The position numbers and the translations under genes are program-made. DNA of 64,000 nucleotides, taken from IMG/VR virus record IMGVR_UViG_3300008448_008004, positions 1 to 64,000 of that record. One strand, written 5' to 3'. How positions within the stretch are numbered: the stretch's first letter is position 1; each line of letters begins with the position of its first letter. The notes beneath the pieces were generated by a model that was given only the letters and a program-made list of their open reading frames with translations, was not told where the DNA came from and did not search any database. Shown one piece after another: positions 1 through 64,000 of the stretch. Source of the DNA: a virus.

Positions 1-757
1 TTTTGATTTTTTGGTATGTATTTTTTATGTAATTTATTTCATCACCATCTACATCTCTTGCAAGTTGCAATATGATGTTATCAGTGTAATTAATATTTTT
101 TAATGAATCAATTACAGTTTTAAAATTGGTATCACCTAACCCAAAATGTTTTGTTTCACCATTAAAAGTTCTATCTTTAAAATGAACATTTTTTATTTTT
201 GACCCGAAGTAATTTATTAATTCTTCATGGTCTATTTTTTCTTTATATGTTGAGGTGAAATTACCGGTATCATAGGTAATAAAAAAATTGTCTTTTTTAT
301 TTACGACATCCATCACAATCTCTTTAATGCATTCAAATTCAAAACAAAAATTAATTGATGGGTATTTTTCAGATATTGGGATTATGTTTTTTAAAAATTC
401 ATATCTGATATATACATTTTCTACTGAACTATCTTCTAAAAGTGGTATTACTATTTTATTCAATTTTAGTTCTACCATTTTATCTAAAACAGGTACTAAA
501 TTTTGATTCATAAATTCATTTTTGTAAAATGAATTATTAACCATAGTGTCTACACAAACCGATAAGATGTTAGTGGGTAAATTAGATTCAATAAATAATG
601 GATTATTTAAGTTATCGTTTGGGGTTATTAACCACTCAATACCACTTAACTCAATATGATTTAAAACATTAAATTCGGATTTCCAGTTAAGTGGAAACTC
701 TTGCATTTTTTTATTGACCGGTTCACTAAGACGACCTTGTAAAACTCCTACTATCAT
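1..757 (-). CDS. Sugar phosphate isomerase/epimerase, TIM-barrel family (3' end beyond window)
   Basis: The minus frame starting at ATG 757 is open through to base 1, giving 252 residues with no stop, so the C-terminus lies outside the window. The protein opens with MIVGVLQGRLSEP and later has an EFE motif, a YDTGN segment and a VHFKDR segment, as in xylose-isomerase-like TIM-barrel enzymes that bind a divalent metal and isomerise or epimerise sugars. Its start overlaps the stop of the upstream VOC gene by four bases (ATGA), so translation is probably coupled. Neighbours are an aminotransferase and a CMP-sugar synthetase, which suggests a step in making an unusual activated sugar. The exact substrate cannot be read from sequence. 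I am fairly sure of the fold and unsure of the reaction. Confidence 0.75.
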   Translation of the reverse strand, partial: MIVGVLQGRLSEPVNKKMQEFPLNWKSEFNVLNHIELSGIEWLITPNDNLNNPLFIESNLPTNILSVCVDTMVNNSFYKNEFMNQNLVPVLDKMVELKLNKIVIPLLEDSSVENVYIRYEFLKNIIPISEKYPSINFCFEFECIKEIVMDVVNKKDNFFITYDTGNFTSTYKEKIDHEELINYFGSKIKNVHFKDRTFNGETKHFGLGDTNFKTVIDSLKNINYTDNIILQLARDVDGDEINYIKNTYQKIK

Positions 758-1167
758 AATAACTCAACAAATTCTATAATATTATTTTCTGGGTCCGAAC
801 CAAAAAAAACTTTAACCGTTTTTTCATCAGAAATTGTCGGCGTATTAATGATAGGTAAATTATTATCAATAAACTTATCGTAAAGAGTTTTAACATTATC
901 TATAGTTAATGCAAAATGAGTGTACCCGTTTTCAAAAAGACTTTTTTTATTTATTTTACAACTTCCAAAATAAAGTAATTCAACTATAATTTTATTTTCC
1001 CAACCCAATTTAATAATTCTTGGAGATTTATTAACAGAATTAAGTATATGGTTTAAAAACCGACCCTCTTCTATTTTATCATAAAGAATTTCCAATCCAA
1101 TTATATCTTGATAAAACCATAACATTTTATTCAAGTCGTTTACGACTATACCAACGTGCCTAAACAT
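754..1167 (-). CDS. VOC (glyoxalase/bleomycin-resistance-like) family protein
   Basis: A 137-residue protein beginning MFRHVGIVVNDLNKMLWFY and ending with an ENNIIEFVEL strand. Both are typical of the two-module vicinal-oxygen-chelate fold: HxxIxVxDlxxsxxFY at the start and a metal-ligand Glu near the end. Such enzymes include epimerases, dioxygenases and lyases acting through a divalent metal. It overlaps the aminotransferase gene upstream by 22 bases and the isomerase gene downstream by 4, inside the sugar-modification operon. A role as a sugar-acid epimerase or isomerase is an inference from context only. Confidence 0.7.
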   Translation of the reverse strand: MFRHVGIVVNDLNKMLWFYQDIIGLEILYDKIEEGRFLNHILNSVNKSPRIIKLGWENKIIVELLYFGSCKINKKSLFENGYTHFALTIDNVKTLYDKFIDNNLPIINTPTISDEKTVKVFFGSDPENNIIEFVELL

Positions 1168-2480
1168 TCTATCAAACTTTCTTTTAAAACTCCGATACCT
1201 TCAATTAACGCATCATCATCAATAGTTAATGGAGGACCTATTTTTAATGTTCCTGATTGTGTCCTAATTGATAATAAACCTTTTCTCATTGCAACTTCTA
1301 TTATCATATCAACAAAATCAACGTCATTTCCATTTGGTGATTTGATGAAAACCCCCGCCAATAATCCTTTACAGTTTATTTTTTTTACATAATCAGGCAT
1401 TTCTTCTTTCCACTTTAATAATTCCGTTTCCATTATCTTACCTTTCCGATATGATTCGTTAATCAAATCATTATCTAAAAGATATTCTACAGAAGCTTTT
1501 GACGCGGCAACCGCAACAGGGTTACCCCCGTGTGTACTGTTGTATGACATATCGTTGTTAACAATTTTATTATTAGTTATAACACAAGATAATGGTAATG
1601 ATGATGATATACCTTTAGCGCAAACAATTATATCGGGAGTTACATCAAAATGTTCATAAGCAAATAATTTACCAGTCCTACCAAACCCTGATTGTATCTC
1701 GTCAATTATTAATAAAACTTTATTATCTTCACACCATTTTTTTAATAATTTAACATATTCTTTTGATGCAAATTCTGCCGACCATCCTTGGTAAGGTTCC
1801 ATAATTACTGCGGAATACTCATAAGGATTAATATCTTTAAAATATTTTTCAAAAAGTTCTTGAGGTAACAATCCTTCGTTTTCTAATGTTATGGTATCAG
1901 GATAAGGTAAATGTGTTACGTATGTTTTAACGGGTATCCATTCTTGTGATTTAAATTTACCACCCGCCATTGCAGAGCCCATAGTTTTACCATGATAACC
2001 ATTATTAAATGAAATGATTTTGTTTTTACCAGTATGTTTAATTGACATTTTAATCGCACACTCAACAGCCTCAGAACCCGTAGATAAAAATAAAACTTTA
2101 TCTAAATTTTTAGGTGTTATATCAACTAATAGTTTAGAAAATTCAGACCTCTCTTTGGTTGGGTAATAATATGCGTTTAATAAATTTTTATTAGTTGTAG
2201 AGATAATCGCCTCTTTTACTTTTGGGTTTGAGTGACCAACATTTGCAACAAATATTGACGAGGTAAAATCTATCCATTTATTACCTGATATATCATAAAT
2301 TGAATAGTCTGATGCTGAGTCCCACACAACAGGTAGTTGGTCATTCATTGAATTTGGCTCATACTTGATACAATCATTTAAATAATCTAATGATTGTGGT
2401 GATGGAATTGATGTTGTAATGTTTCTATAACGAGTTTTTACAAAATCACATTTAAATGGTGTTAACTGAAACTTATACAT
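1146..2480 (-). CDS. Class III PLP-dependent aminotransferase
   Basis: A 444-residue protein of normal length for class III (glutamate-1-semialdehyde/acetylornithine type) aminotransferases. The diagnostic block LIIDEIQSGFGRTGKLFA is present, with the PLP-contacting Asp. It is followed by PDIIVCAKGISSSLP, which carries the Schiff-base lysine. The N-terminal IYDISGNKWIDFTS and GHSNPKV segments also fit. It probably transfers an amino group to a keto-sugar or a related acid, given the adjacent CMP-sugar synthetase and isomerase. The start overlaps the end of the synthetase gene by eight bases. The family is secure; the substrate is not. Confidence 0.85.
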   Translation of the reverse strand: MYKFQLTPFKCDFVKTRYRNITTSIPSPQSLDYLNDCIKYEPNSMNDQLPVVWDSASDYSIYDISGNKWIDFTSSIFVANVGHSNPKVKEAIISTTNKNLLNAYYYPTKERSEFSKLLVDITPKNLDKVLFLSTGSEAVECAIKMSIKHTGKNKIISFNNGYHGKTMGSAMAGGKFKSQEWIPVKTYVTHLPYPDTITLENEGLLPQELFEKYFKDINPYEYSAVIMEPYQGWSAEFASKEYVKLLKKWCEDNKVLLIIDEIQSGFGRTGKLFAYEHFDVTPDIIVCAKGISSSLPLSCVITNNKIVNNDMSYNSTHGGNPVAVAASKASVEYLLDNDLINESYRKGKIMETELLKWKEEMPDYVKKINCKGLLAGVFIKSPNGNDVDFVDMIIEVAMRKGLLSIRTQSGTLKIGPPLTIDDDALIEGIGVLKESLIECLGTLV

Positions 2481-3141
2481 TTTTTTTACTTAAGATATAC
2501 TCAATATAATTAAAATCATCAATAGTGTCAATTTCATAAGTTTTATCGGTAATAAATGAATAAATTCTATCCCCATAAAAACTATCCGAGTTCATAAAAA
2601 TTTCAGGTTTGACTATATCAACATAACCGTTAGGTGAATATGTTTTAGGATAACTCTGTCTGGGTAAATTAGTATCCAAGTTATCAACTATAGGTCTCCA
2701 AAACTCACCATTTTTTTTATAAAATTTATATACAGATTCTGAAGTTTCATGTGCGGACCTAAGACTTGTTATTTTGTTTTTATTTTTTAAAAACACTTCA
2801 ATGGCATCATCAATAACTAATGAATTTACTAAAGGAGTTGTTGCTCTTAAATGTATAATTGGTTCCGTATGGTTTAGTAATTTACAAAAATGTCTAAAAG
2901 AATCTATATCTAAAGATGTGTCAGTTGATAATTCGTAAGGTCTCATGATGGTTTTACACCCTAAATTTTTTGATATCTCAATTATCTCTTCGTCATCGGA
3001 AGAAACATATATGTCTTTAATTTTCTTTGATTGTTTAGCTGAAGTAATAACATATTCAATTAAAGGTTTACCGATTAATTCTTTTATGTTTTTTTTTGGG
3101 ATACCCTTACTACCACCCCTTGCTAAAATTAAGGCAATCAT
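2473..3141 (-). CDS. Acylneuraminate cytidylyltransferase-like (CMP-sugar synthetase)
   Basis: A 222-residue protein opening MIALILARGGSKGIPKKNI, the nucleotide-binding signature of NeuA-type CMP-acylneuraminate synthetases. It is followed by GKPLIEYVI, VSSDDEEI and LRATTPL motifs in the usual order. The expected reaction is CTP plus a nonulosonic or related sugar acid giving CMP-sugar and pyrophosphate. The size matches single-domain NeuA or legionaminate/pseudaminate cytidylyltransferases. It overlaps the methyltransferase gene upstream by four bases (ATGA). With the aminotransferase and isomerase it implies synthesis of an activated surface sugar; which sugar is unknown. Confidence 0.85.
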   Translation of the reverse strand: MIALILARGGSKGIPKKNIKELIGKPLIEYVITSAKQSKKIKDIYVSSDDEEIIEISKNLGCKTIMRPYELSTDTSLDIDSFRHFCKLLNHTEPIIHLRATTPLVNSLVIDDAIEVFLKNKNKITSLRSAHETSESVYKFYKKNGEFWRPIVDNLDTNLPRQSYPKTYSPNGYVDIVKPEIFMNSDSFYGDRIYSFITDKTYEIDTIDDFNYIEYILSKKNV

Positions 3142-3836
3142 TTTTTTTCTGCTTTACAAATTAACATAGCTTCTTTTGAGAATCTAATAATCTTGTTTGT
3201 TTTTTTACCCCATAATACTTTTTCAAATGGTGAGTATGGTAAAGGTAATTTTTGAATGATGTATCTAAAAATATTTAAAAATGGATATTTCCACGTTAAC
3301 GGTAATTGATAAAAATATTCACACTCAGAAACAAACCCAGATAGGTCACAAGCGGTTTCTAATGAATATCTAGTAAAAGGTGTAACATGTGTGTGGTCAA
3401 TATAGAAGGCTTCCTTATATGAATGTTTCCAACTTGGAGCCATACAAATTAATACGCCTCCCTTTTTTAACATTCTATATGATTCATCTAATAAAATATC
3501 CGGATTTTGTAGATGCTCAACAACAGATTTTGAAAAAATAAAATCAAATTTTTCATCTTTAAATGGGTATTTTTTTTCGTTTAAATTATAAGATTTAAAT
3601 TTTTTTGACGGTATGTTTTCTTTTGAGGAATTTGATATGTCCATTCCATAAGCATCTATACCACATTCAATAAAACATTTTGTTATTACTCCATCACCAC
3701 ATCCGATATCTAAAATCTTATCTCCTTCTTTTATGTTATATTTTTTTATAATATAGTTAACTAACTTTTTTGGGTAATCTGATTTATTTTCTTTATATGT
3801 TTTTTGAACATAATTAGGATTAAATATTGAACTCAT
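3138..3836 (-). CDS. Class I SAM-dependent methyltransferase
   Basis: A 232-residue Rossmann-fold methyltransferase. SAM-binding motif I reads ILDIGCGDGVITKCF near residue 42. The acidic residue of motif II follows in DAYGMDIS, and FDFIFSKSVVEHL and LKKGGVLICMAP match the later motifs. The FSKSVVEHL pattern is common in UbiE/Methyltransf_11 enzymes found in polysaccharide clusters. It lies between the CMP-sugar synthetase and the DUF115-like gene, with four-base overlaps on both sides. Methylation of a sugar or a glycan end is a reasonable guess, but the substrate cannot be seen. Confidence 0.8.
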   Translation of the reverse strand: MSSIFNPNYVQKTYKENKSDYPKKLVNYIIKKYNIKEGDKILDIGCGDGVITKCFIECGIDAYGMDISNSSKENIPSKKFKSYNLNEKKYPFKDEKFDFIFSKSVVEHLQNPDILLDESYRMLKKGGVLICMAPSWKHSYKEAFYIDHTHVTPFTRYSLETACDLSGFVSECEYFYQLPLTWKYPFLNIFRYIIQKLPLPYSPFEKVLWGKKTNKIIRFSKEAMLICKAEKK

Positions 3837-4552
3837 ATTTTTTCAGTTTTTAAAATTTCACTTAGACGTGATTCTACACTGGTGTTTATTATCTCAACGC
3901 CAATTTTTTTAGCACTATCGTTAATAATTCTAAAATCATTTAACATATTAGGTATAGTTGAGTCAAATTCCGTTGCCGATATTGGTGTCATATAAGAACC
4001 AAAATAACCTTTTTTATAGTCTAAATCTACCCCTGATACGTATATTTTTTTACACCCCAATAATATAGATAGGGCTAACATATGTACAGCAACAGTATCC
4101 CCCTCACTATATTTCTCAACATTACCTGTAAATTTTTGTAACTCTTCTTGTATTGTTAATCTATCACTAATAAAATTTTGACATCCGTTCGAACAACTAT
4201 AACACGTTTTATTATTAAAGTGTCTTTGGTCGTAACCCACATAATTTAAATTTCCTAAATTTTTTTCAATCCACCATCTAGGTGTTGAGTCTACTGAGTC
4301 TGCATGTACAAGTGATGTGTTGGGCATTCTTTTTAATCTATCAATTAAACTACCAACTTGTTGTGTATTCGCCCAAACCCAATAGTTAGGTTGTAAATCA
4401 CTTATCAAATCAATATCGTTACAAGAAACTAAAACTATATTTTTCCTTTCTTTTATAATATGTCCTATAGTGTCCGAAAGAGAAGGTCCTAAACCACAAA
4501 CAAATGATGTTTTGTCTTTCTCAAGGTTTATAATATCTTTTAAATTTTTCAT
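3833..4552 (-). CDS. DUF115 / MptE-like protein, possible glycosyltransferase
   Basis: A 239-residue protein with SFVCGLGPSLSDTI near the N-terminus and VAVHMLALSILLGCKKIYVSGVDLDY near residues 150-180. These two blocks define the DUF115 family (6-hydroxymethylpterin diphosphokinase MptE-like), which includes flagellin glycosyltransferases and sialyltransferase-like LPS enzymes. A cluster of cysteines (CYSCSNGC) sits in the middle and is not a family hallmark that I know. It follows the GT11-GT10 gene in an all-glycan operon. Transfer of the CMP-activated sugar made by the neighbouring synthetase is plausible but unproven. Confidence 0.55.
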   Translation of the reverse strand: MKNLKDIINLEKDKTSFVCGLGPSLSDTIGHIIKERKNIVLVSCNDIDLISDLQPNYWVWANTQQVGSLIDRLKRMPNTSLVHADSVDSTPRWWIEKNLGNLNYVGYDQRHFNNKTCYSCSNGCQNFISDRLTIQEELQKFTGNVEKYSEGDTVAVHMLALSILLGCKKIYVSGVDLDYKKGYFGSYMTPISATEFDSTIPNMLNDFRIINDSAKKIGVEIINTSVESRLSEILKTEKI

Positions 4553-4560
4553 AATATTTT

Positions 4561-6207
4561 TTATATTTTTAAAGTAAGTTTTTTGTAAATAATATCATCT
4601 GGCAACAAATATTTTTTTGATTTATTAAAATTATTTTTAATACTTTCTAGTCTTTTTATATAGTCATCTATAGATAAATTATTTATGATGTCCACTAACT
4701 CCTCAACATTGTCAAAAATAATCATACCGTTAGTGTCAAAAAAATCACCTATTGAAGGACACCCCCAATAAATTGGTACTGTTCCTGTTACAAAACAATC
4801 AATTAGTTTTTCAGTAAACCAATAATCTCTTTTAGTATTTTCCACTACGATGTGAAATTTATATTCTTTTAGTCCGTCAAGTTTATAGTCTATTGGGTTA
4901 TAAGTTCTACCGTATACGTCTATTTTACCATTTAATTGGTTAATAATATCGTGTCTTAATCTGTGACCATTTGTTTGAGTCTTATTTGATGATATTATAC
5001 TTATCATTTTTGATTTGTTGTAAATTTTTTGGTCCTCAGGTTTTATCCAACAACATCCAAATGGTAATAATTCATAATTTTCACCCTTGTCTAATAGTGA
5101 CTTTTCGTGTGTGAACACTTTTTTAAATTTATTATTGTTATTAACAATAAAATCATATGTATAAGATGCAATTTCTTTTGGCTCAATTAACCAAGCGATA
5201 GAATTATAGTTATTTGTAACTTCCCCTAATCTGGCGTCGGTATAAACAACAAAATCATTATCGTTTTTATTAAAATTTTCTCGTTTCCATTTAAAAAATA
5301 ATGAATCTTGGTAATCACTGCAGTAACCTATTTTTGAATGTGCAAATGTTAAGTCTATAAGATTAATAGTGTCGTTTTTTGTTTTTACTAATAAACCATT
5401 ATCATAATTAACGTTTACTTTGACCCACCCATCAACATATATGTTATCATAATCTTTAAAACCTTTAGGTCCAAACCACATACTTGGACATAAAACTTTT
5501 TTATTTTTGTTTTTATTTAAAAACGCGGACCACCATGAAAATGTTGAGTTTGATATTACGTTATTTTCACATAAACTCATCATCCATAAATCTTCATAAT
5601 CTTGTAACTGGTCAACAAAAACCGCTTTAGAAGATTTAATATTATTTTTAACCCAATTAATATCATCACTAAAAACATAAAATACATCAGTTAAGTCATC
5701 CAAAAGATTTATACAATAATTAATATAACTTAAATCTACTGATGGTAGTATGTCGTTTATGGTAAGATAATCACCTCTTCTAATGTGTATTGAAGTTGAT
5801 TTTTCATTTTTAAAATTTGGATACAAAGATTTTAATTTTGCAATAAAATTATTATCAGGACCAAACATTTTTTTTACATGTTCATCATAACCAAAAAAAT
5901 TGTTTAAACTTTGGTAATAACCATAGAATTCTATATTACTATCCCAAGAAAAATTTAAATTAGGTTTATTCCATGTTTCTTCAGAAACTCTTTTTTTATT
6001 AATAATTTTATCAACAAATTTTACATTTTTAAAAATGTTATCAACATAATTAATAGTTTGTTTAGATTGTGACATTGGGGTATAAGACACGGGTTCAAAA
6101 ACACTTTCTTTGTTATTTTTTAATCCTTGACAAACCGCATGTGCGATTTGAAACATTTGATTACCTAAGCCGCCCATCAAATAAGCAGTTGAATAAAAAT
6201 TTTCCAT
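4561..6207 (-). CDS. Bifunctional fucosyltransferase: GT11 fused to GT10
   Basis: A 548-residue protein that looks like two glycosyltransferases joined. Residues 1-260 carry GT11 (alpha-1,2-fucosyltransferase) motifs: GGLGNQMFQ at 12-20, HIRRGDY at 141-147 and SNSTFSWWSA at 219-228. Residues about 400-548 carry the GT10 (alpha-1,3/1,4-fucosyltransferase) C-terminal donor-binding signature. This runs from FHIVVENTKRDYWFTEKL at 451-468 to VPIYWGCP at 477-484. Residues 270-400 look like a reduced GT10 N-terminal half. Both families use GDP-fucose, so the protein may add two fucoses in sequence to one glycan. GDP-fucose would have to come from the host or from genes outside the window. The gene lies in the glycan operon between a GT2 and a DUF115-like gene. 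Confidence 0.85.
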   Translation of the reverse strand: MENFYSTAYLMGGLGNQMFQIAHAVCQGLKNNKESVFEPVSYTPMSQSKQTINYVDNIFKNVKFVDKIINKKRVSEETWNKPNLNFSWDSNIEFYGYYQSLNNFFGYDEHVKKMFGPDNNFIAKLKSLYPNFKNEKSTSIHIRRGDYLTINDILPSVDLSYINYCINLLDDLTDVFYVFSDDINWVKNNIKSSKAVFVDQLQDYEDLWMMSLCENNVISNSTFSWWSAFLNKNKNKKVLCPSMWFGPKGFKDYDNIYVDGWVKVNVNYDNGLLVKTKNDTINLIDLTFAHSKIGYCSDYQDSLFFKWKRENFNKNDNDFVVYTDARLGEVTNNYNSIAWLIEPKEIASYTYDFIVNNNNKFKKVFTHEKSLLDKGENYELLPFGCCWIKPEDQKIYNKSKMISIISSNKTQTNGHRLRHDIINQLNGKIDVYGRTYNPIDYKLDGLKEYKFHIVVENTKRDYWFTEKLIDCFVTGTVPIYWGCPSIGDFFDTNGMIIFDNVEELVDIINNLSIDDYIKRLESIKNNFNKSKKYLLPDDIIYKKLTLKI

Positions 6208-6208
6208 A

Positions 6209-6937
6209 TTATAGTGGTTTATATTTTTCTAAGTTTCTTATTATGTTTGCACATCTTTGTTGTTCTGTTTGTCCTGCACGAGCATTTTCTTTGTGTTCGT
6301 TATGTGGATTTTCTTCATTATATACTAGTAATATTTCAGGTATAAATTCATAATGTTTATCACCACACATCTCAATCATAGGGTATGAGTATGCAACATC
6401 AGGAGCTGCTTTAAAATATTCTCCATTTTCATCGGTAAATGATGATTCATCAATATTACGCCAAAGATGAACTTTCCATGTTCTCAAATGTGAAAACGAA
6501 AAAATATCCGTTCTAACTGTTTTATATTTTACTTTATTTGAAAATCCTATTCTACCATTTGAATAAACAAAACTTCCGTTAGTTAACCATAAATCTTTAT
6601 TTTTTTCATATTTGTTGTTAATAAACCCTAAGACTTTATCATCATACAACCAATCATCCCCATCCAATTCAACAATAACGTCATCATCTTTGAATAATAA
6701 TTCATCCATTAATAAATCATCCATGTTTTTTAGTTTATATTTTTTTTCTTTATTTTCTATTAGTATAAACCTATCATCCCCCTCAATTAGTTTTTTTATT
6801 ATTTTCACCGTATTATCAGTGGAAACATCATCAACCAAGTACATTTTGAAATTTTTATGTAATTGATTTTTAACTGAATTAATACATTTTTCAATATAGT
6901 TTTCGGCATTCCAAAAACAACTAACAACTTTAATCAT
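6209..6937 (-). CDS. Family 2 glycosyltransferase
   Basis: A 242-residue GT-A fold protein. It begins IKVVSCFWNAENYIEKCINSV, then has YLVDDVSTDNTVKII, the nucleotide-sugar-binding block of GT2 enzymes. The DXD-type metal site follows in VELDGDDWLYDD near residue 92. No membrane segment is seen, so it is probably cytoplasmic. It ends one base before the GT11-GT10 start and overlaps the GT2-GT4 gene upstream by eight bases. Donor and acceptor sugars cannot be assigned. Confidence 0.85.
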   Translation of the reverse strand: MIKVVSCFWNAENYIEKCINSVKNQLHKNFKMYLVDDVSTDNTVKIIKKLIEGDDRFILIENKEKKYKLKNMDDLLMDELLFKDDDVIVELDGDDWLYDDKVLGFINNKYEKNKDLWLTNGSFVYSNGRIGFSNKVKYKTVRTDIFSFSHLRTWKVHLWRNIDESSFTDENGEYFKAAPDVAYSYPMIEMCGDKHYEFIPEILLVYNEENPHNEHKENARAGQTEQQRCANIIRNLEKYKPL

Positions 6938-8570
6938 TTAAAATTTTGATATATTCTTTTTTTATTTTTTTAGCAACTTCTTCTGAATTAAATTTATTAA
7001 TGTCAGAAGGGACTTCATATTTATTTTTTTCTATAATATTACCATAATTGTCGACATTGTAAATCCATCCTGACTTACCACACATCCAACCTTCTATTGT
7101 TGTTCTACCTAATAAAATTCCTGCGGTCTCACTACAATTTTTCACATATTCCTCAACTTTATTAGTTGCACCAAAATGCTTAACATGTGTGTTTTCTAAC
7201 AACTCCGGTAAATAATTTGATTTGTTTTCACCAACTAACCAAAGTTCTTTACCTATTGATTTTGAATACTCAACTAAATCTCTAATTGTTTTTTCTCGTA
7301 AATAATCAATTGTTCCAACAAATAATACATAGGGATATGTCTTCGTATTTTTAGTATTAAATCTTTTAGTGTCTATTGGATTATAAATAACTTCAGTGTC
7401 AGATGAACTAATGTTAAAGTTATTAACTATATGTTTTTGTATTTCTGGTCTAATGCAAATATATTTTTTTATTGATTCGTGTATAAAAGGATTTTCTAAT
7501 TCAATTACCTCAGAGTGTATCGTTGATATTTTTGGGGTATTTGGATACATCTCCGTAATTTGTTTTGAAATTGGATTGTGTTGAATATGCATAATATCAA
7601 AATTTACATCTGACATTTTATACATCATATTTGGTTGACTTGTAACAACACCTTGAGGGGTATTGAATCCCCATTTTCCGTCACCCATTTTATAACCTGG
7701 TGGGTTAGAGAATGGTAACACTTTTATTCCTTGTTGGGATGCTAATTTTGAAAGCGGACCTTCAATATCTGAAAGAACCGTAACATCACAATTAAGTTTT
7801 TTTAACCCTTTGGCTAATTCATAAACATACATTTCAGAACCAGTAAAGGTTTTAAAAAATAAACAAGATAGTAAAACTTTAATCGGTGATTCTAATGTTA
7901 GGTTTCTTTTGATTTTTACAGGAAGAATGTCTTTGTGTCTTTCAGAAAAAATAATCCTATTTTTTTCCCATTCTTCGTTAGTCGCTCCAATTGATTTATG
8001 TGTGACTCTAACGTCATACATAACCCCAATCTTAACGTCTTCTATAAAGTTTCTAAATGAAAAATCAACATCGTAGAAGTGAAATCCTTTTATTTCTTCA
8101 TTAAAAGTTTCTATAATATTTTTTTTATTTATAACAATAAAAAGACCATCAATTAAAACTACATCATCTATTTGATTACCTAAACTTGAGGAATATTTTG
8201 ATTCCCATTTTTTACCTTCGTGTTCATGATTTACAATACCTTTCATTTTAGAAAAGTCTTCCCACCATTTTGCGGTTGATGGAAGTTGTGTTGAACCTGC
8301 TAGTCCTAAAATCCCATATTCAGGATTTCTTTTAAAATGTTTTAAAATCTTACTACCCCAATTCTTACTATCAAAGTAAATGTCATCATGACACAAAACA
8401 ACAATATCATTTGTTGATTGTTCTAAAATCATATTATAAGCTTCAGGTAAAGAATACTTTCCTTCATTTTCAATTGGGATGATTTCTGGATTAGAAACTC
8501 CACACGTTTTTTTTAACAACTCAATAAAATTACTATCTACCTTTCTTGAAGAAAAACCTATTGTAATCAT
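6930..8570 (-). CDS. Two-domain glycosyltransferase (GT2-like N-terminus, GT4-like C-terminus)
   Basis: A 546-residue protein in two parts. Residues 1 to about 220 resemble a GT-A domain that recognises a CHDDIYF metal-binding motif after NDIVVL; it includes VLIDGLFIVINKK and an FHFYDVDFSFRN segment typical of GT2-like domains. Residues about 228-546 look like GT-B family 4: KVLLSCLFFKTFTGSEMYVYELAKGL, then STIHSEVIE, a PIDTKRF loop and PYVLFVGTIDYLREK. Such fusions add two sugars or act on long glycans. It overlaps the dUTPase gene by four bases. Confidence 0.75.
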   Translation of the reverse strand: MITIGFSSRKVDSNFIELLKKTCGVSNPEIIPIENEGKYSLPEAYNMILEQSTNDIVVLCHDDIYFDSKNWGSKILKHFKRNPEYGILGLAGSTQLPSTAKWWEDFSKMKGIVNHEHEGKKWESKYSSSLGNQIDDVVLIDGLFIVINKKNIIETFNEEIKGFHFYDVDFSFRNFIEDVKIGVMYDVRVTHKSIGATNEEWEKNRIIFSERHKDILPVKIKRNLTLESPIKVLLSCLFFKTFTGSEMYVYELAKGLKKLNCDVTVLSDIEGPLSKLASQQGIKVLPFSNPPGYKMGDGKWGFNTPQGVVTSQPNMMYKMSDVNFDIMHIQHNPISKQITEMYPNTPKISTIHSEVIELENPFIHESIKKYICIRPEIQKHIVNNFNISSSDTEVIYNPIDTKRFNTKNTKTYPYVLFVGTIDYLREKTIRDLVEYSKSIGKELWLVGENKSNYLPELLENTHVKHFGATNKVEEYVKNCSETAGILLGRTTIEGWMCGKSGWIYNVDNYGNIIEKNKYEVPSDINKFNSEEVAKKIKKEYIKILND

Positions 8571-9184
8571 AAACCTGTACTTCCGAAACCATTTTCGTTT
8601 CTATCTTTTTCTTTTATTTCTTTAACTTGAATAAGGTTAACTAATTTGGCAATCGCAACAGGACTAAGTACTGCTTGTGCGATTTTTTGACCCTTTTCAA
8701 TTTTTTTTGTTTGATTTGTTGTGTTAAAAATAATAACCTTTATTTCACCTGTATATCCATTATCTACAGTTCCTGGTGAATTTAATACCATTAATCCTTC
8801 TTTTAATGCTAATCCACTTTTTGACCTGACTTGAATTTCATATCCAGGAGGAATATCAAATTTTAAACCTGTCGGAACCAACGCTCTATCAAAAGGATTT
8901 AATAATACTTCTTCATTAGACCTTAAATCAAAACCTGAATCATAATCATAAACATAAGAAGGATTTTTATTTTCACTATCATTTACATAGTTTAAATTTA
9001 CTTTCATATAATCTGATGACATTTCATCATCAATTTCTTCAAAATGTTTGTTTATATCGTTTAGATTAAACCCCATTGATTTTAACATTTCTTCAGGGTT
9101 ATTCATGTCAATATTACCTATTTTAGATTGTAGGTCTTTTAACATTTTAAATTGTTCTCTAGCTTCTTTAATTTCTTTAAACAT
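8567..9184 (-). CDS. dut: dUTP diphosphatase (trimeric dUTPase) with N-terminal extension
   Basis: A 205-residue protein. Residues about 78-205 hold the five dUTPase motifs in order: SGFDLRSNE, VRSKSGLA, VLNSPGTVDNGYTGEI, the GQKIAQAVL region and RNENGFGSTGL at the C-terminus. The enzyme hydrolyses dUTP to dUMP, which keeps uracil out of new DNA and supplies dTMP synthesis. The first 75 residues are an extra, probably helical, charged segment (EIKEAREQFKMLKDLQSKIG) not found in a usual 150-residue dUTPase. The gene sits among glycosyltransferases with near-overlapping ends, so replication and glycan genes share one transcript. Confidence 0.93.
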   Translation of the reverse strand: MFKEIKEAREQFKMLKDLQSKIGNIDMNNPEEMLKSMGFNLNDINKHFEEIDDEMSSDYMKVNLNYVNDSENKNPSYVYDYDSGFDLRSNEEVLLNPFDRALVPTGLKFDIPPGYEIQVRSKSGLALKEGLMVLNSPGTVDNGYTGEIKVIIFNTTNQTKKIEKGQKIAQAVLSPVAIAKLVNLIQVKEIKEKDRNENGFGSTGL

Positions 9185-9185
9185 A

Positions 9186-9914
9186 TTATTTTAATGATTT
9201 TAATTTTAAAATTCCGTTTATTAATACTTCGACATCTTTTTCGCAGTATTCTACAATTTCAGTTAATCTATTGTGTGACCAGTAAGCTTCGTGAACCATA
9301 CCACCATTTATGGGTCCGTCTTTAGGGGTAGGTATTTCTAAACAGGCACACATCAAATCTAATGAACCAATTGATGAGTAGGCTCCGTATTGCCAAATTT
9401 CTTTAGTGTCAATCGCTTTAACTTCCCAAGGCTTAGTATCGTATGAAGGTAACATTTTGGATGGTCTAATACCATTAATAATCATACGTTTTGCCAACAT
9501 AGGTATATCAAAGTTCTTTAGGTTATGCCCACATAGATAGAAATCTAATTTACTACATCTATCTAAAAGGGTTCTTACTTCCATTAGTAAGTCATGTTCA
9601 TTATCACCTGAAAAACTTTGTTTTTTAACTTCTCCATTCTCCATAACAAATGCGACAGACACACAAACAATTTTCGCAAATTCAGGAACTAGTGCAGTTC
9701 TTTTTGCATATACATCATTCATTTTTTGCATTTCATCTTCCAACCCGTTTGTTTCTACATCGTCTTCAGGGAAACGTTTTAAAAACCAATCAAAGTATTT
9801 AACAAATTGTTCTGCAATTTTTGGATTGGTGTTTTGACAAGTGCTCCAATCTTTACAAATACCGACAGTCTCGATATCTAAAAATAAAATTTTGTTAATA
9901 GGTATGTTTATCAT
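9186..9914 (-). CDS. DnaQ-like 3'-5' exonuclease (PolB-exonuclease-related)
   Basis: A 242-residue DEDD-type exonuclease. Exo I is LFLDIETVGI (Asp13, Glu15), Exo II is CGHNLKNFDIPML and Exo III is EYCEKDVEVL, with Tyr four residues before the Asp (DEDDy class). The layout matches predicted 3'-5' exonucleases related to the editing domain of family B polymerases. It may process DNA ends during replication or repair, or degrade host DNA. One base separates it from the dUTPase gene, and it overlaps the GT4 gene by four bases. Confidence 0.8.
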   Translation of the reverse strand: MINIPINKILFLDIETVGICKDWSTCQNTNPKIAEQFVKYFDWFLKRFPEDDVETNGLEDEMQKMNDVYAKRTALVPEFAKIVCVSVAFVMENGEVKKQSFSGDNEHDLLMEVRTLLDRCSKLDFYLCGHNLKNFDIPMLAKRMIINGIRPSKMLPSYDTKPWEVKAIDTKEIWQYGAYSSIGSLDLMCACLEIPTPKDGPINGGMVHEAYWSHNRLTEIVEYCEKDVEVLINGILKLKSLK

Positions 9915-11125
9915 TTTACTAAGGATTTATATAATTCTGCTCTATCTCTTGTTACTTTATTTAAATCATATGTGTCTTTAACTGTTTCATACAATCTTTG
10001 ACCTAAATCGTATGCGAAGTTAGGGTTATCGATTAATTTTTTCATGTATTTAGCCCAATCACTATGACTTCTTGCTTCATCAACAAGTAATGCATTACCA
10101 TCTGTAAATTCACCATTTTTCATAGCGTGTTTTAAATCGACAGTATATGGACCAACATTAGAGGCGATGATTGCTTTTTTATAGAATCCCGCCTCAATTA
10201 CTTTTAATTGTGATTTAACTCTATTAAAAATGTGATTTTTAATTGGGGCTAATGATACATCAAACCATTTATAGTTATTAGCATAACTTGTTACTGGTTT
10301 AGTCCAAACTCTATTATAGAAAGGTAATTCATCTGATTTATATTCTTCTTCAACAAATTTCATTAAAAAATCTTTATGTGATGGATTAACTAATTTGTAA
10401 TTATCAGTAAATATTTCTTCATATCTTGACCAAACAGTCTCTTCAGGTTTAATATCACGTTGTTTTTGTTCACCTGTTTGTTGATTGATTTCAGTAACCG
10501 TTCCTCTAATATCAAAACCACAAAGATACATACTAAATTTATCTTTTAATGGTGTTAATTTATTCATAGTTCCATCTAAAAGTTTTAAATCGTGAAGGTG
10601 AGATGAACCACCTAACCAACCAAATCTTAACTTATCGGATGGTTCAGTTTTAGCATTAAATTGAGGTTCTTTTGGATTAATCGCATTTGGAAGTACGTAA
10701 ACATTTTTATTAAATTTAGATATTTCTTTTGCAAAAATAGATGTAGTTGTGGTAACATGACCAGCAACTTTTAGGTTATTAATAATTTTTTTATGTAATT
10801 CTGTTTGTATAACCATTTGATGAACTGGATGCTCTTTTGTTGGTAACCAATAATCATCTAAGTCCATTATAGTGACGATACCTAAATTATTTAATTTTTG
10901 AATTAAGTTAACTGAGTTTTCATAATCATGACCAACCGTTCTGTGGAAATGAACTATATCGTATTGTTTCCAATAGTTTAAATCATTAACTTTTGGTTCG
11001 TAATCAATATCAATATGAAATTCATCCGCGTGATTATTTTGTAGACAGACATGTGGGTCAACACTTCTAAATTTCCCAACTCCCGTTTTGTCTGACGGTA
11101 ATACTAAAACTTTTATTTTACTCAT
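9911..11125 (-). CDS. GT4-like glycosyltransferase
   Basis: A 404-residue GT-B fold protein and the first gene of the long minus-strand run. It has an N-terminal ...TGVGKFRSVDPHV segment, IVHFHRTVG, IMDLDDYW, VLPNAI near residue 147 and RFGWLGGSSH, which is where the GT4 donor domain begins. A late KVIEAGFYKKAIIASNVGPY segment corresponds to the conserved nucleotide-sugar-binding EAxxxgkPvIas region. The usual E(x7)E is imperfect. It presumably modifies the same glycan as its neighbours. Upstream is an 86-base gap with the terminator of the next operon. Confidence 0.75.
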   Translation of the reverse strand: MSKIKVLVLPSDKTGVGKFRSVDPHVCLQNNHADEFHIDIDYEPKVNDLNYWKQYDIVHFHRTVGHDYENSVNLIQKLNNLGIVTIMDLDDYWLPTKEHPVHQMVIQTELHKKIINNLKVAGHVTTTTSIFAKEISKFNKNVYVLPNAINPKEPQFNAKTEPSDKLRFGWLGGSSHLHDLKLLDGTMNKLTPLKDKFSMYLCGFDIRGTVTEINQQTGEQKQRDIKPEETVWSRYEEIFTDNYKLVNPSHKDFLMKFVEEEYKSDELPFYNRVWTKPVTSYANNYKWFDVSLAPIKNHIFNRVKSQLKVIEAGFYKKAIIASNVGPYTVDLKHAMKNGEFTDGNALLVDEARSHSDWAKYMKKLIDNPNFAYDLGQRLYETVKDTYDLNKVTRDRAELYKSLVK

Positions 11126-11149
11126 ATTATTTTTTTTATAATAAAAGTA

Positions 11150-11191
11150 ATGTATTTAAAATAAAAAATCCACCCCTTTTGAGAGTGGATT
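11150..11191 (-). terminator. Intrinsic terminator after the 11212-13722 minus-strand operon
   Basis: Read on the minus strand, arms AATCCAC (11191-11185) and GTGGATT (11173-11167) enclose an 11-base loop and are followed by a run of T. It lies 21 bases past the stop of the gene ending at 11212, so it separates that operon from the glycan operon. Confidence 0.85.
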
Positions 11192-11211
11192 AACATTACA
11201 ATGTTATTTAT

Positions 11212-11829
11212 TTATTGTAGTTTTTTAATCTTGTTTACTTTACCAACAAACAAGTGATTACCCACTTTAAATTGTATTGTATCGTTAGAATTACTTGTGG
11301 ATTCTACTAACATTCCGGCTTCTTTTAGTTCTTCTCTTACAACGTCTCTTACTGTGTCTCTTACTACATCGCGTATCATAGATTTCATTTCATTCATATT
11401 GAAATTATATGGAGATGATTGTTGTTGGTTAGTTGTTGGAATCTTAACTGATTGTGGTTGTTGAGTAGATGTGTTTTTATTTATATTCATTAATCTTTGA
11501 GCTCCCTCAATAATATCATCACTAATTGCTGCACTACCACCCATAGAACTTGGTTGAACTATCGGTTGTTCAATCATTAGTCTTTTAATTTCATCAGGTA
11601 GTTTTGAATTTTTAATTCTACTTTCATCTAATGGTTGTGTTGGGTCAAAATTTGGTTTTGGTTGTGAAATTTCACCCATATATTCTTGTGGAATATTGTA
11701 AGATGCGTTTGGTGTTTCAAAATTTTCTACCATAGGCATTGATGGTGTTGCGGTTCCTCTTTGTATACCTGAATGAACGTCCATTATTTTTTTTGATATT
11801 GCTAATTTTTGCATTAAATCGTTTGACAT
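11212..11829 (-). CDS. Hypothetical protein with amphipathic RDVVRD repeats
   Basis: A 205-residue protein with no family I recognise. The middle is rich in Pro, Gln, Asn and Ser and is probably disordered. Residues about 145-170 contain an alternating charged/hydrophobic segment (IRDVVRDTVRDVVREELKEAG) likely to form a coiled coil. The last 30 residues (FKVGNHLFVGKVNKIKKL) resemble a small beta barrel. It is the last gene of a five-gene minus-strand unit and is followed by a strong terminator. The disordered plus coiled-coil make-up would fit a small virion or scaffold protein, but this is a guess. Confidence 0.6.
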   Translation of the reverse strand: MSNDLMQKLAISKKIMDVHSGIQRGTATPSMPMVENFETPNASYNIPQEYMGEISQPKPNFDPTQPLDESRIKNSKLPDEIKRLMIEQPIVQPSSMGGSAAISDDIIEGAQRLMNINKNTSTQQPQSVKIPTTNQQQSSPYNFNMNEMKSMIRDVVRDTVRDVVREELKEAGMLVESTSNSNDTIQFKVGNHLFVGKVNKIKKLQ

Positions 11830-11830
11830 A

Positions 11831-12232
11831 CTATGCTAAGTTTTCAGTGTTATCGTCAAATTTTGCGTTTACAATAACTCTAACCATTGAATTGTCACCG
11901 TTAGGGTTATATAAAGGTCTGACTTCATTAAACTTATCCCCTTGTAAAGCATAAGTCAATATTTTATCTAATCTAAACATCCTCCAACCTGGAATTGGGT
12001 TGCCCTCAACTTTATTTGAGTGTGATGCTCCTTGTCTTTCCCAAGCTCTCAATACCATATTACCTTTTTTACTAATACCTAAGCAAACTGGTTCAATGTC
12101 ACGATATCCTTTACCGTACTCATCACCTTGGTAATTAATAGTGATTACATTTTTTTGCTTGATGCTTTTTTGAACATCATCAATAGATGCAACTTCCGTA
12201 ATTAGTTTGCTTAAAGTTTTAATTAACTTCAT
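11831..12232 (-). CDS. WYL-domain-like protein
   Basis: A 133-residue protein. Residues about 28-95 read as a WYL-type SH3-like barrel: ITINYQGDEYGKGYRDIEPVCLGISKKGNMVLRAWE, then PGWRMFRLDKI. WYL domains bind nucleic acids or nucleotides and regulate transcription or defence proteins; some phages carry them alone. There is no helix-turn-helix. The first 14 residues (amphipathic, ending ITE) resemble a T4-type capsid-targeting leader. It is one base from the downstream gene and overlaps the upstream one by four bases. Confidence 0.55.
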   Translation of the reverse strand: MKLIKTLSKLITEVASIDDVQKSIKQKNVITINYQGDEYGKGYRDIEPVCLGISKKGNMVLRAWERQGASHSNKVEGNPIPGWRMFRLDKILTYALQGDKFNEVRPLYNPNGDNSMVRVIVNAKFDDNTENLA

Positions 12233-12522
12233 GATATGTTATAATAAGGATTGTTTGGTGAAAATTTATTTATTTTTAAATCATCTTTTCTTTCTGCGAT
12301 ATCAGTAGATGTTCCCGCACCTTGATTGTAAACATCTAATTCACCGCCAGTCCCCCTACCAATTTTATCTCCATCTGCTATTGCATCAGGGTGAACTGAT
12401 GAGTATTGGTCCGCGGGATTGAAGTCATTTCTTGGAAATAACTTTTTTCTTTGTTCTTCCGCAATTCTAGATAATTCGTTGTTTGGTTGCGAAAAATCCA
12501 TTTTATCTGATTGAACTGCCAT
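12229..12522 (-). CDS. Hypothetical protein, 97 aa
   Basis: A small polar protein with no recognised motif (MAVQSDKMDFSQPNNELSRI...). It is low in hydrophobic residues and rich in Asp, Asn and Gly, so probably largely disordered. It overlaps the gene downstream by four bases and the one upstream by one base, which supports it as a real coupled gene. Confidence 0.6.
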   Translation of the reverse strand: MAVQSDKMDFSQPNNELSRIAEEQRKKLFPRNDFNPADQYSSVHPDAIADGDKIGRGTGGELDVYNQGAGTSTDIAERKDDLKINKFSPNNPYYNIS

Positions 12523-12986
12523 TATAATATTTTTTGATATAGTTTATTCATTAATTTAATTTCTTGTTCCACTCTTACATCTATGTCACTATTTGTTTTT
12601 GTGTGACTATCTAAAGGATTTTTAATTAGTTGGTCTTTTTGGTGAGAGTCAATAAATTGATTTTGCATTCCCGCATTCATTTTTACATTTTTACCACTTT
12701 TATCATTATCTCTCCAAATTCTTAAAACCTCATCACACCAACTTTTCATTCTATCGCCACCATTTAAAATAAACGGGGCGTCCTCTTTTTTACCATTGTA
12801 GTTGTCAAACCAACTTTTAATTCTTTTTATTTGTTGATATGTTGCTTGTTTTGATTGTCTTAGTTGTTGATTTCTATTATACCCCTCAATATTTTGATTA
12901 CCCTGCACAGTACTGAAACAATCATTAAGATGTTTAACTAAACTATCAGGAATTATAGCAATTCTATCGTATAAGTTTTTATTCAT
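12522..12986 (-). CDS. Hypothetical protein, 154 aa
   Basis: An unrecognised soluble protein, probably mostly helical (LRQSKQATYQQIKRIKSWFDNY; QEIKLMNKLYQKIL at the end). The repeated KxWxD pattern (IKSWFDNY, MKSWCDEV, LRIWRDN) is notable. It overlaps its upstream neighbour by eight bases. Similar small proteins occur near phage structural genes, but I cannot assign a role. Confidence 0.6.
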   Translation of the reverse strand: MNKNLYDRIAIIPDSLVKHLNDCFSTVQGNQNIEGYNRNQQLRQSKQATYQQIKRIKSWFDNYNGKKEDAPFILNGGDRMKSWCDEVLRIWRDNDKSGKNVKMNAGMQNQFIDSHQKDQLIKNPLDSHTKTNSDIDVRVEQEIKLMNKLYQKIL

Positions 12987-13722
12987 CTTTTAACATTTGC
13001 ATTAAATCTCTTACAGAAACACCATGTTCTTTAGCCATTTTCTTTAATGACCTAATGTTTCTAATTAATAGAGGGTTAATTAAATCTTTTAATTTTCCTT
13101 TTTCTGTATTATTTTCTTCTTTTTCTTTGTTTAACAATACATCCTCATCTATTTCTTTTTCTTTTAAAATTGGTCTACCTACAAATCCTTTTTTGTTTTT
13201 GAATTTAGATTTTTTATCTCTTTCGGGGCTTTTACCAAATTCATCATCAACTCTCACTTCCGCCTTTTCATCATCCATACCCAATTCATCTTTGAAGTAA
13301 TCTAAAGTTTCTTTAGCGTCCATGTCTTTTGTGTCTTTCCATCCAAAAGCTTTGGTCATGTTTTCTTCTTTTACATGACTTTCACCGTAATACCCATACC
13401 ACCCTCTTAACAACGGGTCTCTTGGGTTTCTTGCGGCTGGAACAATTTGGTCTGTTGTTTTTGTTCCCACACCTGTACTTGCGGGGTCCATAATGCGATT
13501 ATTAGATGATAACCATGTTCCGTCATCATCAATTAACTCAGTAACTTCCTGTTCGACAGGTTCCTCATCAGAAGATTTTATTTTTTTTAAAAATATTTCG
13601 TGGGACTTACATGGCATATATTTTCTATCACCATTTTCATTATGATAGTGTGAACCAGTACAACCAAGAGTCTTTGCAACTCTTTCTGCCCTTTCTTCTG
13701 TTGAGTATTTGTACGTTTTCAT
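12979..13722 (-). CDS. Hypothetical protein with a CxxxHxH...CxxH N-terminal motif
   Basis: A 247-residue protein and the first gene of the minus-strand unit. Residues 1-46 (KYSTEERAERVAKTLGCTGS..., then YMPCKSHEIF) form a compact block with Cys21, His25, His27, Cys38 and His41, which could bind a metal. The rest is acidic and charged and ends in a helix (LKKMAKEHGVSVRDLMQMLKDE) that resembles a small helix-turn-helix. A TATTTAT motif lies 14 bases upstream, in the divergent promoter region. I have seen this Cys/His block in other phage proteins but know no function for it. Confidence 0.6.
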   Translation of the reverse strand: MKTYKYSTEERAERVAKTLGCTGSHYHNENGDRKYMPCKSHEIFLKKIKSSDEEPVEQEVTELIDDDGTWLSSNNRIMDPASTGVGTKTTDQIVPAARNPRDPLLRGWYGYYGESHVKEENMTKAFGWKDTKDMDAKETLDYFKDELGMDDEKAEVRVDDEFGKSPERDKKSKFKNKKGFVGRPILKEKEIDEDVLLNKEKEENNTEKGKLKDLINPLLIRNIRSLKKMAKEHGVSVRDLMQMLKDE

Positions 13723-13736
13723 CTGAGCTTTTACCT

Positions 13737-13762
13737 ATAAATACTCCAAACAAAGTATTTAT
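13737..13762. promoter_or_regulatory. Divergent pair of TATTTAT motifs (perfect inverted repeat)
   Basis: ATAAATAC at 13737-13744 and GTATTTAT at 13755-13762 are exact inverse complements 10 bases apart, in the 51-base gap between divergent genes. Each arm reads TATTTAT on the strand of the gene it faces, 14 and 11 bases from the two start codons. This is the best example of a motif seen before many structural genes here, and it is probably a back-to-back phage promoter. Confidence 0.6.
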
Positions 13763-13773
13763 CATAAAAAAGA

Positions 13774-15654
13774 ATGCCTACACAAAATTTAAATACATAT
13801 TATTACCCGAAGTACAAAACTTTTTTGAATTCAAGGCAGTATTTTGATTTGACATTAGCTGCGGATGAAAGGGATTATGACGAGGAGGTTGTATTTTCTA
13901 CAGATATAATTGCGGCAAATGACGGGACAAGATTACCAATCAATTTAGATTTGAACAACACGGATTCTTGCCCTCAACTTACAATGTCTTTTGATGTGTT
14001 TTATAGTGGAGCAACATTACTTTCTAAAAATTATTACAATCCCGATAATTTAGATTTAAATTGTTTATCTGCGTTTACAGGAACTTGTGATATTGGTTTG
14101 ACTGCAACTGACAATGGTTTATATACAGGTATGACAGGTCAGACATTATACTACACTATGGGTATAAGAAATGATTATAAGTTTCACCCACACTATTACG
14201 ATAGAAGAATGAAACTTCACATGGTAACGGGATATACAACATCACCTAATACCGTGTTTTCAGGTAGACCAAAAAATGTCATATACAATATAGTTTCTAA
14301 AACTGAACCAGGTATTGGATATTATCAAGAATTGTATGGTGGGTTTTATCAAGGATTTTATAAATTATTTGGTTATGATTATGAAGTTTTCCCTGAAAGA
14401 ATGAACAAAGGGTGGACTATGGAAACAGTTATTAAACCAAGAATAACTGATGAATACTCAATTAGTGCGTCTACTGAAGAATACTTAAACACAAGATATC
14501 CTGAAAATGCTGGAACGTTTTTTTACTTTGGTACAAGAGCTGAGAATAAATATTATCATTTTGCCGATGGTAAACCTGCCAGTGATAGTGGTTATACAAG
14601 AGTAACTTCAGGTCTAACAAGTTTATCAAGTTGTACTTGTAATGAAACGGGATATACGAATGCAAATTGTGTAAAACTATACCCAACAAGTGCAACAACC
14701 GCATATCATAATATAGGTTGTGGTTGTGGTTCGTGTACAGAACAATTACCTGTCCCACCATTAGACCCTAAATTTGATGTGTTATCGAACGCATTATCAA
14801 TTAGATTTAGTGGTTGTGCTGCAGACCCAAGAGTCTGTGTTAAGACAATTGTAATTACCGGTGATTGTGTTACAACGGGTTCTTGTGAGACAACAGGTTT
14901 AACATGGCAAACAGGTTATACAATAACTGAAGTTTGTAGTCCCCCAATTTATGATGTATGTGATTATATATGTTCAGCAATAACACATGATAGGTGGGTA
15001 ATGGTAACCGCGGTATTTGAAAGGTATACCACAATAGAAGAATGTGATTTATTGAACTTAGGTGGTTTAAATGATATAAGACAAGTCACATATCAATCAA
15101 TATTAAATAACACATCTTATAATTTAATAATGCCACCTGAAACACACTCCGGTGGAACTAAGGAGGATAAGGTATATCGGGTAGTATTTGATAGAAGATG
15201 GTTTGATGATGAGTCATATAGATTAGGCAGATTAAAAATATACATCAACGGGTATTACTTTATGGTTATTGAGAACTTTGAAGAGATAATACCGAGAGAA
15301 TTAAATTGTGAAAAAGAAAAACAATTAGGGGTTCCGTTTAATATATCATGGGGAGGTGGTTCTCAAGGACTCCACGACAATTTAATTTTTTCCGCAAGTT
15401 CAGCAACAACAGGTTCTTATACCCAAGACCCTGAACTTTTCCCAAATGAAATACTTTCAGCGACCACGTATAGTGGATTAACAACACAAATTTTAATGGA
15501 ACAAAATTTTGGTGGGACTTTTATGGGAGGAATATCACAATTTAGAATGTATACCGAGGCATTCAATAGCTCACAGGTTCAACATAATTTTAGAATCTTA
15601 AAAGACCGATTTAATCTTTTTGATTTTTGGTGTCCTAATTGTTTAACAAGTTAA
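13774..15654 (+). CDS. Large virion-associated protein with LamG-like lectin domain
   Basis: A 626-residue protein. The C-terminal part carries signs of a concanavalin/LamG jelly roll: RLKIYINGYYFMVIENFEEI, then a final MGGISQFRMYTEAFNSSQVQHNF block typical of the last strands of LamG-type domains. The centre (about residues 285-330) has a dense cysteine cluster (CTCNETG, CGCGSC) that may bind metal or form disulphides. No catalytic motif is visible. Lectin-like domains on phage tails or heads usually bind surface glycans, so a decoration or receptor-binding role is likely. A TATTTAT motif lies 11 bases upstream of the ATG. The BppU-like gene follows after two bases. Confidence 0.65.
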   Translation: MPTQNLNTYYYPKYKTFLNSRQYFDLTLAADERDYDEEVVFSTDIIAANDGTRLPINLDLNNTDSCPQLTMSFDVFYSGATLLSKNYYNPDNLDLNCLSAFTGTCDIGLTATDNGLYTGMTGQTLYYTMGIRNDYKFHPHYYDRRMKLHMVTGYTTSPNTVFSGRPKNVIYNIVSKTEPGIGYYQELYGGFYQGFYKLFGYDYEVFPERMNKGWTMETVIKPRITDEYSISASTEEYLNTRYPENAGTFFYFGTRAENKYYHFADGKPASDSGYTRVTSGLTSLSSCTCNETGYTNANCVKLYPTSATTAYHNIGCGCGSCTEQLPVPPLDPKFDVLSNALSIRFSGCAADPRVCVKTIVITGDCVTTGSCETTGLTWQTGYTITEVCSPPIYDVCDYICSAITHDRWVMVTAVFERYTTIEECDLLNLGGLNDIRQVTYQSILNNTSYNLIMPPETHSGGTKEDKVYRVVFDRRWFDDESYRLGRLKIYINGYYFMVIENFEEIIPRELNCEKEKQLGVPFNISWGGGSQGLHDNLIFSASSATTGSYTQDPELFPNEILSATTYSGLTTQILMEQNFGGTFMGGISQFRMYTEAFNSSQVQHNFRILKDRFNLFDFWCPNCLTS

Positions 15655-15656
15655 TT

Positions 15657-16010
15657 ATGGAATTTTTTATAAAACAAAATACAACTTTACCCATAGTAAA
15701 AATGGATGTAGTTTTTGACGGTAGAACAGATGCTGGTGAAAATTTTTATTCTGTATTAGACAACGCCACTTTAAGGTTTTCTATGGTTAATGAGCAAACG
15801 GGCATCCCAAAAATTCATATGAAACAGGCATATATTGTTGCAAAAGACAAAAGAAATCCTGACTCGCCGTGGGAGTATTACATTTACTATAAGTGGTCAG
15901 GGAAGGACACAAACACCAAAGGAAGGTTTATAGGTGAATTTTTAGTGGTGTTAGAGTCAGGAGAGTTAATATCACCAATCAGAGAAAATCTTTATATCAA
16001 TATTATTTGA
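15657..16010 (+). CDS. BppU-like beta-sandwich protein (baseplate/adaptor)
   Basis: A 117-residue all-beta protein: LPIVKMDVVFDGRTDAG..., LRFSMVNEQTG, YYIYYKWSGKDTNTKG-RFIGEF and ISPIRENLYINI. This order resembles the N-terminal domain of BppU-type baseplate upper proteins and similar Ig-like adaptors. A TTG at 15639 would extend it by six residues into the previous gene. I prefer ATG 15657, two bases after the upstream stop. It probably works with the LamG-like protein. Confidence 0.55.
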   Translation: MEFFIKQNTTLPIVKMDVVFDGRTDAGENFYSVLDNATLRFSMVNEQTGIPKIHMKQAYIVAKDKRNPDSPWEYYIYYKWSGKDTNTKGRFIGEFLVVLESGELISPIRENLYINII

Positions 16011-16037
16011 CAAGGGTAAATTTTACACTTATATTTA
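16006..16037 (+). promoter_or_regulatory. Bacteroidota-type promoter before DNA polymerase
   Basis: TTTG at 16006-16009 and TATATTTA at 16030-16037 are 20 bases apart. The Bacteroidota housekeeping consensus is TTTG-N19/21-TAnnTTTG, so only the last base differs. The -33 element overlaps the stop codon of the upstream gene. The expected transcript start is near 16043. Confidence 0.65.
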
Positions 16038-16062
16038 GGACGAAGGTAAATGTTACATTTAT
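16011..16062 (+). repeat. Two imperfect direct repeats, possible operator of DNA polymerase
   Basis: GGTAAATTTTACACTTAT (from 16015) and GGTAAATGTTACATTTAT (from 16045) match at 15 of 18 positions and begin about 30 bases (three helical turns) apart. Each contains a GTAAA/TTTAC-like dyad, perfect in the first copy. They span the -7 promoter element and the bases just before the GTG start. Confidence 0.5.
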
Positions 16063-18927
16063 GTGACAGCTAATACACCAAACTTAAATATAAAAATTAT
16101 GGTTCCACAAGAAGAAATTGAACGCTTTTTATTAGGCGAAGACGACGAAAAATATATTGTTTCACTCGAATACGATTACAAAACATCAAAAATTTATAAA
16201 GTAATTCAAGACCCTATTAAGGGTAAGTTGTTACGTCCTGACACATTCATCCCATTTGCATGGGTTGGTGACTTGAAGGGTAAAAACTTTTACAAGAACG
16301 ACAAACACGCACAAAAACGTGCGATGAGTGAAAATGGTATCATTATTGAAAAATTAGATACTTACGGAGATGAACGTTTAGAAAACGGACTCAAGTACAT
16401 TGTTAAAACAACAAAATCATACTCAAACCTTGTAAACTTTTTTAAGGGTGGAGGTTTAGACCCATGGGGTAGAGACAACACGGATAGTATACAAATTCTA
16501 TCACCTGTAGAACAATACCTTATTCAAAAAAACAAACGACTATTCAAAGGATTTGAAGAATACGATGAAATCCATAGGTTTGTATTCGATATCGAGACCA
16601 CAGGTCTTGACCCCAAAACAAGTAAGATATTCTTGATAGGGATGAAAGACAATCGTGGTTTCTTAAAATTATTATCCGCACAAAATGAAGATGAAGAACG
16701 TCAAATGATTGTTGACTTCTTCAAGACTATTGATGAATTAAAACCATCTTTAGTTGGTGGTTACAACTCAGCATTCTTTGACTTCCCATTTATTTTGAAA
16801 CGTGCTGAGATTTTGAAATTAAATATCAAAAAAATATGTAAGACGTTACATCCTGATTATACTTTGAAACAAAAAGATGGTATTCTAAAGTTAGCGAACG
16901 AAATGGAACCATATGTTCAAACTCAGATGTGGGGGTATAACATTGTGGATATTGCACACGCCGTTCGTAGAGCTCAAGCAATCAACTCAGACATTAAGAG
17001 TTGGTCTTTGAAGTATATCACAAAATTTATTGAAGCAGAAAAACCAAATCGTGTTTATGTAGAAGGAGATAAGATTGGTAAAATATATTTTGATAATGAA
17101 GAGTTTTGGATGAATAAAGAAAACGGAGTATACAAAAAGGTTGGATTTGATTCTAAAATAGATGAGGTCTGTAAAAGACGTGACGATGTTTATAAATTGA
17201 TTACGGGGTCTAAGATTATCGAGGACTACTTGGATGATGACCTTTATGAGACGATGGTTGTTGATGAGCAGTTTAATCAGGCCAATTTCTTATTATCCAA
17301 ACTTGTACCAACAACATATGAAAGACTTTCAACTATGGGAACCGCAACGTTATGGAAAATGATTATGTCTTCATGGTCATATAAACATAATTTAGCTCTA
17401 CCAAGAAAATTAGAAAAAAGAAAATTTACAGGAGGTCTTTCTCGTTTGGTTCAGGTTGGGTTCTCTAAAAACGTATTGAAACTTGACTACTCTTCACTAT
17501 ACCCATCTATTCAGTTGGTTCATGATGTGTTCCCTGCTTGTGATGTTACAGGTGCGATGAAAAGTATGTTAAAGTATTTCCGTGATACTCGTATTAAGTA
17601 TAAGAACTTGGCAAGTGAATATAAAACAATAGACCCAAAACTTGCAATTTCATACGACAGAAAACAATTACCAATTAAAATCTTTATCAACGCATTCTTT
17701 GGTTCGTTATCTGCACCACAAGTATTTCCGTGGGGCGATATAGATATGGGTGAACAGATTACTTGTACGGGTAGACAATATCTTCGTCAGATGATAATGT
17801 TCTTTATGAAACGAGGTTATGTTCCTCTTGTAATGGATACGGATGGTGTAAACTTTGAAACTCCATCGGACCGTGATGAATACAAATACGTCGGTAAAGG
17901 TCTTAATGGATTAGTTAAAGAAGGAAAAGAATATGTTGGCGCGGAGGCTGATGTGGCAGAATACAATGATTTATTCTTACGAGGTGAAATGGGATTAGAC
18001 ATCGATGGTGTTTGGCCTTCAACCATTAACGTGGCTCGTAAAAACTATGCTCTACTTACAGACAAAGGAAAAGTAAAACTTACAGGTAATACAATTAAAT
18101 CTAAAAAACTTCAAACATATGTTGCTGAATTCTTAGATAAAGGTCTTCGAATGTTATTAGATGGTAAAGGTGGTGAATTTTTAGATTTCTATTACGAGTA
18201 TGTGGATAAGTTGTATAACCGACAAATTCCTTTGGCTAAAATTGCAAATAAAGCTCGTGTTAAACAATCTATTGATGATTATAAAGTTCACATTACAAAA
18301 ACCACAAGGGCCGGTAATATGATGTCCCGCCAAGCACACATGGAGCTTTTAATTAAAGAGGGTAAGAATCCTGGTCTTGGTGATACTATCTACTATGTTA
18401 ATAATGGTGAGAAGAAATCACACGGTGATGTTCAAAAGAAAAAAGATGAATTAGTTTTAAATTGTTATTTGATTGATGAAAAAGAAATTGAAAGGAATCC
18501 CGATTTATTAGGGGAGTATAATATTGCTAGATATATGGCTGCGTTCAACAAAAGAATTGAACCATTATTGGTTGTATATAAACCTGAAATAAGAGAAGAC
18601 ATTTTAATTGAGGACCCTAAGGATAGACCTATTTTTACAAAGACACAAACAGAACTTGTAAGGGGATATCCTATGAAGGAAGCTCACCAAGACACTTTAG
18701 AGGAGGTTTTATCCTTATCTGATATGGAACTAACGTTTTGGAAAAATGTTGGTATTGACCCTTACTATATGTATATTGATAATACATTAGAATTGGTTGA
18801 TACAGAATGGGTTCAAAAAAATAGGGATATGATGGATGAGTTTGTAAAACAAAACACTAAAGTAGACCAAGACGAATATTATGAATTCGATGCTGAAGGT
18901 GATTTGATGACTCTTAGTTTCGACTAA
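16063..18927 (+). CDS. Family B DNA polymerase with 3'-5' proofreading domain
   Basis: A 954-residue T4 gp43-type replicative polymerase. Exonuclease motifs: FDIETTGLD (Asp176, Glu178), GGYNSAFFDFPF near 232-243 and KSWSLKYITKF. Polymerase motifs: A is LDYSSLYPS near 474, B is KIFINAFFGS near 540, and C is VMDTDGVNF near 590-598. Both catalytic Asp residues of motif C are kept, but the usual DTDS is DTDG. The frame opens at GTG 16063; ATG 16099 (MVPQEEIERF) is an alternative start that keeps every domain and has the A-rich leader common here. Its promoter is Bacteroidota-like, and its last codons form one arm of an intrinsic terminator. Confidence 0.95.
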   Translation: MTANTPNLNIKIMVPQEEIERFLLGEDDEKYIVSLEYDYKTSKIYKVIQDPIKGKLLRPDTFIPFAWVGDLKGKNFYKNDKHAQKRAMSENGIIIEKLDTYGDERLENGLKYIVKTTKSYSNLVNFFKGGGLDPWGRDNTDSIQILSPVEQYLIQKNKRLFKGFEEYDEIHRFVFDIETTGLDPKTSKIFLIGMKDNRGFLKLLSAQNEDEERQMIVDFFKTIDELKPSLVGGYNSAFFDFPFILKRAEILKLNIKKICKTLHPDYTLKQKDGILKLANEMEPYVQTQMWGYNIVDIAHAVRRAQAINSDIKSWSLKYITKFIEAEKPNRVYVEGDKIGKIYFDNEEFWMNKENGVYKKVGFDSKIDEVCKRRDDVYKLITGSKIIEDYLDDDLYETMVVDEQFNQANFLLSKLVPTTYERLSTMGTATLWKMIMSSWSYKHNLALPRKLEKRKFTGGLSRLVQVGFSKNVLKLDYSSLYPSIQLVHDVFPACDVTGAMKSMLKYFRDTRIKYKNLASEYKTIDPKLAISYDRKQLPIKIFINAFFGSLSAPQVFPWGDIDMGEQITCTGRQYLRQMIMFFMKRGYVPLVMDTDGVNFETPSDRDEYKYVGKGLNGLVKEGKEYVGAEADVAEYNDLFLRGEMGLDIDGVWPSTINVARKNYALLTDKGKVKLTGNTIKSKKLQTYVAEFLDKGLRMLLDGKGGEFLDFYYEYVDKLYNRQIPLAKIANKARVKQSIDDYKVHITKTTRAGNMMSRQAHMELLIKEGKNPGLGDTIYYVNNGEKKSHGDVQKKKDELVLNCYLIDEKEIERNPDLLGEYNIARYMAAFNKRIEPLLVVYKPEIREDILIEDPKDRPIFTKTQTELVRGYPMKEAHQDTLEEVLSLSDMELTFWKNVGIDPYYMYIDNTLELVDTEWVQKNRDMMDEFVKQNTKVDQDEYYEFDAEGDLMTLSFD

Positions 18928-18935
18928 GAGTTTTT
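18910..18935 (+). terminator. Intrinsic terminator overlapping the DNA polymerase stop codon
   Basis: ACTCTTAG (18910-18917) and CTAAGAGT (18924-18931) pair perfectly over eight bases around a six-base loop, followed by five T. The polymerase TAA (18925-18927) and the convergent gene's stop (18924-18926) both lie inside the right arm. The minus-strand reading lacks a T run, so it acts mainly on the plus transcript. Confidence 0.85.
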
Positions 18936-19256
18936 CAATCCATCAGAAGAAAGAATATACCAAAAGTCACCAATTTTACGATATTCAACACAAGCGCCCT
19001 TATCTAATTCGATTATATCAAATTCTTCATCAATTAAAGAATCTGCAGTTACGTCAACTCTTGTAAGTGCTTTTATAACCACATGGTCTGTAGTTTTTGA
19101 ATTTAAAAATAACTCACAAAGTTCAACTCCTTTGATGACAATTGCCGATTCGCCGTTTGTTGTGTATTTAGAATTTGTTACAACAGCAACATCTGAAGTC
19201 ACAATCTCATGACCATTTATTATTCTTTTAGATGGAATTGACCTGAATACTGACAT
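18924..19256 (-). CDS. Hypothetical small beta-rich protein, 110 aa
   Basis: An unrecognised protein rich in Val, Ile and Thr with a predicted run of short beta strands (EIVTSDVAVVTNSKYTTNGESAIVIKGVELCELFLN...). It ends KIGDFWYILSSDGLK. This resembles phage head- or tail-decorating beta proteins that carry a terminal W-Y-I-L-S strand. It follows the neck protein gene by seven bases in the same operon, so a small virion protein is the likeliest role. Its stop overlaps the polymerase stop on the other strand. Confidence 0.6.
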   Translation of the reverse strand: MSVFRSIPSKRIINGHEIVTSDVAVVTNSKYTTNGESAIVIKGVELCELFLNSKTTDHVVIKALTRVDVTADSLIDEEFDIIELDKGACVEYRKIGDFWYILSSDGLKNS

Positions 19257-19263
19257 AAAATTA

Positions 19264-20385
19264 TTAAATAACCGTATATGGACTTTGGAATGCCCTTAAC
19301 TTTAATAATTTGTTTAAATTCTCAGCTTGTAAAGCCTTTTGTTCCATCATTTTTTCTGGACGTAATCTTTCAAGCCTTGTTTTTAGTTCTTCCCATAACA
19401 TAGCTTTTTCATCTTTAGCTTCTGTTGATAAGGATGAATAGTCCATTGTTAATTCGGAATCAGGTGTTTTTAAATTACCACTAAACTTACCTCTAACTCT
19501 TGCTAAAGTTTCTTTACAATATGCTGTAAACCATCTCCTAACCCAAGTTTGTGCGGGTGGATTTAATTTATCCCATCTTAATTTATCTAATGGAATATCT
19601 GAAGGTAATCTTACAACATCAGGATTTTTAGCCAAACAATCTTCTCTATCAAATGTATCGTAATACCAATACCAAACTCTATGTTGGTTTCGTCTCATAT
19701 TACCAAAATCAAATTTACCTCCAGGAACATTCATTAAGTGAATTGCTTTTTTTCCTTCAGGTAGTGCGGTAACTCGATATGTTAAGTCTCCTGTTATAAT
19801 TCTTCTTTTCATTTGAATATCCGCCATTCTTAAAAGGATATCAAATGCGGGTGTGATAAAATAGTTACCCGTTGTTCCCATCTGAGAAAAACCGGCACCA
19901 CCACCTAAACCAATACCTCCAAATCCCCCAAATCCACCCATGAATGGGTCGAAGTAAGCAGCATCCAATTCTGGTCTTGCAAACCATAAAAGTTCGTTCA
20001 ACTCTCTACCTGCAGGTATTTCATAAATTTGTTGGTTAGGTACCAAGTCGATGTAATCTTTTTTCAAAACCCAATCACCACCCGCTTGAAGACCAACAAT
20101 TTTAGAATATGCGTACGTAAATTGAGTTTCCCAATCCATACTTCTTGTTGATAATGCTCTTGTGATTGATTGTTCGTCAAGGTTCAAACCATATACTGAT
20201 GTCCATTGAGATTCAATTAACCAATCCTGAACGTGTTGTTCATAATCTTCAATAGATAATTCCAATAAAGAATCCATCATTTCGTCCTCTAATTCTACAG
20301 AACGTAACGGCGCACCTAAAAGATTTCTAATCCTTTTGTAAAGTTTACTTCTATCAGGTTCATTAATTATAACAACAGTTGACAT
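19264..20385 (-). CDS. Neck protein, gp13-like (head completion)
   Basis: A 373-residue protein. The N-terminus (LYKRIRNLLGAPLRSVELEDEMMDSLLELSIEDYEQHV) and the C-terminus (WVRRWFTAYCKETLARVRGKFSGNL, then long helices) follow the pattern of T4 gp13-type neck proteins. These form the ring that joins the portal to the tail. It is somewhat longer than T4 gp13 (about 310). The extra length includes a glycine-rich loop near residues 148-166 (GGFGGFGGIGLGGGAG). A TATTTAT motif lies 13 bases upstream. The assignment is from pattern and context, with moderate confidence. Confidence 0.55.
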   Translation of the reverse strand: MSTVVIINEPDRSKLYKRIRNLLGAPLRSVELEDEMMDSLLELSIEDYEQHVQDWLIESQWTSVYGLNLDEQSITRALSTRSMDWETQFTYAYSKIVGLQAGGDWVLKKDYIDLVPNQQIYEIPAGRELNELLWFARPELDAAYFDPFMGGFGGFGGIGLGGGAGFSQMGTTGNYFITPAFDILLRMADIQMKRRIITGDLTYRVTALPEGKKAIHLMNVPGGKFDFGNMRRNQHRVWYWYYDTFDREDCLAKNPDVVRLPSDIPLDKLRWDKLNPPAQTWVRRWFTAYCKETLARVRGKFSGNLKTPDSELTMDYSSLSTEAKDEKAMLWEELKTRLERLRPEKMMEQKALQAENLNKLLKLRAFQSPYTVI

Positions 20386-20398
20386 ATATATTTTTACT

Positions 20399-20405
20399 AT
20401 AAATA
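20399..20405 (-). promoter_or_regulatory. TATTTAT motif before the gp13-like gene
   Basis: Reads TATTTAT on the minus strand, 13 bases before the ATG at 20385. It is a member of the motif family found before structural genes. Confidence 0.45.
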
Positions 20406-20421
20406 TCTAACCAAAATAATT

Positions 20422-21510
20422 CTACTCGGACTTCTTTTTAATTTGATTATTATATTGGTCATTTACAAACGACCAATTAACTACTTTCCAAAAGTTAGAG
20501 ATGTATTCGTCTCTTTTATTTTTATATTTTAGATAATAAGCGTGTTCCCACAAATCTAACCCTAAAAGTGGATATCCACCATCTTTTTCGGTATTCATAA
20601 GTGGGTTGTCTTGATTAGATGTGGTTAATACTTTTAGTCTATTGTTTTTTGTTAAAACTAACCAAACCCACCCCGAACCAAATTTTGATTTAGCTTCTGA
20701 ACTAAACAATTCTTTAAATTTTTCAAAAGAACCAAAGTCTTTTTTAATTTTAGAAAGAATTGGGTCGGTTATCTCTTGTTTTTTTGGTGATAACATTTTC
20801 CAAAATAATGCGTGATTAAATGCCCCACCACCATTATTTTTTACCACTTTATTAAACCTTGATATTTTCTCTATAATTTCTTCTAAGTCTAAATCTTTTC
20901 CTTTAATTTTTTCTAATTCAACATTTAGTTTTTCAACATATCCTTTGTAATGTTTGTTGTAGTGAGTATTCATAGTATCACTATCAATAAATCTTTCTAA
21001 AGAATCATAACTATAAGGTAGTTTATCTACACTAACTTTTTTTATTTCAGTAATTAATAAATTTTTTTTTGACGAATCAACTTCTAATAAAGATTCAATT
21101 GATTCAATCTTTTCTGAAAATAATTTATAAACTGTTTTTTCTAATTTTTTGTGTGATTTTTCAAACTTTTTAATTTCTTGTGATGCTTGTGAACTAGCCT
21201 CGTCTTCATTTTTTCCACCAATATCTTTTCCTTTTTTTCTTTTTAAAACATTTCGTTGGTATTCGTGAGACCACTCGTGAGCTAATGTTCTCATTACGTC
21301 ACGATTTAATCTATTTTTTACTAAAATTTTAAGTTTGTTTTTGTTGGTTCTTGAACCCGTTGTCATTTCACCATTTCTTTTATTTTGAAATAAAATAGTA
21401 ATATCATCTTTTAATGGATAATTCTTTTTAAGTTGTGAAATAAAACTCTTAATTAATTTTTCATCTTCTTTTGATGGCTCAATTCCAATATATTCAATAT
21501 TAACTTCCAT
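20422..21510 (-). CDS. HExxH metallopeptidase domain fused to Mn-type superoxide dismutase
   Basis: A 362-residue protein. Residues about 1-125 hold a zinc-peptidase-like domain with HEWSH at 78-82 and acidic candidates for a third ligand at 102-104 (NEDEAS). Residues about 160-355 are a complete Fe/Mn superoxide dismutase. It starts LPYSYDSLERFIDSDTM, and all four metal ligands are present: His183, His233, Asp319 and His323, the last two in LDLWEHAYYLKYKN. The active-site Tyr is at 191. The GGGAFNH sequence and Gln300 in SNQDNP point to the manganese type. SOD converts superoxide to oxygen and hydrogen peroxide. There is no signal peptide. A TATTTAT motif lies 5 bases upstream. The neighbours are a neck gene and a helicase, so the protein could be made late or packaged. 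Confidence 0.88.
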   Translation of the reverse strand: MEVNIEYIGIEPSKEDEKLIKSFISQLKKNYPLKDDITILFQNKRNGEMTTGSRTNKNKLKILVKNRLNRDVMRTLAHEWSHEYQRNVLKRKKGKDIGGKNEDEASSQASQEIKKFEKSHKKLEKTVYKLFSEKIESIESLLEVDSSKKNLLITEIKKVSVDKLPYSYDSLERFIDSDTMNTHYNKHYKGYVEKLNVELEKIKGKDLDLEEIIEKISRFNKVVKNNGGGAFNHALFWKMLSPKKQEITDPILSKIKKDFGSFEKFKELFSSEAKSKFGSGWVWLVLTKNNRLKVLTTSNQDNPLMNTEKDGGYPLLGLDLWEHAYYLKYKNKRDEYISNFWKVVNWSFVNDQYNNQIKKKSE

Positions 21511-21515
21511 GATAT

Positions 21516-21522
21516 ATAAATA
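21516..21522 (-). promoter_or_regulatory. TATTTAT motif before the peptidase-SOD gene
   Basis: Reads TATTTAT on the minus strand, five bases before the ATG at 21510. If it is a -10-like element, the transcript would be almost leaderless. Confidence 0.4.
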
Positions 21523-23286
21523 TCATCGGTTCTTAGAAATTAAATTTAACATTTCTTCTATGATTGTCGCTTCGTCAAACATATCATCACCCATTACAGT
21601 TGATATGATTTTCTTTTTTCTGTTGAGTATATCATATATTGCGCCTTCTATTGTGTTTTCAAAAAGTGGATAATAAACAGATGTTGAATTTTTTTGACCA
21701 ATTCTGTGGGACCTATCTTCCGCTTGTGAATGTTCAGCAGGGACAAATGATAAATCATTCATAATTACCGCCTCGGCTGAGGTTAGTGTAATACCAACCC
21801 CCGCAGCCTTTAGGTTTCCAACAAATACTCTTATTTTGTCGTTTGTTTGAAATTCGTCAACAGCATTTTGTCTATGAAATTTAGAACAACTTCCGTCAAG
21901 ATATACCGCTTGTTTTCCAAAATGGTTATAGATAATGTTTAGAGTGTCTGTAAAGTTTGTGAATATAATAACCTTTTTACCTTGCTCAATAATATTTTCA
22001 GCCAACTCAATTGTATTATTAATTTTCTCTTGTGCTATAACCTTTCTAACTTTCATTAATTTTGAAAACTGAATTGTTAGGGATGAAGACTCTTCAGGAT
22101 TTGAATCATACCAATCAAAGTATTCCCCCATCAATTCTTCATAATCTTTTGATTTTAGTCTTAGATAAACAGGAGTTATAATTTTTTCAGGTAAATCTAA
22201 AACATCTTCTTTCAATCTCCTTAATATGTGAGTTGACGTTCTTTCTCTTAACTCATCAAGATTTGATGCTCCAGTAACATTCCAAACTTTTCTTTTACCA
22301 ACACTAAATTGGAATCCGTTACAGTATCTTTTAGCATACGCCATCCAATTAGCAGCAACAGGACTATCAACAAGATTTAATAAATTATAATAATTCATAG
22401 GTCTTGAAGTCATTGGGGTTCCCGATAATAACCACACCCTTGTTGATTTTTGTGCGATGTCGTTTGCAATTTTTGTTCTTTGTGCTTGTGGGTTTGAAAT
22501 CATGTGAGCTTCATCCATGATTACCAAATCAAATTTTGTTTTTAATATTTCTGACTCTTCTTTCTTTTTTGGGTCGTGGAAATTTTTTAAGATATCATAA
22601 TTGATGATAACAAAATCGTGTTCGGTTGAAAATTTCTTCCCTTCTGCAATAAAAACAGACCTATCAGAATAATTTGCAATTTCACGTTCCCAATTTATCT
22701 TTAAAGATGCTGGACATACTATTAATATTTTTTTAGCTCCCGTTTCTAATGCTGCAACGATTGTGGAAGTTGTTTTACCAAGACCCATGTCATCAGCTAA
22801 AATAAACTTCTTATTCTTAACCAATTTTTCAATTGCTTCTTTCTGATGAGTCATTGGCGGTCTGTGGGAATATTTTTCATATTCTATTTGGACATTCTTT
22901 ACTTCATTATCTTTTAACAATGCTGTTTTAGGCATCCAAAAGTCATGTAATGTCTCACCACTAAAAACCTTACCCCAAATATGATATGCTTTATCTTTTT
23001 CAACCAACAACTTCTCAACATATATTTCAGTTGGTTCTTTGGTATACATTTTATCTTCAGCTAACTTTTTAGAAAAATATAAGTCTAACTTAACCCATTT
23101 TTTTGCAACTTTTGGTTGAGTATTTTTATAGTTGTTGATATATTCTGCCTGACTTCTTGTCGGTACAAATGATTTACTATTTTCCTTCTTATGTTTTAAA
23201 TTGAGGATGTAGTTATTTGACCCATCATACGTTTCTAACGCTAAAAGGGCTTGAGACTCTATTGTTTTTGGTATAAAATCTTCCAT
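21523..23286 (-). CDS. SNF2-family DNA helicase/translocase
   Basis: A 587-residue superfamily 2 ATPase. Residues about 145-590 hold all the SNF2 motifs: MTHQKEAIEKL (Q-like), DDMGLGKTTSTI (Walker A), MDEAHMISNP (Walker B), LLSGTPMTSRP (III), VFVGNLKAAGVGITLTSA (V) and EDRSHRIGQKNSTSVYY (VI). The order and the short insertions resemble SMARCAL1/RapA-like annealing helicases common in large phages. The first 140 residues include a DNA-binding-like HIWGKVFSGETLHDFWMPK strand region. It may remodel replication forks or recombination intermediates, like UvsW of T4. It lies 13 bases before the peptidase-SOD gene on the same strand. Confidence 0.92.
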   Translation of the reverse strand: MEDFIPKTIESQALLALETYDGSNNYILNLKHKKENSKSFVPTRSQAEYINNYKNTQPKVAKKWVKLDLYFSKKLAEDKMYTKEPTEIYVEKLLVEKDKAYHIWGKVFSGETLHDFWMPKTALLKDNEVKNVQIEYEKYSHRPPMTHQKEAIEKLVKNKKFILADDMGLGKTTSTIVAALETGAKKILIVCPASLKINWEREIANYSDRSVFIAEGKKFSTEHDFVIINYDILKNFHDPKKKEESEILKTKFDLVIMDEAHMISNPQAQRTKIANDIAQKSTRVWLLSGTPMTSRPMNYYNLLNLVDSPVAANWMAYAKRYCNGFQFSVGKRKVWNVTGASNLDELRERTSTHILRRLKEDVLDLPEKIITPVYLRLKSKDYEELMGEYFDWYDSNPEESSSLTIQFSKLMKVRKVIAQEKINNTIELAENIIEQGKKVIIFTNFTDTLNIIYNHFGKQAVYLDGSCSKFHRQNAVDEFQTNDKIRVFVGNLKAAGVGITLTSAEAVIMNDLSFVPAEHSQAEDRSHRIGQKNSTSVYYPLFENTIEGAIYDILNRKKKIISTVMGDDMFDEATIIEEMLNLISKNR

Positions 23287-23332
23287 TACACATATATAAT
23301 ATAATAATAAATTACCAAAAAATCAATTAAAG

Positions 23333-23339
23333 TATTTAT
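23333..23339 (+). promoter_or_regulatory. TATTTAT motif before the gp14-like gene
   Basis: TATTTAT on the plus strand, four bases before ATG 23344, in the 57-base gap between divergent genes. Confidence 0.45.
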
Positions 23340-23343
23340 AAGT

Positions 23344-23859
23344 ATGGCAGATAACAGAGTTCCAATTACAAGATTAAACAAATTTTTCTCTGAAGAAGAT
23401 TTTAATATGGATATTTCTATGGGAGACGAATGGTTAGGGGGAGATATGAATTTCACACTTGTATTATATCGTGTTGATAGACAAAAAACAATTAGTGACG
23501 ATGTTTACGGTGAAACATTAGAAGATGGAATACAATTTTTACCACCTGTTGAATTTAAAGGATATGTCCAAATTGAATCACCAACAAATGCAGACTACGG
23601 GGGGTCTAAATTATCACAAACAGAGCCAGGTAATTTAAAAGTTGGAGTCTATCAAAAACAACTTGAAGAATTAAATATTGATATAAATTATGGTGACTAT
23701 ATAGGATACTATGAAACGGAAACAAGAGTTAGATATTATAGTGTTGTAAATGATGGTCGTGTATTATCAGATAATAAACACACATATGGTGGATACAAAC
23801 CATTCTATCGTTCAATTGTTGCATCACCTGTAACTGATAATGAGTTTAGAGGATTATAA
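23344..23859 (+). CDS. Probable neck / head-closure protein (gp14-like)
   Basis: A 171-residue beta-rich protein. It contains DDVYGETLEDGIQFLPPVEFKGYVQIES, then YGDYIGYYETETRVRYYSVVNDGRVLSDNKHTYGGYKPFYRSI. This arrangement is seen in T4-like gp14 or head-closure proteins, although it is shorter than T4 gp14 (256 residues). It lies two bases before the gp15-like gene and downstream of a TATTTAT motif. It would join the neck ring to the tail terminator. Family recognition is by pattern, so moderate. Confidence 0.5.
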   Translation: MADNRVPITRLNKFFSEEDFNMDISMGDEWLGGDMNFTLVLYRVDRQKTISDDVYGETLEDGIQFLPPVEFKGYVQIESPTNADYGGSKLSQTEPGNLKVGVYQKQLEELNIDINYGDYIGYYETETRVRYYSVVNDGRVLSDNKHTYGGYKPFYRSIVASPVTDNEFRGL

Positions 23860-23861
23860 AA

Positions 23862-24902
23862 ATGGCATTACCTAAAAAAATAAAAAAACATTTACCATTA
23901 ATACCTGAAAAGGTTGGTCGTGAAAGAAGACAAGAAATGTTAGACGATATCACCGACCATGGAACTTTTTTACCTAAAGGTGTATTACACGCAGACTTAG
24001 ATTTGGGAATGTTAGATTTTGTTAAAGAAAAATTAAAACTTGTTGTTACTGAAAAATTAGTCCCAACGGTAGATAAAATTATTACAAACCAAAACTGGTC
24101 TCAATTTACGGAGACTTGGAATTTTCAAGACTTAGATAAAAACATTTCTTTACCATTTATAGCAACAGTAAGAACTCCCGAAGTAAAATATGGAACGTTT
24201 CAAGGAGGGGCTGCTAATATTTCAAACAGAAGACAATTTTTTTATTATACGGTCCCAACATGGGATGGCCAAAGAAAAGGTGCTGACGTGTATAAGATAC
24301 CTCAACCAATACCTGTGGATATTACGTATAATGTTAAATTGTTTTGTAATAGAATGCGAGAACTTAATGAGTTTAATAAAATTGTAATGCAAACCTTCAC
24401 ATCAAAACAGGCATATACTCAAATTAAAGGACACTATATTCCAATTACTATGGATGGTGTTGCCGATGAATCTGCCAAAGAATTAGAAAAAAGAAAATAT
24501 TACATTGCAAGTTATACTTTTATAATGAAAGGTCTTTTAATCGATGAGGCAGAATTTCAAATTTCACCAGCCATTACAAGACAAGTAACTTTATTTGAGA
24601 CTGAAGACAAAGTAAAAACTAAAAAGGTAAACACTCAACCACCAAGACCCGATAATTTTGATTTAGATTTACTTTTTATCACAGGTAATACTCAATTAAC
24701 TGAAGTTTTTAGATACACTGTTGATTTAAAAACTACTGAACTAACCAATGTTAGTTCATATGATGTTTATATAAATTCAAATTTTGTTGGTAGTGATTTA
24801 TCTACAATACAAATTAATGATGGTGATACTTTATTGATTAATGTCACAAAAATAGATAATACAAAACAGTCTATTATTAAAACAACCGCTTACTTAGTTT
24901 AA
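23862..24902 (+). CDS. Tail completion and sheath stabiliser protein, gp15-like
   Basis: A 346-residue protein. The core (residues about 110-250) has PVDITYNVKLFCNRMRELNEFNKIVMQTFTSKQAYTQIKGHYIPITMDGV, then RKYYIASYTFIMKGLLIDEAEFQISPAITR. This is the conserved core of T4 gp15-type tail terminators, which cap the tail tube and sheath for head joining. The last 90 residues look like an added Ig-like strand domain (TTELTNVSSYDVYINSNFVGS). It follows the gp14-like gene and precedes the sheath gene. Confidence 0.7.
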   Translation: MALPKKIKKHLPLIPEKVGRERRQEMLDDITDHGTFLPKGVLHADLDLGMLDFVKEKLKLVVTEKLVPTVDKIITNQNWSQFTETWNFQDLDKNISLPFIATVRTPEVKYGTFQGGAANISNRRQFFYYTVPTWDGQRKGADVYKIPQPIPVDITYNVKLFCNRMRELNEFNKIVMQTFTSKQAYTQIKGHYIPITMDGVADESAKELEKRKYYIASYTFIMKGLLIDEAEFQISPAITRQVTLFETEDKVKTKKVNTQPPRPDNFDLDLLFITGNTQLTEVFRYTVDLKTTELTNVSSYDVYINSNFVGSDLSTIQINDGDTLLINVTKIDNTKQSIIKTTAYLV

Positions 24903-25064
24903 TTATTCACCGTAAATATCTTTAACTTCTTTACAGTTTTCGGTAATTATCTTCTCTAAATACCTATACATCTTCAACCCATTTTTATCACAATAGTTCT
25001 TTAATAACAAGTGAACTTCAGGTTTAATTTTCAAGTTTTTTATTTTTTTTTGGTCAGTTTTCAT
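24903..25064 (-). CDS. Small ribbon-helix-helix-like protein, 53 aa
   Basis: A short minus-strand frame: ATG at 25064, TAA at 24905-24903, 53 residues. It reads as a lysine-rich strand (KIKNLKIKPEVH), then two helices (LLLKNYCDKNG, MYRYLEKIITENCKE). This is the shape of a ribbon-helix-helix DNA-binding regulator, a class common in phages. It is the only minus-strand gene inside the plus-strand tail module and ends against the gp15-like gene. A TATTTAT motif lies 39 bases upstream. It may bind its own or the sheath promoter region. Confidence 0.6.
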   Translation of the reverse strand: MKTDQKKIKNLKIKPEVHLLLKNYCDKNGLKMYRYLEKIITENCKEVKDIYGE

Positions 25065-25102
25065 AATGGTAGAAAAAAGGCAGAATTTATTCTTACTCCT
25101 TG

Positions 25103-25109
25103 ATAAATA
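25103..25109 (-). promoter_or_regulatory. TATTTAT motif before the RHH-like gene
   Basis: Reads TATTTAT on the minus strand, 39 bases before ATG 25064. The 121-base gap 25065-25185 also holds the plus-strand motif facing the sheath gene. Confidence 0.35.
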
Positions 25110-25145
25110 TTATCATAGGGGAAAGTTTTTTGTGGTTTGACGATG

Positions 25146-25152
25146 TATTTAT
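25146..25152 (+). promoter_or_regulatory. TATTTAT motif before the tail sheath gene
   Basis: TATTTAT on the plus strand, 33 bases before ATG 25186, leaving room for a normal short leader. Confidence 0.5.
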
Positions 25153-25185
25153 ATAGAAAAATAAATTCTAAACTATATTATTAAA

Positions 25186-28100
25186 ATGGCATCATCTAAT
25201 AAAGTTTTTGTTTCACCTGGAGTTTATACTTCAGAAAGAGACTTAACATTTGTTGCACAAAGTGTTGGTGTAACTACTTTAGGGGTTGTTGGTGAGACTT
25301 TACAAGGTCCAGCTTTCGAACCTATTTTTATTACAAACTTTGATGAATTTCAAACGTATTTTGGAGGAACGAATCCTGAAAAATTTGTTAATACACAAAT
25401 CCCAAAATATGAACTGTCTTACATTGCAAAATCTTATTTATCACAATCAAATCAATTATTTGTAACAAGAGTTCTTGGGCTTTCTGGTTATGACGCGGGA
25501 CCGTCTTGGTCAATTGTCACTATTGGAAATGTAAATCCTGCAACAATACAAGCAACAGGAACAACAGGTCCTGTAGCTGTTACGTTTACAGGAACTACAG
25601 GTGGGACAGTTACTTTGACATCAGTTCCATCATCTGTTAACGTTGGGGGTAATTTTTATAATCCTTATACTGAATTTAACGGTGGGACATCGTCTATATC
25701 TTCAGATTTACAAAGTTATATTTCAACACAAATTAATTTATTTGCAACATCTTCATCAGCGTCAGGGGCTACCGCAATTTTATGGGGAACTTCAAGCGCA
25801 TCTACATTAAACAGTGTTACGGGTGTAACTTCAGTAAATACAATTACAGGTTCAACAGAAATGTTTGGTGTAAATAATGTTAATTTAACTTACGCTAATT
25901 TATCTGCATCAACTAACGACGCTTGGTATTATGGGTTATTCAACTATTATCAAGGAGCTAATGATGTAAACACATACTTTGGCCAAAGTTTAGGCGGAGC
26001 ATTATCAGGTATTTCAACAACACCAACATCTGGAGTTTATTCAGGGACGGTTGCATTCTATACGACATCATATTCAGGAGCACCTTACTCAACATACGAT
26101 GATATGGTTGTTGCGACATTAAGGTCAAGAGGTATTTCAAACTATAACTCAACTCAATCAGGGCCTTTCTATGAAGTGTCCGGCACAACTGACGTTACGA
26201 TGGTTTGTACAGGTGGTTATTCAGCAGTAACTAAAAACCCTTACTCAACATTCCAAATATCAGGTGTAACATACGATGGAAATAACTTTACGTTTGAAAC
26301 ATCTATGTTGAACACACAAACAAATTATTTAAGAAATGTATTTGGGGCATCTAATTTTGGAAAAGATAGAACTGAAGTTCCTTTATTCGTAGAAGAAACT
26401 TATTCAGCATTATTACAAAATGGTTATAGAGCGGGACAAATTAGAGGTCTATATTGTGATTTAGTTTCTCTTGATAAAGCTCGTTCATTAGATACTGACA
26501 GTATTGGTTTTTACTTAGAACAATACCAAACACCTGAAACACCATTTGTGGTTTCTGAATTAAGAGGTAACAAAGTTTATAAGTTATTCAAGTTTGTTCT
26601 TATATCTGATGGAAATGCCGCTAACACATACGTTAAACTTTCAATAGGTAATATTTCATTTAACAATGGAACTTTTGACGTATTCGTTAGAGATTTCTTT
26701 GATAATGACCAAAACGTAAAAGTTTTAGAAAGTTTTACAAACTGTTCATTAGACCCAAATCAAAACAACTACATTGCAAATAAAATTGGAACATCTAACG
26801 GTGAATATCAAGTTAAATCTAAATTTGTCATGTTGGAGATGAGTGATGAGGCACCAATTGATGCGTTACCTTGTGGATTTGAGGGTTACATTATGAGAGA
26901 ATACGCAAATGCGACTCCTCCATTTGTTCCTTTCAAAACTAAATACTATAGTGCGGGTGAAACTATTTATAACCCACCTTTTGGCTCAACAAGCGGAGGA
27001 GACAATCCAGTTATATCAAGTGGCGAAAACCCAAGAAGAGCTTATTTAGGTATCTCAAATATTTCAGGATTTGACTACGACTTCTTCCAATATAAAGGAA
27101 AACAATTACCAACTAACTTGGCTACTGATACAACAGGACCATCTTGGGGTTATTTGACAAAAGGATTCCACATGGATAGCGGGGCAACAGTTGTAACAAT
27201 TACTAATGGATATTCAACATCAGGTCAATCGGCATTTGAAGTAGGGGTGGGTTCATTTAATTCTGAACCAACTGATTCAACTAATCCTTATTACAGATTA
27301 AATACACGTAAATTCACATTATTAGCCTATGGTGGATTTGATGGGTGGGATGTCTATAGAGAATATAGAACAAACAATGATTCTTACGCTTTAGGTCAAA
27401 CAGGATTCAAATACGGAGCAGCAAGCTCAGTAACCTACCCAACGGCAACAGGATGGGGAGCATTCAAAGCGATTTCAGGACCTAACCAAGAAAATTGGGC
27501 TAATACTGACTACTACGCTTACAAATGGGGTCAATCAACTTTTGCCAATCCAGAAGCAACAAATATTAATGTATTTGCAACCCCTGGTATTGATTATGTA
27601 AATAACTCAAACTTGGTTGAAGATGCTATTGATATGATTGAGACAGACAGAGCGGATTCAATCTACATTACAACAACACCTGATTTTAATATGTTCTTAC
27701 CTTCATACCAAGATATTAGTGAAGGTTTAATATATCCACAAGAGGCTGTTGATAATTTAGAAGGAACAGGAATTGACTCTAACTACACAGCAACTTACTA
27801 CCCTTGGATTTTAACAAGAGATACTGTTAACAATACACAAATCTATATTCCTGCAACATCTGAAGTTTGTAGAAACTTAGCGTTGACTGATAACATCGCA
27901 TTCCCTTGGTTTGCATCTGCGGGTTATACAAGAGGTCTTGTAAATGCAATTAGAGCAAGACGTAAGTTGACACAAGATGATAGAGATACTCTATACAAAG
28001 GTAGAGTTAACCCAATCGCTACCTTCTCTGATGTAGGAACAGTAATTTGGGGTAATAAAACTTTACAAATAAGAGAATCTGCACTTGACAGAATTAACGT

Positions 28101-28398
28101 AAGAAGATTGTTGTTACAGGCTCGTAAATTGATTTCAGCAGTAGCGGTGAGATTATTGTTTGAACAAAACGACAACAAAGTAAGACAAGACTTTTTGGAT
28201 TCAGTTAACCCAATCTTAGACCAAATCAGAAGAGACCGAGGTTTAATTGACTTTAGAGTTCAAGTTTCTAACACACCTGAAGATTTAGATTCAAACACAT
28301 TAACAGGTAAAATCTTCTTGAAACCAACAAGAGCGTTAGAATACATCGACATCGAGTTTGTTATAACACCAACAGGAGCATCATTTGATAATATCTAA
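25186..28398 (+). CDS. Tail sheath protein, gp18-like
   Basis: A 1070-residue protein. The N-terminus (KVFVSPGVYTSERDLTFVAQSVGVTTLGVVGETLQGPAF) is the classic opening of contractile-tail sheath proteins. The C-terminus has the conserved LIDFRVQVSNTPEDLDSNTLTGKIFLKPTRALEYIDIEFVIT block. TRGLVNAIRARRKLTQDDRDTLYKGRVNPIATF lies before it and is also sheath-specific. T4 gp18 has 659 residues; the extra length is a Ser/Thr/Gly-rich middle (residues about 100-400), probably surface-exposed domains. Many copies stack around the tail tube and contract to drive the tube into the host. A hairpin after the stop may end the transcript. Confidence 0.95.
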   Translation: MASSNKVFVSPGVYTSERDLTFVAQSVGVTTLGVVGETLQGPAFEPIFITNFDEFQTYFGGTNPEKFVNTQIPKYELSYIAKSYLSQSNQLFVTRVLGLSGYDAGPSWSIVTIGNVNPATIQATGTTGPVAVTFTGTTGGTVTLTSVPSSVNVGGNFYNPYTEFNGGTSSISSDLQSYISTQINLFATSSSASGATAILWGTSSASTLNSVTGVTSVNTITGSTEMFGVNNVNLTYANLSASTNDAWYYGLFNYYQGANDVNTYFGQSLGGALSGISTTPTSGVYSGTVAFYTTSYSGAPYSTYDDMVVATLRSRGISNYNSTQSGPFYEVSGTTDVTMVCTGGYSAVTKNPYSTFQISGVTYDGNNFTFETSMLNTQTNYLRNVFGASNFGKDRTEVPLFVEETYSALLQNGYRAGQIRGLYCDLVSLDKARSLDTDSIGFYLEQYQTPETPFVVSELRGNKVYKLFKFVLISDGNAANTYVKLSIGNISFNNGTFDVFVRDFFDNDQNVKVLESFTNCSLDPNQNNYIANKIGTSNGEYQVKSKFVMLEMSDEAPIDALPCGFEGYIMREYANATPPFVPFKTKYYSAGETIYNPPFGSTSGGDNPVISSGENPRRAYLGISNISGFDYDFFQYKGKQLPTNLATDTTGPSWGYLTKGFHMDSGATVVTITNGYSTSGQSAFEVGVGSFNSEPTDSTNPYYRLNTRKFTLLAYGGFDGWDVYREYRTNNDSYALGQTGFKYGAASSVTYPTATGWGAFKAISGPNQENWANTDYYAYKWGQSTFANPEATNINVFATPGIDYVNNSNLVEDAIDMIETDRADSIYITTTPDFNMFLPSYQDISEGLIYPQEAVDNLEGTGIDSNYTATYYPWILTRDTVNNTQIYIPATSEVCRNLALTDNIAFPWFASAGYTRGLVNAIRARRKLTQDDRDTLYKGRVNPIATFSDVGTVIWGNKTLQIRESALDRINVRRLLLQARKLISAVAVRLLFEQNDNKVRQDFLDSVNPILDQIRRDRGLIDFRVQVSNTPEDLDSNTLTGKIFLKPTRALEYIDIEFVITPTGASFDNI

Positions 28399-28410
28399 AA
28401 ATAAAATGAG

Positions 28411-28432
28411 TGGGGGGTAGTAATATCCCCCA
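28411..28432 (+). terminator. GC hairpin after the tail sheath gene
   Basis: TGGGGG (from 28411) and CCCCCA (28427-28432) can pair around a loop of about 10 bases. It lies 13 bases after the sheath stop. There is no clear T run after it, so it may be a weak terminator or an mRNA-stabilising hairpin. Confidence 0.4.
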
Positions 28433-28455
28433 TAAATTATTTAACACATAAAACT

Positions 28456-28593
28456 ATGAAAATAGAAAAAAAACTAATCAAAGAATCTTTAGGATACAAT
28501 ACTAAAGGAAAACAAACTTTTGCAGATAAAAAGCAAAATATTATTATTACAGAAGCTCAATTAGAAAAATTATTGGAAAAACTTAAAAAATAA
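28456..28593 (+). CDS. Small basic protein, 45 aa
   Basis: ATG 28456 to TAA 28593, 45 residues: MKIEKKLIKESLGYN..., then ITEAQLEKLLEKLKK. It is lysine-rich with a C-terminal helix. Its stop and the next gene's start share a base (TAATG), which suggests coupled translation. The leader (amphipathic, ending IKES) resembles other N-termini here. Function unknown. Confidence 0.55.
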   Translation: MKIEKKLIKESLGYNTKGKQTFADKKQNIIITEAQLEKLLEKLKK

Positions 28594-29465
28594 TGAATAT
28601 TAGAAAGCATATTAATCAATTTATTAAATCTCGTAGTTTGAATGAGGGGTTCACTGAAGAAGGAAATCCTGACACAAAATACTACGCGTTTGATTGGGAT
28701 GATAATATAATGTTTATGCCAACTTCAATCATGGTCCTTAGTGAAAACGACGAAGAAGTACCGATGTCTACAGAAGACTTTGCGGACCACAGACATCAAA
28801 TTGGTAAAGAACCGTTTTCTTATAAGGGAACTACTGTTGTTGATTTTGCACCAGACCCATTTAGAAACTTCGGGGTTAAAGGTGATAAGAGATTTGTATT
28901 AGACTCTATGATAGCGTCTGTTGGACCGTCTTGGAATGATTTTGTTGAATGTATAAACGGAGGTTCAATTTTCGCAATTATCACGGCAAGAGGTCACAAC
29001 CCAAAAACTTTAAAAGAAGGTGTGTATAATTTAATAATGTCTAATAAAAATGGTCTTAATAGTAGAACATTGGCTGAAAACCTTTATAAATACAGAAATA
29101 TAGGTAATGAAGTTACTGATAATAAAAAGACAAGGGCATTAACACCAAAAGAATTACGTGAGTATTTGGACCTTTGTAGATTTTATCCCGTGTCTTTTGG
29201 TGAGGGGTCGGCAACTAATCCTGAAGAAGGAAAAATCAAAGCTATGAGAGAATTTATTTCTTACTGTAAAGATATGGCAAAAGAAGTGGGTGAAAAAGCA
29301 TACTTCAAAAATGATGTGGAAAACAATGAAATACTTCCTATAATTGGTTTTTCTGATGATGACCCAAGAAATATCGAAAAGATGAAAGAATTTTTAGATG
29401 ATGAAGATAAAGAAAAACTAGTAAAAACTTATTTAACTAAAGGAGGTGAAAAGAAAGAATACTAG
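28593..29465 (+). CDS. HAD-superfamily hydrolase-like protein
   Basis: A 290-residue protein. Motif I is YYAFDWDDNIMFMPT (nucleophile Asp34 and general acid Asp36), motif II is FAIITARGHNP (Thr131) and motif IV is GFSDDDPRN near residue 252. The spacing and DxD fit haloacid-dehalogenase-type phosphatases. The substrate is unknown; candidates are a nucleotide, a DNA end or a phosphoprotein. It lies between the sheath and tube genes, where related phages also carry such enzymes. The first 18 residues form an amphipathic helix ending LNE, a possible capsid-targeting leader. Confidence 0.75.
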   Translation: MNIRKHINQFIKSRSLNEGFTEEGNPDTKYYAFDWDDNIMFMPTSIMVLSENDEEVPMSTEDFADHRHQIGKEPFSYKGTTVVDFAPDPFRNFGVKGDKRFVLDSMIASVGPSWNDFVECINGGSIFAIITARGHNPKTLKEGVYNLIMSNKNGLNSRTLAENLYKYRNIGNEVTDNKKTRALTPKELREYLDLCRFYPVSFGEGSATNPEEGKIKAMREFISYCKDMAKEVGEKAYFKNDVENNEILPIIGFSDDDPRNIEKMKEFLDDEDKEKLVKTYLTKGGEKKEY

Positions 29466-29534
29466 AATGTTATTTATAATGCAACAATAATTTTTAAAAA
29501 TAACAAAGTAAATAGAAAAAAATTTAGTTGAAGA

Positions 29535-29541
29535 TATTTAT
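29535..29541 (+). promoter_or_regulatory. TATTTAT motif before the tail tube gene
   Basis: TATTTAT 35 bases before ATG 29577. A second copy is at 29471-29477. The 111-base gap 29466-29576 holds no other feature that I can see. Confidence 0.45.
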
Positions 29542-29576
29542 AATAAAAATAAAAGAAACAAAAAAAATAGATAGAC

Positions 29577-30065
29577 ATGGCTGATTTATTAATGAAAATG
29601 CCCTTTCAATATGAACCTAAAAGAAAAAATAGGTTTATTATAACATTCCCATCTTCTTTGGGGATTAATTCTTGGTATGTTGAAAGTGCTTCAAGACCAA
29701 AAATTGAAATCAAGGAAACACCAATTCCATTCTTAAATACTGAAACTTATGTTGCAGGTCAGTTTAAGTGGGGAACAATTGATGTTACTTTCCGTGACCC
29801 AATTGGACCATCAGCGTCACAAGCATTAATGGAGTGGGTTCGTTTACACGCAGAATCAGTTACAGGACGTATGGGTTATGCTGCTGGTTACAAAAAAGAT
29901 ATTGACCTTGAAATGTTGGACCCAACAGGTGTGGCTGTCGAAAAATGGATTCTTCAAGGAACATTCTTAACAAGTGTTGATTTTGATTCATTAGGATATA
30001 GTGAAGATGGTTTAATAACTGTAAAGGCAACTCTTAGACCTGACAGATGTATATTAGTATACTAA
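29577..30065 (+). CDS. Tail tube protein, gp19-like
   Basis: A 162-residue protein, matching the T4 gp19 length of 163. It has the family pattern YEPKRKNRFIITFPSSLGINSWYVESASRPKI, FKWGTIDVTFRDPIGPSASQALMEWVRLHAES and an LIDVTATLRPD-like end (LITVKATLRPDRCILVY). Hexameric rings stack to form the inner tail tube through which DNA passes. It is followed by a strong terminator. Confidence 0.93.
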   Translation: MADLLMKMPFQYEPKRKNRFIITFPSSLGINSWYVESASRPKIEIKETPIPFLNTETYVAGQFKWGTIDVTFRDPIGPSASQALMEWVRLHAESVTGRMGYAAGYKKDIDLEMLDPTGVAVEKWILQGTFLTSVDFDSLGYSEDGLITVKATLRPDRCILVY

Positions 30066-30086
30066 AAACAAAATAAAATATTATTT

Positions 30087-30118
30087 AATCCCATCTATTT
30101 TAGGTGGGATTTTTTATT
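30087..30118 (+). terminator. Intrinsic terminator after the tail tube gene
   Basis: AATCCCATC (30087-30095) and GGTGGGATT (30103-30111) pair over nine bases with one G-U around a seven-base loop, followed by TTTTTTATTT. It lies 21 bases past the tube stop. Confidence 0.9.
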
Positions 30119-30158
30119 TACATAAACTAAAGTCAAGTTATTTTTAAAGAAAAAAATT

Positions 30159-30917
30159 ATGGATAAAAGTGCTCAATATGGTCAAATGGATTTTAATCTT
30201 CCACATGACGTTGTAAAATTACCATCCGGAGGGATGTTTTATAAACCAAAAAAAGAAAGTTTAAAAGTTGGTTATTTGACCGCATCTGATGAAAATTTAT
30301 TAATGTCCCCAAATACACCATCAGATGGTATAATAAATAATTTGTTGAGGACAAAAATTTATGAACCTGGTTTTGATGTTGGACAACTTTTAGACGTAGA
30401 CGTTCAAGCCATATTAATTTTTTTAAGGAACACTTCTTTTGGTAATGAATACGAATTTTCAATTAATGACCCCAAGACTAATAAAAGATTTGATGCTAAA
30501 ATCCTTTTGGATGAATTGAACTATATCCCCATGAGTAATAAACCGGACTCTGAAGGATTATTTGATTTTGTTTTACCAAAATCGAGGGCACAAGTAAAGT
30601 TGAAACTTTTAACATTATCTGAAACAAATGAGTTAGAAAAGTTACAGGAAAATTATCCGCCAAACATGGTTGCTCCGGTTATAACAAAAAGATTAGAAAA
30701 ACAAATTGTAGAATTAAACGGTGACAGAGATAAACTAAAAATTGTACAGTTCGTTACTCAAATGCCTATTATTGATTCTAAGGAGTTAAGAAAATTTATT
30801 AGAGATTGTGAGCCCAAAATAGACTTAAAAAGAACAATTACCGCCCCGTCCGGAGAAAGAGTCACAGTTAATGTGTCTTTTGGGGCGGAGTTTTTTCGTC
30901 CTTTCTTCTCAATTTAA
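30159..30917 (+). CDS. T4 baseplate/tail-assembly chaperone family (gp26-like)
   Basis: A 252-residue protein. It has VVKLPSGGMFY..., VGYLTASDENLLMSPNTPSDGIINNLLRTKI, LLDVDVQAILIFLRNTSFGNEYEF and an end VNVSFGAEFFRPFFSI. These are hallmarks of the T4_baseplate family (gp26/gp51), which sits just before the tape-measure gene. Its position between tail tube and tape measure is that of the lambda G/GT-type chaperone. An overlapping +1 frame that continues to 31041 looks like a frameshifted extension. Confidence 0.75.
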   Translation: MDKSAQYGQMDFNLPHDVVKLPSGGMFYKPKKESLKVGYLTASDENLLMSPNTPSDGIINNLLRTKIYEPGFDVGQLLDVDVQAILIFLRNTSFGNEYEFSINDPKTNKRFDAKILLDELNYIPMSNKPDSEGLFDFVLPKSRAQVKLKLLTLSETNELEKLQENYPPNMVAPVITKRLEKQIVELNGDRDKLKIVQFVTQMPIIDSKELRKFIRDCEPKIDLKRTITAPSGERVTVNVSFGAEFFRPFFSI

Positions 30918-31041
30918 ACAAATTTTATTAGATGAAATATTTTATTTAACAAAATATGCAAACTTTTCATATTCAGATATTATGAAAATGCCAACATATG
31001 AAAGGAAATATTTCATAAATAAACTTTTCGAAAAACAATAG
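30871..31041 (+). CDS. Probable frameshift-expressed extension of the tail-assembly chaperone
   Basis: A frame one base ahead of the chaperone gene is open from 30829 to TAG 31039-31041, overlapping the chaperone by about 89 bases. After the overlap it encodes ILLDEIFYLTKYANFSYSDI, then MPTYERKYFINKLFEKQ, a compact motif-rich tail with no good start of its own (the only upstream ATG, 30871, lies inside the chaperone gene). A long protein made by a +1 or -2 shift would match the G/GT system of other phages. Candidate slip sites are the T6 run at 30891-30896 or the TTC-TTC at 30903-30908. The start given here is the in-frame ATG. A separately translated small gene is the alternative. Confidence 0.55.
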   Translation: MCLLGRSFFVLSSQFKQILLDEIFYLTKYANFSYSDIMKMPTYERKYFINKLFEKQ

Positions 31042-31048
31042 AAAATAA

Positions 31049-31055
31049 TATTTAT
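31049..31055 (+). promoter_or_regulatory. TATTTAT motif before the tape-measure gene
   Basis: TATTTAT eight bases before ATG 31064, just after the chaperone extension stop. Confidence 0.4.
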
Positions 31056-31063
31056 AAAATAAA

Positions 31064-32860
31064 ATGATGTTTTTTGAGACAGAAGCAGGCGAATTAGGAA
31101 GTGCTGCTGGTAAAAATTTAAAGGAATTTGCAGATGCACTAAAAGGTGCATTAGAACAGTCTTTAAGTCCCGAAGGATTTGTCAAGGCCTTGACGGATGT
31201 TGAAAACCAATCAAACAAATTACAAAAAAGTATTGGGGGTGTTGTTATTGGTGCAGACCAATTTAGAGAAAAACTAATGGCCGCATACAAAAACACTCAA
31301 AACATGAATGCGACCTTTGCAGACACTGTAAATGCGGTTAAGGGTTTAGCTCAAGGTATGGGTAAATTTGTAAACCCATCACAAGAGGCATTAGAGGCGG
31401 TAGTTGGATTAGCCAAAGGTATTGGTGAAACACCTGAAAAGATTGGTGAAATGACTTCAAATCTAATGAGTTTTGGAGGAACCCAAGTAGAGGTTGTTGG
31501 TAAAATGAATGAAATTGCAAAAAGTGCAAGAAAAGCCGGACTTGATGCAAAAGGATTATTGGCGGACATAACAACTAACTTGAAAAAAGCATCAGGATTT
31601 GGTTTCTCAAACAGTGTGAAAGGACTCACCGAAATGGCAAAACAGGCAAAACTTTTACGTACAGATGTATCATCATTAGGTGCAATGAGTTTACAAGGAA
31701 GTATATTAGACCCAGAAGGAGCAATAGAAGCTGCTTCCAAATTTCAAATGTTAGGTGGGCAAGTTGGAAAACTTGGGGACCCCTTCCAACTATTATATAT
31801 GGCACAAAAAGATTTAGCCGGTCTACAAGATGAGTTAGTCAAATCTTCAAAAGCTGCATTTACGTTCAATAAAGAAACTGGAAACTTTGACATAGGAACT
31901 CAAGATTTATATAGATTAAGAGAACAAGCAAAAATAACAGGTCAAGATTTTGATGCCTTAGTTAATTCGGGTAAAGAAGCAGCAAAACTTGATTACCTTA
32001 CCGAAAAATTTAACTTAAAAGGATTAGATAAGGAAACTCAACAAATGGTTGCGGGGTTAGCTCAGATAGGTGAAGGAGGAAAAGTTGAAATAGATATACC
32101 TGGATATAAGAAAATTGAAGCAAACAGTGCGGAACAATTAAAGACGGCATTACAATCTGAGGATGTACAAAAAAAATTAAAAGAATATCAGGCTAAGGCC
32201 GACATGGACTCAAAAGACTTGGCTGTATCTCAATTATCTGTCACAGAAGAGTTATCTGCATCCGCAAGAACGATAAGAGATGCGGTTTTATTACAATCGG
32301 GAGCAGTCGCAGAAACGGACAGAAAGGCATTGTTAGATGGTTTAAGAACCGACGCTAAAGATGCTATTGACGCATATGGTAAAGTTGCAAAAGTTGCTCA
32401 AGACAAAACTTATGAGATTGCAAAAACAGGTGTTAGTGCTGTTGGTAAACAAATGGAAGATACTAAAGAAAGATATTCTAAAAACACAGAAAAAGAATTG
32501 TTAAAACAAAAAGTAGAGGGTAAGGAATATAAAGGTGAAGACACAGAAGTTACTGTAAAAGATGGATTATTTCCATCGGCAAATAGTGCCCCAACAATTT
32601 TAAGTAAAGGAGCAATTTATAAAGGTATTGTTGGGGATGATGTTGCTGTTGGAACAAATTTAGGGGAGGCACTTAACAAAGCTGGTTCCGGTAATATTGG
32701 AGGAGCTATTGATATTAATATTAATTTGACAGGGTCAATAGGTGGTGACCCAGGACAACTTACAAAAATGTTTAATTCACCACAAGTTCAAAAACAAATA
32801 ATGGATACGGTCTTATATAAGTTGAATGATTATAAAAAACAACAAGGGGTTCTTGCCTAA
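31064..32860 (+). CDS. Tape-measure / baseplate hub protein, gp29-like
   Basis: A 598-residue protein, close to T4 gp29 (590). It is rich in Ala, Lys, Gly and Leu, with long amphipathic helices and few aromatic residues. A typical tract is EALEAVVGLAKGIGETPEKIGEM...LMSFGG. The C-terminus (INLTGSIGGDPGQLTKMFNSPQVQKQIMDTVLYKLNDYKK) resembles the end of tape-measure proteins. It sits directly after the chaperone. In the assembled tail it would set tube length and lie inside the tube. Confidence 0.8.
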   Translation: MMFFETEAGELGSAAGKNLKEFADALKGALEQSLSPEGFVKALTDVENQSNKLQKSIGGVVIGADQFREKLMAAYKNTQNMNATFADTVNAVKGLAQGMGKFVNPSQEALEAVVGLAKGIGETPEKIGEMTSNLMSFGGTQVEVVGKMNEIAKSARKAGLDAKGLLADITTNLKKASGFGFSNSVKGLTEMAKQAKLLRTDVSSLGAMSLQGSILDPEGAIEAASKFQMLGGQVGKLGDPFQLLYMAQKDLAGLQDELVKSSKAAFTFNKETGNFDIGTQDLYRLREQAKITGQDFDALVNSGKEAAKLDYLTEKFNLKGLDKETQQMVAGLAQIGEGGKVEIDIPGYKKIEANSAEQLKTALQSEDVQKKLKEYQAKADMDSKDLAVSQLSVTEELSASARTIRDAVLLQSGAVAETDRKALLDGLRTDAKDAIDAYGKVAKVAQDKTYEIAKTGVSAVGKQMEDTKERYSKNTEKELLKQKVEGKEYKGEDTEVTVKDGLFPSANSAPTILSKGAIYKGIVGDDVAVGTNLGEALNKAGSGNIGGAIDININLTGSIGGDPGQLTKMFNSPQVQKQIMDTVLYKLNDYKKQQGVLA

Positions 32861-32876
32861 AAAATCTAAAACAATC

Positions 32877-32883
32877 TATTTAT
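32877..32883 (+). promoter_or_regulatory. TATTTAT motif before the 2039-residue baseplate gene
   Basis: TATTTAT 14 bases before ATG 32898. The following bases CATAAAAAGA match the stretch after the motif at 13756, so the conserved block is longer than seven bases. Confidence 0.5.
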
Positions 32884-32897
32884 CATAAAAAGACTAA

Positions 32898-35800
32898 ATG
32901 GAGAGTCCACTATCATTTAATTCAAGTGAAAATTTTAGAAAAAAACTTTTGGTGCGTAATTTACCACCATATAAAGTTGATAATGCATTTTCCAATAATA
33001 GTAAACCTGGGTCATCTGAGTTTACAATTAATGACCTTACACCAATTGATTCACCAAGCGTAGAACAAATCGGAAACCAACAAGAAAAAGTTTTATTACC
33101 AATAAATCAATACGGACCACAAAATAACCAAGGTGACTTTGGTAATATGGTTCCAATAAATAATAACCTAAATTATAAATCAAACGAAGGTGTTTATGGA
33201 TATCCCGACAGTATTGGAAGTGATTTAGAAGTTATTGGTAACAATACTGAAAAACAACTTATTATAAAAAATGTATATCGACCACAAAATGGTTTGGCGG
33301 ATTTTGGCTCAACTGCTTGGTATATAAATAATGATAAAGTAATCAACACAATAGGTGAAGGTGAATATACAATTCAAGACACTGTTGGAGGTAATTTAGA
33401 AACTACCGCAAATTTAGACAGACCTGTATTGATAACTAATAATCAGTACGGTCCACAGCTTTTAACAAATACTGAAGTTCCAATTAATAACAACTATCAG
33501 ACTAATCCAAATGAGGGTGAATATGGGTTTCCTGATACCTTTGGAAGTCAGTTAGAAACTGTTGGTGATACTGATAGACCTGTATTATTTGCTATTAATC
33601 AGTATGGACCTGATAATATACCAACAAATGAAGTTCAAATTAATCAAAACCTTCAAACAAATTCAAATGAGGGTGAATATGGTTTTCCTGATACAGTTAA
33701 TAGTGAACTACAATTAATTGGTGAAGACGAAAGAACACCAAGTTTTTTACAAAACCCATATGGTCCTGAACAAGGGCAAAGTGTTTTTGAAGTTGACCCT
33801 TATAGAAAATTAAAAAATTTAATAATACCGCAAGGAAATTATTTAGATGCTACAGATACTTTTGGTAGTGAATTAGAATTAGAGGCGGGTATAAAAGAAA
33901 CTGAGGCATATATTGGAAATACTTACGCAACAGGAACAGGAGAATATGACCCAACACTTTTCAGATATTTACAGACAAAAGGTTTACAGTTACCTTACGC
34001 AAATTCAGATAACACATTTATATTTTTACCCTCAACATATACACCTTATAGTATATTAATAAGTGATAATCCTAGTGGTTCTGATGGTACGTTATCAGAG
34101 GACTCAAGCTTAGCTGGTATTGGTGCAAAACAACTTAACAAAGAATTTAAACATAGAGTTGCATTAGAGTTATATCAACAAACATTAGGTCAAATAAATT
34201 TATTTAGTGGTAATGTAAATCCTGAAACTGGTGAAATATCCGCAAACCCAAATACAGACCCATTCAATGCTATTGGACTATTAACGGGTAACGTTCCAAT
34301 TATTGCAAGAAAATATAATATCACAACACCTGACTTTTTATTTGGGCAAGGAATTAATTTTGCTGCCAAATTAGCAGGATTGTATTCACCATATTCTTAT
34401 ATCCCTGGTGAATATTTTGACTATCCTAACTCGGTAGGTAATGGGCCATATCAGAATCCACTATCTTTAATAGGTGGGGCATTAGGTTCATTATTCAGTG
34501 CATTACAACCAGCTAATCAATCATCATCTGAATTATTAGTTGAATACACATCAGTGGCAACAAGAAAATTATTATATGACCAATTAAGATATAATATTTA
34601 TAGACCTAACTATAAAATAGGTAATAATTTATTGGCACCTCCGGGTTCATTTTACGTTGGTGATAGAAAGAATCATTTAACTGAATTAGTTTCACCGGCA
34701 CCTTTTTTACCATATGGTAGAGATGGTAAGACATCGGCTATGGGACCTGTTCTTTCTTACTCAGATATGGGTAAGTTATATGAAACTTCTCAACTTGACG
34801 ACACTCAGTTTGGTATTAATAGTAGAAACTTATATAGTGCAGGCGCAACTAGAGATGGGGTAAAATGGATAGGTAGTAATATTTCGGGTGGGTTAACTTG
34901 GATTGGTAGTAAAAGCCCCGACCAACTTAACTGTCCTTTACCTGGAAAATTAGTAGGTAGAGGTAATCAAGAATTTGAAGATAATAGTGAATTTAATTTT
35001 AATAATCTATCGGGGTTCGATAGCACTAAATCCACAAATAATAATTTTACACCAGGGTCAATACTTGATGTGACACAAAAGTTAATTGACGCGGGTGAAA
35101 GAAGTAGTAGTAGAGAACATGTCGGAAAGGCTATTAATCAAGTATCTAAAGTTTTTAACGACGGATACCAAGAAATAACAAAAGGTTCAAGAGTAGTAAG
35201 ATACACGACAAAAAATTCAACAGGTGGTGGTGATATTAAAGGTTTAGAATATTGTAGAATTTTTACAAAAGACAGGCCTTATTACACATATGATGAATTA
35301 CAAAAAACAGATGGTAATATTAGAAAATACACAGATTCGGTTTTAGATAATACTTGGAATTTGAACATAGCACCTGTTGATGGATATAGTGTCAAAGACG
35401 GTAAAGTTAAAAAATATATGTTTTCATTAGAAAACTTAGCTTGGAGAACTTCAAATAAAAAAGGTTTCACCTATGAAGATTTACCTGCTTGTGAAAAAGG
35501 ACCTAACGGGGGACGTATTATGTGGTTTCCACCTTACGGATTAAGTTTTGATGAACAAATTTCGACAGGATGGAATGAAAATACGTTTTTAGGAAGAACA
35601 GAACCAATTTATACATACACTAATACATCAAGAAAAGGTAATTTATCATTTAAAGTGATTGTTGACCACCCATCTATATTAAACTTAATAGTTGATAAGG
35701 AGTTAGAAAACGTAGGAAATAATGGAGAAATTACTCAAATTGTCGATTCGTTCTTTGCGGGTTGTACAAAATACGACTTATGGGATTTAACAACAAAATT

Positions 35801-38800
35801 CCCTATGTTTACACCAAATGATGTTTTTGAAACTCAAATTTTAACAACGGAAGATATTGTTACAGTAGTCGAAGAACATAACTATACTACAATAGAAGAA
35901 GAGGTAGATATAGATGATGATTATATTCCACCAACAGAAACACCACCATGTACTGTTTATCATTATGAAATTGGAGTTAATACTGATTTAAAATATACTG
36001 CATGTACGGGAAATGAAATTACTTTATCATTGTCAGGAGGTAATAAAGGAGACATTTGTGTTCAAAGAGGAACTACACCTCAAATTATTACACCGGACCC
36101 GACAAATACGGTTACACCAACAGGTGATGAATGTACTAGTACGACACCTAATCCAACTCCGACACCATCTCCAACACCAACACCAACACCAACGGAACCA
36201 CCATTAAAAACAACGTTTCCCGATATTGGATTTTATTTTGATAATAATTTCCCCGATGGAACTAATAATAGAGAGGGGGTAACTGTAGATAAGGACTTTA
36301 AACATTGGTATGATTTATATATTGCTTCAGAAAACCAATACGTAAATTTAGGTAAAAGTGGAAGTTATTCGGCAGCATTAAACAAAATTGTTATTTATGG
36401 AGACCCCACATATAAAGATTATACTAATTATGTAACAAACCAATTACCAAATGATGCTAAAATTAAATACCTAGATAGTTTTGTTGACACTAGAAAAGAC
36501 AAAATATCAGAATTTTTTGGGTATATTAAAAAAGAATTTGAAGAAGCAAAAAAATTCATTGAAAAAATTGGACCTCTATTAGACGCTGGTGACACAATTT
36601 CATTTGATTTAGTTGCAAGTGCTTCGGCGGTTAATGATAACGCTTATAATATTAATTTATCTAAGAGAAGATATGACTCCGTTAAAAAATGGATTTATGC
36701 TCAAACTTCACCAAATGGAACTACAATGGAAAAATATGTCCAACAAGGTAAATTAAAAATCAAAGAATCTACAGTTGGTGAGGACACAAGTCTTGTCGAT
36801 GAACCTTATAAATTCATTAAATGTAGTAAAGATTTTCAAGACAGACAAAAAGACGGAACTGTTTCTGTTAACGCTATGGCTTGTAGAAGAACAAAAATTT
36901 CTAACATAGAAAGAACCAAAAACGTTTCTCAAAATGAAAACCCAACAAATACTGAGTCAAGTAACGTAGTAACAAATAATGGTGACCCATCACAAACAAA
37001 CCAACAATTGGCTGGTCAAGATTTTATTATTACAGGTCCTGCAGGTCAAGAAAGTACAGGACAAAGTATAACACAACCTAACTCATCTTCACAATCATTT
37101 GTTTCACAATCACCAGAATCGCAACCATATACCAATAGTATTAATACAAGACCACAAGATGTCCAAACACAAACTTTTGAAAAAAGAAAAGATTTAACAA
37201 AAAGATTAGCAAGAAAACTTTTAACTGAGTGTAACTATTTTGAATATATTCAACAAAATGCCCCGATGATATACGATGGAATAAAATCTAAAATAAAATA
37301 TTTCCAACCGGCATTTCACTCAATAACTCCTGAAGGGCTTAATTCTAGATTAGTTTTCTTACAACAATGTATGAGGCCTGGTGATACCATCCCTACAATT
37401 TCTGAATCAAATGGGGGTCAAGTTAAACTACTTTACAATGACGTATCAAATAGTGCGTTTGGGGCTCCACCAATCTGCGTATTAAGAATTGGTGATTTCT
37501 TTCACACTAAAATAGTAATAGATGGTTTAACCTTAAAATATGATGAAGTACCATTTGATTTAAATCCTGAAGGAATTGGCGTCCAACCAATGATTGCGGA
37601 TGTTACGGTTTCTTTTTCTTTTATTGGTGGACATGGATTGGCGGAACCTGTCGCTAAATTACAAAATGCATTAAGTTTTAACTATTATGGTAATACTGAA
37701 ATGTATGACGAAAGAGCCGAATCCACGTCTCAATTAGATTTAAGTCAATATGATGCACAAATAATATCACAAATAAAAGATGAGTTAAATGTCGTTGACA
37801 CATCAGCCACAAGACCTACGGTAAATGATGGTGGAGTAACCATTGGTGTTACTAAAACTAACACTGTTGATTTAGTAACTTCAGCAACAACCGGAACTAT
37901 CACATATAAAGACATTATGTCAAAGTTAGTGGACTCTACTAAATCATATGTAGAAAAAACAACATCTACTTTAGAAAAAATTAATCAAGAATATTTAATT
38001 GGGGGTCTTCAAATATTCACTAAGGATAGAAAATATACAGACGGGTTTTTCAATAGTTTAGGTGGTGATTTATCAAACACGGCTAACATATTTGGTTATG
38101 CTAGTACAATACAAGATAAATTAAACGATTTAGCAACTAAGACTAAAGAAGATATAGATAACGACTTGTGTCCTTTATTACCTACAGTATATAATCAAAA
38201 TTTGACCGACATACAAATTAAAAAAATTAAAAAACAATTAAAAGATAATATTGATACGAGAAAGAACGAAATGACAAATGCGTTAGAGAATTACTCTAAT
38301 GAAATTTCAACGAATGAATTAGATTTAATTAGTTTAATTGATAAAATTAGTTTTGTTTCTAATGGACATGACGGGTTTATAAAGAAAACCTTCTCAACTG
38401 TTGTTTATAATCTTTCAGGAACAACAAAGGTTACCCAACCAACATTACCTAATGTTGTGGACACACTACAAGAATTGGTTTTAGATTCATATTTAGTAAA
38501 AGATGATATGAATACATATTATCAAAAACTTTCTGAGTTCTCTTTAATTCCTACAGGTGATGATGTTTATAGTAGTAATTATACTCAGAACACTTATTTA
38601 CCTGAAAACAAACCTGGAGACACTAGATTTTTTATGTTATTTGGTAAACCTATTATTGATAACCCTGATAAATTTGTAGATGACTTAATTAACAAAGCAA
38701 TACCAAACGCTAACCAACAGGACAAAGATGATTGGTTTTTATATTTAATGAATAATGTGAAAAATCCAAATAAAGGATTGCAAAATGCTTATTTAGCTTC

Positions 38801-39017
38801 TATGGTTGAAGTTAATAATAAAATTGAAAAATTCAGAACAGAATACTTTAATTCTACATTTACCAATTATTTACCTTATAATAAAGATAAAGAAAGGTTA
38901 ATGTGGTATCAATCACAAGTACCGGCTAACTCAAATGATAGTAGAGATTTGTCAAATTTATACAAATCAATTAATAGTGGAGGAGATAAATTTAATTTGA
39001 AAAAAAAGTTTAAATAA
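32898..39017 (+). CDS. Giant baseplate/tail protein with N-terminal repeats and OmpA-like domain
   Basis: A 2039-residue protein. Residues about 55-330 hold five or six degenerate repeats of about 45 residues around NQYGP...NEGEYGFPDTFGSQLETVGDTDRPVL. A Pro/Thr-rich linker (TPTPSPTPTPTPTEPP) lies near 1085-1105. An OmpA-C-like region follows near 1110-1335; it includes FDLVASASAVNDNAYNINLSKRRYDSVKKWI, which may bind peptidoglycan. Near 1520-1590 a segment APPICVLRIGDFFHTKIVIDGLTLKYDEVPFDLNPEG...TVSFSFIGGHG resembles tube-cap/baseplate domains of the gp48/gp54 type. Position between the tape measure and the gp53-like gene supports a central baseplate role. The exact T4 counterpart is uncertain. 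Confidence 0.65.
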   Translation: MESPLSFNSSENFRKKLLVRNLPPYKVDNAFSNNSKPGSSEFTINDLTPIDSPSVEQIGNQQEKVLLPINQYGPQNNQGDFGNMVPINNNLNYKSNEGVYGYPDSIGSDLEVIGNNTEKQLIIKNVYRPQNGLADFGSTAWYINNDKVINTIGEGEYTIQDTVGGNLETTANLDRPVLITNNQYGPQLLTNTEVPINNNYQTNPNEGEYGFPDTFGSQLETVGDTDRPVLFAINQYGPDNIPTNEVQINQNLQTNSNEGEYGFPDTVNSELQLIGEDERTPSFLQNPYGPEQGQSVFEVDPYRKLKNLIIPQGNYLDATDTFGSELELEAGIKETEAYIGNTYATGTGEYDPTLFRYLQTKGLQLPYANSDNTFIFLPSTYTPYSILISDNPSGSDGTLSEDSSLAGIGAKQLNKEFKHRVALELYQQTLGQINLFSGNVNPETGEISANPNTDPFNAIGLLTGNVPIIARKYNITTPDFLFGQGINFAAKLAGLYSPYSYIPGEYFDYPNSVGNGPYQNPLSLIGGALGSLFSALQPANQSSSELLVEYTSVATRKLLYDQLRYNIYRPNYKIGNNLLAPPGSFYVGDRKNHLTELVSPAPFLPYGRDGKTSAMGPVLSYSDMGKLYETSQLDDTQFGINSRNLYSAGATRDGVKWIGSNISGGLTWIGSKSPDQLNCPLPGKLVGRGNQEFEDNSEFNFNNLSGFDSTKSTNNNFTPGSILDVTQKLIDAGERSSSREHVGKAINQVSKVFNDGYQEITKGSRVVRYTTKNSTGGGDIKGLEYCRIFTKDRPYYTYDELQKTDGNIRKYTDSVLDNTWNLNIAPVDGYSVKDGKVKKYMFSLENLAWRTSNKKGFTYEDLPACEKGPNGGRIMWFPPYGLSFDEQISTGWNENTFLGRTEPIYTYTNTSRKGNLSFKVIVDHPSILNLIVDKELENVGNNGEITQIVDSFFAGCTKYDLWDLTTKFPMFTPNDVFETQILTTEDIVTVVEEHNYTTIEEEVDIDDDYIPPTETPPCTVYHYEIGVNTDLKYTACTGNEITLSLSGGNKGDICVQRGTTPQIITPDPTNTVTPTGDECTSTTPNPTPTPSPTPTPTPTEPPLKTTFPDIGFYFDNNFPDGTNNREGVTVDKDFKHWYDLYIASENQYVNLGKSGSYSAALNKIVIYGDPTYKDYTNYVTNQLPNDAKIKYLDSFVDTRKDKISEFFGYIKKEFEEAKKFIEKIGPLLDAGDTISFDLVASASAVNDNAYNINLSKRRYDSVKKWIYAQTSPNGTTMEKYVQQGKLKIKESTVGEDTSLVDEPYKFIKCSKDFQDRQKDGTVSVNAMACRRTKISNIERTKNVSQNENPTNTESSNVVTNNGDPSQTNQQLAGQDFIITGPAGQESTGQSITQPNSSSQSFVSQSPESQPYTNSINTRPQDVQTQTFEKRKDLTKRLARKLLTECNYFEYIQQNAPMIYDGIKSKIKYFQPAFHSITPEGLNSRLVFLQQCMRPGDTIPTISESNGGQVKLLYNDVSNSAFGAPPICVLRIGDFFHTKIVIDGLTLKYDEVPFDLNPEGIGVQPMIADVTVSFSFIGGHGLAEPVAKLQNALSFNYYGNTEMYDERAESTSQLDLSQYDAQIISQIKDELNVVDTSATRPTVNDGGVTIGVTKTNTVDLVTSATTGTITYKDIMSKLVDSTKSYVEKTTSTLEKINQEYLIGGLQIFTKDRKYTDGFFNSLGGDLSNTANIFGYASTIQDKLNDLATKTKEDIDNDLCPLLPTVYNQNLTDIQIKKIKKQLKDNIDTRKNEMTNALENYSNEISTNELDLISLIDKISFVSNGHDGFIKKTFSTVVYNLSGTTKVTQPTLPNVVDTLQELVLDSYLVKDDMNTYYQKLSEFSLIPTGDDVYSSNYTQNTYLPENKPGDTRFFMLFGKPIIDNPDKFVDDLINKAIPNANQQDKDDWFLYLMNNVKNPNKGLQNAYLASMVEVNNKIEKFRTEYFNSTFTNYLPYNKDKERLMWYQSQVPANSNDSRDLSNLYKSINSGGDKFNLKKKFK

Positions 39018-39334
39018 TGGACTACTATAACAGATATAAGGATTTTTTAATTAATGGGAAGCAAACTGTTGTTCCATTTTTAACTATTCCATCTAGAGTT
39101 ACCGACCAACAGTATCTTTATAGGTCAGGTCAAAGTCGATTAGATAAAATTAGTTTTGAAAAATATGGAACACCTTATTTCGGATGGTTAATACTTGCTG
39201 CTAACCCAATGTATGGCGGATTAGAACAAAACATACCAGATGGAACTATTTTAATAATCCCATACCCATTAACCGCAGCACTTCAAGACTACAAATCTTC
39301 ATTAGATACACATATATTCTATTATGGCCGTTAG
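39017..39334 (+). CDS. Baseplate wedge protein, gp53-like / LysM-like
   Basis: A 105-residue protein: QQYLYRSGQSRLDKISFEKYGTPYFGWLILAANPMYGG, then IPDGTILIIPYPL. This is the LysM-like core of gp53-type baseplate proteins and of gpX-type tail proteins. Its start shares one base with the preceding stop (TAATG), and it overlaps the hub gene downstream by 11 bases. It probably bridges wedge and hub, or links the baseplate to the cell wall. Confidence 0.7.
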   Translation: MDYYNRYKDFLINGKQTVVPFLTIPSRVTDQQYLYRSGQSRLDKISFEKYGTPYFGWLILAANPMYGGLEQNIPDGTILIIPYPLTAALQDYKSSLDTHIFYYGR

Positions 39335-42300
39335 ACAAAAACAAAATAAAAAAATTTACATTGAGACAGAATACGATAATATCGTTATTGTAAACCCAAA
39401 CGAAGTTTTTACTCCTGATGGTAACAAAGAAGAACGCTTAGTTGACCACGAAGATTTGGTTTATTATGCAAATTTAGAAACATTTATTATACCTAGAACA
39501 AAATTGGCGATAGGACAAAGTTTTACTGACCCTGTTTTTAATACAACAATTGCCACAATTTTTAAGGGCGATGATGCCCTTAAAGTTAATTTTTTAAAAC
39601 CAAAGGGTAAAACTGAATTTGATACTAGTTGGTCTAATCAATTAACAGGTGAAGGCTCAAGACAACAAATGGGAGCCAATCAAACATCTGAAAGGGTTGT
39701 TAGTAATGAAGGAAGACAATCATTTCAAAGGAGCGTAAAAAATAATGAAGATACACAATTATTAGGTATTAAATCTATTAGAGTTAATATTAAAGGAACT
39801 GGAGTTCCTGAGGTTGCGATTGAAATGGTTGACATACAAGGTAGGTCTTTATTTGAACAGGGTGAGAATTCATTGTATTCTGCATTTTTTAACTTTCCAT
39901 ATCCATTATTTTATTTAACCCTTAAAGGTTATTATGGTAAGGCGGTCAGATATAGACTATCTTTAATGTCTTTTAATGCTTCTTTTGATGCTGATACTGG
40001 TAATTATAATATTTCACTAAAATTAATTGGTAAGTTCACCGCACTTTTATTTGACACACCATTGTCTTACGCGATAACTGCACCAAAAATGTATAATACA
40101 CAGATAACCGTAACAGAGCCAAACGGTAACAAAAGTTATTTCAATACATATAAGGGAAGACAAAAACTAAAAGAAGTCTACGATATATACAAAAGAAAAG
40201 GATTAATTTCTTCAGACTTTCCGGTTTTATCTATAGAAGATTTTGTACATAGGGTAGAAAATTACAAAACAGGTTTAAAGGCCGACTTAACTAAACAAGA
40301 AGATTTTACAAAATTAAATGATTTACAAGATTTTGCAGACAATTTAAATAAATTAAAAACTGAAGTATTTGAATATGCAATTAATAATTACTTAGATAGA
40401 AGTAGTTACTACATTGTCGGACAAGAAATTTATTACCCATTTAAAAAAGAAATCACATTTGAATCAAGAGAACTTTTTAAAACAAAAATTAAAGATAGAA
40501 TACAAAAATATGTTTCATACTTAAAAGAAAATGCGACATTTGGGGAAGGAAAAAGTGCCGAATACCAAATCAACATTACTGTAAAAAATGAAAAAGACGT
40601 ATTAAGAAAGTTAGATTTTAAAACTTGGTCGGACAATCAAGAAAATGTTAGAAACACTTATCAATCAAGGTATAACAAACCGTTAACATCAACAGACACT
40701 GAAGGTTATGAAAAGTTTGTCAGAGATGAAACTTTAACTGCCGTTTTAGATACTAAAGTGCAAAATGAAAATGGTGATTGGATTGAAGATAAACCCGATT
40801 ACTTTGTTTTTGGTGATAAAATTATTTCAGACGGAACTTTTATAAAAAATTCATATTTAGACAAACTGGATGGCATGACAACTAGTTTAGAGGCTAAACA
40901 AAAAATCATTGAAGATAGATTAACTAAATTTTATGCTGAACAACAATTAAAACAACCCACAAAGGGAGGTGGTGGATTAGGGTTTAAACCAACAATAAGA
41001 AATATTTTTGCGGTAATAATGGCAGGTGCTGATGCCTTTTACAGATTAATGGAAGATAATCATCAGGAGGCTTGGAATGTTAGAACTGAAAAAGATAGGT
41101 TATTGGCAGTTATACCTGCAGAAAAAAACTTTTCAGTAGACGCTTTAAAGAGTATACAAAAATCTAGTGGTGAATTAAATGATGACAATGTTGTTTACCC
41201 ATGGCCTTTATATTTTACTTTAGAAAAACAAGAAAGTGGTTCTGACCTGTATACTATACAGTATCCTGGAGATGCAAAATACATTAGACAAACTAAAGCG
41301 TACGATTATAGAATTTGGCCTGAGGTTGGGTTTACAGAAGCCTTTATTAAGGCGTCTTTAGAAAAAGAAAGACCCGAATCAAATTATTCATATGATAACC
41401 CAACAGATGTTACAAAATACGTATCTTGTGGAGCGTTAGAGTTCCCTTTCAAAACCGCACCTTATCAAGATTTAAATGCGATTAAAATATTTTATGAAAT
41501 TTTTGAAAGAACTTATTTAAGCTCACATTACGGAAATTTACCTAATAATGTTGCAACAAAAAATCAGATAGATAAATTTTATGGTGATATAGAAAGTTTA
41601 AATTTAAGTTTAATTGCACCTGAAGATATTACTTTAAATCAAACCCTTAGGAATTCAAAATTCAACATGCAAAAACTTGTTGAATATATGAAAGTAATAT
41701 CTAACAATGGGCAGGGACAAAGTTGGCAAACATATATTAGGGATATTTTTACAACCGAGTATATACAAAATTTATTAAAAACTATTAATGAAATCTATTC
41801 AATTGACACAATAGAAAGTAGTTCCACACAAGTTTCCGCGGATTTACCTTTGATAAAAAATATGGGTGAGTTTTTAAATGATAGTGCGACTTCTCAAAAA
41901 AATAGATTGGACACATACCCATTTACTGATGTTAAGTGGTTAAAAAATAATATGTCTAATGGTAATAAAATTGAAAAATATGAAGACTTTAATAATACAA
42001 CTAATAGTTTTGTTTTTTTAGAAAATAAAAAAACAATTGCAAGAACTACAAGTAAAAATAATTACAACAATTTAAAACTTTTTACAAGTCAAACTGTTTT
42101 TGAAAATCAAAACCAACAAAAGTTTACAAACTCCAGTAATCCCGAACAAGTCATAAATTCACAATTGGCTCTCAAAAATTATTTTGAAAATAGAAAACAA
42201 AAAGATTTATATCTTACAGAATCTTACATTGATTATGGTTCTAGTTATAGCGGTAATTTAGGAACATTTATACAAACAACATCATTATTAAACACACCAT

Positions 42301-45300
42301 ATTTTGTAAATGCATTGACTGAAGGGGTAAAAAAACAAAAAAGTAAAAAATCAAACCCATATGCTGCTCTTGGATATTTGTTTCTTAATTCATTACCACT
42401 TATAACAACAAAGGAAAAAATAAAAAATTTCAACGGAGTTGTTGCTACTGATTTAGATTACTTAGCCGCAACCTTCAACAAATTTTCTTCAATACACCAA
42501 GTTCCATATGCTTGGGTATTAAAATACGGCTCAATTTGGCATAGATATAAAAACTATGTTAATAACAAAATTGATATTTTAGATGATGTATGGAAAGATT
42601 TTGATTATGCAAAATCATATGACCCTGTTAGTGGTAATTCTTATACAAATTATACTATTCTTGATTATAGTGGAAATCCAAAACAAATATCATTACAAAG
42701 AGTAGAACTTTTGGGGGCATTCCCAAATTTCACACAAAGAACCGATATTTTTAATACGGGATTTTATCCACAAGTGGTTAATTCTGTTGAGTACTATCTA
42801 AACGGGAAAGATTTATTTACAGGATATACTGCAAATGATTTTTCAAACGCATATAAAAAGAAAGGGTTTAGAATTGGTTTTACAAGTAAATCATCAAGTA
42901 GTTTTCCAAAAGGGTTTGACCAACAAAACAATATAAGGACACTAATAAAAACAAATGCATATGTATATAGAGTCGATAGTGGTGATACAAAAACACCTGG
43001 TAAAAAAATAATAATGTACCCATCCATGGGTGCCGTTCCGTTTGACCAAGCAATTTTTGAATGTTTTAACGATACTAATGAAATAACAAAAGATATCTAT
43101 GATAACAAATCAATGTTTAATGGGACTGTAAGAACACTTTGGGGGGCATCACATTTTGGTTATTTTGATAATTCTTTAATAAAAAAACCAAAACCTACTG
43201 AATATCTAAAAGTAATCAAAACAAATACCGATTCACAAAATGATTTTGATATTACAAATAACCAATCAACATATTCTTTGATTGAGGAAATTTTTAATTT
43301 ATTTGATGTTGATTTATTAGATAAGATGGAGGCTAAGTTTTTAACGTTTTGTAACCCAACACCATCGGCAAATGATTTGATATTAAATAGTGAAAACATC
43401 AAAACATCTTACACAAGTAGTGGAGGATTAACAAATGCAAATTTAAAATTATTAAAAAGTCAAATAAGTGGTTTATTCACCTATAGAACCATGTTTTTTG
43501 ATGGTACAAATGAAGAAAACGATGGTAACATGTTAATTGATGACCAATTACAAACAATGTATACAACACTTAAAGAGTTTTTAAACTTTGATTGTGTTAT
43601 AAAAATTGGTAACCCAACACAATTTGATAGAAAATTATTTGACTCATTCAGTAACCTGACTCAAATGCAAACTGTGGACAAATTAACTTTTGATAGTTAT
43701 ATCGCCAATAATTTACCAGGGGACGGAACTCCAATTACTTTGACACAAAGTTTAGCTAAAAATTCTGAAGCTTGGAAAGCGCTTAGAAAATATGTTGGAT
43801 TTTCATCTATCAATGGGATTGATTATCAAAATCAAGTTGATAGTGCGTTTCCTTCAGTTAGTGGTATTACAACCGCAGCAACACAATCAGTACAAGTACA
43901 ATTTATTGGAGATTACTCAACTCAATTTCCGGCAAATTCAGGAACTACAGATATTATTAACGTCCAAAAAACAGATGGTACTTATCAAGTTTTTAGAATT
44001 ATAGGTGAAGCAAATCCACAAGATATCAAAACCAAACTTCAAAATATTAAATTCTATCAACCATACTCAAATATTGAAGACAGTTCAAATACGGTTCCCT
44101 CAACCACAGAAAATGATTTTACAACAAATTATCAGTACGTTTCAACAATACAGGACATTGCGCCTGGAGATTACCAAATGGTTATTACGTATATACCAAA
44201 CTTACTTCAATTAACTCCGATAAAATTAATAGCCGCGGTCTCAACATTTCCTGGAATTCAAACGACAAATCCTTTTATTACAACACCATTCTCATTTCCA
44301 CAACCATTTCCTAATACCGAAAAGTCATTTGTTTCTGATTTCTTTTTTGATAACAATATAAAATTTACAAAAGAAAATATTGAAACACTTTACCCATTAA
44401 TAAGATTATATTCAGAATTAAAACGAGAAGATAAAACTTTTGATAAAAACAAATTTACAACTTATATTAATGACTTTCTTTTAGACAGGTATGATTTACA
44501 AAATAAGATGGTAAATGAAACTTTTAGTAATTTAAATAAAATATTAAAAAATATTGAGGTTGATTTAGGTTTACCTAAAACTGCAATGAATGGAGATACA
44601 ACAAAATTATCAACATATAATACATTAAAAGGTTTTAATGATAAATGGATTGCGGGTTCTGATTTAAAAACAAATACATTATTTGAGGATTTCTTATTTA
44701 TGGATAGAGCAAATAGTGATTTAGGAGATAGTTTTGTTTTAGATGTTGAAAAAGTGGTAAGTAGATTATCCATAGACACTAATCAAAATCAAAGTTTAAT
44801 GTCATTGGTTAGTTCAATTTTGGAAGATAATTTTTTTATTTTTATGGCAATGCCCGCTTACATTAATTTTTATGGAATCCAACAAGCCGCAAAAAAACCA
44901 GAGGCGTTAAGGGATAGTGAAATTGGTAATAGTTTATTTGGGACTTATTTAGAAGTGGATTATACCAAATCAAGTCCAAAATTTTTATGTCTATATATTG
45001 GTAACCCTTCAGAATATCCTAAACCAAAAGAAAACACTTTTAATAGATTTGGTGACGATAGTTTTGATTTAAGAGTTCCTGATAATCCAGTAAGAAGGTC
45101 AGACCCAAATACAAATTACTCACTAAGTAATCGTGTTGTTGGATTTGCGGTAGATTTTGGAATTAGAAACCAAAACATATTTAAAAGTTTGAGTTTAGAC
45201 ATGTCAGAAATGAAAAATACTTCAGAGTCATTTAAAGTTTACGCTGATATGGGTAGCTCAGTTGCAGGGGATAAAGTTGGTCAACAATCACAATCATTAT

Positions 45301-46289
45301 ATAGTATATATAAATCTAGGTCATATGCTTGTGGGGTAACATCTATGGGTAATGCCATGATACAACCAACTATGTATTTTATTTTAAGACACGTTCCTAT
45401 GTTTTATGGACCTTATTGGATTACAGAAGTAAACCATAATGTGACAGAAAGAGGTTTTGATACTGATTTTAAAGGAACAAGAATTCCTAAATATGCATTA
45501 CCACAAGTTGATAATTTATTGGCGTCAGTTAATAAAGATGTTATAAGTAAAATTAAAGAAATTGCGGCAAAAGATAAAAAACCAAAAACACAACAAAGAT
45601 TAGATGAGGAAAAATTGTTAAGTGAAAATCCAACAATAAATACTTTAGCGGGAAATGATTCAGATTGTAAAGATAATATCCCAACACCATATATAAATAT
45701 ACCTTTTGAAGACCTCACACAAACAACTTTTACTACAGAAGACATTTATCCTTTAATAAAACAAGCAACAACTGACACTAATATGAGGGCACTTATTTGG
45801 GGTATTGCTCAAATTATGACTGGTACTACATTAAATAATGACGTTTATAATTGTATTAATAATAATCCATTCGAGATTAACACTGAGAGCTCATGGCCTG
45901 GAAATTTAAATTCATATATTAAAAAACAATCATGCGTTAAAATTGCCAACAATTCATTAAGATTAGTAAAATTTGATAATCTTTCAGAATCAATTGCATT
46001 TATGGCTTCTTTTATGAATGAAGTTGTAAAAAATAATGTCGAACCACTTAAAACGTTAAATGTTGATACAGATATAAATAAAAGTTACGGTAAAGCTTTA
46101 TTCCAAATAGCTTATACTACGTGGTTAACACCATTGGCGTTTACCAATTCATTAAATTCTGAAGGAATTAAAGATACCACTGTAAATGATTTTTCAGAAC
46201 CAAATGGAGACTATAGTGTGAACACTTATAACCTTTTTGTTAGCGTATTTACTAATGCTTATGAATATTTTAAACAAAACCCAAATTAA
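39324..46289 (+). CDS. Giant baseplate hub protein, possible C-terminal muramidase domain
   Basis: A 2321-residue protein, the largest gene in the window. Residues about 140-270 (LGIKSIRVNIKGTGVPEVAIEMVDIQG, FFNFPYPLFYLTLKGYYGKAVRYRL, then FDADTGNYNISLKLIGKFTALL) look like the first barrel of a gp27-type hub. A distant segment near 2000-2080 (YACGVTSMGNAMIQPTMYFILRHVPMFYGPYWITEVNHNVTERGFDTDFKGTR) looks like a hub-ring strand block. Residues about 2140-2321 have NNPFEINTESSWPGNL and FDNLSESIAFMASFM, which loosely recall N-acetylglucosaminidase/muramidase domains. That would serve as the tail lysozyme, but I see no certain catalytic residue. The start overlaps the gp53-like gene. Confidence 0.6.
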   Translation: MAVRQKQNKKIYIETEYDNIVIVNPNEVFTPDGNKEERLVDHEDLVYYANLETFIIPRTKLAIGQSFTDPVFNTTIATIFKGDDALKVNFLKPKGKTEFDTSWSNQLTGEGSRQQMGANQTSERVVSNEGRQSFQRSVKNNEDTQLLGIKSIRVNIKGTGVPEVAIEMVDIQGRSLFEQGENSLYSAFFNFPYPLFYLTLKGYYGKAVRYRLSLMSFNASFDADTGNYNISLKLIGKFTALLFDTPLSYAITAPKMYNTQITVTEPNGNKSYFNTYKGRQKLKEVYDIYKRKGLISSDFPVLSIEDFVHRVENYKTGLKADLTKQEDFTKLNDLQDFADNLNKLKTEVFEYAINNYLDRSSYYIVGQEIYYPFKKEITFESRELFKTKIKDRIQKYVSYLKENATFGEGKSAEYQINITVKNEKDVLRKLDFKTWSDNQENVRNTYQSRYNKPLTSTDTEGYEKFVRDETLTAVLDTKVQNENGDWIEDKPDYFVFGDKIISDGTFIKNSYLDKLDGMTTSLEAKQKIIEDRLTKFYAEQQLKQPTKGGGGLGFKPTIRNIFAVIMAGADAFYRLMEDNHQEAWNVRTEKDRLLAVIPAEKNFSVDALKSIQKSSGELNDDNVVYPWPLYFTLEKQESGSDLYTIQYPGDAKYIRQTKAYDYRIWPEVGFTEAFIKASLEKERPESNYSYDNPTDVTKYVSCGALEFPFKTAPYQDLNAIKIFYEIFERTYLSSHYGNLPNNVATKNQIDKFYGDIESLNLSLIAPEDITLNQTLRNSKFNMQKLVEYMKVISNNGQGQSWQTYIRDIFTTEYIQNLLKTINEIYSIDTIESSSTQVSADLPLIKNMGEFLNDSATSQKNRLDTYPFTDVKWLKNNMSNGNKIEKYEDFNNTTNSFVFLENKKTIARTTSKNNYNNLKLFTSQTVFENQNQQKFTNSSNPEQVINSQLALKNYFENRKQKDLYLTESYIDYGSSYSGNLGTFIQTTSLLNTPYFVNALTEGVKKQKSKKSNPYAALGYLFLNSLPLITTKEKIKNFNGVVATDLDYLAATFNKFSSIHQVPYAWVLKYGSIWHRYKNYVNNKIDILDDVWKDFDYAKSYDPVSGNSYTNYTILDYSGNPKQISLQRVELLGAFPNFTQRTDIFNTGFYPQVVNSVEYYLNGKDLFTGYTANDFSNAYKKKGFRIGFTSKSSSSFPKGFDQQNNIRTLIKTNAYVYRVDSGDTKTPGKKIIMYPSMGAVPFDQAIFECFNDTNEITKDIYDNKSMFNGTVRTLWGASHFGYFDNSLIKKPKPTEYLKVIKTNTDSQNDFDITNNQSTYSLIEEIFNLFDVDLLDKMEAKFLTFCNPTPSANDLILNSENIKTSYTSSGGLTNANLKLLKSQISGLFTYRTMFFDGTNEENDGNMLIDDQLQTMYTTLKEFLNFDCVIKIGNPTQFDRKLFDSFSNLTQMQTVDKLTFDSYIANNLPGDGTPITLTQSLAKNSEAWKALRKYVGFSSINGIDYQNQVDSAFPSVSGITTAATQSVQVQFIGDYSTQFPANSGTTDIINVQKTDGTYQVFRIIGEANPQDIKTKLQNIKFYQPYSNIEDSSNTVPSTTENDFTTNYQYVSTIQDIAPGDYQMVITYIPNLLQLTPIKLIAAVSTFPGIQTTNPFITTPFSFPQPFPNTEKSFVSDFFFDNNIKFTKENIETLYPLIRLYSELKREDKTFDKNKFTTYINDFLLDRYDLQNKMVNETFSNLNKILKNIEVDLGLPKTAMNGDTTKLSTYNTLKGFNDKWIAGSDLKTNTLFEDFLFMDRANSDLGDSFVLDVEKVVSRLSIDTNQNQSLMSLVSSILEDNFFIFMAMPAYINFYGIQQAAKKPEALRDSEIGNSLFGTYLEVDYTKSSPKFLCLYIGNPSEYPKPKENTFNRFGDDSFDLRVPDNPVRRSDPNTNYSLSNRVVGFAVDFGIRNQNIFKSLSLDMSEMKNTSESFKVYADMGSSVAGDKVGQQSQSLYSIYKSRSYACGVTSMGNAMIQPTMYFILRHVPMFYGPYWITEVNHNVTERGFDTDFKGTRIPKYALPQVDNLLASVNKDVISKIKEIAAKDKKPKTQQRLDEEKLLSENPTINTLAGNDSDCKDNIPTPYINIPFEDLTQTTFTTEDIYPLIKQATTDTNMRALIWGIAQIMTGTTLNNDVYNCINNNPFEINTESSWPGNLNSYIKKQSCVKIANNSLRLVKFDNLSESIAFMASFMNEVVKNNVEPLKTLNVDTDINKSYGKALFQIAYTTWLTPLAFTNSLNSEGIKDTTVNDFSEPNGDYSVNTYNLFVSVFTNAYEYFKQNPN

Positions 46290-46293
46290 GATA

Positions 46294-46300
46294 TATTTAT
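46294..46300 (+). promoter_or_regulatory. TATTTAT motif before the 75-residue gene
   Basis: TATTTAT 13 bases before ATG 46314, in the 24-base gap after the hub gene. Confidence 0.4.
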
Positions 46301-46313
46301 ATAATAAAATGCT

Positions 46314-46541
46314 ATGAATAATATGAAAGCACTATTAGACGATTATTTAAAAAAAGATACAAGAGTTACTCAAAAAGATGCGGGTAATGGGTATCAGGAA
46401 GTTTGTGACTTAGACACAGGCGATTGTTATACTATCAGAATGAAAGATGGTTTAATTGAAAGAGTGGATAATACCATGAAAACAAATAGAACATTAAGAG
46501 TCGAAACTCCACAAGGAGTTAAAACATTACTAAACGGTTAA
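46314..46541 (+). CDS. Hypothetical protein, 75 aa
   Basis: An unrecognised small protein: MKALLDDYLKKDTRV..., YQEVCDLDTGDCYTIRMKDGLIERVDN..., ending RTLRVETPQGVKTLLNG. The repeated DLDTGDCYTIRMKDGLIERV is a tight beta hairpin. An in-frame ATG nine bases on (46323) is an equally possible start. It is followed after ten bases by the Pro/Ala-rich gene, so the two are probably co-transcribed. Confidence 0.6.
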   Translation: MNNMKALLDDYLKKDTRVTQKDAGNGYQEVCDLDTGDCYTIRMKDGLIERVDNTMKTNRTLRVETPQGVKTLLNG

Positions 46542-46551
46542 GAATATAAAA

Positions 46552-47241
46552 ATGAGTATAGAAAGAAAAATTTTAGAAGAATTAAAACGTTTTAACCAAA
46601 TTAATTCATACATTCTTAATGAACAACCCGAACCACCGGCACCTGAAGGTGATTTACCACCAGCGCCCGAAGCGGGAGCACCGGCACCTGATGCAGGAGC
46701 AGCACCGGCACCTGATGCAGGGGCGGCACCGGCACCTGATGCGGGAGCAGCACCAGCAGGGGGAGAGGCTATTCCTGAACCTGTTGATATTGAAAATGAC
46801 CCTGATGTTGAAGAAGTGGGTGGAGAAGCAAAAGGTGGTGAAGATGAAGAATCAGAAGAAATTGATATTACGGACCTTGTAACATCACAACAAGAAATAC
46901 AAGCTAAACAAGATGAGTTCATGGATAGTATGTTTTCTAAACTTGATGATTTAGCATCTAAGTTAGAGAACATGGACCAAATAATGAATAAGATAAATGA
47001 TTTGGAATCTAAATTTGATAAATACAGAGAAAAAACACCTGAAGAAAAATTGATGTTACGTTCTTTGGACTCTTATCCATATAATCAAAAACTAACTGAT
47101 TTTTTTGATGACAAAAAAGATGAAATGGAAGAAACAGGAAAAAATGAATATGTATTAACTTCAGATGAGGTTGAGAATTTTTCACCTAACGAAGTTAAAA
47201 AAACATTTAACATTTACGATAATGAAGAAGACAATATGTAA
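46552..47241 (+). CDS. Acidic Pro/Ala-rich repeat protein with coiled coil
   Basis: A 229-residue protein. Residues 1-24 are an amphipathic leader ending ILNE. Residues about 25-80 are a Pro/Ala/Gly/Asp repeat tract (APAPDAGA copies). Then comes an acidic stretch, and a coiled coil near 105-160 (FMDSMFSKLDDLASKLENMDQIMNKINDLESKFDKY). The end (PYNQKLTDFFDDKKDEMEE...YVLTSDEVENFSPNEVKKTFNIYD) is conserved-looking. The make-up recalls T4 internal or scaffold-associated proteins. It is not a family I can name. A terminator follows after 24 bases. Confidence 0.6.
   Translation: MSIERKILEELKRFNQINSYILNEQPEPPAPEGDLPPAPEAGAPAPDAGAAPAPDAGAAPAPDAGAAPAGGEAIPEPVDIENDPDVEEVGGEAKGGEDEESEEIDITDLVTSQQEIQAKQDEFMDSMFSKLDDLASKLENMDQIMNKINDLESKFDKYREKTPEEKLMLRSLDSYPYNQKLTDFFDDKKDEMEETGKNEYVLTSDEVENFSPNEVKKTFNIYDNEEDNM
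46678..46749 (+). repeat. Three tandem 24-bp repeats encoding APAPDAGA
   Basis: Units start at 46678, 46702 and 46726 and read GCACCGGCACCTGATGC followed by seven more bases. They differ at only a few positions. They are far richer in G and C than the surrounding sequence and lie inside the Pro/Ala-rich gene, so copy number may vary between relatives. Confidence 0.9.
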
Positions 47242-47265
47242 TTTTACACATAATTTTTAATATAA

Positions 47266-47293
47266 ATAAAGGGGGCGTTTGTCCCCTTTTTTA
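47266..47293 (+). terminator. Intrinsic terminator before the SSB gene
   Basis: AAAGGGG (47268-47274) pairs with CCCCTTT (47283-47289) around an eight-base loop and is followed by further T. It ends the structural transcript just before the SSB promoter. Confidence 0.9.
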
Positions 47294-47324
47294 TTTGACA
47301 AACTTGAATATTCACCTATATTTG
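47294..47324 (+). promoter_or_regulatory. Bacteroidota-type promoter before the gp32-like SSB gene
   Basis: TTTG at 47294-47297 and TATATTTG at 47317-47324 are 19 bases apart, an exact fit to TTTG-N19/21-TAnnTTTG. The expected transcript start near 47330 leaves a leader of about 30 bases before ATG 47360. Confidence 0.75.
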
Positions 47325-47359
47325 TTGTAGATAAAAGAGTAATAATTAAAAATTTATTT

Positions 47360-48214
47360 ATGGCAAATTCAGTATTAGATTCAGTACTAGCACAGTACGA
47401 AAAGAACGCGACCACATCAAGTTCGCAAAAATCAAACATCTCACAAGAAGACAGATTGAAAAAGTATTTTTCAGCTATTCTTCAAAAGAATGAAAAATCC
47501 GCATCTCGTAGAATCCGTATCTTACCTACAAAAGATGGTTCTTCACCATTTGTTGAAGTGTGGTATCACGAAATTCAAGTAAACGGACAATGGGTTAAGT
47601 TGTATGACCCCGATAAAAATGACAACCAACGTTCACCATTGACTGAAGTTTATAATGAACTAATTTCGACAGGTAAGAAAGAGGATAAAGAATTGGCATC
47701 TCAGTACCGTTCACGTTTATTTTACATTGTAAAAGTAATTGACCGTGACAACGAACAAGACGGTGTTAAATTTTGGAGATTCAAACACAACTACAAACAA
47801 GAAGGAGTGTTAGATAAAATCTTACCAATTTGGAAAGCTAAAGGTGACGTTACAGATGCTGAAAAAGGACGTGATTTAATCATCGAACTTACAAAGGCAA
47901 AAACACCACAAGGAAAAGAATACACGGTTATTCAAACAATCATGTATGATGACCCTCAACCACTTCACGAAGATAAAGGAATTATGGAAGGATGGCTCCA
48001 AGATGAACTTACGTGGAATGATGCGTATTCAAAAAAACCTGTAGAATACTTAGAGGCAGTTGCAGTTGGCGAAACTCCAATTTGGTCTTCTGAACTTAAA
48101 AAGTATGTATACGGAGAAGAAGCAGAAATCTCACTTGGGGGGACAAAACAAGAAACACCTGCTCCTGCAGACCCACAAGCAAATGACGAACCTGCAGAAG
48201 ATTTGCCATTCTAA
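47360..48214 (+). CDS. Single-stranded DNA-binding protein, gp32-like
   Basis: A 284-residue protein. The centre has SASRRIRILPTKDGSSPFVEVWYHEIQVNGQWVKLYDP, then LFYIVKVIDRDNEQDGVKFWRFKHN, which are the OB-fold region of T4 gp32-like SSBs. The C-terminus is acidic and ends PAEDLPF, the usual tip for binding partner proteins. It coats single-stranded DNA at the fork. A longer frame to 47279 is open, but it would cross the terminator and promoter, so I use ATG 47360. Confidence 0.85.
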   Translation: MANSVLDSVLAQYEKNATTSSSQKSNISQEDRLKKYFSAILQKNEKSASRRIRILPTKDGSSPFVEVWYHEIQVNGQWVKLYDPDKNDNQRSPLTEVYNELISTGKKEDKELASQYRSRLFYIVKVIDRDNEQDGVKFWRFKHNYKQEGVLDKILPIWKAKGDVTDAEKGRDLIIELTKAKTPQGKEYTVIQTIMYDDPQPLHEDKGIMEGWLQDELTWNDAYSKKPVEYLEAVAVGETPIWSSELKKYVYGEEAEISLGGTKQETPAPADPQANDEPAEDLPF

Positions 48215-48222
48215 ATTTTATC

Positions 48223-48259
48223 AAAGCATGGATACCTTGCAAGTGTCCATGCTTTTTTT
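48223..48259 (+). terminator. Intrinsic terminator after the SSB gene
   Basis: AAAGCATGGATAC (48223-48235) pairs with GTGTCCATGCTTT (48243-48255) over 13 bases with one G-U and a seven-base loop, then a T run. It probably lowers transcription of the replication genes downstream relative to the abundant SSB. Confidence 0.92.
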
Positions 48260-48281
48260 ATTAACTAATTAAAACAAAAAC

Positions 48282-48503
48282 ATGAAACCAATTATTGCAG
48301 AAAAACTAAAAGACGCTTTAATCAAAAAGTATGAAGCAGAGATTGCTGACGCTGAAGCACGTTTATATGTTTATTTTACAAACCCTGTTGGAATTGGAGA
48401 ACATCCACAACACACAGAAGAAATGGACAATTTGGTTGGACAACTTACCGACGCAAAAGATAAGTTAGAAACCATAACAGAATTTAAATTATACGAATTA
48501 TAA
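48282..48503 (+). CDS. Hypothetical helical protein, 73 aa
   Basis: A 73-residue, mostly helical, acidic protein (AEKLKDALIKKYEAEIADAEARLYVYF..., EEMDNLVGQLTDAKDKLETI). It lies between SSB and UvsX, one base before the UvsX start. The position suggests a small replication or recombination accessory protein. No family is recognised. Confidence 0.65.
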   Translation: MKPIIAEKLKDALIKKYEAEIADAEARLYVYFTNPVGIGEHPQHTEEMDNLVGQLTDAKDKLETITEFKLYEL

Positions 48504-48504
48504 T

Positions 48505-49512
48505 ATGGCCATTAAGAAAAACGATTTCGGTTCATTAAAGAAAAAATTCTCCACATCGGCGAAGTATAAACCACAAAGATTTTTTGATTTGGGTTCTGAC
48601 TTCTTGGATGCGGTTGGTTTACCAGGTCCCGCTATTGGACACCTTAATATGTTGTTAGGTCACTCTGACACAGGAAAAACTACAGCATTAGTTAAAACTG
48701 CGGTTGATGCACAAAAGAAAGGTATTCTACCTGTATTCATTATTACAGAACAGAAGTGGTCTTTTGAACACGCAAAACTAATGGGGTTTGAATGTGAAGA
48801 AGTGGTTGACGAAGAAACGGGTGAACTTGATTGGGACGGATTTTTTATATTCAACAACAATTTTGAATACATCGAACAAATTACAGATTATATTAATAGT
48901 TTGTTAGATGCTCAAGAAAAGGGTGAATTAGAATATTCATTATGTTTCTTATGGGATTCAGTAGGGTCTGTTCCTTGTAAGATGACTTATGAAGGTAAAG
49001 GTGGTAAACAACACAACGCATCAACATTGGCCGACAAAATTGGTATGGGTATCAACCAACGTATTTCGGGGTCTCGTAAATCAGATTCTAAATACGAAAA
49101 TACCTTAATCATTGTTAATCAACCATGGGTGGAATTACCTGACAATCCGTTCGGTCAACCCAAAATTAAAGCAAAAGGTGGTGAAGCAATTTGGTTAAAC
49201 TCATCGTTAGTGTTCTTGTTCGGAAATCAAAAAGGTGCGGGCACAACTAAGATTACAGCAACTAAAGACAAACGAACAGTTAAGTTTGCTACAAGAACAA
49301 AAGTATCTGTTATGAAAAACCACATCAACGGACTTGGGTTTGAAGATGGTAGAATTATCGTAACGCCACACGGGTTCTTACCGGGTAAAGATACTACAGA
49401 GGAGAAAGCTTCCGTAGAAAAGTATAAGAAAGAATATGCTGAGTATTGGAAGGAAATAATCGGAGTTGATGGTGACTTTGATTTGAAAACAGAAAAAGAA
49501 GAAGTAGAGTAG
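48505..49512 (+). CDS. uvsX: UvsX/RecA-type recombinase
   Basis: A 335-residue RecA-fold protein. Walker A is GHSDTGKTTALV near residues 51-60 and Walker B is LCFLWDSVGSVP near 150. The DNA-binding loop region ISGSRKSDSKYENTLIIVNQ and the order of the blocks match T4 UvsX, including the N-terminal FFDLGSDFLDAVGLPGPAIGHLNMLLG. It catalyses strand exchange for recombination-dependent replication and repair. The C-terminus is acidic, which in this family regulates filament loading. It is in the replication operon. Confidence 0.92.
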   Translation: MAIKKNDFGSLKKKFSTSAKYKPQRFFDLGSDFLDAVGLPGPAIGHLNMLLGHSDTGKTTALVKTAVDAQKKGILPVFIITEQKWSFEHAKLMGFECEEVVDEETGELDWDGFFIFNNNFEYIEQITDYINSLLDAQEKGELEYSLCFLWDSVGSVPCKMTYEGKGGKQHNASTLADKIGMGINQRISGSRKSDSKYENTLIIVNQPWVELPDNPFGQPKIKAKGGEAIWLNSSLVFLFGNQKGAGTTKITATKDKRTVKFATRTKVSVMKNHINGLGFEDGRIIVTPHGFLPGKDTTEEKASVEKYKKEYAEYWKEIIGVDGDFDLKTEKEEVE

Positions 49513-49533
49513 TAACAATTAAAAAACAAAAAA

Positions 49534-50541
49534 GTGACAAAAACCTTATTGGTTGATGGAAACAATTTAATTAAAATTGGTTTTCATGGTGTGAAAGATT
49601 ACTTTCACAACGGGCAACATATTGGTGCTATTTGGCACTTTTTAAATACTTTAAGAAAGTTCATAGATGAAAATAACTATAACAAAGTAGTTGTATTTTG
49701 GGATAGTGAAACTAATTCGTCACAAAGAAGACTTATATACCCTAAATATAAGTTAAATCGACGTGAACCATCTAATGAGTATAAAGAAGAATCTTGTGAA
49801 GGTCAAAAACAACGAGTTAAACAATATCTTGAAGAGATGTTTGTAAGACAAGTTCAAGTTGAACATTCTGAGGCCGATGATTTAATTGCTTATTATTGTC
49901 AGATTTCTGAAGACGAGGATAAAACTATATTCTCAAGTGATAGAGACCTTACACAATTAATTTCTGAAAAGGTATCTATCTATTCACCATCCACAAAAAG
50001 ATATTATAAGATGGGGGACACTATTAAAATGAGTGATTTTGAAGTTCCCCATTATAATGTCAAAACAATCAAAATTCTTACTGGAGATAGTTCAGACAAC
50101 ATTGACGGTATTTTCTATTTGGGTGAAAAAACATTATTCAAGTTTTTTCCTGAGTTACTTGAAAATCACGTTGAATTGTCCGATATTTTGTCTAAAGGAG
50201 AAGAGTTACTTAAAGAAAATAAAGATAACAAATCATTACAAAATCTTTTATCGGGAAAGACAAAAGAAGGTGTTTTTGGTGAAGAGTTTTATGTCATTAA
50301 CAAAAAACTTGTAGACCTAAGTGAACCTTTGATAAATGAAGAGGGTAAAGAACTTGTTCAATCGTATTATTCAGAATCATTAGACCCTGATGGGAGAGGT
50401 TATAAGAATCTTATTCGAATGATGATGGAAGATGGATTATTCAAATACTTACCAAAGAGTGATGATAGTTGGGTTTATTTTTTAAAACCATTTTTAAAGT
50501 TAACAAGAAAAGAAAAGTCAAAATTCAAAAACAAAAAGTAA
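49534..50541 (+). CDS. rnh: RNase H / 5'-3' flap exonuclease (T4 Rnh-like)
   Basis: A 335-residue FEN-family nuclease. The first block TLLVDGNNLIK carries the metal-binding Asp, so the GTG at 49534 must be the start; no ATG lies upstream of it. Further acidic clusters are VVFWDSETNSSQRRLIYPKYKLNR, EHSEADDLIAYYC and FSSDRDLTQLI, then TGDSSDNIDGIFYLGEKT (the helix-hairpin region). It removes RNA primers and flaps on the lagging strand. GTG starts therefore occur in this phage. Confidence 0.92.
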   Translation: MTKTLLVDGNNLIKIGFHGVKDYFHNGQHIGAIWHFLNTLRKFIDENNYNKVVVFWDSETNSSQRRLIYPKYKLNRREPSNEYKEESCEGQKQRVKQYLEEMFVRQVQVEHSEADDLIAYYCQISEDEDKTIFSSDRDLTQLISEKVSIYSPSTKRYYKMGDTIKMSDFEVPHYNVKTIKILTGDSSDNIDGIFYLGEKTLFKFFPELLENHVELSDILSKGEELLKENKDNKSLQNLLSGKTKEGVFGEEFYVINKKLVDLSEPLINEEGKELVQSYYSESLDPDGRGYKNLIRMMMEDGLFKYLPKSDDSWVYFLKPFLKLTRKEKSKFKNKK

Positions 50542-50545
50542 AATT

Positions 50546-50998
50546 ATGAAAGAACAAAACGACGTAACAAAAGTTGAATTTCTTATAACACTAAATGATA
50601 ATTTCGTGGTTCAAAGATTTTTTAACGTTAAAGGTTATAATCCTAAAACAAAAGGAAGTGTAGAATTGATAAACTACATGTATGGGCTAAGAGAAGATTT
50701 AAAAAACCAACTTCGCAACAAATGTGCGGTTTATATGTTGGAAAATAGATTTCAAATTGAAGAAGACTCAAGTGTTTTAGAAACATCAAATACAGACGGT
50801 CCTGAAAGATTTAACATTATTTTAAGAATCGGAAATGAGACAATTTGTCATTATATTATTGACGCTAAATTATACCCCCCAAAGGTAAGATATACGCTGG
50901 ATGTAAGACCATCAATAAAAAACATATTGAAGAACCTTACTGACATTTTTTCAGCTAAAAATTTATCTTACAACTATATGAATTATTCGTTAATCTAA
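50546..50998 (+). CDS. Hypothetical protein, 150 aa
   Basis: A 150-residue protein with an antiparallel beta pattern (TKVEFLITLNDNFVVQRFFNVKGYNP, then FNIILRIGNETICHYIIDAKLYPPKVRYTLDVRPSIKNILKNLT). I do not recognise a family. It lies between RNase H and the helicase, four bases after the first, so a replication-accessory role is likely. Confidence 0.65.
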   Translation: MKEQNDVTKVEFLITLNDNFVVQRFFNVKGYNPKTKGSVELINYMYGLREDLKNQLRNKCAVYMLENRFQIEEDSSVLETSNTDGPERFNIILRIGNETICHYIIDAKLYPPKVRYTLDVRPSIKNILKNLTDIFSAKNLSYNYMNYSLI

Positions 50999-51001
50999 TC
51001 A

Positions 51002-51008
51002 TATTTAT
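51002..51008 (+). promoter_or_regulatory. TATTTAT motif before the helicase gene
   Basis: TATTTAT 30 bases before ATG 51039. It is the only copy of this motif found upstream of a clear replication gene. Confidence 0.35.
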
Positions 51009-51038
51009 CATATACAACAATTAAAAAAATCAAAAAAT

Positions 51039-52427
51039 ATGTCAGATAAAAAAAGCTTTGGATACCTGGGAAACACTTTTCAAATTCAATTATTGAATAA
51101 CATTATACTATATAAAGATTTCTCAAATTCCATCCTTGAAGTTATCGACCCACACTATTTTGACAACCAATATTTTAGAATTATTTGTCAAATGATTAAG
51201 GAATATTATTCCAAATATGAACATACCCCAACCTTTGATACATTAGAGCAGTTAACAAAATCGGAGGTTTCATCACCAATGGCTCAAAAAAGTATTTTAG
51301 ATACCTTAGACCAAGTAAAAAACGTATCAGACGAAGGTTCAATGTTTGTTCAAGAAAAGTCACTTAAATTCTGTAAACAACAAGAACTACAGAAAGTTAT
51401 GACTAAAGCCCAATCAATTATTGATAAAGGTGAATTTGAAAGTTATGACCACTTAGAAGAAATGGTTAGAGGAGCGTTACAAGTTGGTGAAGTAGATAAA
51501 GGGACAACCGATGTTTTCTTCAACCTTGATGAGGTTTTAGATGACGATTATAGACACCCCATTCCAATTGGAGTTCCAGGTATTGACAATCTTCTTCGTG
51601 GCGGTTTGGCAAAAGGAGAAATTGGTGTTATCTTAGCACCCACAGGTGTAGGTAAATCAACTTTCACTACAAAAATTGCTAACCATGCATTTAATTTAGG
51701 TTATAATGTTTTACAAGTGTTTTTTGAGGATAACCCAAAAATCATACAAAGAAAACATATTACACTTTGGACTGGAATGCATCCTGATGATTTAACTGAA
51801 AACAGAGATGATGTAGTAGAAAAAGTTAGACACATTCAATCAACTATGAAAAATAAGTTGATATTGAAAAAGTTACCTTCGGATACGGTAACAATGAACC
51901 AAATAAAAAATCAAGTTAGAAAAATGATAGCCGAAGGAACAAAGATTGATGTTATCATTTTAGACTATATTGATTGTGTGGTTCCTGATAAAATGTTAAG
52001 TGATGAGTGGAAAAGTGAAGGTTCAGTAATGAGAGCATTTGAGGCTATGTGTCATGAATTAGATATTGCCGGTTGGACTGCAACTCAGGGTAATAGAAAT
52101 TCAATATCATCTGAAGTTGTTACTACAGACCAAATGGGTGGGTCAATTAAAAAGGCACAAGTGGGTCACGTAATTATAACTGTCGCTAAAAGTTTACAAC
52201 AAAAAGAAATGAACTTAGCGACGATAGCAATTACAAAATCAAGAATTGGAAAAGACGGTATTGTCTTTGAAAACTGTAAGTTTGATAATGCAATGCTTGA
52301 TATAGACACAGAACAAAGTGTAACGTTCTTAGGTTTAGAAGAACAAAAAGAAGAAAAAAATAGAAATAGAGTTCGAGAGCTTTTAGAAAAGAAAAAGCAG
52401 AAAGAACAAGAATCAAAAAGTAATTAA
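51039..52427 (+). CDS. Replicative DNA helicase, DnaB/gp41 family
   Basis: A 462-residue hexameric helicase. An N-terminal helical domain (residues 1-140) is followed by a RecA-like core. It has [40 protein letters not shown] (Walker A near 204), VFFEDNPK, then [11 protein letters not shown] (Walker B) and [10 protein letters not shown]. The order matches DnaB and T4 gp41. It unwinds the fork in the 5'-3' direction with the primase, which is not seen here. The end is a charged helix ([13 protein letters not shown]). Confidence 0.92.
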
Positions 52428-52440
52428 TTTAAATTTTATT

Positions 52441-53388
52441 ATGGAAAAAATATTAACAGAAAATCCTGGTCGGTTCGTTATCTTCCCAATTGAACACAAT
52501 GATATATGGGAATTTTACAAACAACACCAAGCAGCGTTTTGGACCGCTGAAGAAATCGATTTAACAAATGACATCAGAGATTGGGAATCTCTTACTGAGA
52601 ATGAACAATATTTTGTTAAAAATGTTTTATCATTTTTTGCGGCATCTGATGGTATCGTAAATGAAAATTTAGCCGAAAACTTTTATAGAGAGGTTCAATA
52701 CCCTGAGGCTAAATTCTTTTATGGGATGCAATTAGCAATGGAAAACATTCACTCACTTATGTATTCATTATTGATTGACACTTACATCAATAATCCAAAA
52801 GAAAAGGATGAATGTTTTAACGCGATTGATAGATTACCTGCAGTTCAAAAGAAAGCTAAGTGGGCTTTAGAGTGGATTGAAAATGCTTCGTTTGCTGAAA
52901 GATTAGTTGCGTTCGCCGCGGTTGAAGGTATCTTTTTTTCAGGTTCATTCTGTTCAATCTTTTGGTTGAAATCAAGAGGTATTATGCAAGGACTATGTAA
53001 CGCTAACTCACTTATTTTTAAAGATGAAAATTTACATTGTGATTTTGCAATTCACTTATTGAATAATCACGTAGAAAAAAGACCATCAGAAAAAAGAATA
53101 AAAGAAATTATTTTGTCAGCTTTAGAAATTGAAAAAGAATTTATCACAGAATCTCTACCTGTTTCTTTAATTGGTATGAATTCTAATTTAATGAAACAAT
53201 ATTTGGAATTTGTTGTTGATGGATTATTAGTTAAGTTAGGTTGTTCTAAAGAATTTAACGTTGAACAACCCTTTAAATTCATGGAACAAATCGCTGTGGA
53301 AACAAAAGGTAATTTCTTTGAGTCTAGAACAGTTGAATACCAAAAAGCGAAGTTAAACGAAACCATAACATTTACAGACGATTTTTAA
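52441..53388 (+). CDS. nrdB: Class I ribonucleotide reductase small subunit
   Basis: A 315-residue di-iron protein. Ligand pattern: FWTAEEIDL, then [12 protein letters not shown] (Glu, His and the tyrosyl-radical Tyr four residues after His), [10 protein letters not shown] and [10 protein letters not shown]. The Tyr is kept, so it should make a stable radical. It pairs with the NrdA gene that starts 10 bases downstream. The complex turns ribonucleotides into deoxyribonucleotides for phage DNA synthesis. Confidence 0.95.
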
Positions 53389-53398
53389 ATTATAAACT

Positions 53399-55828
53399 AT
53401 GTCATTAAAAATTAATAAAAGAGGAGGGGAAAGTGCTTCATTTAACCCACAAAAAATTTACAATAGAGTAAAACGTGCGGCAAAAAGCCTTAGCGTAAAC
53501 TCCGATGAAATATTCATCAAAGTGATAACGTCAGTACCAACTGAGGGTGAGATTACAACAAAAGAGTTGGATAAATTGATATATGAAATCGCTGCATCAT
53601 ATACTGGTAGTCACCACGACTATTCCAGATTGGCATCATCAGTTGCTATTTCATCATATCATAAAGAAACAAATGATAGTTTTTCACAAACTATGATGTT
53701 ACTATATGAGGATGGTGTTGTTAATGAAAAATTAATTGAAACAATTAAAGAATATGGTGAAGACACTATTGACGCAGTTATCAACCATGAAAATGACTAT
53801 AATTTTGATTACTTTGCTTGGCGTTCATTACAAGAAATGTATTTGTTAAAAAGACCAAACGGACAAGTAATTGAAAGACCTCAACATATGTATATGAGAG
53901 TTGCTTTATGGGTTACGGATTCTTTTGAGGCTGCCGCTGAATATTATAAATCGTTGTCCAACCAATTGATTTCAAAGGCAACCCCAATCATGATTAATGC
54001 TGGAACTAAGGTTCCCCAACTTGCTTCTTGTGTATTACATTATAATAATTCAGATTCAAGAGACGGTTTACTTGGAACACTTAATGATATATCAACATTC
54101 TCATCAGACGCTGCAGGTATTGGTTTATCCATGTCTAACATCAGAAGTAAAGAAAGTAGAATTTCATCATCAGGTGGTTATGCAGGAGGATTGTTAAAAT
54201 ATTTAAAAATTGTTAATGAGTCATTAAGATACTTTAACCAACAAGGAAGAAGACCGGGAAGTGCTGCGATATACATCGAACCATGGCACAAAGACATTAT
54301 TGATTTATTAGATATTAAAAAGAACACAGGTGCTGAAGAATTAAGAGCTCGTGATTTATTTACAGCAATTTGGATTCCCGATAACTTTATGAGAGCGGTA
54401 AAAAATAATTCAGATTGGTATTTGTTTTGCCCTAATGACATCATTAAGGCCGGTTTAAAACCTTTACAAGAATGTTACGGAGAGGAATATGAAGAAATGT
54501 ATAATAGAGCAGTTCAAATGGGGTTAGGTAAAAAAGTATCTGCTCAAACTATTTGGAGTAAAATTATTGAATCACAAATTGAAACTGGTGTTCCTTATTT
54601 ATGTTCTAAAGATAATGCTAATAAAAAAACCAATCATCAAAATATTGGTGTAATTAAACAATCCAATCTTTGTAATGAGATTTACCAATATACCGACGAA
54701 AAGACGACAGCGATTTGTACTCTTTCATCTATGGTCCTTAAAAACTTTGTTGAGGGCGGTAAATTTAACTTTGAGTTGTTATTTAACGAAGTTAGAAAAG
54801 TTGTTAGAGCTTTGAATAAAGTTGTTGATATTAATAACTATTCAACTGAAAAAGGTAGAAAGGGTGGTTTAGAACAAAGAGCAATCGCGATTGGAACTCA
54901 AGGTTTAGCCGATGTATTCTATTTAATGGATTATATATTCACATCAGAGGAAGCTAAAAAATTAAATAAAGATATTTTTGAAACTATCTATTATGCCGCT
55001 ATTTTTGAAAGTAACCAACTTTGTAAAGAAGGTAAGTATCAACAATACACATACTTCAATAATTCACCAATGTCAAAAGGTATTTTCCAATATGATATGT
55101 GGGGATTAAATGAAGACAATCTTTCAGGAATGTGGGATTGGGATAAGTTAAAAGAAAATGTTAAAGAACATGGAATTTGTAATTCATTATTCACCGCTCA
55201 AATGCCGGTAGCGTCTTCTGCTAAGATTACAGGTTCATTTGAAATGACCGAACCTGCACACTCGGCGTTATTTAATAGAAGAGTTGTGGGTGGTGAAATT
55301 ATGATTGTTAACAAATACCTTATTAATGACTTTGAAAAAATTGGTATTTGGTGTGAGGATTTGAAAAATGAAATAATCATCAACGAAGGGTCAATTCAGA
55401 ATATCAACTTCAATAATTACTTAGATAGTGAAGATAAAAATTACAATAAAAAAGTTAAACGAATTGAACATTTAATACCTAAATACAAAACTATTTGGGA
55501 GATTTCACAAAAACAACTTATTGATATGGCAGCCGACAGAGCACCATTTATCGACCAATCCCAATCGATGAATATTTACATGGCTAACCCAACATTATCA
55601 AAGATTACCTCATCTCACTTTCATGCATGGGAAAGAGGATTAAAAACACTTTGTTATTATGTTAGAACGAAGGCTATTTCAACGGGAGCAAAACATTTAG
55701 CTTTGGATATGTCAAAAAAAGAAAAACCAAAAGTTAAATTCGAAACACCAACGGTAGATTATTCAAATATAAATTTACCACCAAAACCTGAAAATTCAGA
55801 TTTCGATTGTTTTGGTTGTTCTTCTTAA
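53399..55828 (+). CDS. nrdA: Class I ribonucleotide reductase large subunit
   Basis: An 809-residue protein of normal NrdA length. Residues 1-95 are an ATP-cone (RGGESASFNPQKIYNRVKRA..). Active-site cysteines are seen in PQLASCVLHYN, SNLCNEIYQ and ICTLSSMVL. The C-terminus ends DFDCFGCSS, the flexible Cys-x-x-Cys redox arm. It forms the catalytic half of the reductase. The following terminator ends the replication and nucleotide operon that begins with SSB. Confidence 0.95.
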   Translation: MSLKINKRGGESASFNPQKIYNRVKRAAKSLSVNSDEIFIKVITSVPTEGEITTKELDKLIYEIAASYTGSHHDYSRLASSVAISSYHKETNDSFSQTMMLLYEDGVVNEKLIETIKEYGEDTIDAVINHENDYNFDYFAWRSLQEMYLLKRPNGQVIERPQHMYMRVALWVTDSFEAAAEYYKSLSNQLISKATPIMINAGTKVPQLASCVLHYNNSDSRDGLLGTLNDISTFSSDAAGIGLSMSNIRSKESRISSSGGYAGGLLKYLKIVNESLRYFNQQGRRPGSAAIYIEPWHKDIIDLLDIKKNTGAEELRARDLFTAIWIPDNFMRAVKNNSDWYLFCPNDIIKAGLKPLQECYGEEYEEMYNRAVQMGLGKKVSAQTIWSKIIESQIETGVPYLCSKDNANKKTNHQNIGVIKQSNLCNEIYQYTDEKTTAICTLSSMVLKNFVEGGKFNFELLFNEVRKVVRALNKVVDINNYSTEKGRKGGLEQRAIAIGTQGLADVFYLMDYIFTSEEAKKLNKDIFETIYYAAIFESNQLCKEGKYQQYTYFNNSPMSKGIFQYDMWGLNEDNLSGMWDWDKLKENVKEHGICNSLFTAQMPVASSAKITGSFEMTEPAHSALFNRRVVGGEIMIVNKYLINDFEKIGIWCEDLKNEIIINEGSIQNINFNNYLDSEDKNYNKKVKRIEHLIPKYKTIWEISQKQLIDMAADRAPFIDQSQSMNIYMANPTLSKITSSHFHAWERGLKTLCYYVRTKAISTGAKHLALDMSKKEKPKVKFETPTVDYSNINLPPKPENSDFDCFGCSS

Positions 55829-55838
55829 TCACGACACT

Positions 55839-55866
55839 AATCCCGACACTATGTCGGGATTTTTTA
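55839..55866 (+). terminator. Intrinsic terminator after nrdA
   Basis: AATCCCGAC (55839-55847) pairs with GTCGGGATT (55853-55861), nine to ten base pairs with a short loop, then a T run. It lies 10 bases after the stop. Confidence 0.92.
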
Positions 55867-55901
55867 TTTAATAACTATTTATTGAAAATATCACGACACT
55901 A

Positions 55902-55908
55902 TATTTAT
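55902..55908 (+). promoter_or_regulatory. TATTTAT motif before the gp25-like gene
   Basis: TATTTAT five bases before ATG 55914; another copy is at 55876-55882. Confidence 0.45.
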
Positions 55909-55913
55909 CTAAT

Positions 55914-56378
55914 ATGGCAAACGGAATAACATATGGTATACATTTTCCATTTTTACAAAGCGAAAAGGGAAATTACTTAAAGTTGACGGAAACGACTGAT
56001 GAAGAAATCAGGACCGACCTAATACATTTGCTTATGACCCGAAGAGGAACAAGATATTTTTTACCTGATTTTGGAACAAGATTGTATGAATATATTTTTG
56101 AACCTTTAGATGGCGCAACCTTTGAAGAAATTAGGGCTGAAATCCAAGAACAGGTTGATAAATACATTCCTAACCTTACAATTAATAGTATTACTGTTGA
56201 ATCATATAACGATAGTGGTGATGTTGCAGGACAATTGGATTATGAATTATTGGGGCAAGCGAGTATTTATCGCATACCGGGAGCGAATACTGCAGAGTAC
56301 AGTGCAAAAATAAAAATTGACTATACAAATGACGCAAGGGCTTTTGGTAGTAGACAGTTTGTGATAATCAACATATAA
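55914..56378 (+). CDS. Baseplate wedge protein, gp25-like
   Basis: A 154-residue protein. ETTDEEIRTDLIHLLMTRRGTRYFLPDFGTRLYEYIFEPLDGATFEEIRAEIQEQV is the complete GPW/gp25 signature (RRGTRYFxPDFGTRLxxxxFEP). This small protein with a lysozyme-like fold sits at the inner baseplate wedge and is needed for sheath attachment. The gp6-like gene starts one base after its stop, as in many myoviruses. Confidence 0.93.
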   Translation: MANGITYGIHFPFLQSEKGNYLKLTETTDEEIRTDLIHLLMTRRGTRYFLPDFGTRLYEYIFEPLDGATFEEIRAEIQEQVDKYIPNLTINSITVESYNDSGDVAGQLDYELLGQASIYRIPGANTAEYSAKIKIDYTNDARAFGSRQFVIINI

Positions 56379-56379
56379 T

Positions 56380-58218
56380 ATGGCAAATAACAAAATTAAT
56401 TACACGGATAGGGATTTTGAATCCATAAGAGACGGGTTAATAAATTACACTAAACAGTATTACCCCGAACTTATTCAAAACTTTAACGACGCATCTGTGT
56501 TTTCGGTTTTGATGGATTTGAATGCTGCGGTCGCAGATAACTTACATTACCATATTGATAGAAGTATACAAGAAACGGTATTACAATATGCTCAACAAAA
56601 ATCTTCAATTTATAATATTGCAAGAACTTATGGTTTAAAAATACCGGGGTATAGACCATCTGTTGCTGTGGTAGATATTTCAATTACAGTTCCACCTTTA
56701 GGGGATGCTGAAGATTATAGATATTTAGGGATTTTAAGGGCAGGGTCGCAATTTAATGGTGGAGGAACTACATTTGAAACGGTATATGATATTGATTTTT
56801 CAACACAATACAATCAAGAAGGTGAAGTTAATAGAACGAAAGTTCCAACTTTTGACGCTAATAATAAAATTATAAATTACATTATTACCAAAAGAGAGGT
56901 TGTTGTTAATGGAACTACAAAAGTTTTTAAAAGAGTTATAAACGCAACCGATGTTGTCCCATTCTTTAATTTCTTTTTACCCGAAAGAAACGTATTGGGG
57001 GTAAATGCGATAATACAAAGAGACGGAACAAGTTACCCTAATGTACCAAATTATGGAGAGTTTTTAACCGCTAATAATAAATGGTATGAAGTTGACGCAT
57101 TGGCAGAAGACACTGTTTTTATTGAAGACCCGACTAAACCTGTAGATAATGCGGGTATAAAAGTTGGTAAATATATTAAAACTGAAAACAGATTTATTAC
57201 CGAATACACACCTGAAGGTTTTTTAAAAATACAATTTGGTGGAGGAACAACAACACCTAATATACAACTTGCTAATTTTGCAAAACAAGGTATTAATTTA
57301 GATTTGGCTAATTACCAAAACAATATTGGACTTGGACTTACCGTCCAACCAAATACCACAATATTTGTTCAGTATAGAACTGGAGGTGGTTTAGCGTCTA
57401 ATGTTGGTGTAGGGGTAATCAATCAAGTAGGAACTATTGATTTTGCGGTTAATGGACCTTCAGATTCTATTAACTCTAATGTGTTAAACTCTTTAGTGGT
57501 GAATAATGTAACTGCAGCAATTGGAGGAGCCAACCCACCCTCAACTGAAGAAGTTAGAAACATGGTCGCATTTAATTTTGCGGCACAAAGAAGGGCAGTT
57601 ACCGTTAATGATTATAAATCGTTAATTGATACGATGCCAGGAAAATTTGGAGCACCTGCAAAGGTTGCAATTACAGAAAACAATAATAAAATAACAGTTC
57701 AAATATTGTCTTATGACCAAACAGGTAAATTAACACAAATAGTATCAAACAATTTAAAAACAAATTTGGCAACATATCTTTCTAAATTTAGAATGATAAA
57801 CGACTATATACAAATTGATGTGGCAAAGGTTATTGATTTAGCTTTTGATATCTATGTGGTTGTGGAGTCAAGCGTTAATAGAGGTCAGGTTATTACTGAA
57901 CTAATTAACCAAGTTTCAAATTACATGTCACCCGAAAATAGAGATATGGGTGAAAATGTTAATATTTCGGATATAAGAAGATTAATTCAAAACACCGCTG
58001 GTGTTATAAGTTTAAGTAAATTACAAGTGTTTAATAAAGTTGGGGGACAATACTCGACTTCTGAGACATCTCAAAGATATCTTAATAAAGCGACAAAAGA
58101 AATAGAATTAATTGATGATAATATATTTGCAGAACCAACACAAATATATCAAGTTAGATTTGATAATAAAGACATTAGGGTTTTTGTTAAAAATCTAACC
58201 TCAGTAGATTTTACATAA
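56380..58218 (+). CDS. Baseplate wedge protein, gp6-like (baseplate J family)
   Basis: A 612-residue protein. The start (INYTDRDFESIRDGLINYTKQYYPELIQNFNDASVFSVLMDLNAAVADNLHYHIDRSIQE) is the N-terminal signature of T4 gp6. EEVRNMVAFNFAAQRRAVTVNDYKSLIDTMPGKFG and the C-terminal QVINLINQVSNYMSPENRDMGE-like region complete the gpJ-type fold. Dimers form the inner ring of the baseplate. T4 gp6 has 660 residues, so the length fits. Confidence 0.93.
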   Translation: MANNKINYTDRDFESIRDGLINYTKQYYPELIQNFNDASVFSVLMDLNAAVADNLHYHIDRSIQETVLQYAQQKSSIYNIARTYGLKIPGYRPSVAVVDISITVPPLGDAEDYRYLGILRAGSQFNGGGTTFETVYDIDFSTQYNQEGEVNRTKVPTFDANNKIINYIITKREVVVNGTTKVFKRVINATDVVPFFNFFLPERNVLGVNAIIQRDGTSYPNVPNYGEFLTANNKWYEVDALAEDTVFIEDPTKPVDNAGIKVGKYIKTENRFITEYTPEGFLKIQFGGGTTTPNIQLANFAKQGINLDLANYQNNIGLGLTVQPNTTIFVQYRTGGGLASNVGVGVINQVGTIDFAVNGPSDSINSNVLNSLVVNNVTAAIGGANPPSTEEVRNMVAFNFAAQRRAVTVNDYKSLIDTMPGKFGAPAKVAITENNNKITVQILSYDQTGKLTQIVSNNLKTNLATYLSKFRMINDYIQIDVAKVIDLAFDIYVVVESSVNRGQVITELINQVSNYMSPENRDMGENVNISDIRRLIQNTAGVISLSKLQVFNKVGGQYSTSETSQRYLNKATKEIELIDDNIFAEPTQIYQVRFDNKDIRVFVKNLTSVDFT

Positions 58219-58272
58219 GATTATTTATTTCCGTAATGTCTTACCTATTTTTTTTAAAATGGGCAAAATAAC

Positions 58273-58279
58273 TATTTAT
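58273..58279 (+). promoter_or_regulatory. TATTTAT motif before the gp7-position gene
   Basis: TATTTAT 13 bases before ATG 58293, followed by TTTTAAAAGACTA, like the block before 32898. A second copy is at 58222-58228. Confidence 0.5.
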
Positions 58280-58292
58280 TTTTAAAAGACTA

Positions 58293-61200
58293 ATGACCAA
58301 AAGCTATAGGATAAGAACAGCACCTGGAACTGACAAAAACATAAGAGTTAATATCAACCAAGATTTTGACTTCTTGGAAATTTTATCATTAAAATTAAGA
58401 CAAGAAGATGTTTATACTAGATTCTGTGCTGACTATGGTGTTGTAACAGGTAGGGTCATTGTAAATGGTGGATACGGTGTCCCAAACGCCAATGTATCAA
58501 TTTTTGTTCCTTTAGATAGTGTTGATGAAAATGACCCAGTAATTTCCACACTTTACCCTTATAGGAATGTAGACCAAAAAAATGAAGATGGTTATAGATA
58601 TAATCTTTTACCATATAGAAAAGAATATGACGGGCATACACCAACAGGAACATTTCCCGATAGAGAAGATATTTTGACAAGAACTGAAGTTTTAGAAGTT
58701 TATGAAAAATATTACAAGTATACCGTAAAAACAAATGAAAGTGGTGACTTCATGATTATTGGAGCACCTCTTGGTTTGCAAACATTAACTTTAGATTTAG
58801 ACCTATCAAATATAGGTTGTTTTTCTTTAAGGCCCGCCGATTTAATTAGAGCGGGTTTGGGAACTCCCGAACAATTTAATGGAGACCAATTTAAATCGTC
58901 AACAGATTTAAGTTCGTTACCACAATTAGTCAACATAAGACAAGATATTGAAGTTAGCTCTTTTTGGGGTGAGAATGAAATATGTAATATTGGTATTACA
59001 AGAGCGGACTTTGACCTTCGTGATTTTGGAATTGAAATTAAACCACATGCTATTTTTATGGGGTCATTATTTTCTTCATCCGATGAAGACTTCTTAAAAA
59101 CAAATTGTAAACCAGGAAAAGACACGGGTAAACTATGTGATTTGGTAACGGCACCTGGTAGTATATTAGCCGTTAGACAAACTATTGATTACGATGCGGA
59201 TGGAAGACCTATTCTTGAAAGATACACGTTACCTGACGGAGGAAAAGTTATTGATGATGAAGGAACATGGTTGGTTGAAGTTCCTATGAACTTGGACTAT
59301 GTTACCACAAATGAATTTGGTGAACAAGTAATATCTAATGACCCAAATGTAGGTATACCAACAAAAGGTAAATATCGTTTTAGAATTCAATACCAAAATG
59401 AATCTGGTATGGCAAATTCCATAATGAGAGGTGACTACTTGGTCCCTAACGTAAAAGAATGGGGATGGTCGTTAAATAACGATGACGAACCAACAGATTT
59501 AAATGCCCAACTATATTCATATGCTTTTAGTTTAGATTGGAATGATTATGGTGATGATACCACAACTATTGGTCAACAAATGATACAAGAGGCTATTGAT
59601 TGTGAAGATAGATTCTATGAGTTTAATTATAATAAGGTTTATACAATTTCAAACTTTATTGATAGATGGAAATGGGGAGCAAATAGATTAAAACATTTAG
59701 GTATTAAAGATATTACTGATAGAACTTGTACTAATACTGTTAATAAGTTTCCTGTTAATGATGGTGTAAGAAATTTTGATTTTTTGGTTTTTATTATGAA
59801 CCTATTAATCACAATTTTAACACCACAATTTGTTAGTCTTATCGTAATATTACACGTCTTAGCCGTATTATATCCTGTTCTTAGAGTTGTTATTAATTTG
59901 ATTTTATGGATAGTTAATACTTTAGTTTATGCGATATGTATTGTTGTAGCGGCACTTAGTAAAAAACTTAAAAAGGAAGATTGTAAAAAACAAAATATCC
60001 AACCATTAAGTAAGGATAATCCATTCAAAAGAATTTCATTGCCGATGATGTCATATCCTGACTGTGAAGCTTGTCCTTGTGAGGATGTGGAGTTAGCTGA
60101 AGGAGATACGGGATTCCAAGAGAGTGCAACTATAACAATATCGGCAAATAACTTTAGTCCATTATCTGATTTAAGTTCTATTGCATCATTTACATCATAC
60201 AATAGTGCTCAATCGGTAAATTCGTCAAATCCTGAATCTTTTAATAATGGAATAAGACAAGTATTTGCGGGGTATCAATACCAATCATTAAATAATAATT
60301 TTGATAAATTAATAAAAACCCCAATTACTCAATTTCCAGTTCAAGGTGCCGTTACATGGGCTGGATTTGATGTTCAATTGGCTCAGTCAATGAACTTAGC
60401 TAATGTTAGACAAAGGTATTTTGATGGTGAAAACCACATTAAAACAACGGTTAGAAATATTAACCCATCAACAAATCTTGTCGACCCATCAACTACTTTT
60501 GATGATAGTGTGTTGATTATTTTATGTGATTCAGGAACCATTGCAAATTTACCAAATTCACAGTTAGTAACATTCACAGATTTAACAACCATTAATGACC
60601 CTAACGTTTCTGGTTTATCAACAACAAACCAATTTAATACAAACAATGTAACGGGTTCAACACCGTATAACGCAACGGGATTAGTTAATAAACAAATTAA
60701 TTGGATTGGAACAGGAGGGACTGTTCAAAATGGTATATTAAAATTAAGTATCACTGAAAATGGTAAAGAGTATAAATTTAAAGGAGGTGTGGAATACTTC
60801 CAAGTTTTAACAGGAGGAACAATACAACAATTCTCAGGAATTACAAACACCACAGGTGGACTACTTAATAAGTATTTATTTCAAAAAACACAAGCATATA
60901 CATACGGTGGATATTTATCATTTCCCGCAGTGAATGAATATGTTTTCCCGATTAAATTTTTAGATGGATTTGAAGATTTAGAAATAATAATCCTATCAAG
61001 AGGAGTTGACCCATACACCCAAAAACAAAACATTAGATACGACTTATCAAGATTGTTTGGTTATTCTTTTGGTTCAGGACCGGTAATTGAGGGTTCATAT
61101 TATCTTAATATCCCAATTAAGCCAAACACAGGGCCTGCAACAAGTTTTTCTTTTTACCCTTGGCATAGTTCATATATTACACCAGAAACGCATAAAATTA

Positions 61201-63170
61201 CAGATAACACCAACACATCCCTTTATCACCAACCCTACGGTTTTACCGTAGATAATACTAAATTTAGTTCATTCACAAATAATTCACTTTACTATTATAA
61301 CTCAACAGATAAAAGTCAGGCAATATCTTTTAAACCATTTCCTTTTGACACAAAGAGTTTAGGGTTCTATACAAATAACACAGGAACTATTGATAACGGT
61401 TCCGTTAACCAAATACGTTTTCAGTACAATCCGGTCAGTTCATCCTACACCGGTCAAGGAAATGTTGAGGGTGGAACTATAATAACATCTAATGCCCCAT
61501 TAGGTGGTCTATTAGACCCAACTCTAAATACTTCATTAGAAGTTAGGGCAATGTCACCGGCATATCATTTACAACAGTTTACTAATGTTACAATTACAAA
61601 CAATAATAGACTTGTATTTAGGTCCGACAGATTACCAACCTCAACCACAGTTCAAATTAGTGGTAATTCTTCTTATTCCTTACATTTAAATGACAATTTT
61701 GCAATTTATAACGTTACTGAACAAGGTAATGGTATGACAACTCCTTTTGTTCCATTGGCGGCAACTGACACTACTAATAATTTAGATGACCTTACAGGTG
61801 ACACTTCTAATGGTATTACTGATGCGGTTATTAGTTCATTACAATGTAATAATTTAACATTACTTGAGTGTTATAGTGGTAATGGAACTAGTTTTGGTGT
61901 TAGTGAACCATGTGATGCAAATTTAGATGATAAAAGAGTAAAAGGTGGATGTTATTATTTTGTTGATAAAACATTGATAGTTTCAATTCCTAAAGACATT
62001 AAATATTTTATTGAATGGAAGTCAAGATTTAGAATGATGTTTGCCGCTTGTAGAGGGGTGTTCTCACAAGTTTTCCAAAACAATTGGGTTAATGGAACTC
62101 TTTATATGTTTTCATTTAAAAAGAAAACAATTTTTAACGTAACAGGGCAACCTAAAAAATATTTATTCTGTGGTAGTTATGATAGTTCATTTAGACCTGG
62201 ACAAGGTCCCGTTTTTTATACTGAAGGAACCACAAATTCTTTATTCTATAGGTCAACACCATTTAATGGAACGAACTTTATAGGACAAGTTCCACAAAGT
62301 AAAACACCAATAACAAATTTAGTTCCTGTTGGATATAAAGGAATTAATACTAGAAACATATTCTTTCCAACAACCATTATGGATTTGGGACCAAGAGACC
62401 AATTTACAAAAGAAATATGTGTGAATCCACAATTTGAGGGTTATATGTTAGAGACGATGAAATCAACATCATATAATGATACATCAGATTTACTTCAATT
62501 ATTTATCATTTCAAGATTAATTAATAGTAATTTTTGGACTCAAATATTAGGTATTGGAGACGCATCAATTAATAGAATGTTTTCGAGAAGTGAAGATAGA
62601 ATTGATGGTGATGTAGCACAACTATTTAGTATTAATTCAGAATATGGTGTTGAAGGATTTAGTGATGATGCATATGATGATGATACTTTATATGTCTCAG
62701 GTTCAGGAGATGCTTTGGTAGGTGTTTTCTTTACGGGTAGCACTGAAAATAGAATTAAGTTAACGCCGGGGATTACAACATTCACACCGACATTGACAAA
62801 TTATTTCGGATACCCTAAAACTCAAGAAGTTCCATTTTATCTATGGAAATTAAATACGACAAACACAATTTTTGGTGACGATAAAAACGACTGGTCAACA
62901 GGTTTACAAGGTTCAGGATTTTATAAACAAAAATACCAAACCATGAGTTTTTACCAAGCTCCATTCTCAAATTACTTTAATTCAACAAACTATGGTAAAA
63001 AAGGATATATCTATAATACCGATAGCAATGGGTATACGGAATCATTCCCACCTGGTCAAAATAGTAGTTTTGTTGTTGGCGCTCCATATCATTTCTATTT
63101 TGGGTTAGGTAAAGGAAAAACTGCAATGAACAGATACATAACAAAATATATTTTGAATCAAGATGCCTAA
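58293..63170 (+). CDS. Large baseplate wedge protein at the gp7 position, with a long hydrophobic segment
   Basis: A 1625-residue protein placed between gp6 and the next wedge gene, where T4 has gp7 (1032 residues). Residues about 50-120 (YGVVTGRVIVNGGYGVPNANVSIFVPL) and about 140-180 (YYKYTVKTNESGDFMIIGAPLGLQTLTLDLDLSNIG) look like carboxypeptidase-regulatory-type beta sandwiches. Residues about 493-552 are strongly hydrophobic (FLVFIMNLLITILT, then SLIVILHVLAVLYPVLRVVI and WIVNTLVYAICIVVAAL) and are followed by a basic stretch, like two or three membrane helices. That is unusual for a wedge protein. The rest is beta-rich, with Cys pairs (CEACPC). The gp7 equivalence rests on position alone. 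Confidence 0.6.
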   Translation: MTKSYRIRTAPGTDKNIRVNINQDFDFLEILSLKLRQEDVYTRFCADYGVVTGRVIVNGGYGVPNANVSIFVPLDSVDENDPVISTLYPYRNVDQKNEDGYRYNLLPYRKEYDGHTPTGTFPDREDILTRTEVLEVYEKYYKYTVKTNESGDFMIIGAPLGLQTLTLDLDLSNIGCFSLRPADLIRAGLGTPEQFNGDQFKSSTDLSSLPQLVNIRQDIEVSSFWGENEICNIGITRADFDLRDFGIEIKPHAIFMGSLFSSSDEDFLKTNCKPGKDTGKLCDLVTAPGSILAVRQTIDYDADGRPILERYTLPDGGKVIDDEGTWLVEVPMNLDYVTTNEFGEQVISNDPNVGIPTKGKYRFRIQYQNESGMANSIMRGDYLVPNVKEWGWSLNNDDEPTDLNAQLYSYAFSLDWNDYGDDTTTIGQQMIQEAIDCEDRFYEFNYNKVYTISNFIDRWKWGANRLKHLGIKDITDRTCTNTVNKFPVNDGVRNFDFLVFIMNLLITILTPQFVSLIVILHVLAVLYPVLRVVINLILWIVNTLVYAICIVVAALSKKLKKEDCKKQNIQPLSKDNPFKRISLPMMSYPDCEACPCEDVELAEGDTGFQESATITISANNFSPLSDLSSIASFTSYNSAQSVNSSNPESFNNGIRQVFAGYQYQSLNNNFDKLIKTPITQFPVQGAVTWAGFDVQLAQSMNLANVRQRYFDGENHIKTTVRNINPSTNLVDPSTTFDDSVLIILCDSGTIANLPNSQLVTFTDLTTINDPNVSGLSTTNQFNTNNVTGSTPYNATGLVNKQINWIGTGGTVQNGILKLSITENGKEYKFKGGVEYFQVLTGGTIQQFSGITNTTGGLLNKYLFQKTQAYTYGGYLSFPAVNEYVFPIKFLDGFEDLEIIILSRGVDPYTQKQNIRYDLSRLFGYSFGSGPVIEGSYYLNIPIKPNTGPATSFSFYPWHSSYITPETHKITDNTNTSLYHQPYGFTVDNTKFSSFTNNSLYYYNSTDKSQAISFKPFPFDTKSLGFYTNNTGTIDNGSVNQIRFQYNPVSSSYTGQGNVEGGTIITSNAPLGGLLDPTLNTSLEVRAMSPAYHLQQFTNVTITNNNRLVFRSDRLPTSTTVQISGNSSYSLHLNDNFAIYNVTEQGNGMTTPFVPLAATDTTNNLDDLTGDTSNGITDAVISSLQCNNLTLLECYSGNGTSFGVSEPCDANLDDKRVKGGCYYFVDKTLIVSIPKDIKYFIEWKSRFRMMFAACRGVFSQVFQNNWVNGTLYMFSFKKKTIFNVTGQPKKYLFCGSYDSSFRPGQGPVFYTEGTTNSLFYRSTPFNGTNFIGQVPQSKTPITNLVPVGYKGINTRNIFFPTTIMDLGPRDQFTKEICVNPQFEGYMLETMKSTSYNDTSDLLQLFIISRLINSNFWTQILGIGDASINRMFSRSEDRIDGDVAQLFSINSEYGVEGFSDDAYDDDTLYVSGSGDALVGVFFTGSTENRIKLTPGITTFTPTLTNYFGYPKTQEVPFYLWKLNTTNTIFGDDKNDWSTGLQGSGFYKQKYQTMSFYQAPFSNYFNSTNYGKKGYIYNTDSNGYTESFPPGQNSSFVVGAPYHFYFGLGKGKTAMNRYITKYILNQDA

Positions 63171-64000
63171 CGAAAACAATATAAGAATAGTTTTAGGTTC
63201 TCAGCAATTTGCTGGTAACACGGACAAGGACATTTGGATACAACCACCATTGTTTGGTGATAGACGAACTATGGTTGAAGGTGATAGGTCTTTAACATTA
63301 AACCTTGCGGACCAATTTGATACGGAAAGACAGGAAAGTAATAAATTTAGAATATCAGGTAAAATAACAAATATATTTAACAATACGGTATCCGGTAAAA
63401 CAACTTATACACCGTTTAGAAATATTCTTTATTACACCAATGCTGTTGCAAATGCAACTTTAAATACTCCACCAAACCCTAATGTTCCGTGGGAAGGTTA
63501 CCCACAGTTTGATGAATTTACTTTTGCAAGATATTCTGCAGTTGCGGGACATAGAAATTATGTAGCAAAAAGTGCTACATCTTATAATTGGATGTTATAT
63601 TTAACATATCCATTTAGTAGTGATACGACACACCCGATGTCGTATAAAAGTGAGCAGTTTAATGTTAGTGTAAATTTTACGGCTGGAGACGGAATACCTT
63701 TTGTTATTTCTACAGGAAACATTAATGGTAAAAGAGTTGTGTACTTCAACTGTGGAACCAAACATAATTTAAGAATAGGTGAATGGGTTGAGATAAACAT
63801 CCCAACAAACCCGAGTGGATTAGGAGGTAAAAAAATATTTCAAGTTTTTTCTTTGGGTAGTGAAAATTATAGGTCAGAAGAAACCGTATTTTCAACTTTT
63901 GATTTAAAATTTCCACCAAACCAAACTACAAATGGAACGGTTGGTACGTTCAAAAGAATTAAAAATATTGTAAATAGTGGTGAAACAAAATCAATATATT
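63163..64000 (+). CDS. Baseplate wedge protein at the gp8 position (3' end beyond window)
   Basis: The frame from ATG 63163 (eight-base overlap with the preceding stop) is open to the window end, giving 279 residues with no stop. It starts MPNENNIRIVLGSQQFAGNTDKDIW; later it has NWMLYLTYPFSSDTTHPMSYKSEQFNVSVNFTAGDGIPFVIST and NLRIGEWVEINIP. T4 gene 8 follows gene 7, and the beta-rich composition fits. I do not see a diagnostic motif, so gp8 is an inference from gene order. Confidence 0.55.
   Translation, partial: MPNENNIRIVLGSQQFAGNTDKDIWIQPPLFGDRRTMVEGDRSLTLNLADQFDTERQESNKFRISGKITNIFNNTVSGKTTYTPFRNILYYTNAVANATLNTPPNPNVPWEGYPQFDEFTFARYSAVAGHRNYVAKSATSYNWMLYLTYPFSSDTTHPMSYKSEQFNVSVNFTAGDGIPFVISTGNINGKRVVYFNCGTKHNLRIGEWVEINIPTNPSGLGGKKIFQVFSLGSENYRSEETVFSTFDLKFPPNQTTNGTVGTFKRIKNIVNSGETKSIY

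Follow-up and report, generated by a model that had tools for sequence, protein, structure and literature searches.

A zincin-superoxide dismutase fusion conserved in uncultured T4-like phages carries candidate prohead-protease sites between its domains

A gene on the minus strand of the window (the whole 64,000-nt stretch analyzed, positions 1 to 64,000 of IMG/VR virus record IMGVR_UViG_3300008448_008004) encodes a 362-aa protein in which a zincin-like HExxH metallopeptidase domain is fused to a Mn-type Fe/Mn superoxide dismutase (SOD) (20422..21510; ORF list, Pfam, IMG/VR scan and alignment). With moderate confidence, we infer that its product is a late-made polyprotein that would be packaged in the phage head, where the prohead protease would process it, and then be ejected together with the DNA. 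A role in the virion, which the earlier note had raised, is made plausible by conserved cleavage motifs of the T4 gp21 type.

The open reading frame described earlier is real, and its strand, previously unstated, is minus; the plus strand of 20422-21510 is full of stop codons. An IMG/VR scan found relatives of the fusion encoded on at least 591 stretches, and in all 80 of the loci kept from these (56–100% identity) the two domains are read in one frame. The fusion of a peptidase-like domain to a SOD, for which a search in related phages had been proposed, is therefore genuine, and the objection that a chimera, misassembly or frameshift had produced it fails because the single-frame fusion recurs in 80/80 loci and the neighbors are identical in those inspected. 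Bacterial contamination is ruled out by the flanking genes, which encode a phage helicase, neck protein and DNA polymerase. Across the 25 inspected loci, wherever the contig extends far enough, the fusion gene is flanked, immediately or almost so, by a conserved upstream gene for a UvsW/SNF2-like DNA helicase (21523..23286, minus strand; Pfam, PHROGs and synteny) and a conserved downstream gene for a T4-type neck protein or head-tail adaptor (Ad2; 19264..20385, minus strand; PHROGs and synteny), the latter matching phrog_211 "head-tail adaptor Ad2" at 2.1e-10. A conserved 110-aa ORF with no assigned function lies farther downstream (18924..19256, minus strand; synteny). The earlier placement of the gene in a "tail/neck region" was thus right about its neck neighbor but loosely worded, as the gene sits between the helicase and neck genes on the minus strand. 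Elsewhere on this strand, a cluster of glycosyltransferases, an aminotransferase and a methyltransferase-like gene (1146-11125) perhaps serves surface-sugar synthesis or DNA modification.

Upstream of the fusion gene, TATTTATA (21515..21522, minus strand; motif count) is a candidate late promoter element located 12 nt before the start codon. The TATTTAT motif reported earlier is real: of the 52 distinct sequences upstream of the fusion gene, 43 contain it, usually 12 nt from the ATG, and it lies on the coding strand within 50 nt upstream of 19/74 genes, versus a Markov expectation of 2.1 (the reverse complement was found 6 times). Genes bearing the motif include several structural ones, and Shine-Dalgarno-like sequences are absent upstream of genes in this genome. 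TATTTAT may accordingly be a late promoter element, possibly of an unusual form. T4-type TATAAATA on the coding strand was rejected as the late promoter since the enriched coding-strand motif is TATTTAT. Copies located ~10-45 nt upstream of genes are scattered across window positions 12979-64000, with others at 66924, 74097 and 81871 of G000.

The SOD domain (residues 161-355; 20446..21030, minus strand; Pfam, PDB and NCBIfam) matches Pfam Sod_Fe_N at residues 161-241 (3.9e-22) and Sod_Fe_C at residues 250-351 (1e-40), both far over cut-off, and its top PDB match is the MnSOD 5a9g (E=2e-58). The SOD fold call rests on this homology to solved MnSODs, while structure modeling was run for residues 1-125. 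All four metal ligands noted earlier, His183 (20962-20964), His233 (20812-20814), Asp319 (20554-20556) and His323 (20542-20544), are present, together with the second-sphere Tyr191 (20938-20940) and the Mn-type Gln300 (20611-20613). These residues, which span 20542..20964 on the minus strand, are invariant in an alignment of 43 sequences, as are H187, E322 and Y326. The invariant Q300 and the motif NNxGGxFNH constitute a Mn-type signature, with metal preference predicted from sequence. Q300, contributed by the C-terminal domain, occupies the position of E. coli SodA Gln146, with Gly at the FeSOD Gln69 position, and residue roles were assigned from what is established for E. coli SodA. The SOD has a complete Mn-type active site, and enzyme activity is predicted.

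The N-terminal domain (residues 1-125; 21136..21510, minus strand) matched no Pfam, PHROG or NCBIfam family over threshold and was recognized by its fold (AlphaFold2 and Foldseek). The structure prediction that had been proposed for these residues returned a zincin-like model (pLDDT 92.7), in which a small beta sheet is accompanied by two C-terminal helices, the first bearing HExxH and the second Glu102. The HEWSH sequence was confirmed at residues 78-82 (21265..21279, minus strand) as the predicted zinc-binding and catalytic motif, and Glu102 (21205..21207, minus strand) is predicted to be the third zinc ligand, following the published description of the zincin fold (PMC5512222). H78, E79, W80, H82 and E102 are all invariant in the 43-sequence alignment. 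A Foldseek search of the PDB placed M61, thermolysin and aureolysin zincins among the top matches, all of them weak (E ≥ 0.14, the best being 0.14, with nothing at E < 0.001); against viral models, matches were strong (to 1.5e-12) and comprised uncultured-phage and IrrE-like proteins, with IrrE-like phage proteins the closest named proteins by fold. The fold was also detected inside larger multidomain phage proteins that carry amidoligase or AAA annotations, and stand-alone homologues occur in cyanophages S-SRM01 and B23. B23-type free zincins, from phage B23 and uncultured relatives, begin with M-x-YKQFL-x-E|S in 9/9 cases (L173:3827-4201 and L235-L243), a leader reminiscent of T4 capsid-targeting sequences.

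The two domains are connected by a linker (residues 126-160; 21031..21135, minus strand; alignment columns) that is mostly poorly conserved. Within it, Ile-Thr-Glu155 (21046..21054, minus strand) is a candidate gp21-type cleavage site: in the 43-sequence alignment, Glu155 (P1) is kept in 43/43 and Ile or Leu at P3 in 43/43, while P2 is free and the rest of the linker is mostly variable. Leu-Leu-Glu143 (21082..21090, minus strand) is a second, weaker [I/L]-x-E site whose position is not conserved. In a wider set that includes zincin-less proteins (131 distinct proteins), the Glu at P1 ahead of the SOD is present in 131/131 and P3 is Ile or Leu in 128/131 and Val in 3. T4 gp21 cleaves after L/I-X-E, and sites of this type are also typical of core proteins (PMC9026906). 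A cut after Glu155 would free the SOD with a natural N-terminus.

Relative to within-window shuffles, [I/L]xE is enriched about twofold before the SOD (114 seen versus 58.4 expected) and about threefold after it (55 versus 18.2), and it occurs in all 31 non-redundant post-SOD junctions (14.6 expected). Under the same shuffles, [I/L]xD, [I/L]xK and [V/F/M]xE were not enriched at the junctions; [I/L]xxE and E.[IL] were also somewhat raised before the SOD. The enrichment z-scores overstate independence because the sequences are kin, but despite this inflation the post-SOD junctions lead into mutually unrelated modules. Several features count against processing and packaging: [I/L]xE is a short motif, P1' is Ile or Met in the zincin-SODs versus Ala in the capsid protein, and in a low-confidence model the linker is partly helical. 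The linker equivalent in the relative L053 (residues 128-167) has pLDDT < 50, and in the 714-aa fusion model (mean pLDDT 64.7), which is too weak for judging the third module, termed C below, both linkers are of low confidence.

A protease suited to such sites, the gp21-type S77 family (PF03420), scored over cut-off in contigs of 9/17 relatives; it is known from relatives alone since the window's 93.8-kb record is incomplete and lacks head genes. The relatives' gp23-type major capsid protein invariantly shows LINE|A(A/S/T)S around residue 61, a putative site close to the position at which T4 gp23 is cut, with the loss of 65 residues on maturation (PMC9958956). SODs without a zincin begin with a linker-like leader ending in [I/L]xE|(A/M)KKIGI(E/D)KLPY, for example MKSLEEKVKLLTEDIKRHSAKKSLLTE|AKKIGIEKLPY. 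The window protein itself lacks a capsid-targeting sequence at its N-terminus, where the zincin starts directly. Its linker is probably a processing site, and the zincin and SOD are probably separated inside the head, neither of which was part of the earlier note. Short [I/L]xE leaders also occur in window proteins at 28593-29465 (plus strand; SLNE|G), 46552-47241 (plus strand; YILNE|Q), which has a weak GrpE match, and 11831-12232 (minus strand; LITE|V), and these might be further head-packaged proteins.

Judging from its relatives, the window protein belongs to a larger family of shuffled polyproteins, a point likewise absent from the earlier description. Relatives at 50-60% identity are often ~700 aa long and consist of zincin, SOD and one of three modules, A (L049, L051, L057, L075 and L080), B (L043, L047, L062, L070 and L074) or C (L045, L046, L053, L068 and L076), or a shorter module, D (L064, L067 and L167). 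These four modules are mutually unrelated, substitute for each other C-terminal to the SOD, and are all joined via [I/L]xE sites. Searches with modules A, B and C revealed additional architectures, namely SOD-first proteins without zincin, SOD-B, SOD-C-B, SOD-E and free-standing A, B and C. In the SOD-E proteins (508-516 aa; L352, L354-L358, L361, L363, L369, L371 and L373), a fifth segment, E, lies behind a zincin-less SOD, and for most of them a module-B gene lies immediately downstream; the three-module SOD-C-B proteins (911-916 aa; L383, L385 and L386) also lack the zincin. Modules A-D had no convincing family in Pfam, PHROGs, NCBIfam or PDB sequence searches. Module C keeps E148, D188 and QVK204, a pattern that by motif may resemble PD-(D/E)XK nucleases.

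Under the packaging reading that we favor, a polyprotein of zincin and active Mn-type SOD would be made late in infection and destined for the head interior, in relatives with an extra module behind another [I/L]-x-E site. The T4 gp21-type prohead protease would cut after the Glu while the head matures, so that the products, namely SOD released with a natural N-terminus, the zincin and, where present, a third module, would stay in the head alongside the DNA. These contents would be ejected with the DNA into the next cell, where the delivered SOD could remove early-infection superoxide, or shield the incoming DNA, ahead of phage gene expression. Alternatively, the SOD may be an ordinary late auxiliary enzyme that acts unpackaged in the host cytoplasm for assembly or lysis, with the linker as a flexible tether. 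We consider this unlikely: the complete SOD active site, the late-type promoter motif and the existence of free-standing SODs elsewhere, such as in Vibrio phage 2.275.O, are consistent with it, but it leaves unexplained the fixed Glu155 and P3 Ile/Leu in a variable linker, the linker-like leader on zincin-less relatives and the [I/L]xE ahead of all of the unrelated modules.

A slightly less probable explanation is that the metallopeptidase, not gp21, cleaves the polyprotein or, once injected, attacks proteins of the host, the SOD being either carried along or a second effector. No domain is more common than the zincin in injected "polyvalent" phage proteins, and zincins have been proposed to process these multidomain chains (Iyer et al. 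2017, PMC5512222); the invariance of HExxH and Glu102 would fit this role, as would the zincin-like domains detected by fold in the larger amidoligase- or AAA-annotated proteins. However, the [I/L]xE sites are kept in proteins that have no zincin and match the capsid-protein motif of the same phages. Polyvalent proteins, which occur in phages and conjugative elements, resemble the fusion in combining disparate enzymatic domains in one chain, in their zincin-like metallopeptidase and in their shuffled modules, but the fusion differs in bearing prohead-protease motifs at its junctions, which suggest gp21 rather than the zincin as the processing enzyme. The main text of PMC5512222 mentions neither superoxide, dismutase nor catalase. 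A purely structural SOD fold, acting as a core or scaffold element of the inner head with catalysis secondary or lost, would suit the adjoining neck gene and the gp21-type sites typical of core proteins but is highly improbable, given that the ligands, second-sphere Tyr, Gln and dimer-interface Glu/Tyr, needless for pure structure, are invariant in 43 diverged sequences.

The closest known counterparts to a packaged polyprotein are the internal head proteins of T4 (IPI-III and Alt), whose capsid-targeting propeptides are cut by gp21. Both have [I/L]-x-E beside the mature domain, and the relatives studied here are also T4-like, with a gp21-type protease and a gp23-type capsid protein; head location and ejection are predicted for the fusion. 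In contrast to T4, the predicted cargo here combines a zincin with a SOD in a single polyprotein that contains internal sites, and leaders are found in the zincin-less SODs and B23-type zincins rather than in the window protein. Because the latter has no capsid-targeting sequence at its own N-terminus and its presence in virions is a prediction, we do not class the fusion as a T4 internal protein.

Literature searches turned up no phage SOD presented as a head-packaged protein or cargo. We tentatively suggest that T4-like phages forming a large clade, whose hosts are probably Bacteroidota, pack and inject an active SOD polyprotein with a metalloprotease and swappable effectors, so that superoxide generated on infection, possibly as a host defense, would be cleared ahead of all phage gene expression. 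If so, an antioxidant enzyme would be a delivered phage weapon and a new type of cargo for an established delivery route. This would suggest that early superoxide, within minutes of infection, is important enough to counter from the virion, and a possible oxidative arm of anti-phage defense would become directly testable. Placing prohead-protease sites between modules may be how T4-like phages fill their heads with diverse enzymes. The shuffled modules are candidates for more injected effectors.

The best cellular matches to the SOD are nearly all from Bacteroidota (about 42-54% identity). In the SOD tree, the phage SODs form one clade with 98/100 support, interrupted only by a Fluviicola MAG sequence on a long branch; the row nearest outside the clade is a Bacteroidota SOD whose placement is weak (88/35). 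The closeness of Bacteroidota cellular SODs, together with the absence of Shine-Dalgarno-like sequences, suggests a Bacteroidota host. The phage proteins share the complete fold and active site of bacterial Mn-type SodA from this phylum but differ from it in forming their own clade and in having an [I/L]xE leader and fused modules.

The earlier view that Fe/Mn SODs are rare in phages holds for deposited records but not for uncultured phages, given the at least 591 stretches encoding relatives. Among 50,697 deposited phage records, none contains the full fusion (80% of its length), and those with a SOD include PA5oct-like Pseudomonas phages, Vibrio phage 2.275.O, in which it is free-standing, and a few uncultured records. 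The PA5oct protein gp223 (L388:2495-3043), annotated as hypothetical, is a SOD homologue that keeps the ligands and starts with MNDSIKKYISIAE|A, a leader resembling a capsid-targeting sequence (...ISIAE|A). Its record is annotated "ESI-MS/MS", a hint that the protein was detected in virions. It differs from the window protein in its low identity (27%), its lack of a zincin, its unrelated jumbo-phage lineage and a His in place of Gln. In the SOD tree its branch is so long that its placement is uninformative on relatedness. UniProt A0A6J5L953 (501 aa) bears the automatic name "superoxide dismutase [uncultured Caudovirales phage]"; compared via its BFVD model alone, it aligned with the L053 fusion model over 501 columns at 36% identity. 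Many other SOD matches among deposited phage records resemble bacterial DNA: "phage" records OR84xxxx/OR85xxxx, AGRM01000004 and AFYI01000005 encode ordinary bacterial-looking SODs and may represent host chromosome contamination.
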